Positions 1 to 64,000 of a DNA stretch of 64,000 bases are shown piece by piece. Every line of letters begins with the position of its first letter. Positions within the stretch are counted from its first letter, which is position 1. The notes beneath the pieces are model-generated. The model did not search any database. It had not been told where the DNA came from and worked only from the letters and a program-made list of their open reading frames with translations. A program made the translations under genes and the position numbers. The DNA comes from Hirudinaria manillensis (taxonomy: Eukaryota > Annelida > Clitellata > Hirudinida > Hirudinidae), in assembly GCA_034509925.1 (NCBI GenBank), contig CM067527.1, positions 13,599,001 to 13,663,000 of the forward strand, written 5' to 3'.

Positions 1-203
1 CTGAACATGCTGAAGGACAGAATGGGACTTAGATAATAATTCGGTGGATTTTATCAAAATGCGAAGGTGTTGAGTTTTTAAGTTTAAAAACTTGTTTTGT
101 TAAAATAGTTCGAATTATTATTTTAATGTTTTTTTGGTCCCGCCCCTTCCTCCATTGTTGGTTGTTTCGCGTTCTTGGTGTGAGAATAAAGTTACCGCAA
201 TAA
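1..203. other. unassigned flank
   Basis: AT-rich sequence with no recognisable gene. Similarity to the inverted duplicate arm at 19685-21057 starts only at about position 204, so this is unrelated DNA outside the duplication. Confidence 0.5.
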
Positions 204-435
204 AACTAACTGTCGTAAAAGTTTCCCTAAATTTGATGTTTTTCCCTCAAATGTCATCAACCGCTCCAAGGCTATGTTTAAATTCCTTATTTGCACCCAC
301 AATCAAGTCAGTTTATTGCACATAAATCCAATTCTTAAACTTATATCAAACTCATCATTTATGAATTTAATTGATAATAAATATTATTTATTAATAAGTA
401 ACATTTATCCATTAAATAGCTCAGTTAATTGTTAT

Positions 436-656
436 TGTTGTAACCCGGGGTCTGATGAATTAATTAACGTAAGGATATCTTTATTGGATTTAACTAATGG
501 CAATTACGGCTGGACGACTTGGTCGATTGCTTGTCCTGACGGAACTGCCTAATGACTCGAATCGCTAGATTCGACTTCGAAATAAAAGATTCTGAATATT
601 AACTAAACTTAATTAATTAATTATTTAATTAATTAATTAATGTCAGGGATCCAACA
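436..656 (-). repeat. 3' LTR of the full-length Ty3 element
   Basis: 221 bp, identical by eye to the other LTR at 5678-5898. It contains a run of TTAA-rich repeats near the plus-strand right end. Confidence 0.9.
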
Positions 657-667
657 TTGCCCCCTCC

Positions 668-3600
668 TTAAATCTGTTCGTCCCGAACAGGCTGTTCTGT
701 CTCGCCGTGGTATTTTGCTAATCGATTGCTGTGGACCACTTTCATTCTAGTCCTTGCTGATTTCTGTATGCGGTATACCACGTCGTTTATTTTCTTTATG
801 ATTCGGTATGGTCCTTCCCAATCTTTTTGTAACTTTGGCGACTTCCCTTTTTTTCGTTGGGGGTTGTATAGCCAGACTAGTTCATTTTCTTTAAAGCTTA
901 TATCATTGGCTTGCCTATCGTATCTCGCTTTGGCTTGATCGCTATTAACACTAATATTTTTCCGGGCAACCTGGTGTGTATCGGCCAATGTATTTCTTAG
1001 GCTTGAAACGTAGTCACATGCCGACTTAGGTTCCTCTGCTCTTCCGAACATCATATCGGCAGGAAGACGAATCTCCCTCCCGAATGTCATTTTCGATGGA
1101 CTGATTCCTGTCGTTTTATGCACGGCTGTCCGGTAGGCCATAAGGAAAAGTGGCAGGTATCTGTCCCAGTCATCTTGCTGTTCACTTACCATTTTTGACA
1201 AATACTGTTCCATGGTCCTGTTAAATCTCTCGACCATACCGTCCGATTGCGGATGCAATGCAGTGGTTCTTGTTTTATGTATTCCAAGGTTTTCGCATAG
1301 CTCTTGAAATATTTTCGACTCGAAATTCCTTCCTTGGTCCGAATGTAACTCTAATGGCACCCCGAATCGACTAATCCAATTATTTACGAGAGCATCAGCT
1401 ACATTTTCCGCCTCCTGATTTGGCAGTGCAAACGCTTCGGTCCATTTGGTGAAGTAATCGCTGATCACTAATATGTACCGATTTCCCTTCTTTGATGCAG
1501 GGAATGGTCCGGCAATATCCAAAGCTATTCTTTCAAAAGGTACTCCCACATTATAGGGTTGCATTAGTCCTTTAGTCTTCTTTTGAGGACCTTTACTGGT
1601 TGCGCAATTATTGCACTTTCTACACCACTCCTCAACGTCTTGTTTGTAGTGCAACCAGTAAAACCTCTCCCTCACCTTCCTGATGGTTTTATTCACTCCT
1701 AGGTGTCCACCTGAGGTTCCGTTATGGAATTCTTGTAACACCTCAGAGACGCGAGATCTCGGAAGTACTATTTGAAGGTGATAGTCGGTGCCATCCTCTG
1801 TTTCCCACTTCCTATGTAGGAGTCCATTACTAATTCTCAAGGAATCCCATTGTGCCCAATAGGACTTAGTAACTTCTCCGTGCTCCGCTATCTGTTGCCA
1901 ATCTGGTTTCACCCCGGCCTCCATCCACTGTAGTATGGGTGCAAGTGCTTCGTCTCTTAATTGCAGATCTCGTAACCCGCTTTCTGTCCAGGGTTCGGGA
2001 GTCGTGATACGAATTTGTCGACATTCTTCGGTCTCCTGTTTTTTCTCCGCGTTGTTGCAGTGTCTGCAGTTAAGTTGACAAGGACGTCGTGATAGCGCAT
2101 CAGCGTTGTTGTGTATTTGACCTCTCCTGTGTTCAATATTGAACTGAAAACCCTGTAGTCTTTCAATCCACCTCGCCATTTGACCTTCTGGGTTTTTAAA
2201 GTTCAACAGCCACCTCAGAGAGGCGTGATCCGTTCTTAGCAAAAACGGCTGGCCCAAAAGATATTTCTGGAAGTGTTTCATGGATTCTACTGCTGCTAAT
2301 AATTCTCTCCTGGTTACGCAATAGTTTCTTTCCGCTTTGGACAGTGAACGGCTATAAAATGCCAGAACTTTTTCTTCGTTTCCAACCTGCTGGGAAAGAA
2401 CTGCCCCGATTCCACAGTTACTGGCATCTGTATCGAGGATAAAAGGTAATCCGGGAATAGGATATGCCAGGATCGGTGCCGTTGTCATAGCTTCTTTCAG
2501 ATTATCAAATGCTTTCTCACAGCTGTCGTTCCAGATAAATGGCTTGCCTTTTACAGTAAGCTCATGAAGGCTTTTTGCGATGTTTGAAAAGTTGGCAATA
2601 AATCGTCTGTAATAGGTACAAAGTCCTAAGAAGCTTTGAAGTTCTTGGATATTTTTGGGTACAGGCCAATTTTTTACTACCTCGATTTTATCTGGATCTG
2701 TACTAACACCTTCAGAAGACACGATATGGCCAAGGTATTTGACTTCTTTTTTAAAGAGTGAGCATTTCTTTGGACTCAGTTTCATGCCTGCCTCTCTAAT
2801 CCTACTAAACACTTCTCGGAGGTTGTCTAAATGTTCTCCAAATGTTTTTCCGACAACAATTATGTCATCTAAATATACCAGGCATACTTTCCAGTTGAGT
2901 CCCCTTAGTATGTGTTCCATTAATCTTTCAAACGTCGCGGGGGCATTGCATAGCCCGAACGGCATGACAGTGAATTGCCATAATCCTTCACCTGTCGAGA
3001 AGGCCGTTTTTTCTCTATCGTCAGGATGTAACTCCACCTGCCAGTAACCACTTTTGAGATCTAACGTGGAAAAAATTTTTGATCCCGAGAGAGTGTCTAA
3101 AGTATCATCGATTCTAGGTAAGGGGTAGCTGTCCTTAAGTGTCATTTCGTTCAGCTTTCTATAGTCGACACAAAAACGAAGTGATCCATCTTTCTTTTTA
3201 ACGAGTACCACTGGTGAGCTCCAGGGGCTATTTGACGGTTCAATAACCCCTTGGTCTTGCATTTCTTTTATCATTTCCTTGGCGTTTGCTCTTGTAGCTA
3301 ACGGAAGTGGACGGGGGTTTTGTCGAATGGGTTTAGCACCGGCCGTATTTATTTGATGTTGCACGAGGTTAGTCCTACCCAAAGGGCTGTCTTGTTCAGC
3401 CATTATATCCTGAAATTCGCTAAGCAGCTTTTCCGCTTGTTGATAATCTTCTTTTTGTAGGGTTTTGTTTAAATCTTTCAGGAGATTGTCCACCAATGGT
3501 TTAGGCATGGCATCCCTTTTTATATGCTTATTTCCACTTCCATCTAATGTTAATATGTGTTCTAGGTTCCTGCAAAGTGCGATAGGTGTTCCTGCTTTGA

Positions 3601-5677
3601 TCTGTTGTTCCTGGTCAGATAGATTCATTACCCTCAGTGGAACTCTGCCGGTGTTTAGCTTGACTAGTGCTCGTCCTATTAGTAGTCCTTGGCCAATGCC
3701 CGATTGATCTTCGACTGCTCCTATACCAAATTTTGTGTGGTCGCCCTCTAGCCCGCCCCAAATTAAACTTTCCGACTGTGCTGGGATGGTCTCGTCCTGC
3801 AATACTTTTACAAATGTGTCTTTAATTTCTGTACCCCCGTAATTTAAAGGAATCTCCATCGTTCCTTGTTGAAGGGTACCGCCCTTCATGTCAATGGAAA
3901 TTCCATAGCGTCGCATGAAATCCAATCCCAGTATACATTCATCTGTTATATTGGCTATCATAAATTCCTGTTCGAATGACTTGCCTCCTAAATTCACTGT
4001 AATAGTTGTGGTTCCTTGAACTGGCACTAATTCTCCGGTGGTTGTTTTTAGCTTGTAGTTGTTGGTCGTTACTTTACTGTTTCCTGCCAACTTTGGTTGG
4101 ACAATAGATGTAGATGCCCCTGTGTCTATTACAAGATTATATTCCTTCCCTCCAATTTTTCCTTTAACCTCTAGTGATGATCCTTTTCCCAATGCCGTAA
4201 CGTGAAAGACGAGTGGGGCATTTCGAGTTTGCTGAAACGATCTTTGCCCCTTAAAATCAGAAGCTTCAGGTTTTTCTGATTTATAGGGCTCTCTCCAGTA
4301 CTGCTGTTTTTTGGAGAAGGTCGTTCTACATTCTCGGGCTAAATGGCCTGGCTTGTTACACCTGAAGCACCTTGGTCTTCTATCTATTTCCTGGAATCTT
4401 AAGTTTCTTTGGGGCTTGCTGAAGTCATTGATTTGTCGGGCTATTTTTTTAATCATCTCTCTGTCTTTGTCATTATCTTTATCTTTCTCCTTGCCTCTGT
4501 TTTCCTGAGCTTCAATTTTCTTTACATTCAAGCTTTTTTGGATTGAGGCTCTTGCCGCTTCTATGGAGATTGCAAACGCCAATGCTTCATGGCTGGCCTT
4601 TATTCCATGAATTTTTAGTGCCATTTTGGTTTCCGCATCCCTTATCCCATCAACGAAGGCGTCAGTTACAATGTTTTCAATGAAATCTGTTGACTGTCCT
4701 GGATGGGCTAAGTATGCGAGCCTTCTGACATCAGCCTCTAATTCTTGGAGTGATTCGCCCTGTTTTTGCGTACGGTTTTTTAATTCGTTTTTATGTACTT
4801 CCAGCATGTGGCCATTCCCAAATCTTCTTTCCATTGCTTCTGCTATCTCCGAATAAGCTTTACAGTGCAGCATTGTTTGCAAAAGCTCGGCTGCCTTTCC
4901 TCGCAGTATCATTATCAGCTCTGTTGCTTTTTCCTCTTCGGTCCACTTGTTACGTTCAGCGGCAATTTCAAACTGATGTCTGAACACAGCCCATGGCCCT
5001 TGTCCGTCGAATAATGGTGGTCTTGTCGTTTTCTCTCTTCCATATGTCTCTGTTTTCGATTCATTGTATTTTTTAAATTTCTCTCTTTCTTTTCTCTGTT
5101 CTTCTTTTAGTCCATCTATTTCTGCTCTGACCTGTTTTCTTAAGTCGGCCATCTCCTGTTCCGTGTGTGATATGAGGTTGGCTACGTCAATTTTTACCTC
5201 TTCCCGTAGGACATCCATGGCTACCTGGAAGTTGGCTATATCGGATTTCACATCTGACCGCAAAATATCATTGTTGGATTGCATATCTGACTGCAGAGTA
5301 TCAATGTCATATTTCATATCTGACCGCAGAGCATCAATGCTGCAAATCATATCTGACCGTAAAACATTATTGTCGGATTTCATATCTGACCGCAACGCAT
5401 CAATGCTGCAAATCATGGCTTCCCAATCTTTGTGAACCCCAAATTCATACTCCGACGGATCGTGATTATTTTCCAAAAGCCATTCCTCGAGCCGTCCTTG
5501 TAGTTCGGCTTTTAGGCCAGTTGCGTCCAGGCCTCGATTCTTTAGTTCTCGTCTCAAATCGGGAACGCGCAAATCGTCCAGTATTTTAGGTCCCATTTCT
5601 GTCGTCAAAAACTCGCTGTCTTTACCTCTAGTGAATCGATATCTCTTTACGACGTTAAATCCCACTCCTGACACCAA
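668..5677 (-). CDS. gag-pol: gag-pol polyprotein with N-terminal SAP domain, Ty3 type
   Basis: Single uninterrupted frame of about 1669 codons; the first ATG is at 5596, giving about 1642 residues. Order, numbered on the open frame: SAP DNA-binding motif at 31-66 (LRVPDLRRELKNRG); coiled coil with repeats of the type SIDALRSDMK at about 90-145; gag core at 217-380; CCHC zinc knuckle CFRCNKPGHLARECR at 437-451; aspartic protease VIDTGAS at 516-522; reverse transcriptase with YLDD at 935-938; RNase H with LDTDAS; integrase with zinc-binding region, catalytic Asp-Asp-Glu core (ALDIAGPF, HSDQGRNF) and a GPY/F module near the end. The product would make particles, copy RNA to DNA and integrate. 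No envelope gene is seen. Gag and pol share one frame with no frameshift. The SAP domain is an uncommon addition. Confidence 0.95.
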   Translation of the reverse strand: MVSGVGFNVVKRYRFTRGKDSEFLTTEMGPKILDDLRVPDLRRELKNRGLDATGLKAELQGRLEEWLLENNHDPSEYEFGVHKDWEAMICSIDALRSDMKSDNNVLRSDMICSIDALRSDMKYDIDTLQSDMQSNNDILRSDVKSDIANFQVAMDVLREEVKIDVANLISHTEQEMADLRKQVRAEIDGLKEEQRKEREKFKKYNESKTETYGREKTTRPPLFDGQGPWAVFRHQFEIAAERNKWTEEEKATELIMILRGKAAELLQTMLHCKAYSEIAEAMERRFGNGHMLEVHKNELKNRTQKQGESLQELEADVRRLAYLAHPGQSTDFIENIVTDAFVDGIRDAETKMALKIHGIKASHEALAFAISIEAARASIQKSLNVKKIEAQENRGKEKDKDNDKDREMIKKIARQINDFSKPQRNLRFQEIDRRPRCFRCNKPGHLARECRTTFSKKQQYWREPYKSEKPEASDFKGQRSFQQTRNAPLVFHVTALGKGSSLEVKGKIGGKEYNLVIDTGASTSIVQPKLAGNSKVTTNNYKLKTTTGELVPVQGTTTITVNLGGKSFEQEFMIANITDECILGLDFMRRYGISIDMKGGTLQQGTMEIPLNYGGTEIKDTFVKVLQDETIPAQSESLIWGGLEGDHTKFGIGAVEDQSGIGQGLLIGRALVKLNTGRVPLRVMNLSDQEQQIKAGTPIALCRNLEHILTLDGSGNKHIKRDAMPKPLVDNLLKDLNKTLQKEDYQQAEKLLSEFQDIMAEQDSPLGRTNLVQHQINTAGAKPIRQNPRPLPLATRANAKEMIKEMQDQGVIEPSNSPWSSPVVLVKKKDGSLRFCVDYRKLNEMTLKDSYPLPRIDDTLDTLSGSKIFSTLDLKSGYWQVELHPDDREKTAFSTGEGLWQFTVMPFGLCNAPATFERLMEHILRGLNWKVCLVYLDDIIVVGKTFGEHLDNLREVFSRIREAGMKLSPKKCSLFKKEVKYLGHIVSSEGVSTDPDKIEVVKNWPVPKNIQELQSFLGLCTYYRRFIANFSNIAKSLHELTVKGKPFIWNDSCEKAFDNLKEAMTTAPILAYPIPGLPFILDTDASNCGIGAVLSQQVGNEEKVLAFYSRSLSKAERNYCVTRRELLAAVESMKHFQKYLLGQPFLLRTDHASLRWLLNFKNPEGQMARWIERLQGFQFNIEHRRGQIHNNADALSRRPCQLNCRHCNNAEKKQETEECRQIRITTPEPWTESGLRDLQLRDEALAPILQWMEAGVKPDWQQIAEHGEVTKSYWAQWDSLRISNGLLHRKWETEDGTDYHLQIVLPRSRVSEVLQEFHNGTSGGHLGVNKTIRKVRERFYWLHYKQDVEEWCRKCNNCATSKGPQKKTKGLMQPYNVGVPFERIALDIAGPFPASKKGNRYILVISDYFTKWTEAFALPNQEAENVADALVNNWISRFGVPLELHSDQGRNFESKIFQELCENLGIHKTRTTALHPQSDGMVERFNRTMEQYLSKMVSEQQDDWDRYLPLFLMAYRTAVHKTTGISPSKMTFGREIRLPADMMFGRAEEPKSACDYVSSLRNTLADTHQVARKNISVNSDQAKARYDRQANDISFKENELVWLYNPQRKKGKSPKLQKDWEGPYRIIKKINDVVYRIQKSARTRMKVVHSNRLAKYHGETEQPVRDEQI
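5661..5676 (-). other. primer-binding site (tRNA-Leu type)
   Basis: On the minus strand it reads TGGTGTCAGGAGTGGG, one base after the LTR. It is complementary to the usual metazoan leucine tRNA 3' end including CCA. The same site occurs at 39589-39604 and at 12721-12736 (minus). Confidence 0.85.
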
Positions 5678-5898
5678 TGTTGTAACCCGGGGTCTGATGA
5701 ATTAATTAACGTAAGGATATCTTTATTGGATTTAACTAATGGCAATTACGGCTGGACGACTTGGTCGATTGCTTGTCCTGACGGAACTGCCTAATGACTC
5801 GAATCGCTAGATTCGACTTCGAAATAAAAGATTCTGAATATTAACTAAACTTAATTAATTAATTATTTAATTAATTAATTAATGTCAGGGATCCAACA
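5678..5898 (-). repeat. 5' LTR of the full-length Ty3 element
   Basis: 221 bp, preceded (minus strand) by the TTAT duplication and followed by the primer-binding site. It should hold the element promoter and start of transcription. Confidence 0.9.
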
Positions 5899-6008
5899 TT
5901 ATATAATCTTTATGATTGCAAGTCTTGTGTTTTTAGGATATTGATTTATGCAACCTCAAAGAAAAATTTGAGGATGAAATCAAGGCATCAGTCACAACCA
6001 ATCCTTAG

Positions 6009-6975
6009 AATGCTAACAACATGTTGATGACTAAAACGCATTATTAAAAATATTAAAATGCAGTTTGATAGCAGTTGTGTTAGCATTTTGTAATGTACGT
6101 CACTATGGAAATACTAATATGTTTTTCAATACTTATTTGGTTATTGTACAATTGCATATACAAAAGAAGTTATTCATTGTTTTCTCAAGCATAATATTAT
6201 ACATCATCAACATATTATTCAACAATATATTATTCATCAATATGTTATTTGCGTGATAAATTAAATGATAGAGGTTGATAAGACCAATTGCATTCCATGA
6301 CTTTGACTTTCATTGTTGTGGTTCTTTTGTGTTCACTTCACTTTTTTTTATCCTGCTTTTGACTGGTTTTGGACTCCTTTCAGTCATTAATAAAGTTATT
6401 AATAAAGACATTGAGTTATATTGATCTTCTCATAAATGAATACCTGTGAATTGGGGCACCTGAGAATAAGGTAAAACCTGTCCTAAGGGTCTTTCTTCTA
6501 GAAACCGATTAGAGTAATTTGTACAAGTATTTGTGACTATTAAATATAGCTAATAGCTATGAACCATATGGTAAGTTTAATATGGATTTTACCAAGATTG
6601 ATAACTGAATTTAATTTGGAGCAAATTCCATAGTTAACAGATGATCAAATAATGGAATGTATTTTAATTACGAAATATACACAATGTCTATTTTCTTTGT
6701 TTTTATGTATTTTTTTGTATTTGTGAAAATGCACGCCTTTTTATTTAGATTTTTTTAAGCAATAAATAATTGATTTGGAAGTAATTCTGTTATATCGTAA
6801 AAATTAAAAAAATGATTAACGAGAATTGCTGGACTTTTTTTTTTAATTATCATAACTTTTCTTATAGTTTAGAGCGTAAGGATTTCCCAGTTTTGAAATT
6901 CAAGTTCATTTTTGGTTTGGCTGTGATCAGTCAAGCGAATCAATTTCCTACTTTCTTTGTTTGAAAGCAAGTTGT
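6009..6975. repeat. outer part of the left arm of an inverted duplication
   Basis: No gene. The sequence matches the reverse complement of 19685-20712, for example around 6470-6640 against 20040-20200. About 70 bp present in the right arm (near 20600) is missing here at about 6065. Confidence 0.8.
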
Positions 6976-7249
6976 TATAGTTTCAAGAGTATTATTAATT
7001 TCAGTTTTATCCGAATTTGTGACATTTTTCAAGTCCTTTGTTGAATAATAAAATTATGTCCAATGATATGTAAAATAATTTTGAAGTTCTCCAAAACAAA
7101 CCTCGAACATAAATTCACTTTTAAATAATAAAAGAAATGAAATTTTATAATGCACCTTACAATGCATTTTTAACTCTATGGGTTCATTTGAATTGACGGC
7201 CGAAGAGGACGAGCAAGCGACACTTTGCTGGCCCCCGCGGCGCGGAGGA

Positions 7250-7620
7250 GGTTCGAGGAGACGCGGAGAACGTCGGTGATATAGCAAGATTTGAAAAGGG
7301 TGGGGAATTTGCTGGAGGTTATGGAATTATTGAAGATTATTGCGAGGAACGGTGAGATGAAAGTTGATATTTTCTTTAGGAGCCAGGTGGGTATGGGGTC
7401 AAGCGAGCACTGTTGCTTTTTTTGGAGGGCATGAATCAGCCTTGTCTGAGTTTGTCCACTGGAACTATGAGAGTGGCGCCGGTGTGACCGGCGGGGCCGG
7501 AGGACGACGCGACCCGAACTTTCTCGATCTTGGAGGTGAAGTGATGCAGGAAGCTGTCTGCGATGATGGAGTGATTGGGGGGGAACCTTGCCTCTGCCCA
7601 TGATGTTCATCGAGAGCCAC
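7250..7620 (-). pseudogene. LINE reverse transcriptase fragment (CR1/L2/Jockey-like)
   Basis: On the minus strand one frame reads IIADSFLHHFTSKIEKVR, then a stretch containing CSLDPIPTWLLKKI and FKSCYITDVL. These match the segment before and at the start of the reverse transcriptase of jockey-superfamily LINEs, where a conserved LDPIPT motif follows an ADxFxxFFxxKI region. It is more GC-rich than its surroundings, is under 400 bp and loses its frame at both ends, so it is a dead 5'-truncated or internally deleted copy. The exact clade cannot be fixed from this piece. Confidence 0.7.
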
Positions 7621-7622
7621 AA

Positions 7623-8493
7623 CTGGCGGGACAGGGCACAATAGAGCTCTTTTCTTTTGATGAGACGCCGATAGGCACAGACGGCCTCCTAACGTATCTT
7701 AGCGTATCCTAACGTATCACTCAACCTTGCACATTGCCTTGAAACTGGTGGCGAGCAGTAACAAATAAAGGTGGTTAGGTTTAGGGTCATAGTTCTTAAA
7801 TCGGGGATATTCAATTAAATAGTAAATATATTTTTTTACTAAATATATTGAATTACATTCTTTTTGCTTTTGATACTTAGCGTGACAGTTTTCAAGCTAC
7901 ATAGCAAGAACGCGGTGTAATTTAATATATTTAACACCTAGGAACCTTGACCAAAAAATCAAAAAGACAATCGAGCCCTCTCAAGTTTTTAAATCAACTT
8001 TGTTTAAAAGTGCATTAGAGACTTTTGCTTTGAATATTTAATTCTAATAAATTTAAAATTTTGATTTCATTGGTTCATTTGGTTAATCGAAAAAATTTGT
8101 GTTAATATCATTCAAATTAAGTTAAGTTAATATCATGTTTCAAGAATTCATATTACCAAAAAAACAAGAATCAGAAACTTGTTTCAAGAAGGTTTTTCGC
8201 ATCACTGAACTCTGCCTTAGTTCAACTCTTTTGAAACTAAAAGGCTGAACAAATGAAGATCCGTTATGATTTAACTCTGTTAGCCTACAATATAAAACAT
8301 TGTAAGCTCTGCAATGATACTTGAAATAGATCCAAAAGTCCAATTTTAAGACGCAATTTCTTTTAATTCTTCCGTGTCGTTAATATTTTAAGATATATAA
8401 TTACATATCAACGAACAATTATATATTACTTATATTATTTATTGATATTACATATAAGTTGAAAGAAATGTGAGGAATTAAAATCAACGAACA
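7623..8493. other. upstream region of receptor gene A, nothing recognised
   Basis: AT-rich, no convincing exon or repeat match. It presumably holds the gene A promoter, but no clear motif could be assigned. Confidence 0.4.
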
Positions 8494-11400
8494 ATGGCGG
8501 CAAAAGTTACCACTCTGACGATTTTTATCGTTACGATGATTGAAGCAGGTTTTTACGATTTATTGTCTTATTTGATTAATTATTTTTTAAATTGACTTAG
8601 GTCGACTAATTTTATTTATTCATCTTTTTGGAGACACCAAAATTAACAACACCACACAAATTGGAAAATAAAAAAAAATATAACGGTGAAACCAAAAGAT
8701 GCCCGGATGGAATTATTCCCGCTGAGGAGACAACCTATTTAATGAGATAGAATTAGATCGATTATTGGCAGCACTAACGTTAACTTATTTAACTACAGCG
8801 GTTTATGAAAAATTCGAATTTTACGAGCAAATCAGGTACAACTTATATAATTTGCTGATAATTGATAATTAATAGAAAAATGTCTCAAAGTTGTTGCCTT
8901 CCTAATTCTCTAAATACAAAATTGATGTCTGAAGCAGGATTTATGATTTTTTAAATTTTATAATTTTATATGATCATTGAATAATTAAATTAATTATATT
9001 TAATTACAAAAATTTCTCAACTTTATTGTTGCTTTACCTTTTTTTCCTTTCCACTTCAATACTTTTTTCAATCATTTGTCAACTCTTTAATTAAGTTCAA
9101 ATTTGATTAAATTGAGGTTCATTGATTAATGGAAATAGGGTTTTAACTATAATAATAATAGCAATTCATTAAAGGTATCTAATAAATTCTATTATCCTAT
9201 ATTATTTAAATTGGCGCTAGCTATTACATAAAGGTTAGTTAATATCTTTTTAAAAATTAAATACTTAAATAGCGATGAAGGTGGATAGATCCGTGTTCAG
9301 AGAAAATAATCCCGTTGACTTGGATTGCAATCATGGACTTGAAAATGTAACAAGAGTCAGATGGGAATACATTTCAACCTATGACATCAGAAGTGAAATC
9401 ATCTACGACAGCCAATTTTCCAAGCAATTGAAAGATGGTTTTGAAGTCTCCTGTCAACCTCATCAAAAATTTATATCAATGTGCACCCTCAAACTGTGTC
9501 GAGCAAGGAAGGAAGATTCAGGAAAATATGTTTGCTCTGTTCAAGAGGAAAATATAACATTGTCTGATATAGATTTCCTGAAGTCCATCATCGAAATTGA
9601 ATTAATAATAAGAGGTAATATTTACAATTCATTAATAAGAATAATAAAAACATGATTTTAATATTTTAATACTATGACACTTTAAACTTTTTTAGAGAGA
9701 AAAATTAATTAATTAATAAATGACTTCATTATAGGGCCGTTGCATAAAATGATGGTAGCAAGTCATGGAGATCCAGTGATTCTTCCATGCGAACATAACA
9801 GGAAAAATATAACAAGAACAAGATGGAGTCACATCTCACTTCAGGGTGTTTTAAATTACAATCTTTATTATGTGAATGGCAAGGCCACATCCACTCCTAA
9901 TTATGATGGTGACTGTGGACCTCACAAACCTTATTGCAATTTGAAAATACTTCAAGCGAACAGGGAAAGTACAGGAAGATACATTTGCATGATTGGAGAA
10001 TCACAAGAGTTTGAAAAGAAATATGGATTGTTTCAAATGACATATTTCATTGAAATACAACTTGTTCTTGGAGGTAACTTGAGATTTTTTGTGATCAATT
10101 TAATTTCGTTTATATTTTGTCATAAAAAATTAAAAAAACAGACTTTTTCAACGATAATGTAAATCTGTAGATCCAAATTATTTGGTAATTTTTATTTTAA
10201 AAATAGCAGTAAGGCACGTGATGTTTGACAGGTAAGTAAAGCCGGATAAGATTTAAAATGACAGAATTTTTCTTAAGTAAAGAGTGTTATTTATTTTAAG
10301 AAATTGCGAAATAATTTTCCACGCAAATAACGTGATAAAAAAATAAATTTTAAGATATTACTGAAATTTAACAAAAATTAAAAAAGTTTAAATTGATTAA
10401 TAATCTTATCAATTAATAAATCATTTAATTTCCTCAACTCAAGGTCAAATATTTATTTAGTTATTATGGAAATGGCTATTTATTTTAAGTTAATAAATCA
10501 GGACCAATGTTTAAACATGTATTCCATTAAACTCTTCAGGTTTAACTAAATTGCATTATCAAATCCCTATAGCATTGACATGTGATAATGGTATGAATAA
10601 AGAACATGCTTTCATTGGAGAAAATGATTGCTATGGAATAGAAGCAGATGTTTTAAATCTGAAATGTTCTTTCAATTACTTTGGCAACATCAATTATAAC
10701 CTTCTTCATCTCAGATGGATTGAAAAATATAAATTTAATTCATTGGAAAAGAAATTAAATTCATCACTAATAAACCATGAAGTGAAAGATGAAACAAAAA
10801 TTATTTTAATTCAAACCAGCTTATCTGTTGCTTATGAGATGCAAAACTCAATATTTCAATGTGTTTTGGATGATACTTTGGTCAAACCATGTCAGTTGCA
10901 AGAATTCAGGATTCAATGTGAGGTTGATTGGTTGATTTAAGTATAAATTAATTAATAATGTTGGATCCCTGACATTAATTAATTAATTAAATAATTAATT
11001 AATTAAGTTTAGTTAATATTCAGAATCTTTTATTTCGAAGTCGTATCTAGCGATTCGAGTCATTAGGCAGTTCCGTCGGGACAAGCAATCGACAAAATCG
11101 TCCAGCCGTATTTGCCATTAGTTAAATCCAATAAAGATATCCTTACGTTAATTAATTCATCAGACCCCGGGTTACAACATTGGTGTCAGGAGTTGCAATA
11201 ATTGCGCAACCAGTAAAGGACCTCAAAAGAAGACTAAAGGTCTAATGCAACCTTATAATGTGGGAGTACCTTTTGAAAGAATAGCTTTGGATATTGCCGG
11301 ACCATTCCCTGCATCAAAGAAGGGAAATCGGTACATTTTAGTGATCAGCGATTACTTCACCAAATGGACTGAAGCGTTTGCACTGCCAAATCAGGAGGCG

Positions 11401-14400
11401 GAAAATGTAGCTGATGCTCTCGTAAATAATTGGATTAGTCGATTCGGGGTGCCATTAGAGTTACATTCGGACCAAGGAAGGAATTTCGAGTCGAAAATAT
11501 TTCAAGAGCTATGCGAAAACCTTGGAATCCATAAGACAAGAACCACTGCATTACATCCGCAATCGGACGGTATGGTCGAGAGATTTAACAGGACCATGGA
11601 ACAGTATTTGTCAAAAATGGTAAGTGAACAGCAAGATGACTGGGACAGATACCTACCACTTTTCCTTATGGCCTACCGGACAGCCGTGCATAAAACGACA
11701 GGAATCAGTCCATCGAAAATGACATTCGGGAGGGAGATTCGTCTTCCTGCCGATATGATGTTCGGAAGAGCAGAAGAACCTAAGTCGGCATGTGACTACG
11801 TTTCAAGCCTAAGAAATACACTTGCCAACACACATCAGGTTGCCCGGAAAAATATAAGTGTTAATAGCGATCAAGCCAAAGCGAGATACGATAGGCAAGC
11901 CAATGATGTAAGTTTTAAAGAAGATGAACTAGTCTGGCTATACAACCCCCAACGAAGAAAAGGGAAGTCGCCAAAGTTACAAAAAGATTGGGAAGGACCA
12001 TACCGAATCATAAAGAAAATAAACGACGTGGTATACCGCATACAGAAGTCAGCAAGGACTAGAATGAAAGTGGTCCACAGCAATCGATTAGCAAAATATC
12101 ACGGAGAAACAGAACAGCCTGTTCGGGACGAACAGATTTAAGGAGGGGGTAATGTTGGATCCCTGACATTAATTAATTAATTAATTAAGTTTAGTTAATA
12201 TTCAGAATCTTTTATTTCGAAGTCGTATCTAGCGATTCGAGTCATTAGGCAGTTCCGTCGGGACAAGCAATCGACAAAATCGTCCAGCCGTATTTGCCAT
12301 TAGTTAAATCCAATAAAGATATCCTTACGTTAATTAATTCATCAGACCCCGGGTTACAACAATAATAATAAACAAATTAATAATAATCCTGACACGGAAC
12401 TGCTTTGTCTTCCAGAATGTCCCAATGCTCTTCCTCCACTCATCTCTGCTCTTCTTCAGAATTTCATTAATTTCATCCATTTTTTTTATAAAATTGATCC
12501 TCGAATTCGTATTCCTCCGGGTCATGGCCATTTTCTGTCAGCCATGCCTCAAGTCGTTCCCGTATCTCAGCTTTCGTGTCTTTCCAATCCAGGCCTTGAT
12601 CTCTCAATTCTTGTCTCAATTGAGGCATGTACAATTCATCCAAGATCAATGTCATCCTTCATTTTGCCAACTAATCAAGCCTCTACCTTAGTAAATCTTG
12701 GATCCACTCTAACTCTAAATCCCACTCCTGACACCAATGTAAGAACCAGGGGTCCTCAAACTAATTATGGAAGGTCAGGTTTATTGAAAGTGTTCAGATG
12801 GCTTGGAAGATATACAATTCTCAATTGTCTAAGTCTTAGATTCTGCTGTTTCTCCTACTCTTGCTCTGCTTTTAGAGATAACTCTATTTGTCGAGATTCA
12901 TAATCAAAGACTCTGAATAATGCCCTGAACATTAATTAATTAATTAATTATCAAATTATATTGCCAATTAATTAATTAATTAATTAATTACTAAATTAAA
13001 TAAACAGCAATATAATTTAATTATTATTTAATTATCTGGATCCAGGGATCCAACAATATTATATTTGTGGTTAAATAATTCAGATTATTTATATCATTAA
13101 CATTGCATAGTTTTATTAATTACCACATGCTAATGAGTCTCTCTTGAACTAATCTTATGTCACAAATGCTGTCTATGATTAGTTGTGCATTGAGAAGTAG
13201 TGGATTTAGGAGATGTAAATTATATCAATGTGAGGTTTCACATCATTTAGTTTAGAATTTGTGATGTTAATATCTCTCGATATATTTTCATTTAATAAGT
13301 AAATGTCAATAAATAAAACAATAGTCACGTTGGATATTTTTGATTTTGCTCTTTTTTTTACTAAATTGATATTGTAATAACCCGGGGTCCTCAAACTAAT
13401 TATAGAAGGTCAGGTTTATTGAAAGTTGTCAGATGGCTTGGAAGATGCACGATGCTTCAAATGTCTAAGTCTTGAAATCTGCTGTTCTCTAATTCTCGCT
13501 CTACTTTCCGATACAAATCCATTTGTCGAGGTGCATAACCAAAGAGTCTGAATAGCAACAATTAATTAATTCTCAAATTATATTGCCACTAAATTTAATT
13601 AATTATTAAATTAATTAATCGGCAATATAATTTTAATTATTATTCAATTTATTGGATCTAGGGATCCAACAATATTTACTGACAAACAAAGTAAAACAAA
13701 AGTGTTGATAACTTTTTTTGATTTGTTTGAAGATATCAAAAACACCACAAGAAGATCTCCACCCATGCAGTCAAATTATCTCCACACCATAAAATGTTCG
13801 GCCAACAAAAGTGAAAATGTCCACTGCTCGTATTATTGGGTTCATGAAATTGGAGGTGCTAAGGTTCAAAATCCACGTGCAGTCTTACCTGTTGAACACA
13901 TGAATTCACCTGGTTTTTACACCTGTATTGCCAAATGTAACCTTGGAAAACATGAACAATGCACCATCAAAGCAATGGAGTTTGAAGTTATTCTTGAACC
14001 AGGACAGTCAGCAACAAATATAGGTCAGTGTATTTAATTCCAAATTGACATTTGAAGCTCAAAATTCATTTCTGAATTACTTTTTCTTATACTAGTCCTT
14101 CTTTGCTTTCAGGAATGATGTCAACATTGATTGCAATAATAGTTATATTACTTATAATAATAATAATAATATTAATACTTTTTCTGAAAAGGTTTGAGTT
14201 GTAATTCATTGAATTGCAAATAATGTTTTATAATTAATATTTTACAATTAAAGATATTTCAAGTCAAGAGGTATGGTCTATACATTCAATTGTTTATTTG
14301 ATCAAAATACTTTCATTAAATTTAATTTTTGTTGAAAATCTCCAAATTTTGTTCATTTTTTATGATAAATCAGAACAACAATTTATTAAACCTGTTCATT

Positions 14401-17400
14401 GTTGAATTTATCTAAGTGAAAGGTCCCCAATCTATCGAAAACCAGGGATTGTATTCAAACGAAGACAACATTAAATGCAAACAAATAACAGGTTTATATT
14501 TGGAAACTTAAAAAACAACTCATAAATTGCATAAAATGTTCATTGAACCACAAAATTAAATTAAATAATTGATTTATAAATTGAAGATGTTTTGTGCTTA
14601 ACATTCATTAATAACATTTTATTCCTATTTTGATTCAATTTCATTGAATTAAGTTCTTATTAATATTTTGATAATTATTAAGGTGTAGAATTTAAAATTA
14701 ATAGATATTCAAGATAATTAATAAATAAATGTTGTTAAACATTCACATCCGTTATACTACTTATGACATTATGTAACATTAACTAATAAACATTCATTTA
14801 TGAGTAATTTTTGAAAAATGATGAAATATTTTCAAAATATTGATATTTCTTTATTTTAAAGCAAAATACCACCTTTTTTTTATGTATTATTCGTTACTAT
14901 TCTAATTTTATTTGCATTTCCAGTTAATAAAATTGAATTATAAATAAATAAATAATATTAATTACAATTCAATTTTCAGAATCAGAGATTATTAATCTTT
15001 CTGGCAAGTCATTTTATCCATTTGAAGTCAAACAAATTCTTGAAAAAGAATTTTCTGAAGATGGTAAAATTGTGATTTATGAATCGTAAGTGATTTGAAA
15101 CTTATTGAAGCAAATTAAAAATATATTATTTTAAAGAAAATGTATTTCATTCTTTTAACAAATTTATAAACAAGACATTTAATTTTAATTTAATTTTATT
15201 CAAAATAAAAAAATAATAATAATAATTTGTTTGTCACTAATGTTAACAAAAGCAGTGTTATATTTTCTTATGCTCATCACAGTCATGTGTTACTTAATTT
15301 ATGTGTTGCTTAACATTTAAGTATTTCAATTGTTAACACATTTGAGGAACACTGAATGTCAAAATATCAGTTCATCCCCAAATAAATAAATTTTAAATAA
15401 ACTTTTTTTTAAATTTTAGAAAACACCCTGTTCATAAAAAAGTGTTGGTGGTGAATGATGCCATGTGGGATACCAGTTGTGAGAAGACTTCTCGTTTAGA
15501 GGAATTAATTCAAGATCTGCTTCGTTGTCACCAAAACCCAAAGAAAGTAAATATTAGTTTTAATGAAATAAATTTAATTAATAAATAATTAATTAATTCT
15601 AAACATCTTACAAAACACTGAGTAAAGCATTATCACAAAATGTAATTTATCTTTAAACTGAATGAGTCAAAAAATTATTTATTAAACATTATAATTTTTA
15701 AAATAATTAGATTTTTAAATATTTTTAAATATTAGCTTAAATTAGTCAATATTTCTATTACTCACTTTTCTTATATTAAGTCTCAATTTAACAATTATGT
15801 TTAATGATGTTGTTATTATTATGAATAAAAATTAAAATATACAAATGTTTGAACCAAGATTTTGGTATTTGGAACATGTGAAGGAAGAATTGTGAGGGAG
15901 TTGTTGGAGCATGGAACTGTTGAATCCATAACTTTGGGCAAAACTAATCATGAAGAGGTCACAAGTTAATTGTCAAAAAGATTGGTTTTTTTTAATTTTC
16001 AAAATTATTCATTGTGTTTTAAATTATTAATTTAATTAATTTATTGCTTCAATCATTTTCATGTAGGAATTTGATAATCTATATTGTGAATATTTTCCTG
16101 AAATGGCTTCCTATCTGGATGATCCAAAAGTCCACAAGTTAAATGGAGGCATTGAATTATTAAAGAATCAACAAAATGCATTTGATGTCATCATTATTCA
16201 TGTAACAGCAACTGAAAGAAGTGGGTGAAATTATACTTTTATAATAATGCATAATTGATAACATCAAAATAAATTATGTGAAATGCAATTAATAAATTAA
16301 AATAATACAGGTCTATCTGATTACATACGCAATGAGGAACATTTAAAATCCATTAAATCAGCAATTAAAGAAGAAGGGATTCATATGATAATGGGTTGGT
16401 TGCATAATATTATAATTGTTAAGCATAAATTATATTTATTATTATATAAATTATATAAAATTATATAAATTAGAACCAATATAATTGATGTGTCCATGCG
16501 AATGTCTTGGAAGACAAGCAAAGATAACACAACAGGTCCAACAATAACATCATTATTCCTAAATAACCAAGATTCAAAGTTCTAAAACTTATCAACACTG
16601 ACATTGTTATGTTTTTATATTTTCAAACGTCAAGAACAGTAATTATATTTAAACTTTATTCACACGAATTCACACTCAGCAACGAATATTTAAAGTCCGT
16701 TAAATCAGCACTTGAAGAAGGAGGGATTCATTTATTAATATTATAATTAATTAAAATAATTTCAATATAAAATATAGTACATAGAATTCTGGTATTTATG
16801 ATAGTAAAAATATTTATATTGATGTGGAAAATAATATTTATTAAATATGTTTGAATTAAGTATATTATTACATGAGAGTTATTGTAATAATGTTTAAATG
16901 ATCAATATTACAACACAACAATCAAATCACAGATATAATACGTTTGTGTCATTATTTACATTTTATTGTCTTTTAGTGTCAGGGGAGGGTTCTCAATCCT
17001 TAGCGTCAAATGTTCTACTTAAGAATAAATCCATTTATGGGAAATATTTTCCTGAAGTCAAGTATCATCAATTCTATAATTTCAGTTCTCAGTTTAAACA
17101 TTACAGTTGTCATATAAGATGTCTCCTGGTTGGTCCTAATAAGGTTAGTCTGCTCCCACCTTGTATTTTGTTAATAATAATTATTAATTTAACAATTATA
17201 TTTGTTCACTTGATTGCATAAAACTTGAATGTGAACAATGCATTGATTTTATTTGAATTAATAAACTTTTATTGCAAATATTTCTTCCTCTTTCAATAAA
17301 AATAACAAAAAATTATCTTAAAATTAATTTATTTCAACAGGAATGCTTTGCAGAACTTTATGCAAATGAGATTAAAAGATGGAAAGATGAACATAAACAC

Positions 17401-17409
17401 CAACGGTGA
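8494..17409 (+). CDS. receptor gene A: four Ig domains, transmembrane helix, cytoplasmic spermidine-synthase-like pseudoenzyme
   Basis: Exons by eye: 8494-8548 signal peptide (MAAKVTTLTIFIVTMIEA); Ig1 9273-9614; Ig2 9735-10073; Ig3 10540-10917; Ig4 13733-14023; TM 14113-14191 (isoleucine-rich helix then KR); then 14980-15085, 15420-15546, 15859-15957, 16067-16220, 16311-16394, 16983-17143, 17341-17409. Each Ig domain has the paired cysteines, a core Trp (RVRWEY, RTRWSH, LRWIE, YYWVHE) and a Y/F-x-C end; Ig exons are phase 1-1. The cytoplasmic part follows spermidine synthase: EVKQILEKEFSEDGKIVIYES, HQNPKK before LVFGTCEGRIVRELLEHG, a YCEYFPEMASYLDDPKVHK helix, FDVIII and GIHMIMGE. The catalytic DSSDP-like segment is HVTATERS, with no Asp, so catalysis is unlikely. 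A small linker exon between 14191 and 14980 is needed for phase but was not resolved. Role in recognition is inferred. Confidence 0.85.
10959..12361 (+). mobile_element. internally deleted Ty3 element in the Ig3-Ig4 intron of gene A
   Basis: LTRs at 10959-11179 (221 bp) and 12153-12361 (209 bp, shorter by 12 in the TTAA tract), flanked by ATAA (10955-10958 and 12362-12365). It belongs to the family of the intact element at 436-5898. The interior jumps from the primer-binding site directly into the zinc-binding end of integrase; gag, protease, reverse transcriptase and RNase H are gone. LTRs, most of the primer site and the purine tract are kept, so it could be mobilised in trans. Confidence 0.92.
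11245..12141 (+). pseudogene. integrase remnant of the deleted Ty3 element
   Basis: 298 codons from the first ATG, open to the stop, nearly identical to the last 298 residues of the intact gag-pol (a few changes, such as Ala to Asn-Thr region near LANTHQ and Asp for Asn in KEDELVW). It holds the catalytic core with IALDIAGPF and HSDQGRNF and the GPY/F end WEGPYRII. It lacks a gag-pol start, so it is a left-over of an internal deletion. Confidence 0.85.
12362..13055 (-). mobile_element. truncated non-autonomous SAP-domain LTR element
   Basis: Minus-strand 5' LTR at 12738-13055, then the tRNA-Leu primer site at 12721-12736, then the start of a SAP-domain reading frame. The 3' part is missing, cut near the neighbouring deleted Ty3 element. 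It is related to the complete copy at 39291-41081. Confidence 0.8.
12392..12655 (-). pseudogene. SAP-domain protein fragment of the truncated element
   Basis: The minus strand reads LDELYMPQLRQELRDQGLDW and then a segment ending NGHDPEEYEFED, as in the complete element at 39669. A run of A shifts the frame around 12480, after which KKMDEINEILKKSRDEW continues in another frame. It is broken and truncated. Confidence 0.8.
13373..13671 (-). repeat. solo LTR of the SAP-element family
   Basis: 299 bp from TGTAATAACCCGGGG to GGATCCAACA, flanked by ATAT on both sides (13369-13372 and 13672-13675). No interior remains, so it arose by recombination between two LTRs. It lies in the Ig3-Ig4 intron of gene A. 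Confidence 0.88.
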
Positions 17410-18278
17410 TGTCCTCACTTTTTAAATAAACATTTAGTAATTATTAAATGTTTCAGAATTTGTTCAATTTTATTAAATTGTTGAATGTAATTAATTCAAA
17501 GTTTTTGTTATTAGTACAGATAATATCTCGTTAATAGCATGTAAATAAATTTATAATTAATAATAGTAACTAATAAATAGAAATCATACAAAAATAATTT
17601 TAAAAGGAGAGTCAATTACTCCTAAATCAACTCAAAATATAATTTAATTTGAACAATTATTAAAAATAATAAATTCATAAATAAATTATTTGTTTCAGGA
17701 TTTAAATGGGACTGAAACTATTGATGCATTGAACCGTAGAGTGGTATTACTGATGCTATTAACAACATTGGATGTCTTATTTTGCAATTTATTTGCATTT
17801 TTACTTTAATTTTCAGTTATTCTTGCTTTCATTCGAGGATTTAAGAGGAAAATCTTAAATATAATTATGTGATGTATTTTAACTCAGATAACCACTTAAT
17901 TGGTTAATTACTTATTAAAAAAGTCCATTGCAAGTATCAAGCATTTGTATTTGTTTATGTTGTATGACTCCTCTAAAGTGATGATGTATCCAACAATCAG
18001 CTTCTTAACTTAATTGTTTATTTATGATCATTTAATGAATGTAATAATCCATCCCATTTCAATCCACCAGTCCTATTCTTAAAATATTTCTTCAATCTTT
18101 AACACAATATTAAAATAAATGATTTTTAATTAAAAGGTGTTTGTTTGATATTACAATACATAATGGAACTATTTGAATGAAAGTAACATTTATTGATTGA
18201 ATATTAATTTATTAAATTGAATTATAACATTGGTAACTTAAGCATGTTGCAAAATGTTAACACAAAAGGTGGGTGGAG
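17410..18278. repeat. 3' flank of gene A shared with the 3' flank of gene D
   Basis: No coding region. The sequence is similar to the reverse complement of about 46730-47760, including the stretch with two TTAAGATT-type motifs near 17860 and the block ending AACTTAAGCATGTTGC near 18240. It shows that the gene A and gene D duplication extends past the genes. Confidence 0.75.
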
Positions 18279-19410
18279 TTTAATTTAATTTAATTTAATC
18301 ATTAATACTGCTATAACTTGGGGTTCTGCAAATTATTTAATGGGAGATCAGGTTTATTGAAAGTGTTCGGCATTATAATGTTAAACTGCGATTCAAATAT
18401 ACAGTCCAACGCTATTATAATTATATTATAGTAATAGTTCATATTAAGTTACATATTTAAATATATAAATAACTAATTTATTTATTAATTTGCTTATTTA
18501 TTAATGCCCAATTGAACTTTAAAACAAAAAAGGCGTCCAGTTTCGCTGCGACCAGAACTACTGCTTGACCAGATGATTATAACTAATTAAGTGTTATAAA
18601 TGACGAAGGTGAAGTTGGTATAATTTGCATCGGTATAAGATGTTGTATGACCTAATTATTAAAGATCTCTGGATATCTGGATCTTCGCTTTCCAACGTTT
18701 GGAGTGCCTTCTCCTCGTCATCCTTGTTTGTCCAAAAATTTAATTTAATTTAATTTAATTTAATTTAATCATTAATACTGCTATAACTTGGGGTTCTGCA
18801 AATTATTTAATGGGAGATCAGGTTTAATGAAATTGTTGTAGTTTTTCTGAAAAGTCTTTGAATGTTCTATTGAAATATTTGAATCAAAGTATGGCACAAA
18901 TCAGAGCTCCGTGAAGAAAGCGCTTCAAACAATGGAAAGAGAAGATGTGAGCAGCTGGAGGCAGTTTTAAAACGATTTCAAGTCGCCTTGTACCGGTCCG
19001 CTACAGTTGTGTTATAGATCTTCGAAAGGTTGAAAGCGAAGATAGAGAGATCTGAGGAGCTTATATAATAAGGTTACAGAAAGACTTACACCGGGGCGCC
19101 GTAATTGTTTGTGAATTTTCTGAAAGCCCATTAAAGCAGATATTTGTAAATAGAATTTTAACACAAATTATAGTGACGTGAAGAAAGCGCGCCAATCGAT
19201 GGAAAGAGATGTGAGCAGTCAAGGAGCAAGATTAAAAAAATTATAGAACGTCTTGTACCGGTCCGCTTTAATTGAGTCATAGATTTTTTTAAAGGTCTTT
19301 GAAAGTTCTACCGAAATATTAAAATTAATTTTTCGCACAAACCAGTGTGACGAGTGAAACTAGGTTTTGTTGCAGATCGTGTTGCAGATTTCACTTTCGT
19401 CTCTGACAAG
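18279..19410. repeat. repeat cluster: LTR-like fragments and diverged tandem units
   Basis: A block with TTAATTTAATT repeats followed by CTATAACTTGGGGTTCTG and AGATCAGGTTTA occurs twice (18279-18360 and 18740-18840) and resembles the start of the LTR family at 23556. Two related units of about 240 bp follow (about 18841-19075 and 19110-19310), sharing GTGAAGAAAGCGC, ATGGAAAGAG..GATGTGAGCAG and CTTGTACCGGTCCGCT. At 19354-19400 a piece matches the terminal end of the inverted repeats at 24022 and 26326. No gene is seen. Confidence 0.65.
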
Positions 19411-19684
19411 TAGCGAAATGTCGGAGCGTATTTTTTAAAAAGATAATTCAATGCAGATTCTGAATTCGTTTTTTTTTGCAAAAAGCTCCGTTTTCCGGAA
19501 ATCGGCTTTGAGCATCGGCCACTTGTGCTAAATTTGACGTTAAAGATAAAACTTTTTATCATATCCACATAATTTCCGTGAACATTATCTATCAGTTAAA
19601 AAAATAATTTTGGTTCTAGCTCTTTCCATTCCGGAGATATTGGCGTTCAAAAAGTCGAAAGTTTGCCAACTTCTTCGTCGTACT

Positions 19685-20712
19685 ATTCCAACTTGCGTTC
19701 AATCAAAGAAAGTAGGAAATCGATTCGCTTGACTGATCACAGCCAAACCAAAATTAAACTTGAATTTCAAACCTGGGAAATCCTTACCGCTCTAAACCAT
19801 AAGAAAAGTTATGATAATTCAAAAAAAAGTCCAGCAGTTCTCGTTAATCATTTTTCTTTAATTTTTATGACATAATATAATAACTTCCAAATCAATTATT
19901 TATTGCTTAAAAAAATCTAAATAAAATGGCATGCATTTTCACAAATACCATAAAATATATAAAAACAAAGAAAATAGACATTGTGCATCTTTCGTAATTA
20001 CATTACATTCCAATATTAGATCATCTGTTAACTATGGAATTTGGTCCAAATTCAATTCAGTTATCAATCTTGGTAAAATCCAGATTAAACTTACCATATG
20101 GTTGACAGCTATTAGCTATATTTCCTAGTCACAAATACTTCCAAAAATTACTCTAATCGGTTTCTAGAAGAAAGACCCTTAGGGCAGGTTTTACCTTATT
20201 CTCAGGTGCCCCAATTCACAGGTAATCATTTATGAGAAGATAAATATAACTCAATGTCTTTATTAATAACTTTATTAATGACTGAAAGGAGTCCAAAACC
20301 AGTCAAAAGCAGGATAAAAAAAAAGTGAAGCGAACACAAAAGAACCACAACAATGAAAGTCAAAGTCATGGAATGCAACTGGTCTTATCAACCTCTATCA
20401 TTTAATTTATCACACAGATAATATATTGATGAATAATATACTGTTGAATAACATGTTGATGATGTATAAATATTTTGCTTGAGAAAACAATGAATAACTT
20501 CTTTTGTATATGCAATTGTACAATAATCAAATTAGTATTGAAAAACATATTAGTATTTCCAAAGTGACGTACATTACAAACTGCTAATCCAACTGCTATC
20601 AGAGTCTTAATAGAACAAATAAAGCTTAACAGAACAATGTTTGGAATGAGAAAAAAACTGCATTTTAATATTTTTAATAATGCGTTTTAGTCATCAACAC
20701 GTTGTTAGCATT
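19685..20712. repeat. right arm of the inverted duplication, distal to gene B
   Basis: Reverse-complement match to 6009-6975; short open frames here do not resemble proteins and are mirrored in the left arm with substitutions and indels. It is the 3' flank of gene B. Confidence 0.8.
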
Positions 20713-23105
20713 CTAAGGATTGGTTGTGACTGAGGCCTTGATTTCATCCTCAAATTCTTCTTTGAGGTTGCATAAATCAATATCCTAAAAACACAAGACT
20801 TGCAATCATAAAGATTATATAACAATTAGCTGAGCTATTTAATGGATAAGTGTTACTTATTAATATTTATTATTAATTAAATTTATAAAGTGTATAAATG
20901 ATGAGTTTGATATAAGTTTAAGAATTAGATTTATGTGTAATAAACTGACTAGATTGTGGGTGCAAATAAGGAATTTAAACACAGCATTGGAGCGGTTGAT
21001 GACATTTGAGGGAAAAACATCAACTTTAGGGAAACTTTTACGACAGTTAGTTTCAGCTTGTTCCAGAATATTTTCCTCTGTCTCTCCCATGACTGCAAAA
21101 ATAGGAAGCATTATTATATCATTTTCAATTAAAATGTTATCAGTGGCTATCCCATAATTATATTAATGCAAATGCAACGTTTTATATTGCTGAATTTAAC
21201 TAACAGATTAAAGAAACAATTCCTCCTTCTTTAAGTGCTCTTAGGAGTTCCTCAAAATATCTCCCACTGATCAGGTGAATATCTACAAATAATGTTGCTT
21301 AATCTAATTCTAGATAATATAATGGCAGTGATATTGTCATATATAATATGTCCCACGTTACATAATTAGAGAATATTATTACGTGACCACATAATATAAT
21401 TTCACATGGCATTCATGATCTTTTGAATATCTGTATATATATTGTGACTAATAAACTGGCTTAAATTAAAAATCACACAATAAAACACACACATTAAATC
21501 AGTGATCAATTACATTAATCAAAACATAACAGATATCATTAAGAAAATATATATATATATAAATATTAATATTTTAAGAACAGTCTCACCCACTTCTGCA
21601 ACGATGTGTGTGGTTTATGATGACATCAAAAGCCTTTTCTTGTCTCTTTATAAACTCAATTCCATCTATTATGGATTGTTTTGTTGGATTTTGAACGATG
21701 AGTTCAACTTTAGGATGTTCCAAATAACCAGCCAATGAAGGAAAATATTTGCAGTAAAGTTCATATATTTCCTGTATTTGAATATGAACAAGTTGTTTGG
21801 GATGCACATTAAATATAAATTCTCATTAAATTTGTGACCAACACATTTTTAATCAAATTAAGCTCATTGGGATATAAGATACCAATTGAAAAATGTGGCC
21901 TTTACATAAGAAAAACACATAAATGATGTACTACGATGGGTAGGAATCATGACAATAAACTACATGTATATATATCAAATAACATTATAAGGACAAACCT
22001 TATTCGACTCAAAGACTGTAATATTGAATTCTACAAATTTTTTGCTTTCCAGAAATTCCAACAATCCTTTCACAATTCTTCCTGTACCTATTCCAATCAA
22101 CAAAATCTGCAGGAAAACAAATTTAACTAAATTTTATGCCAAGAAAGAATTCAACAGTTTTATTTGATTTTCCCATTTTCACTGCCTTGTAAAAGCACTG
22201 TGTTTTTTTAATCACAAAGACTATTTTGAATTAAATTTAATATATTCAACTTATTATAATGAAATCATTTCATTATTATGTTCCTGTTTATCTACTAACT
22301 AACTAAATACTAATTTATTAACTAACATCCTTTTATCAATTTGCCTTCACACATTAATCCACTCACATTTTTTGGATTTGGATGACTAGAGACTTGAAGT
22401 TTGGACAGAATTTCCAGTTCACTAACATAATCTTCTTCTCTTTCGTAGATGACGTCATCAATTGTTAACACTTTGCCATCCACATGCCTAAGTGTTGCAT
22501 TAAATATGAAGAACATAGTAGAAATTGCAATTATTATCTTATTATTATTTATTACCTTAACTTATTATTACTATTATTCATTACCTTAACCTTAACTTTC
22601 ATGGCTTGTTTAGGATCAGTTGTTGTTATTTGATTTTAAAAAAGGAACTTCTGTTGTTATTCACTTGAAATGCATATTTTCAATGTTTTCAATGTCTTTC
22701 AAGAAAATCTCATGATAATCTTTGCAACTTTATTTAAAATTTTTTAAATATTTGATTGTCACTATCATCTGTTATTACCTAATAACAGTATTGATCATAA
22801 AATAATTTAATTAAAAAATTTAATTTATTATTAAATTAATTTAATTTGTTAAAATTAAAAATCCAGCTGGATGAGACAAGAATGCTTAAAAGTGAAAATT
22901 TAAAATTTTGTAAGTAAAAAAGTTTCCATTGAAACAAATCACTCACGACTCTTGGATCTTTACAAGACCTTCACCAATTATTTGCTTTTGGTACCGAACT
23001 TTGGCCTTCTGTTAAATTAATTGTATTATTTTATTAATTAAAGTGATGCTGTTGTTTTGTAATTCAATGTAATTATTAAAATAATAATTAAAATACCTCT
23101 CCCAT
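20713..23105 (-). CDS. gene B: free-standing spermidine-synthase-like protein without Ig or membrane part
   Basis: Exons: 23097-23105 (MGE), 22947-23008, 22367-22487, 21999-22106, 21590-21771, 21205-21266, 20950-21092, 20713-20784 (stop TAG). All junctions are in phase. The fold order is that of spermidine synthase: IIGEGLVKIQES, a GKVLTIDDVIYERE strand region, HPNPKN before LLIGIGTGRIVKGLLE, NITVFESNK, YCKYFPSLAGYLEHPKVE, FDVII, LKEGGIVSL then MGET. The Gly-rich nucleotide loop (GIGTG) and the acidic residue at the end of the second strand (FES) are kept, unlike the receptors. The catalytic DSSDP-like segment is NHTHRCRSG, with no Asp. No signal peptide, so probably cytosolic. It may bind an adenosyl compound without making polyamine. 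Its exon junctions match those in receptors A, C and D, so they share origin. Confidence 0.85.
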
Positions 23106-23555
23106 GGTTTTTTTAATTAACTATTAATAATCTTATATAAATATTCGATCATTAATATCATAAACCGAAAGATATCAAGATAAGCCGGAGGCAGTTTAAC
23201 CAGTTAGAAAATAGAATTTCTAATATAAGAATTTTGGACCATTGTTAGGCGTTGTTGTGGGCAGCCACTGCCCCTTTAATGCAAGACTACATTCAACATA
23301 TTCAATACTAGCAATACATTCAATCGCGCATTATAATAGAATCAGTTCTTAGAATAACTGAATGGTAATTTTTTTTTAGCTAATGGTCTTTTTATTTGGT
23401 ACCTGAAGTCCTGAAAGCAAGAACACCCTTTTCTACTGCATTGTATAGAATCTATAGAACATAAAGTTTTATTGAGCTACATTTCTTGTATTTCTGATTC
23501 GAAGGGTTAACACTGAGAAGTTTCAAGTTTGTCATTATAAATATCATAACTATAA
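23106..23555. other. upstream region of gene B, nothing recognised
   Basis: AT-rich, no exon, no recognised repeat. The gene B promoter should lie here. Confidence 0.4.
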
Positions 23556-23831
23556 TGTAATAACCCGGGGTCCTCCAACTAATTATGGTAGGTCAGGTTT
23601 ATTGAAAGTGTTCAGATGGCTTGGAAGATATGCAATGCCTAATTGTCCAGGTCTTGGAACCTGCTAATTCTCGCTCTCTGCTTTCCTCACTCTCGCTCTG
23701 CCTTGCTCGTTTCCCGATTTGTTGAGCTGCATAATCAAACCCAACTGAAGACTCTGTATAACAGCTCTAATTTTATAGCGTCATATAATTTTAAATAATT
23801 CTTTTAATTATTTATTTTCAGGGTTATAACA
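23556..23831 (-). repeat. solo LTR
   Basis: Starts TGTAATAACCCGGGGTCCTC and ends GGGTTATAACA, 276 bp, with ATAA on both sides (23552-23555 and 23832-23835). It is related to the LTR of the SAP element family but has a different right end. Confidence 0.8.
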
Positions 23832-24021
23832 ATAATATCAGAGGTAATTATGAAAGAATTCTAGAAAACTTTTATAAGTGCATAGAAATTTCCTAATATC
23901 TTAAATCTGCTCACTTCACCAATCCAACGAAATTTGGTTATTCCTAAAACATGATTGTATGCCTCCACCCATCCTTAACTCAAAGCTGTATTTTGCTTAT
24001 TTAAGAGCAAGCTATAATGAT

Positions 24022-24534
24022 AAATTTAAACGAAAGTGAAATCTGCAACACGATCAGCGACAAAACCTAGTTTCACGATTTAAATGATTAAAAATCAAGC
24101 GCTTATGATAAAAATATGCGGTTTGTTTTAAAAAATAATAGACACTCTAATGAATGTAGGCATCTAGTTTTGGGATATCTAAAAAATCGGAAACATTTAT
24201 TAATTAATTAAAAAGCGAATAAAGCCGATTTATGGCCCTGCCTACAGGCTTTCAGGCGAAAGAGTTAGATAAATGAATTCCCCTTAAAAAGACCTTTCAA
24301 AAAATATATAACATGTACTTTTTGCCTATATCAGAAAGGCCAGAAATACCTCCCCAAGTTGCGATTGAAACCAAAACATCAACGAGCGATAAATTCAACC
24401 CAACTGTTTTTATTAGTTTATTAATTAACAACCAGCATTAAAACCTTATTTCTCTCCAATAATTATCCACATGAATAAAATGTTTAAAAAAATTGTTCAA
24501 ATTTGCAGTAAAAGATACTAATTTATTATTGAAA
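24022..24534. repeat. left terminal inverted repeat
   Basis: Reverse complement of 25818-26326, with few differences by eye (one is A against T in ATATGCGG/ATATTTTT region near 24115). Confidence 0.85.
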
Positions 24535-24639
24535 TATTCATCATGGACGGAGTTAATGAAAAAACAAAAAAACTGTAGCGACATCAGAAACTAAATTTTA
24601 TGTACAAGTGATATTATAAATAATTATTACAAAAGTTAC

Positions 24640-25600
24640 AAATAAATTCAACATCATTCCAGTCACGACTCCCCTCTCCAATACAACGCTTGTGCATCCA
24701 CCTCTGGCATTGGGGACATTCGACCCACAATCCATCCTCATTGCCTCCGCAATATAGACACGAATCAATCATACTGGAGGAAGTTTTCAATATTTGCAGT
24801 TGGTAGTGATTCCTACGTTCTTGAGGATCAAAAGGTTTCGTAGGGTCACCACCACTGCCCAGACTTTTGACAAATTCGATTAAAAAAATGCCTCAATTGT
24901 GGTCGTCAACTTGTCTGAAATGTCGAATTGAGGTTAAAGGGAAGGTAAGCCATTCCTCGGCTACCTTCCAATGAGGTTTTACTGAAAAGAGAAATTCATT
25001 GAATTTCGTGGCTTCATTGATATTGAGTGCTTCATCCAGGGGGTCGTACCACACTATTTGTTTTGTTACTTTGTCAATGACAAAGCAAACAAAATGTGTG
25101 TCGCCCCTGGTAAGACGAGGGAAAACAAACCATCTTCCCGGTATGGATCTTCATCTGATCGGTAAAGACTCAAAGTAGGTGACTTCATATCGACCATTGG
25201 CGATGGCTTGATGACTTACCATGGCGGGAATATATGTCACCCCGACTGGTTTTATCACCGCCATCACTATATAGTCGATTGAGGTTGATGATAGCCAACT
25301 ATTATCGAAGAGAGTTCGAAAGTCCTCGAGAAATATGGCATGCTGCCCAGACCTGGCTAGCGCTGAGGAGTTGTGAAGAATAGATCGGATACATTACAAG
25401 GGAATTTTTCAACATTATCGAGTTGAGTCGATTTTCAGGCCTAAATCCTACGTTGAGATGCTTACTAAGCACCTTCAAATCTTTCATTTTTTCGAAATAG
25501 GAAGTGCCCTTTTCTTGCCTGCGCTCGTAATAACCTCTATGTCCCGCGTAATCTTGATAGCCGAATCAACCAAAGCTTTGTAGAATTCCATAGCAAGTGT
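24640..25600 (-). pseudogene. C48 (Ulp1/SENP-like) cysteine protease with C-terminal PHD finger, inactivated
   Basis: The minus strand, with frame changes, reads FDNSWLSSTSIDYIVMA, then THFVCFVIDKVTKQIVWYDP with the catalytic His and Asp pattern of C48 peptidases, then QVDDHN followed by TGA (24893-24895) and GIFLIEFVK. In C48 enzymes this segment is Q-x-x-x-x-C-G, so the stop stands where the catalytic Cys belongs. A second TGA interrupts near 25150. A PHD finger follows: CLYCGGNEDGLW, then VECPQCQRWMHKRC. Such proteases may cleave SUMO-type conjugates; the PHD may bind chromatin. The gene is dead as written. Confidence 0.75.
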
Positions 25601-25612
25601 ATCTATCTATAT

Positions 25613-25817
25613 TGTAAAAGATGTCAGATGCCTTGTAAGATGTACAATGCTCAAATTGTCTAAGTCTTGAAATCTTCTGTTTCTCTTACTCTTTTCTGCT
25701 TTCCGAGATAAATCCATTTGTCGAGGTTCACGACCAAAGAGTCTGAATAGTACCAATTAATTAATTCTCAAATTATATTGCCACTCAATTTAATTAATTA
25801 CTAAATCAATTAACCTC
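25613..25817 (-). repeat. LTR fragment nested in the DNA transposon
   Basis: About 205 bp matching the middle and right part of the solo LTR at 13373-13671 (TAAGTCTTGAAATCT, CATTTGTCGAGGTTCA, AGAGTCTGAATAG). The LTR start is lacking. Confidence 0.7.
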
Positions 25818-26326
25818 AATAATGAATTAGTATCTTTTACGCGAATTTGAACAATTTTTTTAAACATTTTATTCATATGGATAATTATTGGAGAGAAATA
25901 AGGTTTTAATGCTGGTTTTTAATTAATAAACTAATAAAAACAGTTGGGTTGAATTTATCGCTCGTTGATGTTTTGGTTTCAATCGCAATTTGGGGAGGTA
26001 TTTCTGGCCTTTCTGATATAGGCAAAAAGTACATGTTATATATTTTTTGAAAGGTCTTTTTAAGGGGAATTCATTTATCTAACTCTTTCGCCTGAAAGCC
26101 TGTAGGCAGGGCCATAAATCGGCTTTATTCGCTTTTTAATTAATTAATAAATGTTTCCGATTTTTTAGATATCCCAAAACTAGATGCCTACATTCATTAG
26201 AGTGTCTATTATTTTTTAAAACAAACCGCATATTTTTATCATAAGCGCTTGATTTTTAATCATTTAAATCGTGAAACTAGGTTTTGTCGCTGATCGTGTT
26301 GCAGATTTCACTCCCGTTAAATTTAA
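25818..26326. repeat. right terminal inverted repeat
   Basis: Reverse complement of 24022-24534. Confidence 0.85.
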
Positions 26327-26398
26327 ATATTTATTCATTTTTATGTTAAATAAAACGTGAGGCTGACATACTAAACGTTCCGTGTGTGAATGAATTGG

Positions 26399-26763
26399 GG
26401 ATTCCCGATCGATAAGCCCCCCTTATTTTCGCTCAAAACATCGGAGCAAGCATAGCTCCACCCCCCGTGCATATCATTATTAAATCGTTGGTGAGAACAA
26501 CGAAGATTAATTGAATTTTAAATGAAAAAAGTTAGGAATAAGGTTAGGGTTAGGGATAGGGTTTGGGGTTTTGCTTGATTTAGTATTTTTAAAATATTTA
26601 ACGTATTTTTTAAAATATTATACATATGTTTTCTTAAAACATATCATTCAATTTATTTAACAAATTAGCTATATTTATTAATGATTATGCACGGGGGGAT
26701 GGAGCTAAGCTTGCTCTGATGTTTTGAGCGATAATAGAGGGGGCTTATCGATCGGGATTACCT
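26399..26763. mobile_element. MITE-like element with internal telomere-like repeats, copy 1
   Basis: Imperfect terminal inverted repeats of about 80 bp (26399-26485 and 26685-26763), containing CCCGATCGATAAGCC and AACATCGGAGCAAGC. The middle carries GGTTAGGGTTAGGGATAGGG. No coding capacity. A second copy is at 48667-49057. Confidence 0.75.
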
Positions 26764-27639
26764 AATATAACAAATTAGTTTTTTCAAATCATGGACAGAA
26801 TTTTGTTATATTTTGCCTTTTATTACTTTGTTACTTTTACTATTTTAATCTTTTTGTCAACGTACATCATTACAAACTCAAATAAGACACGTGTTTCCCT
26901 CGCCAGTTTAATTTTACTTAGATTTTACATAAACAACCAAAGAATTCATATTTTTAAACGGTTGCATTTACCCTCCTAATAAATTGCGCAATATAAACAA
27001 AATTAACAACATACAGCAGGTACTAAAAACAGCAACAACAACAAAGAGAGAAAATGAAGTACGTAGAAGTTAGCAACAGGTAAAAGTAAAAAGTTGCCAA
27101 AAATGAAAACGGTTCCTGGATCGTGCGGCAGCTGAAAGCATTGCTTTGGAATGTAAATCTCCCGTGCTGAGGAGAATTGTATTCGCTTGTCAAGGAATGG
27201 TTGAGATTGCTGAAGCTGATAACCAGATGCATTGAAGATATGGATACCTATTCAATAAGGATTGATTAATTCGGAGAATTAGTTTAATAAACTTGAGATA
27301 ATTAACTTTAAATGAGTATACGTTATTTTAAAAGTGTGGAATTATAATTGAAGAATCGTTAACGTCATTACATGTCTTTATTAAGGAAAAGTTTTGAAAA
27401 AAAATAAAAAAATATATAAAAAAAATCGAAAGAATTGTTTGGAAATATTGATTTCGAAATAGCTAAACGTTTAGATTTCAATCGAAATTAATGATAATCC
27501 GTACTTAAAAATCTTAATTTATAATTAAATAATAACGGATTTTAGAAACAAATCCCTCGTTTATGTCAAACCGTCTGATTAACTCTGAATATCTAATTAA
27601 ATAAATAAAATACTATTATATCATAAAAGAATATCGGAC
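26764..27639. other. upstream region of the PDZ gene
   Basis: No repeat or coding exon recognised. The segment 27003-27240 is less AT-rich and may be untranslated first-exon sequence of the PDZ gene. Confidence 0.35.
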
Positions 27640-30600
27640 ATGGAAGTCTTGTTCAGAATAACCCTAAGGAGACCAGACTCATCAGTGGCCTGGGGATTCA
27701 AACTACGAGGTGGAATGGATTCAAAAGGGACACTGACTTTTCAAAAGGTTATTTAATTTATTAATAATTTAATTTATTATTTTGTTCTTTTAATAATTTA
27801 TTAATTTTCTTTTTCTAATTTCTAGTTGTTTTATTTTTTGCCATGATAAATAACAATTTAAAAATATAATATAAAAAAATTATTTTGACCTGCTTTGACA
27901 GACAATGGATAATGTAATTTTACAACGATAATAATTTATAAAAATGCCATTTCCATACAAATATAACTAAATTATATGATCAAGTATTTCTCATTTTCAT
28001 GAAATTCCCTGATTTATTCCGAAAATCCAAGAATCCCAGAACTTTGCTTTGTTTGCACAGACTTGTTTTGAACCTTTGCGTCTGAATTTTTACAGGCAAT
28101 AACAAACATCCCTGGCCTGCTTATAGATCCTTGCTACGCATTCAAAGTTAAAAAATATTTTGAGGAATTAATTGGCAATATGAAATTCAAAATTAGTATT
28201 TATTTCGCTTTGGAATATATGAAATAAAAAAGCTAATGGTAATAAATAAATTGCGAATATGTAATGCAATATATTATATTAGTTCTTTTAATTATTAGAT
28301 TATAATTATATTAGATTTATTATAGATTTTAAATAATAAAATACGGATTTAAGTCATTAAGCAGGATCGCTAAACCTTTGCTTTGAGTATTATTCATTAG
28401 CAGTTTGCTAATTGCATCAAAAGCATTTCTAATAAACCACGAAATTCAAAGAGATCCAAACAAAAAAAAATGCGATTTTTTTAAAGTGAATGGTTTGTTT
28501 ACAAAGTTCATGTTTGTGCTGCAATTTCGCTCGCAAAACTTTTCTTCGTATTTGTTACTCTGGAAAAAAGCGCTATATAAATATTTTGCGTTTTTTTTTT
28601 ATTTAACTGTTGTGTAATTTTTTTTTTTACAATTTCGGAAATTAATGTTAACTGTTTCTTGAAAATTATTTCCTGGCTCTAAATCTATTCAAATAACCTA
28701 CAATATTACTGTACATTACAGCTTTTGAACATCTGCTGCAGCAGCCTATCTTTGGCCAAATAACACAAAGAAGCTCAATGATTGAAATCACTGTAAAGAT
28801 TTTTTTCTCATAACGTAGCATGTACTTTGAATATTTACAGCATAACCTTCCCTGAAAAACACGAAACAAAAATGAAAATTTAATATAATTTAATATGCTT
28901 TTAGCAGCACCAACCAGTTTCATATTAAAATTTAATTTAAATTTAATTTAAATTTTAAAAAAAATTTCAGGTCTTTCCAAACTCCATAGCAGACAATTGC
29001 GGACTAAAGGAGGGAGACGTTCTCATAGCAGTCGCACAACGACTTACAAAGAATTTGAGTTGTTCCGAGGTCTTTCAGATTATTGCTAACTCTGGAACCT
29101 CTTTGGAAATTATTGTGGAAAGGCACGCTATAGCTTAGTTTTTCCTGTTAACTGATTTTGAAAAATTCAGTTGTCGAAATTGTCCTTCTTACTAAAGGAA
29201 ACTTTGTTCAAAATATTATTACATTTACATTTGTCATAGTAGTTATAACCAAATTATATTCTGTACTACAAAAGTTAGTTTAGAACAACTGTGGAAATTT
29301 ATCGAAGATTCAATAAATTAACTAAAAATTAAAGACCAAATCGGATTGATTAATTACTTAAATTAAAAGAATCAATTAGAGGAATATTAATTTTGGCCAC
29401 AGGCCCGAACAGAACAAAACAGAGACTCAGACAGAAAGATTTCCACTATTCATTGAATCGTAAGTCATAAGTTTTATAACATAACCAACTTATAGAGGCC
29501 ATTTTTTGTAAAGTAATCACGATTATCATTTCAGACACCAACCAAGTGTTTTTAACAGAGAAAGGGCACTTTCTGATGAGTTTGCCAGAATTTGGTCAAC
29601 GCATCGAGGCAAACGTTTGTCCTCACCACCACCGTTTTCATGGAAAGACTTGAACCCACAATCATCCATTTCCCCTCCAAAGCACAGCAACGTCTCAGAC
29701 TATCTTGATAGTCTCAACTCCAGCTCAGATGTATTGATGCCTTTCAAACACTACGACGCGTTCAACAGACTCAGTCCCATAACATTAACAGGAGGTTTCA
29801 AGACTTCCAGCTACTTGGAACCATCCTCGCTATCTAACTGGATTCAACCTAACGACGACTTTGACAAATTCAGAAAAGTACGATTTGCAGAACCGCCAGA
29901 GAGCAATGTAATCGAGTTGGATTCCGTGAGCAGTTACGTCCCAAGTGTGGACTGGGATTTCAGAGAAAAATTTGGCCCATTTTCGACTAAATTTCCGAAA
30001 CATAACTTGAGGAATACTAATGAAAAGATCGACAACATATCCAATAATTTGGTTGATAATCTGGCTGATGAAATTGGCAAGATTGACCTGGAAAGATATT
30101 TTCCTGAAACAGCTTTTAGAGGATTTAATTTGAAGGACAAACCTCTTCCATTTTCCGAGTCTCAGTGGCAAACCAGTTACTGTCCGACTTCCTCCTTTTC
30201 TGGCTTCGAAACTTTTCCCAGAACTTCTAAGTTCGGAACCTCTAACCGGATATCAATTCCGATGCAATGCGTAAATATAAAGTTTGTTCTTGAGAATGTA
30301 TTTCACCAAGCTATTCTAGTAAACAATCATATAATTATTATCCTAAGTTTATCAACTTATTCATAGTTTATTCGATTATGAACTGAATGTAATTAACCAT
30401 TTATTTAGCGCTACTATATAAGCAGTTTATGCATTTATGGCAATGCAAGTATTATGGAGAAGCGCTTTAAATTATTAACGCACGATACAACCATGAGGCT
30501 TAATAATTATTGCCGGAATAATTGGAAATTTCTAAATTTCCCTTTTAATATCAGAATACAACATGACTTTTCTTGTTTTGTTTAGCCAAGGGAAGATGGC

Positions 30601-31581
30601 TGGGTCTCCGGTAATCCAGTCTCAGAAGCGAGTGGTTTCGATTCAAATATTTCAGAACTTTCGGCATTAAATTCTCAGGCAAACCTTTCGAATGCCTCCG
30701 ATAAAGGAAACTTTTCAAGAACTTCACAATTTTCTCAGTTCCCAGCAGAAGAAAAACTTCAATCGCCAACAAATATTAAGAACTCCAAATTCATGACTAC
30801 TGGGCAAAATCCACCGAATAGTGGTATATTTAATTTTGCAATGTATTGTTAAGAAATAATAAGTAATAATAGGTAAATAAGTAATAAGTAAACAACAAGT
30901 CTTGCAATTAAACTAATGAAAATTTGCAAAGCGAAGTTATCACGTGAGTTAAAAACGTTAACCATGACTTTTGTTCTGACTAGAAAGCAAGTTCGGAAAC
31001 TTAGACCTAAAAAAGGCTGGCCTTTTCGCTGTCCTGGATAGGTATTTTAAAATAATCATTTTTCATGAATTTTAAAACTTTTTTTTTAAATATTCGCCAA
31101 TGCGTCAGTAATAAATGTGAATGATATTGTTCTGACGTGAGTTTATTAATTATTTACTAAATTAATAACTAAAATATTTAATTATAATCTCATCTCAATA
31201 ATGTTTATTAACACAATATTACAAATTTTTTGCAGATCCATCACTGATAAACTTATGAATTGGAACAGGTGAACTTGTATTATTTATAACAGTAAAGCAT
31301 AAACATATAATAACTTCCTAAGCCCAGAAAATTTATTTATTATTAAAATAAATTGTGAAAAATTGGTAAATAAAAAAAATACATGCATTTAATAACTTTA
31401 TTTAAACATGTATTTTTTAAACAATTAAAAGCTCATAAATATAATAGCACCCTATTAGCATAAATTATAATTTCCAATCAATTCCACTCCGTTCAGACCC
31501 CCTGATCCGGAACGCAGCGCCACCTACAAGCTGCTGAAGGAAATGGAAAAAGCCAAAGATGACGATGAATATTACGGTTGA
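27640..31581 (+). CDS. PDZ-domain protein, ALP/Zasp-like scaffold
   Basis: Eight exons, all in phase: 27640-27747, 28971-29122, 29403-29459, 29535-30270, 30586-30823, 30984-31041, 31236-31268, 31497-31581; 1467 bases, 488 residues. The N-terminal PDZ domain spans exons 1 and 2 (residues about 4-86): VAWGFKLRGGMDSKGTLTF, with the GF carboxylate loop, then GLKEGDVLIAV and LEIIVERH. A long Ser/Asn/Phe-rich middle follows without known domain. The C-terminus has AGLFAVLDRSITDKLMNWN and PDPERSATYKLLKEMEKA, ending DDDEYYG. WGF-type PDZ domains at the extreme N-terminus are typical of the ALP/Enigma/Zasp family of actin-associated scaffolds; no LIM domain is present here. Exon 2 appears to use a GC donor (29123). 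Role at muscle or junction actin is inferred. Confidence 0.85.
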
Positions 31582-32848
31582 GGGGGAAAATGGAATTAAT
31601 TTTTTCAACTCTACTTTTGGTGACATTTTTGCCCTGGATGTGTTGTAATGATCCAAGGACAAATTTTAAGGGTCACAAATTGTGCCCCAAAAATCCCTAG
31701 GGGTAGAGATTTTGGGTCGGTTCTCATAATCACCTTTAAGGCTGTGCAATTGATATAAATATTGTTTATAATCGGTCCTTGACTTTAAACTTTTGAATTT
31801 TAAAGAGTTGCTCAATTTCGTTGTTGTTATTGTTATTTCATGCTTCGAGTAAATTTTTCAACAAAAGATTGTACTGTGAATTTGCCTTCTTTTGCCTGAA
31901 AACATAAAGATTGCTTATTATTGTTAGTAATAGTAATAGTACTTATTTATTATCATTATTAATATTATTTTTCACGAATTAAAACATACATATACGACAA
32001 CGATGTGACCACTGTCATATGGTTTCAAATATTTATTTTCTAGTCGATGGGAGGGGCTTATAAATCCAAAATAAATCGCAAATAATGATAGCATAGCATA
32101 AAATTTTAAAAAAGGTTATTTACATAAAATTAACAAAAAGATGGCTTAGAAGCTATTGAACATCAACGTTATCGTTTAAGATGCGATTTTCAAAACTTCA
32201 ATTTATTTCATCCCAGGGTAAATAAGGGTATTTTATACTTTTAATTGCTTAAACCGATAATATTTGACTAACAATTATATCAAAAGTGTAATAATATCTT
32301 TGGAAGCCAGTAAGGGTGGGGTAAAGGTAGGAACTTGTAATTTTAGAATTTAAATGGAAGACATTCTGAGGTTAAAGCAATCACTCGACTTAAATATAAG
32401 TTGAATTATTGACGGCTACGTTTATTGTAAATAAATACAAATTAATTTTTTTAAATTTTCTTGTAGATTGTTAAAATTAAAAATTATAAAAAAAATTATA
32501 AAAAAAGTAACATTTCCAGAGCAGTCATAGCCCCTTATAATCGTGTTTGCTGTACATCACGAGTAACTTATTCTCTGCTACAATCACATATAATATACAT
32601 GTATATCGATATACATTACGTATTATTACTTTATTTTTACGCACCTTATATATTTAAAACTTAAAAATTGATTTATAAAAAAAAAAATAGGCGACATTTA
32701 TAAAATAGCAATGCTCCCAACAAAGTGTATCTGATTCTCATCACGGGTAATTCATTCTCAGCCACAAGTATGGACCCTCATGGACCCGAGGCTACATCTA
32801 GTGTCAATGCCTGAGCAGAAGCATGGACCTTCTAATTCAGTTTAATAG
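31582..32848. other. intergenic, nothing recognised
   Basis: AT-rich. Two short related stretches (about 32555-32595 and 32736-32775, ATCAC(G)AGTAACTTATTCTC-like) are the only repeat noticed. Upstream exons of the following membrane protein could be hidden here. Confidence 0.4.
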
Positions 32849-33466
32849 GTGGCCGTGTGTTTCTATGACAACGGGACGCTCGCCAACGACTTTGACGAGT
32901 GTTCGATTGTGGAATTTCCCCGGGTGAAATTGGCTCTGGCTTTCTGCAACTGCGTTTTGTTCCTTGTGATGGTGATGAGTTTAGTTCAGTTATTTTTATT
33001 TTTATTATTATTTTCTAACTACTTTTCCGAAATTTTGTAATAATTTGAACGCTTTATCACTTACGGTAATTCTTTGTGACCAATAAATAGGTAACGATGT
33101 TCCCCCTGAAGTATCCTAACTCTATATTTTCGTATCTGGAACTTGTCAACTTGCGCTCTCGGTTGAACTAAGAAATTAAATATTCGCAATATTTTTATGA
33201 ATAAAATAATAATTTATATGAATTACTAAATATATCAATTTTTTCAATTAAACGAAAAATTTACGAAGTTAAAAAAATAATTTGTTAAAAAAAGTGAAAG
33301 GTATTCCCTTGGTGCGTCAACCAATCGCCATGTCATCGAAGACTTCAACAAGTCCTCCTTCGAAACCACGCCTTCATCTTCCTATTGGTCAACTGACCAC
33401 GCCTACATGCACCTGTTACACTTAAATGGACATGGAAGTTTCAATTTCGTTCGTCATGATGTTTAA
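32849..33466 (+). CDS. 3' exons of an unidentified membrane protein
   Basis: Three exons join in phase: 32849-32971, 33091-33161, 33301-33466 (stop TAA). The first begins after TTTAATAG and codes CFYDNGTLANDFDECSIVEF, then a hydrophobic helix (LALAFCNCVLFLVMV); the second reads MFPLKYPNSIFSYLELVNLR; the last is a hydrophilic Ser/His-rich tail ending FNFVRHDV. GC content and codon use are clearly above the surroundings, which supports coding. The acceptor of the last exon has a poor pyrimidine tract. The upstream exons were not found. I do not recognise the family; a Cys-containing outer loop next to a helix suggests a multi-pass protein. It ends about 190 bp before the T-box gene start. Confidence 0.55.
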
Positions 33467-33657
33467 GCGATGACAAATATTGCATTTGCCAGCTCTTTAA
33501 TTAATTTTTTAAAATTTGAAATTCATTTTATTAGCAAGCCTATCGTTGTAAACTTAAATTTAAAATGACTTTTTAGACAAAATTACTCTTCAAATGTAAC
33601 TTTAAACCATTTTGAAAGACATACTCGATTTTCGCGACAAGATCGTTCAAAATTTAC

Positions 33658-36600
33658 ATGGCATCAAGCAGGAAATCCGCGTTCATGATTGACCAACTCA
33701 TCCGTACTGATGAAGAGCCGAGACGTGGAATCATTTCTACTCCAGCTTTACCAGAGAGTCTCATTCCAAACACCTCGCATGAGATCCTCAACCCTATAAA
33801 ACAAGAAGTGGACATTGAATTATCAGACAGCGTTTTAGAACCCTGCTCTTGCATTCATTCCAAATCTATCCCTAGCCCCGTCAGTCCTTCTTCGAATCAT
33901 GAAGACTTTGACGAAGAATCTGATGAGAGTCACTCTATTGTCGGGGGTAGTTGCATGTCAGAATCAAACAACTTGGCTCCTTTCTATTCCTTCCTTCCAT
34001 CGTCAGACCTGGCCATGTCTGGAATAGAATGCCAGTTGGTGACCAGGGATCTCTGGTGTCGATTCAATAAACTTGGAACGGAAATGATCATCACTAAATC
34101 TGGCAGGTTACTGAAAATGGAGGCTTAACATTTTTTTGTTCTACCGAGCGACAATTGATGTTTAATTATTTGGTTTTTTTTGGTGCTTTTATACAAATAT
34201 TTGATCTTCTGAGATTTAATTATCTATACTTACGTATTTTACGTATTTGGTGTCCACGATCTGTCAAAATAGCGTGAATATCAAATATGTTAATAAAGAC
34301 ATATTTTTTTTGTTATATCACAAAAATATAATAAGATATTTTCACACACACACACAAAAGTTATAAACATTGCAATTCTATTTCAGGCGAATGTTTCCCA
34401 ACATCAAAATCTGTTTCTTAGCTCGTTTACCAATCCATCCCTTCTTCAACTTTCTCGTCGCTATGGATATCGTACCGGTAGACGGTAGGCGGTATAGGTA
34501 TGCCTACCATAGGTCCAGTTGGCAAGTGGCAGGACGGGCAGACACGGCGCCCCCTAGGGGCTTCTATGTTCACCCTGATTCTCCCTTCACAGTTGAACAG
34601 CTCTTCAGACAAACCATAACCTTCGAGAAGCTAAAGTTGACCAATAATGCTGCAGATAAAAATGGACACGTAAGATATACAGAGTTCAATATATGGGTAA
34701 TGTATGGAAGAGATGCCATTTAATATAATTTAGTTCCGTTTGAATTTTAACATAAATTTTACCTTGAAAAACATATTTGAAAAATATAAATATATTTTAT
34801 CAGATGAATATTTTTTATTTAAAAATATTTATACACTACGGGTTTTTATGAGTGAGTTATGTGATGACCAATACTGAGATAATTTCTCTTAGAGTTGCCA
34901 TTTGCCAATTGTTGTCTTTATATATTTATGTTCTAAAATATGTAATACACTTTTCTTTTATTAAATTTCAGATAATATTAAATTCAATGCACAAATACCA
35001 ACCGAGAATTCATCTCTTAAGGGCTCCTGTAAACTATTGTTTACATACAAACAAAGACAACAACGGTTCAAACTTCGATACAAATTTAGATCCTCCTGTA
35101 GACAAACAAGAGTCAATTTGGAAACAAGACAAATGTTTTGTATTTCCTGAGACATCGTTCATTGCTGTTACGGCTTACCAAAACCAGTTGGTAAGTTACT
35201 GTATATAAATGCTCCCATCACCATTATGTTGCAATATAGAATATTATTGGAGATAAATTGTCAATTAAAATTAGAAAATTGGCATTTAAATAACAATTAA
35301 TAATTATAACTCTAAATATAAGGGAAGTAACTTTAAATAATAGACGTTTTTAAGATTGCTTTCTCATTAAATGTTATCTTTAATCCGAAAAAAAAAAATT
35401 TCCAGATAACGAAGTTAAAGATCGATACAAATCCATTTGCAAAGGGCTTCAGAGACTCGACCAGACTTCACGATGCTAGCAAGAGGTTGATTAAAGCAAA
35501 GTTTAATGATAGATGATGATAGCGATTAAGATGAGATCGACAATGAAGATAGTGCTGATGACGGCAAGAATTTAAAAAAAAAATAAACTCCAGAAATATT
35601 GGTATGAACAAAAATAAAGTAATATTTTTATGTCTTAACCTTAACCCCAATCCCTATAATCCGACTCCCCATCCATCCATTCTTCCACCCACCCACCCAA
35701 ATCGCTTGGGTAGTGGATCAGAGGAGTGAATTCAAATAAACAGCGTTGAGTTGGAAATCCCGCTGGAATTTGGAAAGAAATCTGTCGAGCGCCCGGTCAT
35801 GCTCGGATGAACGCGTCTGCAGCCGAATTTCACGCTACTATTCGTAGTTAATTGATTTGTACTTTACGTACAATTGATGTAACATTGATGTGTTCTACTT
35901 CGTTATCATTACATTCATTCCGCTAAACAATAATATTTTTATTATTATATTTAATAAATAAATAATAATAATAATGTAAAATTATATTTGACATTATTAA
36001 AATATAACAATATAATTAGTTATTTTAAATACAATTTTAATAATAATAATAACACTATTATTATGAATTTCAACAGTGTTAGTTCAAGTCCTGAGCATGA
36101 TGTACATTCTCTAAGAGCTCTAGTACATGGAAAAGACCAGATTCCTCTGAACTTTGCCCAAAACTTCTTCATGTTTAGTCAGACATTCTTTGATCAACTG
36201 AAAAGTTCGTTTCAGATTAAATTTCTTTCTAATTATTTAAAAGTTTTCTTCTAGATTTATTTAATTAATTTAATAATTTTATTTATTTAATTTGTCAATG
36301 AACTAATTTAACAAAATTAAGTATTAAACAAGATATATAAATAAATTAAACTCAAGGAGTCAATCTTCCACTATCAGACTGAGCAAGACATTATAAGAAA
36401 TAGGATTGTAGACGAAAATATATAAATATATTTGCTACAACTGGTTAGAAAATTCCGCCCACTAATTGCTAAGTAATTCTATTACTTTATTACATTAAAT
36501 TATATTTGTTATATTATTAATATTATTATTATAAATTTTTTAAATTATGAAATATTTCTACCCAAAGGTGTTCCAAAATTGCCACAGTACCCACGGGAGT

Positions 36601-36733
36601 GGACCCCCCACCATGCCCTATTCCATCACCAATCGCTTCTCGCCCCTCTACTCAATCACCAATATCATTATCACGATCGACAGGGTCATTCAGTTCAGAA
36701 GAGGAAAAGAAAATGCACTTGATAAACCTTTGA
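33658..36733 (+). CDS. TBX20-like: T-box transcription factor, Tbx20-like
   Basis: Exons: 33658-34106, 34387-34669, 34972-35190, 35406-35485, 36077-36204 and probably one from 36568. The T-box runs from CQLVTRDLWCRFNKLGTEM through RRMFPNIKI, AMDIVPVDGRRYRYAYHR, HPDSPFTVEQLFRQ, LNSMHKYQPRIHLL, FPETSFIAVTAYQNQL and ITKLKIDTNPFAKGFRDSTR. These details, especially HRSSW, DSPFTxEQL and KIDTNPFAKGFRDSTRL, point to the Tbx20 group. The N-terminus (about 130 residues) is acidic and Ser-rich. After the T-box, splicing at 35485 to SVSSSPEHD keeps frame; reading through instead would stop at 35516. The last exon frame is uncertain: the Pro/Ser-rich frame ending at 36733 looks better but needs a different phase. 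It would bind T-half sites as a nuclear regulator. Confidence 0.85.
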
Positions 36734-36739
36734 TATCAA

Positions 36740-37767
36740 TATGCCGATGCTTGCAGCAAAATAAAGACATCACCTCGACTACTTTTTCTAAACCCCTGCC
36801 AACGCCGGTTATCAATATACCAAAAGTGTGAATTAAAATATCCACGATAGTGTTATTTATATATTATAATGTAAACTTCGGACCACAAGATGGAGCACTG
36901 GTATCCCAATAATGAATGAGTCATACAACTTCATGCCTGCTCACCCGAACCAGTTCTTTGTAGAATTGCTCCAAAAATCAAACAGAGGTACTAAGATCAC
37001 CAGTCGCCATGTTACAACGATTTACTTATGAAATAGTTAAGAGAGTTGTGGTGCTTCAGTTCCAACAAGCGGCAACCAGGTCGAAGTGTATCGAGTTCGA
37101 AACCTGGCCTGAGCCGTCATCTTCTACTTCCGGAATGGGTTTCCAGTGATATTTTTAAAAGAATATGAATTCATGCTTTTGTTAAAATTGCCTCGCCATC
37201 TGGTTTGCAGCTGTAAAAGCTAATTTTGACAAGTTTAAATTTATTCAACAATATACCAATTGTTGTCATAGTGCTAGGTTAACTCCAGTTCAGAATTAAG
37301 TTAAGCTAATAAACAATTGGTTGCAATGTTGCCACAGTCAAGTCACAAAACAAAACAAATAAAAATGCAAATGTTTCTTACTTGCAATGGACTACTAACT
37401 AAATATAATGTTTGTTTAACCTAAGTATAAGCTCAAGGATTCATTTCTCTCCTTAAATCTTCCAGACAAAGCAAGGCTCAAGTATTTTAGCAAGATTATT
37501 TTAGTCATCCAATCTTAACAGCATCAGGACAGCTCCAGACACCAGTCTGCAGTCCTGTTCAATTCCTATAAATAAAGTTTATCTAATTATAACGTTTATA
37601 TATTTATTATTTTTAATATTTGCTTAAATTAAATAAAATAATAATATTTTTTGAATCAGTTTAAAAACTTAAAAAGGACTCAATTGACTTTTATTAAAGA
37701 AATACAATTCTCAAATATTCAATAAATTCATGCTTATAAATAAATGCTCATTTACAAAGTGAGAACA
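36740..37767. other. intergenic between the T-box gene and receptor C; possible SINE head
   Basis: No gene. At 37040-37145 a GC-richer stretch with GAGTTCGAAACCTGG resembles a pol III B box, with a possible A-box-like sequence about 50 bp upstream, as in tRNA-derived SINEs. No clear tail or target duplication was seen. Confidence 0.3.
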
Positions 37768-40700
37768 TCACCATTGGTCTCTATAAGGCCAATCTTTGAA
37801 CACATCTTCATAATGATTTTCAAAATATTCCTGTAATTAGATTTTAATAATTATTTTTAAGACAATTGATTTTTATTCTTGTTGGGAGAGGAAGAGGTAA
37901 TTGCAGTAAAAATTTATCATTTCCAATAACTTCAATTCATATCTTAACTGCATATTTTATACCATTAAATGGACAAATGTAATTGGTTAAATTGTTATTA
38001 ATGAAAAACAGGTTGTAAGCAAACTAACCAAATCAAGGACACATACGAGACATCTTGTAAGACATTTGGAATTATCAAAGAAAAGGGAATTATGGACTTC
38101 AAAACATTTAACCATAGGAAAATGTTGCTCATAAAGGAATTTAATCTCCTTTTGAAAAGAATTCCAGTTGATGTTGAATTTCAAATCTTCTCCTGATGTT
38201 ATAACAAACAGCAACTTGAAAGTAGTGGATTGAAAGTCTTAATATTGATCATTTTAAATATTATTATAATAACTTTTCATGTAATGACATACTTAATCCA
38301 TGCATATTAAATGTATATATATATATTAATAATATTTTAATAATTTTTAATATTTAAAAATTCCATGATTTACACTGACCTTATTTTTAATAATTGTAAT
38401 AATATGCAACCAACCTATTAATAAATGAATCCCTCCTTCTTTAAGTGCTGATTTAACAGATTTTAAATTTTCATCACGGAGTAGGTATTCTGAAAGACCT
38501 GTAATTAAGTATACCAATTACTTGCATTTTACATAATTTTAATTTTTGTTATTATGAATTTTTATAATAGCTTATATTTAATTTTATTTATTAATTTTAT
38601 TACGAAGTAATTGTCAATTATACATCATTAAAATAAATCATACTCTGGTAACACCTAATTTTAACTGAACATTAATTAACCAGCTAATTAATTTAATATA
38701 AAAGTATTATTTCACCTTTAAGAGATGTTGCTATACGAGTAATGATGACATCAAATGCTTTATGTTGATTCTTTAATAATTCAATGCCTCCATTTAACTT
38801 GTGGACTTTTGGATTATCCAGATAGGAAGCCATTTTAGGGAAATATTCACAATACAGTTTATCCAATTCCTGCATTCCAACAGGAAATTGCACAGGACAT
38901 TAAAATTAGTTAAATTATAATAATATATGAAAAAACAATAACTTGATTGAATAATTAATAAAATAGGCAATAACACATAATTTTAACTGAACATTAATTA
39001 ACCAGTAAACTGGTTAAACAGTTAACTATTAAAAATAGTAAAAAAGTAATACAATAAGTTCATCAAAATATTGCTTTGATAATTAACTTATGACCTTTGT
39101 CCGATTGGTTTTGCCCAAAGTTATGGATTCAACAGTTCCATGTTTCAACAACTCCCTCACAATTCTTCCTTCACATCTTCCAACCACCAAAACCTATGAA
39201 AAGATAAATACTGTCACAAAGGCTGCAATAAAACTTCTGGTTCTGACTTTATTAATTTAATTTTTATTTATAACAAATATTTAAATATATTGTTGGATCC
39301 CTAGATCCAATAAATTGAATAATATTTAAAATTATATTGCCGATTAATTATTTTAATAATTAATTAAATTTAGTGGCAATATAATTTGAGAATTAAATTG
39401 GTGCTATTCAGACTCTTTGGTTATGTACCTTTGACAAATGGATTTATATCGGAAAGTAGAGCGAGAGTAATAGAAACAGCAGATTTCAAGACTTAATCAA
39501 TTAAGCATTTTACATCTTCCAAGCCATCTGACAACTTTCAATAAACCTGCCCTTCTATAATTAGTTTGAGGACCCCGGGTTATTACATTGGTGTCAGGAG
39601 TGGGATTTAGAGTTAAAGGGTATCCAAAAGTAACTAAAGTAGAAGCTTGTTTAGTTGAAAAGTGAACGATGCCGAAGTACTTGGATGAATTGTACGTGCC
39701 TCGATTGAGACAAGAATTGAGAGAGCGTGGCCTGGATTGGAAAGGCACGAAAGCTGAGATACGAGAGCGACTTGGGACATGGCTGACAGAGAATGGTCAT
39801 GACCCAGAGGAATACGAATTCGAGAATCCATCCCATAAAAAGATGGATGAATTTCTTGATTTTATGAAAAAGTCCGTAGATGAGATGAGGGAATGTATTA
39901 GGAGTATTAGGGGTGATTTGAAAAACAGAGGGCTTCCATGCCAGGATGTCTCGTTGGCTTCGGGTGAAGACTCTGCCGAGAAGAGTCCCGTTGGTTCTTT
40001 TGAGGAGAGCAAAGTGGTGCTTCCATCTTGCGAAGAACAAGGAGAGGAACTCTGCAAAAAGGTTACCAACGAGGAACAAATCATGTCCGTTGTTCCAGGT
40101 ACCGTTTCTGGCAGCGTTGGGATGGAGTCATTAGAGGGCACATCCAACCACAGTGCGTGTGTGTCTCCAGAAGCTCTGTGCGTGATGGCAGACTTAGGGA
40201 ACTCGACGTTGGAGCCCATAGAGTTACCAGATCAGGTCGAGTCGTCAGCAGGGCCCAGAGAGCTCACGGAGGTTTTAGTGGAGCAAGTGGGGCTTTCGGA
40301 GGAGCCTGTGGGATTGCCGGTGGATCATGTGGAGTTGTTGGTGCAGCTCGAGGAGTTACTGATGAGTCACGTGGAGTTGCCGGTGGAGCACACGGATTTG
40401 ATGGTGGAACAAGTAGAGTCTACAGAACAGCCCATGGATTTACCAGCGGATGTTTCGGCTCCATTGGAAATAACAGAAGGGAGTGCTCGGGATTTCAGGA
40501 GAATGCCTAGCATGGAAAGTGGAGCAGGTGATCCTGAGGAGAGTCTGGGATCTGGCGACATCGTGGAGCAAGAGAGTGTGCATAGAAATGGCGATGTTCC
40601 GCGGCTGAAACTTGCGGGACGCAGAAGTAAAAGGGAGGAGACAGAAATCCCAGAAGATGGCAAAGCAAATGGATCTGGGATTTGCAGCCATGAGATTGTT

Positions 40701-43700
40701 GGAAGATCGGATCCTATTCCGAGAGTAAAAATGAAAATGGGAATAGATGTCTGTTCGGGACGAACAGATTTAAGGAGGGGGCAGTGTTGGATCCCTAGAT
40801 CCAATAAATTGAATAATATTTAAAATTATATTGCCGATTAATTATTTTAATAATTAATTAAATTTAGTGGCAATATAATTTGAGAATTAAATTGGTGCTA
40901 TTCAGACTCTTTGGTTATGTACCTTTGACAAATGGATTTATATCGGAAAGTAGAGCGAGAGTAATAGAAACAGCAGATTTCAAGACTTAATCAATTAAGC
41001 ATTTTACATCTTCCAAGCCATCTGACAACTTTCAATAAACCTGCCCTTCTATAATTAGTTTGAGGACCCCGGGTTATTACAATATTAATATCTTATTATG
41101 AGAATAAGTAATATTATCTCAACAGAAACACTGATAATGGAATCTTTGAATGAAATCTTTGAAAAGTTCAAAAACTTTATTATTTCTAAAGTTATAACTC
41201 AACAACTAAAATTATTAAAATAAATAATTGATGGTATTTTTTTTGGTTTAAGACTAAATTATATTTCCTTAATAGCTTTACTTGGTGGATTATAAGAAGT
41301 TTAAAACTATTATTTATTTATTAAATTTGTTTAATTAAAACTAATATTTACTTTCTTGGGATTTTGATGACAATGAAGCAGATTATTAATTATTCCCTCG
41401 AAATGAGAAGTCTTTTCATGACTGGTATCCCACAAGATGTCATCTATCATCAACACTCTATCACAAAAAGGGTTCATTCTAAAATGTAACAAAAAGCTTT
41501 CTGAAAATTTATTTAACTTTGGGATGGACTGGCATTAAGATATTCAGTTAATAAACATTAAGTAATATTAATTAAGTAATAAATTAAGTAAAAGGGACTG
41601 TGATGAGCATTCACAAAATATAAAACTGCTTTTGTTAAAATTAATAATAAGTAAATGCACTATTTTTTCATTTCTGTATGCGTGAACTTAACAGAACAAA
41701 CTATATTTGTTTACAAATTTGATCTAAAAGTGAAATACATTCTTTTAAAATAATGACATTTTCCAATTTCCCACAACAAGATTCAAATCACTTACATTTT
41801 ATAAATCATGATAATGCCATCTTCAGAAGGATTTGATTCAAGGATTTGTTTCTCTTCAAATGTAAAGGATGGCTTTCCAAAAGACTCAAGAGATTCTGTT
41901 TGCAAGTGATATCACATCAAATATGATTTTATCATTTTAAAATTTATAAATCAAATCAATTGGTAAATCATTTCATTGCATTCATAATTGCTAGGCTTTA
42001 ACTTTTCTCAAACCACATTTAAAATTTTGATCTTTGTTAGCCCTTTTAAACACTAATTTTAAAGTTAAAAGAATACCATTGATTTCTTAAATTGTTTTTA
42101 TTTGAAATGTATTTAAAATATTAAGCCATTTATTGCCAGGGTTTTATTTCTTTCAAGCTTTGTTTAAGAAGAACCTTAATAAATATTATTTTGTGAGTTA
42201 ATTGAATCTCAATCTCATGTAATATTTATTTATAATTCAATTCTAATATCTGAAAATGCTCGCAAAATTGGAACTGCAGGAACAGATATAAAATGCCATA
42301 TAAAAAAGGGCTATGTTTTATTCTATAAACTCAAATTAAAGGTAACATCATCAAACCTCATCAAAATTTAGTAAATACAAAATATTGGTTAGCTCAAGTT
42401 TAATATTAGTGACAAATTTAATATTGTCCATTAGTGATAATAGTTAATGATCAGAATTATTTTATTTATATTTTATTTATATTTTAACATGGAAAATCAT
42501 CATGTTGATCGAGTATCTTCTAAACTTTGTCCAAAATACTTCAAATTTTGCAAAAAGGAACAAATTTAAAACTAGTGCAATATGGTTGGATTGAGAAGAA
42601 GAATGTTTGGACCACACTTAAAAACATATTTTTAAGCTACAAGTGGTATGAAAAATAAATTGAATGCTACCATGAATTATTAATTAAGAAGTAGGTGTAT
42701 TTAAATTTATATTTAATAAAATTTAAATTTATATTCCAAAAATATTCTGCCATTTGTCAATAAGATTCCATTACCTTCAATTTCAACTTTTTGAGGTGCA
42801 AAACGACTTCTAACAAGTGAAGTAGTTCTAGAATCCAAAAGAGGAGAAGTGTTTTGATTGTCTGCTTGAATGTCTTCATTTCTGTCACAAATTAATTAAA
42901 ATTATATTCATAATTAATTGAACATATGAAGGTTAAAAATTACAACCTGAGCATTCTCATATTTATGTCAACATCATCATCATCTTGAACAATGAAAATA
43001 ATAAAAAAATTATTAAATTAATTGATATGAAAAATGTGCATATCAAAAATAAAGTATTATTAATTTTTCAATTACCTGCCACTTCTTGCAACTTTTATTT
43101 GCACGAAATAAAATAAAAATAAATGATTTGATAAAATAATAAATTAAGCTAACCATATTTTTTTGAACGTACTCTTGCTTGTTTCAAATGTCTTTAAGAA
43201 AATATTATGCAATATTTAAAAATAAAACATTATTTATGATCAATGAATCACAACTCTAACCTCTTCCAAAGAAAGAAATATAAAACTCTAAAATAAGGAA
43301 CTAAGAGAATGAATATTATCACAGTTAAAGCTGTTATCACTCCTGAAAGAAATAAGAGAATTAAAATAAAAAATATAAATTAAAATGTGATCAAAATTAA
43401 ATGAGAATATGCAAATTTACTATTAAGATACTGACCATTTTTAATGCCAAATTGATGTGATTCAGGAATGTTTAGAACTTCAAACTCCATTGCTTTGATG
43501 GTGCATTCTTTATGTTTTCCAAGGTGACATTTAGCAATACAGGTGTAATTACCAGGTGAATTCATATTTTCAACAGGTAAGATTGCATAAGGATTTTGAA
43601 CCATGGCACCTCCAATTTCATGAACCCAATAATACGAGCAGTGGACATTTTCACTTTTGTTGGCAGAACATTTTATGTTGTGGAGGTCATTCAAATATAT

Positions 43701-45895
43701 GGGTGGAGATCTTTCTATGGTGTCTTTGATATCTTTAAAAAGACCAAATGTATGTAATATTTTAAAACAATAAATAAAGAATGCCTCACATTGAATTCGG
43801 AATTCTTGCAACTGACATGGTTTGACCAAAGTATCATCCAAAAAACATTGAAATATTGAGTTTTGCATCTCATAAGCAACAGATAAGTTGGTTTGAATTG
43901 AAATCTTTTTTGTTTCATCTTTCACTTCATGGTTTATTAGTGATGAATTTAATTTCTTTTCCAATGAATTAAATTTATAATTTTCAATCCATCTGAGATG
44001 AAGAAGGTTATAATTGATGTTGCCAAAGTAATTGAAAGAACATTTCAGATTTAAAACATCTGCTTCTATTCCATAGCAATCATTTTCTCCAATCAATGTC
44101 AGGTCTTTATTCATATTTTCATTGCATTTCAATTCTGTTTAAAAATGTTGGATTTAAGTGATTATTACAACTTTTCAAGAAATTATTGACTTATTTGAAA
44201 ATAAATGTGGTTAAAAGTTTAAAATATAAACTCCATTAATGTCTGGAAAATGTTAATATTTATCCTGAAAATTTTAAAATAACCTCAAAGAAAGTGTAAA
44301 TCTTATTTACCTCCAACAACAAGTTGTATTTCAATGAAATATGTCATTTCATATAATCCATATTTCTTTTCAAACTCTTGTGATTCTCCAACCATGCAAA
44401 TATATTTTCCTGCACTTTCCTTGTTTGCTTCAAGTATTTTGAGATTACAAGATGATTCATGAGATTTACAAAGACCTTCATAATTGTGGTGAGTTGATTT
44501 GTTCCCATCCATGGAATACAACTTATAAGTCTCAACACCCTTTGTTGAAACATGGCTCCATCTTGCTCGTGTTAAATTTTTCACATTGTGTTCACATTGA
44601 AGAATAATTGAATCACCAACATTAACCACCATCGTTTTATGTATTGGTCCTGTTAACAAGAATCAGCTAAAAGTTATTAATGAATAAACAATTATTATGG
44701 GATTATGTACTGTTTATATAAAAACTAAGGTCTAAACTGAAAATCATGAAAGTTATTAAAGACTCTGAATATAAAGACTGCCTTTACAAAACATAAACAT
44801 TTATTTCAATTAAATTGTATTTGAAATCCATGTTGCATTTTATTGCAATATTGAATCCATATTTCCTTGTAAATATTACCTTTTACCACCAATTCTGTAA
44901 TTTCAATGATTCTCTCCAACAAATTAGAATCAATGCTTGCTTCACCTTCCATTCCAACATAACAAATATATTTTCCAGAATCTTCCTTTCTCGCTTTAAT
45001 CAACTTGAGTATGCATGTTCTTATCAATGTTTGCTGAGGTTCACATGAAATCCCAAAACCAATTTTTAAGATTTCATTATATTGGCTGTCATAGATTAAT
45101 TCACTTTTATTGTCAGTTGCTGATATGTATTCCCATCTGATTCTTGTTACATTTTCAAGTTTATGATTGCAATGCATTTTAAATGAACCGTTTTCTCTTG
45201 CCACACCTCTGTTCTCCCTCAATCCTAAAAATGAATATTTTGAAATTTATTAAACAAAAAAATCAGTTTATTTATTAATTTGTTATATTTGAAATTATTT
45301 TTTTAAGAGGTTATTAAGGTATCAAAACAACTGGAAGAACAAATAGCAAATTGAACATGTACAATATTAAACAGAACAATTATGTACGTAACACAATGAA
45401 ACAAATGAACTTAAAAAACAAAAAAATAAACTCATAGATTCAGTCTTAAGGAAGCGCAAGAAACATTTCTGTTTGACAGGATGTAGGCTGGGTGTTGAAC
45501 ACGACACTTAAGGACTGCTGCATTTTTATTGTACCATGAAGGCAACTACTACTACAACTTTTTAAGCCTTTTTGCTCAGAAACTAATTGCAATTAAAATT
45601 TGGCTCTTCATAAAATTTAATTGAATATTCCTGCTTTAGTGATTAAGAATAAACTGGAAAGTCAAACAGGATAAAACCATGTTGAAAAGTAACCATGTTT
45701 TGATCTGTTTGAATTGGTTAGGAACAATATTTGGCATCAACAATATTTCACTTAAAATAACTTAAAAATAATATAAATTCGAATAAATGTCACAAAACCT
45801 TCAACTGTTATGGCTATGCAGAAGAACATCTTGATAAAGATGATTAACTTTAGATTAAATTGTAACGACAGGGTAATCATTTCTTCCCTCACCAT
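37768..45895 (-). CDS. receptor gene C: four Ig domains, transmembrane helix, spermidine-synthase-like cytoplasmic domain
   Basis: Exons (minus): signal 45799-45895 (ATG at 45895 or 45880; core LKLIIFIKMFFCIAITVEG), Ig1 44880-45224, Ig2 44311-44649, Ig3 43790-44134, Ig4 43436-43732, TM 43261-43342 (ITALTVIIFILLVPYF), linker 42775-42881, then 41796-41895, 41352-41478, 39095-39193, 38716-38869, 38415-38498, 38029-38192, 37768-37830. Ig domains keep Cys, Trp and YxC features. The cytoplasmic domain has HQNPKK, LVVGRCEGRIVRELLKHG, YCEYFPKMASYLDNPKVHK, FDVIITRIATS in place of the catalytic Asp loop, and GGIHLLIGE. The SAP-domain LTR element sits in the intron between 39193 and 41352. Small linker exons near 43160-43200 are not resolved. 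Ig1 and Ig2 are very close to gene D, the cytoplasmic part less so. Confidence 0.85.
39291..39587 (+). repeat. 5' LTR of the SAP element
   Basis: 297 bp, TGTTGGATCC to CCCCGGGTTATTACA. Confidence 0.9.
39669..40823 (+). CDS. SAP-domain protein of the non-autonomous LTR element
   Basis: 384 residues from the ATG at 39669. Residues 3-40 form a SAP motif (LDELYVPRLRQELRERGLDW), followed by HDPEEYEFENPSHKK, very like the start of the Ty3 gag. A helical segment MDEFLDFMKKSVDEMREC follows. The middle, about residues 175-265, is made of degenerate repeats of the type VELPVEH / VGLPVDH / VEQVES; the end is basic (KLAGRRSKREE). The frame runs out through the purine tract into the 3' LTR. There is no zinc knuckle, protease or polymerase. 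Sharing the SAP segment with gag suggests it joins the helper's particle or binds DNA, which is inference. Codon use is richer in GC than its surroundings. Confidence 0.8.
   Translation: MPKYLDELYVPRLRQELRERGLDWKGTKAEIRERLGTWLTENGHDPEEYEFENPSHKKMDEFLDFMKKSVDEMRECIRSIRGDLKNRGLPCQDVSLASGEDSAEKSPVGSFEESKVVLPSCEEQGEELCKKVTNEEQIMSVVPGTVSGSVGMESLEGTSNHSACVSPEALCVMADLGNSTLEPIELPDQVESSAGPRELTEVLVEQVGLSEEPVGLPVDHVELLVQLEELLMSHVELPVEHTDLMVEQVESTEQPMDLPADVSAPLEITEGSARDFRRMPSMESGAGDPEESLGSGDIVEQESVHRNGDVPRLKLAGRRSKREETEIPEDGKANGSGICSHEIVGRSDPIPRVKMKMGIDVCSGRTDLRRGQCWIPRSNKLNNI
40785..41081 (+). repeat. 3' LTR of the SAP element
   Basis: 297 bp, identical by eye to 39291-39587. Confidence 0.9.
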
Positions 45896-46729
45896 ATTTG
45901 ATAATTGCTGAACATTCAACTCGGTTATGCAGTAATAAAACAAAAATCCACTGAAAGTCAACTTCTGCAAATCAAAATTCGTCAAAGTTGGTGTCGGATC
46001 TCCATGAGTTTGAGATCAGCTGGAAACAATGGAATATCAAATGTTCTTGTATCGTTTGATATATTTTCATAATTCAATTAAAAAAAGCATCAAAAAGCCT
46101 CACAAATCAGGATTAAAAAAAAAACAAATGAACAGAACTATTACCGTCCACTTTTCACATCTCAAGGTAGCGACACTTGATTCGCTTGATTGACTTTTAA
46201 ACCACAATAATACCTTGCTTCCACCTGAGCGTAAAAATCCCGCCAGCGTTATTTTTATAACAAGGAAAAGACAACAAAATAAAATTCTCAAAAAAGAGGC
46301 TCCACAGTTGACCTAAAATATTCATAAATTTAATTTTTGTAGTTGGGCTAAAATATTTATAATACCATTTTTTTTTGTGGAATTGAAGGCACAAATAATT
46401 TCGGATCAGCAATTACTAATTGCGCCATTGTGTAACTGGTTAGGTTACTTAGGGAAAAACCGAGCTGCGACACTTTCCTCTATTAGCGATGACATGACGT
46501 TGACTGGATTTAAGTTCCAGTTTATTAAATATTTACTTGAATTTTTAAAGAAATAATTTAAACTGCGATCCTTCGCGTTTTCCCTTTATCAGGAACCCCA
46601 TTGATGTTTTTTTAATTCTTAACGCATGCATAAGAATTTTAAAAAAATGGAGCTCATTAAATTTACTTGAATTATTTCTTATATCTGACATAAAATTCCG
46701 ATATCCATGGATATACTATGTCAACATTT
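45896..46729. other. upstream region of receptor gene C
   Basis: No exon or repeat recognised; short open frames look like chance. It probably contains the gene C promoter. Confidence 0.4.
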
Positions 46730-47810
46730 TGCAACGTGCTTCTTTTAAGTTACCAATGTTATAATTCAATTTAATAAATTAATATTCAATCAATAAATGT
46801 TACTTTCATTCAAATAGTTCCATTGTGTATTGTAAGATCAAACAAACACCTTTTAATTAAAAATCATTTATTTTAATATTGTGTTAAAGATTGAAGAAAT
46901 ATTTTAAAAATAGGGCTGATGAATTGAAATGGGATGGATTATTACATTTATATTACAATTTTACATTTATTTGTCTAATATTTTACGTGCGCAATGTTAT
47001 CCCAAGGGGATGTAAAGGCACGGCGGCAGAGCTCACAAGTCCACAGTCTATGAAATGTAAGATAAAAAAATAAAATAAGACGAGGTTAAAATAAAAGTGA
47101 GTAAACAGACTGGAATAAAATAAACTAATAAAGACAAGAAAAAAAATGATTATAAATAAACAATTAAGTTAAGAAGCTGATTGTTGTTTATAGCGCATCA
47201 TCACTTTAGAGGAGTCATACAACATAAACATAAACAAACACAAATACAAATGTTTGTTACTTGCAATGGACTTGTTTAATAAGTAATTAACCAATTAAGT
47301 GGTTATCTAACTGAGTTAAAATACGTCACATAATTATATTTAAGATTTAAAATAAGTCACATAATTATATTTAAGATTTTCCTCTTAAATCCTCAAATGA
47401 AAGCAAGAATAACTGAAAATTAATGTAAAAATGCAAATAAATTGCAAAATAAGGCATCCAATGTTGTTAATAGCATCATTAATATCCTGTGTAACCCACT
47501 GGTAGTATCCGTTCCAATAAACTGAAACAAATAATTTATTTATGAATTTATTATTTTTAATAATTGTTCAAATTAAATTATATTTTGAGTTGATTTAAGA
47601 GTAATTGACTCTCCTTTTAAAATTATTTTTTTATGATTTCTATTTATTAGTTACTATTATTAATTATAAATTTATTTACATGCTATTAACGAGATATTAT
47701 CTGTACTAATAACAAAAAAAGAATTACTTTAATATTTGATTTAAAACGAAACTTGAACAAATTCTGAAACATTTAATAATTACTAAATGTTTATTTAAAA
47801 AGTGAGGACA
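46730..47810. repeat. 3' flank of gene D, inverted relative of the gene A 3' flank
   Basis: Reverse-complement similarity to about 17410-18278. About 180-200 bp near 46945-47145 is absent from the gene A flank and includes a GC-rich patch (GGCACGGCGGCAGAGC), so an insertion is likely. Confidence 0.7.
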
Positions 47811-50800
47811 TCACCATAGGTATTGATCTTCCCATCTTTTAAACTCATTTGCATAAAGTTCTGAAAAGTTTTCCTGTGGAAAGGAATTAATTTTAATATA
47901 ATTTGTTGTTATTTTTATGAAAAGTGAAGAAATATTTGCAATAAAAGTTTAATAATTCAAATAAAATCAATGCATTGTTCACATTCAAGTTTTATGCAAT
48001 CAAGTGAACAAATATAATTGGTAAATTAATTATTATTATTATTATTAACAAAATACAAGTTGGAAGCAGACTAACCTTATCAGCAACACACAGGAGACAT
48101 TTTGTAAGACAACTGGGATGATAACTGAAATTGTCGAATTGAAAATATTTGACTGCAGGAAAATATTTCTCGCAAATGGATTGACACAGACGTAGAACAT
48201 GAAATGTTGAGAATTGAAAATCCTCTCCTGACACTAGGAAGACATTAACATGAAAATAATGACACAAAGTATATCTGTGATTTGATTGTTGTGTTGTAAT
48301 ATTGATCATTTAAACATTATTACAATAACTTTCATATAATAATATACTTAATTCAAACATAATAAATAAATATTATTTTCTACATCAATATTTTGACTAA
48401 TATTATTACTAAAGTTCAATACTTTTCTTTACAATATTGTTGCGATGCTACGTCAAATCCAATTGCAAGGTTATGATTTTTATAGCCGAATATTATAATA
48501 TTTTATTTATAAGTTTAATTAGATCTTTAATCTTTATTATATCATTAATTAAAACTTTTAGTTTTATATTATTAATTATTACAACATGTACTATTCATTT
48601 GAGTGCCTGCTACCTATCCACGTTACACTTCAGTTTTATGCGTTGTTAACTTTAGTGGTGGTGGTATTCCTGATCAATAAGCCTCCCTTATTTTTGCTCA
48701 AAACATCGGAGCAAGCATAGCTCCACCCCCCGTGCATATCATTATTAAATCGTTGGTGGGAACAACGAAGATTAATTGAATTTTAAATGAAAAACGGTTA
48801 GGGATAGGGGTAGGGTTAGAGGTAGGGTTAGGGTTTGGGATATGGTTAGGGTCTGGGATAGGGTTTTGTTTGATTGAGTATTTTTAAAATATTCAACGTA
48901 TTTTTTTAAAGATTACATATATGTTTTTCTTAAAACATATCAATCAATTTATTTAGCAAATTAGCTATATTTATTAATGATATGCACGGGGGTGGAGCTA
49001 TGCTTGCTCCGATGTTTTGAGTGAAAATAGAGGGGCTTATCGATCGGGATTACCGACACATCAATTATATTTGTATTTATGATTAATAATTAAAATATAA
49101 TGCAACCAACCCATTAATATATGAATCCCTCTTTCTTCAAGTGCTGATTTAACAGACTTTAAATATTCGTTGATGTGTAGGTAATCAAATAATTCTGTAA
49201 TTAATTTTATTTGTTAATTGCATTTCATGTAATTTATTTTAATCTCATAAATTATGCATTATTATAAAAATATAATTTCACCCACTCCTGTCAGTTGCTG
49301 TTACATGAGTAATGATGACATCAAATGCATTTTGTTGATTCTTTAATAATTCAATGCCTCCATTTAACTTGTGGACTTTTGGATCATCCAGATAGGAAGC
49401 CATTTTAGGGAAATATTTACAATATAGTTTATCCAATTCCTACATGAAAATGAGATGAGGCAATAAATTAATTAAATTAAAAACATAAACACAATAAATA
49501 ATTATAAAATTTTATAAAACTAGTTTTTTGACAATTAACTTGTGACCTCTTCATAATTATTTTTGCCCAAAGTTATGGATTCAATAGTTCCATGCTCCAA
49601 CAACTCCCTCACAATTCTTCCTTCACATGTTCCAAATACCGAAATCTTGGTTCAAACATTTGTATATTTTAATTCTTATTCATAATAATAACAACATCAT
49701 TAAACATAATTGTTAAATTGAGACTTAATATAAGAAATGTGAGTAATAGAAACATTTATTTAATTAAAACTAATATTTACTTTCTTTGGGTTTTGGTGAC
49801 AACGAAGCAGATCATGAATTAATTTCTCCAAACGAGAAAACATTTCACAACTGGTGTCCCACATGATACCATCTATCATCAACACTCTTTCATGTAAAGG
49901 GTGCATTCTAAAATTTAAAAAGAATTAATTTAAATTTATTATTTAATTTTGTTAATATCAATAATAAACAAATGTTTTTGACCATTACTAGAAATATTGC
50001 AACCATTATTTTTATTTTATTCATTAACTTAACTAAATTGTTCGGTTAATGAGTTAATTTTTTATAAATTTTATCAAAAAATGAAATATATTTTTAAAAA
50101 ATAACAGTTTTAATTTGCTTCAACAAGTTTCAAGTCACTTACGATTCATAAATCATGATATTACCATCTTCGGAAGGTTTTGTTGCAAGAATTTGTTTGA
50201 CTTCAAATGGCAAGGATGTCTTTCCAAAAGACCAAAGGGATTCTGTTTGAAAATGTTATCACATTATATTACATTAAATATTAATTTATTTTTAATAAAC
50301 CTTTAAAATGTTAATTTAATCATTGCATTAATACTTGCAAAGCCCTGTTTTTTTCAAGTTATCTTTAAATGTTGGGTCTTTGTCACAGCCCTCTTAAATA
50401 TTCGTAAATTAATGGAAAAGTATTTAATTTTTAAAATGCATTTATTTGTACATGAAATATTATTATTAGTATTGAGAAAATAATAAAGCCATCATTTTAT
50501 TTAATTTTTTTTGTAACACACCAGGGACAACCTATATTCTCCTGACACACTGTCAGATGGTCCGCACAGACGGGCTAAGAACCACTGATGTAATGGGTGC
50601 CGGCACATTGTCTGCCAACTTACATTCTGTCTTATTTCTACACTTGAAAGCTTCAATATTGTCCTTTGTCATGAACATATCGTACCATGACCCTAGAGGT
50701 TTGGTGGAAATTTCCACTTTTTTGTCTATTGAAGGAAGCTAAAACAGCTTTTCTCAATATTAATAATGCCATCATTTTATTTAAACTTTCTTTTTACAAT

Positions 50801-53800
50801 ACTTTACATTCTTGCAACACACCCAAGCCAGTGTTTAAGTGTTTAAGTTCATTAATTTTGTTTTTTCCAATTATTTTATTATTTGCAAAAGAATACTTTT
50901 CAATTAACCAGCTCATTGATCACATTTTATTAAATGTATTTAAATTTCATCTTATAAAATCAATTTCGATGCATTAATGTTTATATTAAAGAGTTTATTT
51001 TAAAAAGAAAAACCCTTTAAATGCATATTTCATCTCTTGTTTCATAAACAATTTTATTTTGTTTATCTGTGTTCATTTAAAGTACATTACGTTACCTCCA
51101 ATGAACCACATCTCAAATTTTGTCCACATGAATTAAATTGAATGAATTTGTTATTATTGACATTTGTAAATTAAAATATGCTTAAATGATTTATTTATTT
51201 TTTATTTATTTTATTTACAAACTGAAGGGGCCAATAGGACCACTAACACAGTTTGGTCAATTTGAGCAAAGGACAAATCAAGAGTATGAGTGACGATAAT
51301 GACGACAATGAGAGTCATTTATATTTGCTAAAGCTTTTAAGGATTTGATTTAAATGCATCCTTTAAATGCAAAAGTAAATTTTCAAATTTATTTTGCTTA
51401 TTTTTGTTTATTCATTTTTATTTTTATTGAAGTATGCAAAACATTACCTTCAGTATTTAAACTGCAGCTAGAACATTGTCCAATTAAATTATCATTCCTG
51501 AATACAAATTAAAATGCATTGAAAGTGATGTAATATTACATAACAACACAGTATTTCAAAAACACTTAACAGAGTAAAATTAATTCTTCAACTTCAATAA
51601 TACTTTGCTTGACAATACTTTTGTTGTGATGTTTAATTGAAATTTAAGTTCAATGTTTTTACATTCAAAGCAGTTATGCCTCATTAAACATTTTGTAACC
51701 TTGTTTTCAAGATCTCTACATCTGTCCTAAATTGAATAAAATTATTGTTAAAATTCATTTGTAAATTTCATTATGAAATTCTCAATTAAAACCAAAACTG
51801 TTACCTTAATTCTTCCAATGTTGTGCTTCCAGCATCTTTAATAATAATTATAATTATAATATATATATAATCATAACAATAATAGTAATTATTATTATAA
51901 TAATAGTTTTAATAAGTAGTTAATTAAATGAAACTGAATCAGATTAAGCATTAAAACATTATCAATTTAGAAATAGAATTTATCTTGGTGCAAGGGTCCC
52001 CAGCCTTGCTGTGTTACTGAAGCATCTCTTGTGTTTCCAAACTTCACAAACTTTTGTTCAACCAAAATCATTGCTTATTTTTTAAGTTTAACAATATAAA
52101 CCTGCTATTTACTAGTTAAAACACATTTTACTAATTGAATGATAATAAATTACTTTACATTTATTGTGTGATTTTTAAAAATTTTAATTTGTTTGAGAAT
52201 CTCTTAAAACAATTGAGTGCATCTTGAAAAGTTGGGGGCCCTAAGTTTAAATGAAGATGTTTAACTTGTTTGTTTATCCATTAAGAAGCACTCCAAGCCT
52301 CCTCTGGCTAATGAATCTGTTTAACAAGTTTTTATTCAGGTGTGTTATTTTAAATAAAAAGATAAAATTGGAGATTTACAATGAAAATTTAATTTAATGA
52401 TCAAATAGTAAATTGGAAACACAAACTGCCTGTCACTTTAACAACTTTTACTCTTGACTTTAAGTACCTTTAATTATACAATTTTAATTATAAAACATTC
52501 TTTGCAATTCAACTAATTACAACCCAAACCTCTTCCTCAGAACAAGTAATAATAATATTATTATTATTATTATAAGTAATACAATCAAAGTTGAAATCAC
52601 TCCTAAAAGCAAAGAAGGACTGGTGTAAGAAAAAGTAATTCAGAAATCAATTTTGAATTTAATACACTGACCGATATTTAAGCCTGACTGGCTTGGCTCA
52701 AGAATAACTTCAAACTCCATTGCTTTGGTGATGCATTCTTTATGTTTTCCAAGGTGACATTTAGCAATACAGGTGTAATTCATATTTTCAACAGGTAATA
52801 TTACATTAGGATTTTGAACCATGGCACCTCCAATTTCATGAACCCAATAATACGAGCAGTGGACATTTTCACTTTTGTTGGCAGAACATTTTATGTTGTG
52901 GAGGTCATTGGAATATATGGGTGGAGATCTTACTGTGCTATTTTTGATATCTTTGTAACAGATAAAAAAATAACATTATTAAAACATTTCTGTTTTACTT
53001 TAATATATTTCTATCAAAATATTGTTAGATAGAATTAAGAAAATGCATGTTTAAAGTTCGTCACCTTGCCGATATTTATGTTTATTTATTTGCTTATCCA
53101 CAAAATTCAATTTGAAAGACTGTAATATTATAAATTTCAGACTAAATTGCAGTGTTAAACCTCACATTGAATCCTGAATCCTTGCAACTGACATGGTTTG
53201 ACCAAAGTATCATCCAAAATACATTGAAATATTGAGTTTTGCATCTCATAAGCAACAGATAAGTTGGTTTGAATTGAAATCTTTTTTGTTTCATCTTTCA
53301 CTTCATGGTTTATTAGTGATGAATTTAATTTCTTTTCCAATGAATTAAATTTATATTTTTCAATCCATCTGAGATGAAGAAGGTTATAATTGATGTTGCC
53401 AAAGTAATTGAAAGAACATTTCAGATTTAAAACATCTGCTTCTATTCCATAGCAATCATTTTCTCCAATCAATGTCAGGTCTTTAGTCATGTCATCATTG
53501 CAAAGTATATCTATATGTGTAAGCACTATTGTTAATGTAATAAATAAAAAATCTAACATTTTGTATTATTTTATGCAAAAATCATTCTTTTTATGGTATT
53601 TCTTATACTTTTCTTAACAATAAATGTGACATTCATTTTATTGACGTTGAAGTCTTACCTCCAACAACAAGTTGTATTTCAATGAAATATGTCATTTGAT
53701 CCATGCCATATTTCTCTTCAAACTCTTGTGATTCTCCAACCATGCAAATATATTTTCCTGCACTTTCCTTGTTTACTTGAAGTATTTTGAGATTACAAAA

Positions 53801-54925
53801 TGATTCATGAGATTTACAAAGACCTTCATAATTGTGGTGAGGTGATTTGTCCCAATCCATAAAATACAACTGATAATTCATAACACCCTTCATTGAAACA
53901 TGGCTCCATCTTGCTCGTGTTAAATTTTTTACATTGTGTTCACATTGAAGAATAATTGGATCACCAACATTAACCACGATTGTTTTATGAATTGGTCCTG
54001 TTAACAAGAATCATCTAAAAATTATTAATTAATAAATTGTTAGTAAAATTTCTCCTGATTACAAAATATAAAAGTCTAAGTTGAAAATCATCAAAATTAT
54101 TAAAGTTTATGAATATAAATAATTTCTATATGAGACATAAACATTTAATTTAATTAAATTGTATTTGAAATCCATGTTGCCAATTATAAATATTACCTTT
54201 TACCACCAATTCTATAATTTCAATGATTCTCTCCAACAAATTAGAATCAATGCTTGCTTCACCTTCCATTCCAACATAACAAATATATTTTCCAGAATCT
54301 TCCTTTCTTGCTTCAATCAACTTGAGTATGCATGTTCTTATCAATGTTTGCTGAGGTTCACATGAAATCTCAAAACCAATTTTTAAGATTTCATTATATT
54401 GGCTGTCATAGATTAATTCACTTTTATTGTCAGTTGCTGATATGTATTCCCATCTGATTCTTGTTACATTTTCAAGTTTATGTTTGCAATGCATTTCAAA
54501 TGAACTGTCTTCTCTCACCATACATCTATCTTCCCTCAATCCTAAAAATGAACATTTTAATGCAATTTGTTACTTGATAATTTCAATTGGTTTTAAAAAA
54601 TCAAAAAAAGATTCAGTTTATTCATTAATTTTTTTTATATAAATTTGTTCCAAGAGATGAAATCCAAATATCATTAGCAAATATCCATCCTTATCACTGA
54701 GTTCATTAATATGGATTTTTCTTTAGTGAATAATTACAGGTTGACAAATCAACCATTATAAAACCAAATAGAAAAGTGATTTTGATTTGTTTTAAAGTTG
54801 GTTCAGTTGATAACAACTACAATTCTTTATTCAAAATAATTGTAAAATTATATTAAAATAAATGTCAATAAACCTTCAACTGAGATGGTGGCATAGAAGA
54901 TCTTGATAAGGCCAGGTATCATCAT
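47811..54925 (-). CDS. receptor gene D: four Ig domains, transmembrane helix, spermidine-synthase-like cytoplasmic domain
   Basis: Exons (minus): signal 54874-54925 (MMIPGLIKIFYATISVEG), Ig1 54197-54541, Ig2 53659-53997, Ig3 53166-53510, Ig4 52672-52950, TM 52530-52602, possible linkers 51806-51838, about 51725-51755 and 51448-51502 (IGQCSSCSLNTE), then 50143-50242, 49781-49907, 49547-49645, 49286-49439, 49111-49194, 48076-48227, 47811-47873. The cytoplasmic part reads EVKQILATKPSEDGNIMIYES, HQNPKK, SVFGTCEGRIVRELLEHG, YCKYFPKMASYLDDPKVHK, FDVIITHVTATDR and GIHILMGE; the catalytic Asp loop is lost. Ig4 is three residues shorter than in A and C before the YTCIAKC strand. The first linkers fit phase 2-0-0, but the join to the last linker is unresolved. 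The ectodomain is closest to C; the cytoplasmic part and 3' flank are closest to A. Confidence 0.85.
48667..49057. mobile_element. MITE-like element with telomere-like core, copy 2, in an intron of gene D
   Basis: Terminal inverted repeats at about 48667-48750 and 48975-49057 match the copy at 26399-26763. The core has a longer GGTAGGGTTAGGG-type tract. It lies in the gene D intron between 48227 and 49111. Confidence 0.75.
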
Positions 54926-55449
54926 CTTGGTGTCTACAATATTAAGCAAATAATTTTCACCATTTTCACATCACGTTACTGCTGCAAAACCAATTCCATA
55001 AAAACAAAAGTTAATTCAAAACCAACTCACGGATGTCAAAATGCATTTTCAGCTGCACCAAAAGATGAGGGAAATCCTACTTGAAATCTATTTTATGTTC
55101 AACTTTTAGTTAAGACATAAAACTAAATTTGAATATTAGATCCGATGTGATTAGGAACACCAAATAAAATACCTTCAAAATTATTTTCAAGTTCTCTTCG
55201 TCGTAGACTCTTAAATCAGCAAAAAAACATCGAAATTTTCAAAAATTTTGATTTAAAAAAATAAACTTAAAACCTTTGAAACTACCTAATGATCCGAGTT
55301 CCACCGACCTTCCAGCTTTTTCAAGCGTATTGGATGATTTCGTAAAAAAACCCACGTCCGAGCTGAGGACTTCCAACAACCAGCACAACAAAAGACCAGC
55401 GGCATAGGAGCCTGACAACAAAAAGTGCGTGAGCCCTAACTCAGGAAAC
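54926..55449. other. upstream region of gene D
   Basis: No convincing exon. A segment near 55404-55450 (AAAGTGCGTGAGC...AACTCAGGAAACCGCT) recurs at 58030-58064, so repeats begin here. Confidence 0.4.
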
Positions 55450-56051
55450 CGCTCAAAACGCAGCAGTTCCACTGAACCAAATTTAAAAATTAATACATCA
55501 AACGAATCATGAAACTATCCTCTACAATTTTCGTCGTTTACATTTTCTTGCAAATCCACCTATTTTGTTCACGATGCCAAAAACGACATGGGGTCGGAAG
55601 AAATGACCTAGTTAAAAGTTTAGGAAAAATCGCTAGCCGGCGATTATTCTAACTCGAAACGCAGCAGTTCCACTGAACCAAATTTTAAAATTAATACATC
55701 AAACGAATCATGAAACTATCCTCTACAATTTTCGTCGTCTACATTTTCTTGCAAATCCACCTATTTTGTTCACGATGCCAAAAACAACATGGACCCTTCC
55801 GTGCATGTTGAGTCAACTTCGAACTCGAAACGCAGCAGTTCCACCGAATCAAATTTAAAAATTAATACATTAAACGAATCATGAAACTATCCTCTACAAT
55901 TTTCGTCGTCTACATTTTCTTGCAAATCCACCTATTTTGTTCACGATGCCAAAAACGACATGGACCCTGCTGCGATTATTCTAACTCTAAAAATAGCAGT
56001 TCCAATTTTAAAAATAAATACATCAAAAGATCAGGAAATTATCCTATATAA
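55450..56051 (+). repeat. three repeat units, each with a signal-peptide-like micro-ORF
   Basis: Units of about 135 bp begin near 55453, 55651 and 55822 (AAACGCAGCAGTTCCAC). Each carries an ATG frame starting MKLSSTIFVVYIFLQIHLFC: 55509-55652 (47 residues), 55710-55811 (33 residues) and 55881-56051 (56 residues). The first 26 residues are shared, then SRCQK and diverging tails. The start is a basic residue followed by a hydrophobic helix, as in a secretory signal. One difference between units (GTT against GTC) is synonymous. A partial unit is at 58070-58160 with the frame broken. Expression is unknown; it may be a repeat with a chance frame. Confidence 0.5.
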
Positions 56052-58190
56052 TTTGAAGTTTTTAAATTAACTCTATTTATTAATTTTATTTGACCCAAAA
56101 TGTTTCTCAGTTGCACGCGCCCGCTTCTAACGGTCATTATTCAAATAAATTTCAAATCTTGATGTCGCGCCTATATAAGTGGCCATTGCCAGAAAAACTT
56201 TCCCCTTGTTAATTTTTACATAATAAGATTCTTTACAAAAAGTTATCTATTTTAAACATAAAATATATGACTTAGTAATTTTTAAATTTAAATGATCTCT
56301 CGCGATTCGTTTTCTCAACTTTCGCGCCAAATTTACATTTTCGGGATTATAAGGATTATAAAGTTTTATTCACTTTACAGGATCCATCTCCGAGTTCCCC
56401 ACTCGTAATGCCTATTATTAACCTATTATTTAGTTTTAAATTTAATTTTTTTTTTTGATTTTCAAAATTGAGAAAAAAGAGCCTATAGGTTACTTTTGAG
56501 TGTTACTCGACTTGGTTGCCGAACTCGATTCGCAAAAATGGAGTTCGGTGCTATTTCAAATTTACATCGAAACTACATCAAATTTAAAACCGAAAAAACG
56601 TTAATGAAAAGATACATGTCTAGGCTTCAACATGTGTAAACATGAACTCTAAACTCTAACGAGAAATATTAATTTTCGGCCTTAAATGAACTGCGTCGCT
56701 TAATTTGATTCAGAAAACTCGCTGTTATTTTAGTCTTTTCGGCCAAAAACTCCCATTCAATGTTTGTTAAGTACTTTGAAAAGTATTTCAAAAGCTTATT
56801 TGTACTAAGATGCATGACATACCCACATTTCAAAATTATGAGAATGAAAATAAAGGTTTATGTTTCCTAATTTCGTTAATAATAAATTTCAAGTAAAATC
56901 AATTTTAGAAAAACATTACTGACAATTAAATCTTTATTTTGAGCTATATAATATTAGTTTTGAATAAACTTCATATTTTAAATTTATCAGGCCGGTCCCC
57001 GACGAATTGTTTTCAAAACATGCCAGGGGTCGTCTATAAAGAATGTTTGCAAAATTGCTCATTTTTACCAGTTCTCAAAAAGTTCGCTATTGATAGCAAA
57101 GTGAACTTTTTGAAGATAGTTTATCACACATTTTTATCAAACTTTAGGTTTTAGAATTTTTAGAATTTCGCGTCCATTTTATATTTTTGAGATTCTAAGA
57201 AAAACTATTCACTTTAGAAGTCCAAACTTCGGCTTTATCATTCATATTTCTTATTATTAACCTATTGCCTAAATTATTTTGAATTTAATTTTTTTCTAAT
57301 TTTCGTAATTGAGAAAAAGAGCCTATAGGGCGCAAATTCGAGTCACTGGACTTGATCGCCGAACTCGATTCTCAAAAGTTGCGATGATTTGTTATTTCCA
57401 ATTTACTTTAAAACCACAACAAATTGGAAGCCGAAAGTTTGGTATTGGAGAGATATATGATTAACACACAACATATCTAAAAATGGGCCCAGTAAACCGT
57501 CTCAATATATTAATTTGAGACTTAAAATGGATCGCGTCCCTTCATTGAAATTCAAATAACTCGATATTATTTTTCTTCAAAAACTCTTACTTAATGCCTG
57601 CTACATTTACTGGAAATGTATCAAAAGCTTAGTTAGACCGAAATCTATGACCTAAATGAATTTCAAAGTTATTGTTGCTGTAATTTAAAGTTTGTTTGAT
57701 AACTCCATTATTAATGCATTTCAAAGGGTTTAAAGATGTAAACTCTTAATGTTCGTGGTATTTGAGGTATTGATTATAAATATATATGTATTATTTTTTT
57801 CAAATTTCTATTTATTTATCCTTAAATCTTCAAAATTAAAAATTACTTCATTCGTTTATTTTATTATTTACTTCATTATTTCAGGTCCGCCCTAATCATA
57901 TGCAAATCACACCTCCGTCCTATGATTGGCTGGATGACCTCATGCAAATAATTGTTTTTGTTTATTTTCTGATCCACTTTGTTGTCAGGCTCACGCACTT
58001 TGTTATCAGGCTCTTATGACGCTGGTCAACAAAAGTGCGTGAGCACTAACTCAGGAAACCGCTTGCCGTAACTCAAAACGCAGCAGTTCCACTGAACCAA
58101 ATTTACAAATTAATAAATCAAACGAATCATGAAAGTATCCTCTACAATTTCTATTTTTTAAATTTGAGGATAGAGAACTCCGCAAGGACT
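56052..58190. repeat. diverged duplicated blocks, no gene
   Basis: The block at about 56450-56770 recurs diverged at about 57285-57600 (GAGAAAAA(A)GAGCCTATAGG, then GCCGAACTCGATTC). No protein is recognised. A promoter-like patch lies at 57885-57960 and the isolated repeat unit at 58070-58160. Confidence 0.5.
57885..57960. promoter_or_regulatory. possible promoter patch with two octamer motifs and a CCAAT-type box
   Basis: ATGCAAAT occurs at 57900-57907 and 57942-57949 with ATTGGC at 57925-57930 between, in a GC-richer patch. Octamer plus CCAAT is a known promoter arrangement in animals; no gene start was found next to it. Confidence 0.3.
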
Positions 58191-60880
58191 TAGTGGAATT
58201 AATTATTCATTAACTTGCTATTCAGACAGGGAGGCGTGGTCTAGTTCATGGCACAGCTCGAGAGATAAGCAAGTTTTTTTTATAATTATTGTTAGAATTG
58301 TAAATTATTGTTGTTCTTTGTTCACTTGTTTTGGTTTTACTTTGTTTGGCTGTTGAATAAAATTAGTTTCTTTAGACTGAGGAGTTTCCAACACTTGTAA
58401 AAAATTATTTCTAAAGTTAAATAATGCTCTTCTAAAAAGCAGAAATGCAATTCTCGTTACCTTGGTAACACTATTTTTCTTATAAGACCAAGTGAAATAA
58501 GAATGTCAGTAGTTAATGCAATGTCATTTAAATGCAATGCATCAACAGCCAGAATTTGATAAATTAATGAGGAAAGTGAGCTAATATTATGGTCCACTAC
58601 AAGACAAAGGCTGGAGTTGATAAGAGCTGATAAGAGGTTAGAACTAAACATATGATAAGATGATAGACTCATGTGATATTTATTACGGGATTGATGTAAT
58701 TTAAATTCCATTATCATTTGGAAATCACTACAACTGAATTCTGCTGAAAATCTGAACAGGTGCCATTTTTTTGGTTGTCTTATCTGGAAATGCATTATAA
58801 CCAGTTGGTTTGTTTGAATGCTGATGGACCAGCAAAAAGCATAAATGAATTTTGAGCAATTATTAAAAAAATATGGAAAAACTAAAACAAATTGTTCAAA
58901 ATGAAAAAAGACAATTTTTAGTGAGCATTCAATCACTGTTTGTAATAACTGTAACATTTAATAGATTTATCAAATTTTACTTAAACTTTGATAAGTTTTC
59001 AGAATTAAAATTTGTCAGAATTTTCCCTTTTTATATTTTGAATCGTTGTTTTTGAAAAATAAAAAAAACTATTTGAAAGTTTAATTCATGTTATTGGTAT
59101 TCTAAAAGAACCACTTTGGTAAGTCATTAATTATAAGTAATTATAAGTTAAGTATATATTAATTATAAGTTATAGTAAGTAATTGTCAAAAAAAAACCTG
59201 GCAATTGCATTGTTAAAGCAGGGTCAATAAAAACATCATAAGTTTCAAAAAATTCTGAATAAAAAAAAGTCCATCGACCTGCAAACTTATGTATAGAGTC
59301 AATTGGATGATTCTGGGAAAAACCCATGACTGAGTTGCTGATGCTTGGAGGACTCTGCAGAACTTTTTGGTGGAATTAATTATTCATGAACTTGCTATTC
59401 AGGCAGGGAGGCGTGGTCTACATCAATAGCTCAATTTTTTCAAGCAAGTTTTGTTGCGCTTATTATTTTGTATCGTAAAAATATTATTTCTAAAATAAAA
59501 AATATTAAACAAAAAATAATATTAAATAAAAGTGTTTACAAAAACAACCTTTTATTCTTTTATAGTTCAAGTGGTAGCTCTGGTCGTGCTGACACCGTAA
59601 GACTTTGTTGTCTTAAAATTTAAAGCAGGCTTTAACTTATAAATGAATTAATTATTAATATAATTAAATATAATAATATAATATTAAACATATAAAATTA
59701 TAATTATAGTTCGATTGTATATTTGAATCACAGTTTGATATTATGAAACAAGAACGACTTGAATTTAATTACATTTAATTACTTATTATAACTTATTATC
59801 ATAATTGTAATAAGTTGTGATAATGATGTTATTATTATTGGTTAATCAATTTGAAAACTATTGTAAGAAACTAGAACCTAAAATTAAGCATTGAATATCT
59901 CTGCCTCTGGGCTCTCTTTTGGTTATCCGTAACTCTTCATCGTCGTCGTCGTCATCATCGTTGCGAACATTAAGTCGACAGATGTCAGTCTTCAAAATCA
60001 AGCGTCAACCGAACGTCTGTTTGCAATCACTTAGCAACAGATGAAATGGTGCGCGCCATTTTCAATTTTTTTTTATTGTCGTCTACGTATAATAATATAT
60101 CACATTGTTATTACATTACAATAATTTTATATAATGATTTTTCTATCACAATTATAATAATTATTATTACAATTACATTATTATTATTATTATTAAAAAT
60201 AACAATTAATCGTTTTTTGTAATAATTAATATTTTATTTGTAACATCTTCCTTGGAACGAGAAAATACGAAAAGTCAGGATCTGAAAGACAGTTCGTAAT
60301 AGAGCCGATCTCATTCAATGCGAGGAACTAAAATAAAGCTCCATTACAACATGGCGTCCGTTTGTAGCCATAGTGACAGTTGAACATTTATGAAGCGCCT
60401 ACTTTTACAGCACGCAACAATTTGAGACATTCATTTCAACTATGAATACGAGAAGAGGAATTTTCTATGACAATTAAAAATTAAATAAATAATTTAATGT
60501 TTATTATTTGTTTATATTATAAGCGAGCTTTGAATGTAAAAGGCGCTACTGCTCCTTGGTTTATAACTTGGATTTTAAAGGATTAAAAAATAAAATAGAA
60601 TAAAGTCTTTAAAAGGATAATAAGTTGACCTTAAAACACATGACCAAGATCACGTTAAAAAATCAATCAACAATTTTAAATAAATAAACAAATAAATAAA
60701 TAAACAAATAAATAAACAAACATATAAAATTACATATTTAATATTGTCTCAATTATTGAATTTAGAAAATAAATCTGGAAAAGTCTCCCATGACAACAGT
60801 TGTTGTTCACAGCAGGACGGAAATGAGAAACGACCACAAAAGACAGGCAGAGGAACATCGGCACGAGAGAACGTCATCAT
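58190..60880. repeat. intergenic with a duplicated element
   Basis: A stretch GGAATTAATTATTCATxAACTTGCTATTCAG, then GGGAGGCGTGGTCTA occurs at 58195-58275 and 59370-59450. An open frame of 166 codons on the minus strand (58457-58957) has no recognised similarity and may be chance. The rest is AT-rich with no gene seen. Confidence 0.45.
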
Positions 60881-61590
60881 CATCATCATCATCGTCGTCG
60901 TCTTCATCACCATCATTGTCATCGTCGTCGTCTTCATCATCATCGGCATCATCACGTGGTTCCTTTGTTTATTTTTTTTATTGTGATGATCGTTTTAATT
61001 TAGTATTGCCTGGAAAGTTACATTTTTTTTCAATTTTGTCATGAATCTGAATTAATTTGTAATGTTTAAATATTGTGTAAAAGGTAATAAAAGTATTGAC
61101 TAACATAATTAAATATATTTATTATAATATTACATTTATTACATTATTATTATTTGTTATTATTATTATTGTTATTAAAATTATATTATGTGGAATGATT
61201 ACATATATGTATGTACCCTATTGCTTACATATACGTCCTTGTGGTGCTTTTGCCGCCACTCAAGTTCCCTTGAATGTCATCAACTCCGACAATGTAAACA
61301 AGAGCGTGTCATCGTCGTCGTCGTCTTCATCATCATCATCATCATCATCTCCATCATCACAGGCGTCGTCGTCGTCATCCTCGCTATTATCGTTCGCCAC
61401 GATTCTTCACCAACATTTTTCTTTTGCCTACCCTTCCCTGTCGTCACTATCACCACCGTCACCATTATCATAACCAATACTTCCATCCTAATCATCATCA
61501 TCATCACAATCATCATCGCAACCATCGCAACCATCGCTACCATCACTATCGTCATCATCATTATCATCACTATCGTCATCATCAAAGCCG
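60880..61590. repeat. CAT/CGT trinucleotide repeat tracts
   Basis: Tracts of ATC/TCG/TCA triplets at about 60883-60950, 61305-61385 and 61475-61590. Several frames on both strands stay open only because the triplets lack stops; these are not genes. They end just beyond the stop codon of the muscarinic receptor. Confidence 0.85.
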
Positions 61591-61593
61591 AAA

Positions 61594-62946
61594 TCAAGAC
61601 ATCTTCCAATCGAATCTGATGATGCGCAAGAAAGCCTGTTTGAACTGTTGATTGGCGAACGCATAGCAGAATGGATTTATAGGACTGTTGAGGTAGCACA
61701 GCCAGTAGGAGATGCTGTACAGAGTGGGGGAGACGCAGCCCTCTGGTTCGGTGGAGCAGAACCCCATGATCATGGATAGGACATGCCAGGGTGTCCAACA
61801 GGTCACGAACGCCCCTAGTATGATGGTAATGGTCTTTAGGGCTTTTCTGGTTCTGTTCTTGTACTTGGTGTGCTGAGAGGCTAACCTCTGCTGTTGCTTT
61901 TGCTCATGCAGTTGTTGCTGTTGTTGTTGATGTTGATGCTGCTGTTGTTGTTGGTAGTGGTTCTGGAGGATGAGTTTTTGTTGCGACTGTTGTTGCAATT
62001 GTTGCTGCTGCTGATGTTGTTGTTGTTGATGTTGTTGACAGTTTTGGCAAAGTTCGGTGGTGGGAGATACTTCCCTTGCTGTTTGTTGATCAAGATCTTT
62101 GAGGCTTTGGCGTTTCTGATCGAAAATGCTGTTGCTTGGACTCAGTTTTTTCGAAGAAAGTCGACGAAGCTGCTCTTTCGGAGAAGTGAAATCGAGTTGT
62201 TGATGTTGCTGTTGTTGTTGTTGTTGGTGATGATGGTGGTGGAGTTGGTGGTTTGGGGAGTGCGAACGCAAGTGAGCCGACGGTAGAGCTGCAAAGGCGA
62301 TACTCGACTGACCAAAGTTGGACAAAACTCTAAAGGAATGTTTGCCATCTGAAAAATGTTTGGGAAAAAGATTTAGGCGGATTTCGACTTTTCGTTTTAA
62401 ATTAATGTCCATTAATTTCAGTTTTCAACTTTGTTTTTATTTATTATCGAAAAATAAATAAATTTTTCACATTATAATGTCGATTGGCTCAATTTATTCA
62501 TAATGTAGTCCGTCCTTAATATAGTCAAATGAAAGACATGTGTATCTGAGTGCATCAATATCCATAAGTCTCTTTTCAATAATAGCATTTTTTTTCAATT
62601 TTAAGGATAAAACTTGTTCAAACATCCAAAAAGTTTCTCATTTTCCATAAACCCATCCATCCGTCCTAGTGTCACGTCTAAAGTACAACCTAGAAAAGCT
62701 AACCATTAGACGAAGAATCATCTTCCTCATCGTAGTCGTCGTCTTCTTCATCAGAATTTCCATGACCTTGTTGACTGCTTCTTCCACCTGTACTAGGGCT
62801 TCTACTACGGATGGCTTCCATGATCCTGGAGGTGAGGTTGAAGTTGGATTTTCCAGATCCATGGTTGTTAGACTTGCTGGAATCTGTTGATGGATGTTCT
62901 CTTTGCTGAGAGGAGTTTGGTTCTGAGGCGGTAAGGTAATTCAGTT
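61594..62946 (-). CDS. mAChR-B-like: muscarinic acetylcholine receptor, type-B-like, 3' exons
   Basis: Two exons joined in phase 1: 62704-62946 and 61594-62348. They encode the end of the third cytoplasmic loop, helices 6 and 7 and the short tail of a class A GPCR. RTRKALKTITIILGAFVTCW starts helix 6, followed by TPWHVLSMIMGFC; helix 7 has SYWLCYLNSPINPFCYAFAN, with the muscarinic WLCYxNSxxNP pattern, then QQFKQAFLRIIR. ANQQFK is typical of protostome type-B and nematode GAR-2 receptors, rather than vertebrate M1-M5. The loop is unusually low in complexity: an acidic run (DEEDDDYDEEDD), then Gln/His tracts encoded by CAA/CAG/CAC. Helices 1-5 should lie beyond 62946, probably outside the window. 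Confidence 0.9.
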
Positions 62947-64000
62947 CTGTTGGCAGAAAGAATGGAAAATGAATGTTTGTACTCAATAGCATGTACTTTG
63001 AGGTTTTAGATTGTTGTGTTTTAGACGTATGCTTTAAAGTAGCTTTAAATAATTATTATATCCACGGTTGCTAGCCTTTAGATATCTGATATTTTAGAAT
63101 TTGAAATCATTATTTTGATAATCAGTATTTTCAAAATTTACTTCAAAAATAAAGTCATTTTGATATTTTGACATCTGAAAAAGTAATTAATGGAAATAAT
63201 TGATTGTTTAGTGAATCGCACAAAAAACTCTGGCAAATCAAATTAATCAAAGATTTTATGACTAGTTAGCGATTCTCGCAAATATGACATTTTCCGTCCC
63301 TGAGTGGTTATATAAGATGCTTCCCTATCCATATTAGACTTCCGGTATATCACCGCGAGTTATAACATAACTTTTTGTTGCATTTAGTATCTTGTCTTAT
63401 TGTACTGTTAGAAAGAGAATTTTTAGAAGAACGTAACATGACTCCAGCTGCAATAATCCTATTCTGATTCTGGAAACGAAACCCTAATTTTTCAACAAAA
63501 TAAAAACAGAAAAAAAACATTCATGCAAATAAGTAAGCAAATAAGAGCGTCTGATTTTTCTGAACAAATATTGACTCAATACCAAATTCTGATCAGCCTC
63601 TATTAGCTTAGCGATCAATACTCCGGGGACGATGAAATTGTTGCAGAATGCCAGGCGATCCAACCCCAAGGCCTGTTTACAAGACCAATAATGATTGATT
63701 TCTGTCCTGGGAAATGGCCCTTGCTTGTGTTCGGCTAATCTAATTTAAGTGTCGCAAGAAGCACCTTAGGATGTTGCCCTAGATTGCATTGGAGGTTAGG
63801 GGTAGGGTTGGGTTAGGGTTAGGGTTAGGGCTTTGTTAGTTGCTCGTGTGGTATTGCTTAGTGTTTTGAGAAGCTTTGTGCGCTAAATATTGAATTAGTG
63901 CAAACCGAATTAAAATCTCGAATTTATCGAAATGCGATACAAACAACATAATCACTAATTGTAACACGATAGACCCAGGAAAGTAAAACAGAATACAAAT
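62947..64000. other. intron or flank of the muscarinic receptor gene
   Basis: No firm feature apart from the telomere-like tract and a possible exon on the minus strand at 63583-63672 (30 codons, AFCNNFIVPGVLIAKLIEAD, with an acceptor and a GTATTG donor) that I cannot place in the receptor. Confidence 0.35.
63793..63830. repeat. short interstitial telomere-like tract
   Basis: About 38 bp of GGTTAGGGGTAGGG followed by three regular TTAGGG units. Flanks are not subtelomeric in any visible way. Confidence 0.75.

Follow-up and report, generated by a model that had tools for sequence, protein, structure and literature searches.

A leech family of candidate immunoglobulin receptors with predicted inactive tails related to spermidine synthase

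Introduction

For the cytoplasmic part of the genes reported here, the closest described system is spermidine synthase (SRM), in which a PF01564 core is joined to a PF17284 N-terminal domain. The leech tails have a homologous core, and their exon joints are those of the leech enzyme gene, but they lie behind an immunoglobulin (Ig) receptor, have lost the start codon, the catalytic residues and the C-terminal domain, and give no PF17284 match. The outer part resembles type I receptors of the Ig superfamily: Ig domains of V-set-like type are encoded by phase 1-1 exons, and there is a single membrane helix and an N-terminal stretch that may be a signal peptide; the leech genes differ in adding an intracellular domain derived from an aminopropyltransferase. 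Receptors with pseudokinase or other pseudoenzyme tails exist, and in these too a dead enzyme domain sits behind the membrane helix, although fold and origin differ from those of the leech tails.

Inactive members of the polyamine pathway are also described. The trypanosome AdoMetDC prozyme is a catalytically dead paralogue that regulates its active partner (PMC5201418). The leech tails share with it the status of dead polyamine-pathway paralogues, but the prozyme belongs to a different enzyme, and the abstract of that paper describes no receptor.

The combination of an Ig receptor with a spermidine-synthase-derived tail was not found described. It is absent from the literature matches listed (title and start of abstract, without subscription papers and preprints), and the words “spermidine” and “immunoglobulin” occur 0 times each in the main text of the genome papers searched for them. 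In a set of 5.8 billion proteins, none of 7980 candidates matches the tail of gene A at an E of up to 0.01, and of 6197 candidates for whole gene C a single one matches, at E 0.46 (527 amino acids, PF01564); these searches need shared words and place ordinary synthases of ~300 amino acids outside their length limits, and absence from other animals is not implied.

Results

Architecture of gene A

The window is the whole stretch of 64,000 nucleotides that was analysed, bases 13599001-13663000 of contig C2, and the genome searched comprises 148,429,096 bases in 23 contigs. It is taken to be the published Hirudinaria manillensis assembly (PMC10671345, where RNA-seq and a BRAKER annotation are reported as well); its mitochondrial COX1 is 98% identical to Poecilobdella javanica and 96% to an entry under the name Hirudinaria manillensis, which makes the species label slightly tentative. 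Gene A (plus strand, 8494-17409 of the window) splices on paper into 14 exons, with 13 of 13 junctions GT-AG and a single open frame of 768 amino acids. Its features are as follows.

8494..8548, +, exon 1, start codon and probable signal peptide (MAAKVTTLTIFIVTMIEA), phase 0-1 (signal peptide by eye)
9273..9614, +, Ig1 exon, phase 1-1 (splicing, profile search)
9735..10073, +, Ig2 exon, best V-set match, phase 1-1 (splicing, profile search)
10540..10917, +, Ig3 exon, phase 1-1, donor GTGAGG (splicing)
13733..14023, +, Ig4 exon, phase 1-1 (splicing)
14113..14191, +, transmembrane exon, Ile-rich, phase 1-2 (splicing, hydropathy)
14254..14270, +, tentative 17-nt linker exon, phase 2-1 (inferred from phase)
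14980..15085, +, synthase-like exon s1, beta domain, phase 1-2 (splicing, structure-sequence match)
15420..15546, +, synthase-like exon s2, phase 2-0 (splicing, structure-sequence match)
15859..15957, +, synthase-like exon s3, with GTCEGR versus GGGDGG in the enzyme (splicing, residue comparison)
16067..16220, +, synthase-like exon s4, with catalytic Asp173 replaced by His (splicing, residue comparison)
16311..16394, +, synthase-like exon s5 (splicing)
16977..17143, +, synthase-like exon s6 (splicing)
17341..17409, +, last exon s7, with stop (splicing)

All exons named in a preliminary description of this DNA are present where it placed them. Its four phase 1-1 Ig exons are borne out, with the end of the Ig3 exon set to 10917 (after CAAT, before GTGAGG) because phase must be kept. 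Since the membrane exon exits in phase 2, the frame calls for one or more small linker exons; the near-copy n5 carries the same 17 nt as the tentative linker exon, together with a GT donor.

The whole protein matches PF01564 with 58 bits (E 1.2e-15, cut-off 22.9) and the tail alone with 61.6 bits, in agreement with the seven spermidine-synthase-like exons proposed earlier. A profile search against the spermine synthase family had been named as a check, and as it returns this match, the lack of any profile match that was to count against the proposal is not what is found. Solved structures matching the tail comprise 25 distinct sequences at E up to 0.001, the best at 9.2e-17, with human spermidine synthase (2o05) at 1.9e-15, and the tail is 35% identical over 245 amino acids to the genome's own spermidine synthase. 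The family assignment thereby stands, but the motif HQNPKK, first placed in the beta domain, marks the start of the Rossmann core, and the C-terminal helical domain is missing from a tail that had been followed to the enzyme's C-terminal strand. On the outer side, the V-set profile gives 31.4 bits (E 2.3e-07, cut-off 26). Hydropathy finds one strongly hydrophobic stretch, at the place expected for the Ile-rich membrane helix that had been read from the letters.

Other copies in the window

The window also contains genes B and C, both of the same plan, and additional synthase-like exons.

52530..54925, -, gene B first exon, four Ig exons and transmembrane exon: 54925-54874, 54541-54197, 53997-53659, 53510-53166, 52950-52672, 52602-52530 (exon search, splicing, hydropathy)
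47811..51835, -, gene B linker exons 51835-51805, 51726-51700, 51497-51448 and synthase-like exons s1-s7, 50242-47811 (exon search, Pfam)
43261..45895, -, gene C first exon, four Ig exons and transmembrane exon (exon search, hydropathy)
42775..43191, -, gene C, four cytoplasmic linker exons, phase chain 2-0-1-2-1 unbroken (splicing)
37768..41895, -, gene C synthase-like exons s1-s7 (exon search)
20713..23008, -, D-type synthase-like exons (PF01564, 61.1 bits)
202..6008, +, fifth copy, D-type remains: s6 at 202-303, s7 at 5937-6008 (exon search)
668..5701, -, gypsy-type ORF between s6 and s7 of the fifth-copy remains

Gene C reads as 824 amino acids in one frame, from 17 exons with 16 of 16 junctions GT-AG. 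Both halves of gene B are open frames; no phase-matched join was found from its membrane exon (phase 2) to the first later linker exon (phase 1). PF01564 matches gene C with 57.2 bits, the gene B tail with 56.6 and the D-type set with 61.1 (cut-off 22.9), and the V-set profile matches genes C and B with 35.5 and 31.3 bits (cut-off 26). With the D-type set at 20713-23008, no Ig part was found. Genes A, B and C each have a single hydropathy segment at the expected membrane place. Signal peptides were looked for with a 19-residue hydropathy threshold of 1.6, which the N-terminal hydrophobic stretch exceeds in gene C only; gene A falls below it, and A and B were judged by eye.

A family spread over five contigs

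Searching the genome with the Ig part of gene C gave at least 131 exon matches. Among them are at least 30 Ig3 exons that are near-complete and reach an identity of 76% or higher: 12 on contig C2, 11 on C11, five on C13 and one each on C1 and C6. Sixteen of these Ig cassettes were examined in sequence, and 12 are followed, after Ig3 and Ig4, by synthase-like exons s1-s6, always in this order and with both parts on one strand. No such tail was seen in the other four cassettes: C2 has two of them (13.838 and 13.844 Mb), C13 has one, for which only ~2.3 kb downstream is covered, and the fourth is on C11 beside the intact enzyme gene described below. Among the 12 fused loci, a few exon calls are weak (locus C1, s1 at E 0.04 and s7 at E 0.02; locus C6, s1 and s2 at E 9e-4), and s7 gave no call in n1, n2 and C6. 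A hydrophobic-exon scan finds a candidate membrane exon in 11 of the 12, the exception being C6.

Five further C11 cassettes have, judged from coordinates only, a PF01564 match at most 8 kb downstream on the same strand. In the tally of 30 Ig3 cassettes, 17 are linked to synthase-like exons, one adjoins the true enzyme, and 12 have no nearby synthase-like match at these thresholds, at which single-exon searches miss degenerate copies. Synthase-like copies also occur alone: four D-type copies (one of them broken) have no Ig cassette in the examined DNA, and further C11 copies (519-534, 571.8 and 579.3 kb) have no close same-strand Ig match. When the DNA upstream of the D-type copies was aligned, a remnant resembling Ig4 was seen by eye at D1 (E 4e-5 at C2:13565471), and no other receptor part was found in this upstream DNA.

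The repeated domain architecture is real. Two more copies are present in the window, and both parts are colinear and on one strand in all 12 loci that hold both, so the arrangement does not reflect chance. Chance similarity of the tail to the enzyme is likewise ruled out by the profile match and its repetition at 12 loci.

In a midpoint-rooted tree of 17 tails, 11 fused copies group together (98/96), C6, with 40% of columns filled, falls with the enzymes of leech and human (95/93), and the D copies stand apart. The position of C6 makes a separate fusion event possible for this copy.

Divergence and constraint in tails and Ig domains

For the tails, dN/dS was estimated in 55 pairs from 11 loci. 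The medians are 0.32 for dN, 0.545 for dS and 0.58 for the ratio, and the 95% interval of the ratio lies below 1 in 37 pairs and above 1 in one. The most constrained exons are s2 and s4, with ratios, computed from means, of about 0.43 and 0.38. Such values speak against the tails being decaying baggage, picked up along with the synthase exons and attached to a receptor that works through its Ig and membrane parts while the tail itself is idle. Several observations nevertheless fit that reading. Close pairs among A, n5, B, C and c have ratios near 1, with intervals that span 1, and so do not differ from neutrality, for A-n5 (0.83), A-B (1.14), B-C (0.84) and B-c (0.90); s7, compared in four loci, has a mean dN of 0.227, above its dS of 0.098; some exons are weak or unseen in n1, n2, C1 and C6; and translation of the receptor could terminate behind the membrane helix.

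Against it stand also the open frames of A, B, C, n5 and c. These five tails contain no stops, where a neutral branch of 7% would be expected to leave 2.4-3.8 on average and would leave none with a chance of 0.02-0.08 for each tail, a test that is partly circular because the exon finder rejects stops; the models of A, B and C that were built by hand are open too. Taken with the constraint on most pairs, this makes idle baggage an unlikely account, if the strongest of those competing with a working tail. One pair, A-c, has a ratio of 1.86 (interval 1.20-3.29), and positive selection is not claimed, because this is the only one of 55 pairs whose interval lies above 1.

Divergence is distributed unevenly over the Ig domains. 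Ig1 is the most divergent (pS 0.457 within and 0.553 between chromosomes) and Ig3 the least (0.120 and 0.182), with the inner part of Ig3 showing 0.92-1.00 nucleotide identity across 16 successive 15-nt bins. This similarity looks like homogenisation by gene conversion, or like strong constraint on the DNA itself.

One gene or two, and a possible origin by fusion

An intact spermidine synthase gene, recognised by eye, is located on the minus strand of C11 (~694.6 to 691.6 kb) and carries the motifs GGGDGG and DSSDPEG; its product matches PF01564 with 253 bits and PF17284 with 76.6 bits. Its exon joints are those of the fused copies, both by eye and with the exon finder, in which phases were imposed. 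Conserved exon length modulo 3 is not claimed as evidence, because of that imposition. A retrocopy origin of the tails is ruled out, since introns are kept at the enzyme's positions.

The ATG of the intact enzyme sits inside the exon homologous to s1, and in the fused copies s1 starts past this codon. In all nine loci with an s1 model, the sequence from s1 back to the first upstream stop has no in-frame ATG; a Met is present inside s1 in B, C and d. About 3.7 kb upstream of the enzyme gene and in the same orientation, an Ig gene of the family comes to its end; read by eye, it has a membrane exon of its own, followed by a short tail and a stop. This position just upstream of the intact enzyme suggests a read-through fusion, in which an Ig receptor gene would have been spliced into a downstream spermidine synthase gene of the same strand, past its start codon, the product then spreading by duplication. 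The C11 pair could itself be secondary.

The C11 Ig gene, with its own tail and stop, also fits a two-gene reading, in which the loci would each hold a short-tailed Ig receptor next to an independent synthase-like gene or pseudogene, the two being duplicated together. In keeping with this, synthase-like copies without an Ig part exist, and reading through the donor of the membrane exon gives a short tail and a stop (KRFEL and stop in gene A) at the same place in seven of 11 loci (A, n5, n4, n3, B, C and C1), so a short-tailed protein is possible. The stop may mark a second isoform, or may reflect common descent only. A free-standing synthase-like gene is, however, hard to reconcile with the missing start codon above s1 in nine of nine loci, with an entry into s1 in phase 1, with the four linker exons of gene C, which run in an unbroken chain from the membrane exon onwards, and with the constant order and strand in 12 of 12 loci holding both parts. 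Two neighbouring genes are accordingly an improbable explanation, and the structure of the loci argues that the Ig and synthase-like parts probably form a single gene.

Loss of the active site and changes in the dimerisation domains

In spermidine synthase, as described in PMC12812037, Asp173 deprotonates putrescine and is positioned with Tyr241 and Tyr79, and the ribose of dcAdoMet is held by Gln49 and Glu124. These residues were compared in 15 non-canonical copies, 12 fused and three D-type. Asp173 is replaced in all 15, by His in nine and by Arg in six. Every copy that covers the other positions has lost Tyr79 (14 of 14), Gln49 (12 of 12) and Tyr241 (10 of 10), and the intact enzyme gene keeps all four residues. 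Glu124 is kept in seven of 14 covered copies and is Lys in A, B, C, c and n5; Asp155 is kept in four of 15 (C6 and the D type) and is Gly in 10.

Because Asp173 is lost throughout, a homologue of this kind is not expected to act as an aminopropyltransferase, and loss of catalysis in the tails is well supported by these comparisons. The tails might still bind polyamine, MTA or dcAdoMet and couple the level of such a molecule to the receptor. The recognisable Rossmann core and the copies that retain Glu124 or Asp155 are compatible with a sensor of this type, but Gln49, Tyr79 and Tyr241 are gone wherever covered, and the change of Glu124 to Lys in five copies and of Asp155 to Gly in most leaves small-molecule sensing very improbable. 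An active, membrane-bound spermidine synthase, for which family membership alone speaks, is practically excluded by the lost catalytic residues that the intact gene elsewhere retains.

The domains through which the enzyme dimerises are also altered. Of the two, the tails keep the N-terminal one in a diverged form and have lost its C-terminal counterpart. PF17284, the N-terminal tetramerisation domain, gives no match in gene A, the tails of A and B or the D-type set at E up to 10, and none in gene C at 0.01. A simple dimerisation model, one of the two roles, with signalling, that the preliminary description suggested for the tail, is weakened by the missing C-terminal domain and by the lack of a PF17284 match.

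Discussion

The central proposal of the preliminary description, an Ig receptor with a pseudoenzyme as its cytoplasmic part, is supported by the profile matches, the continuous frames, the colinearity at 12 of the 16 Ig cassettes examined, the nine s1 models without an ATG and the lost catalytic residues. On this evidence each unit would be a type I membrane receptor with a signal peptide, four outer Ig-like domains and one membrane helix, followed on the inside by a variable linker and a spermidine-synthase-derived domain devoid of the catalytic residues. The Ig, membrane and synthase-like parts would be carried on one transcript.

What such receptors do is the least certain part of our reading. 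They may act in recognition at the cell surface through outer Ig domains that diverge between copies. The tail may present a protein-interaction surface in place of a catalyst, and its partner could be another such tail, a sister receptor or the active enzyme. Partnership between the tails and the leech enzyme, as with the trypanosome prozyme, is a hypothesis drawn from analogy. Taken as a whole, the reading of the family as Ig receptors with a catalytically dead, spermidine-synthase-derived tail, originating by fusion and acting in recognition or interaction, is one that we consider probable, with some reserve.

A bolder version is speculative and distinctly doubtful. The family might be an expanding recognition system in which the outer Ig domains vary and Ig3 is homogenised, the tail binds the enzyme or sister receptors, and cell contact or immune recognition would thereby act directly on polyamine metabolism.

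If the fusion reading is true, a receptor family obtained its intracellular domain by capturing a polyamine enzyme with a housekeeping role. This genome also contains a plausible form of the parental arrangement, in which an Ig gene directly precedes the intact enzyme, and birth by read-through, loss of catalysis and expansion could therefore be studied in one species. Should the tail signal, the aminopropyltransferase fold would join the intracellular domains of receptors, with a possible link between surface recognition and polyamines. For the leech, the genes with their at least 30 Ig3 cassettes provide a candidate Ig receptor family for work on immune or self-recognition.

Homogeneity of the Ig3 exon core

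The core of the third Ig exon (Ig3; 10540-10917 in gene A, the plus-strand putative Ig-receptor gene of the window) shows almost no difference among paralogues, even when these come from different chromosomes, while Ig1, Ig2 and Ig4 have diverged further. Judged from sequence, this pattern looks like gene-conversion-like homogenisation of one exon core.

Probable mobile elements and other genes in the window

Inspection by eye revealed a gypsy-type retrotransposon fragment at 10960-12370, within the Ig3-Ig4 intron of gene A. The fragment has an ORF that is closely similar to a portion of the long ORF on the minus strand at 668-5701. Four further features carry domain or family matches.

Additional features of the window
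24614-25600, minus strand, PHD finger (26.5 bits)
34367-34723, plus strand, T-box gene exon (76.7 bits)
39666-40823, plus strand, open frame of 385 aa with an N-terminal SAP domain (SAP 27.5 bits)
61594-62424, minus strand, rhodopsin-type GPCR, C-terminal portion (57.5 bits)

The PHD finger adjoins a stretch that appears protease-like by eye, and together they are probably a mobile element. The SAP-domain frame, which sits within an intron of the putative Ig-receptor gene C, is probably a piece of a repeat. Long glutamine runs mark the GPCR part, which is muscarinic-like by eye.

Matches elsewhere in the assembly

A COX1 match on contig C9 (3026446-3027786) scores equal to the mitochondrial COX1 match, and represents either a nuclear mitochondrial copy or an assembly artefact. 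Contig C11 carries three synthase-like copies of nearly equal score, spaced 7-8 kb apart (519034-534607); a genome search with the Ig part of gene C, whose match counts are lower bounds, returned no Ig matches between them.

A duplicated synthase-like exon

The synthase-like exon s5 is present as a second copy both in gene A (16666-16746) and in its near-copy n5 (C2:13579609-13579710). Exon modelling yielded a model with a GT donor for the n5 copy and none for that of gene A. The second s5 is perhaps a former alternative exon.
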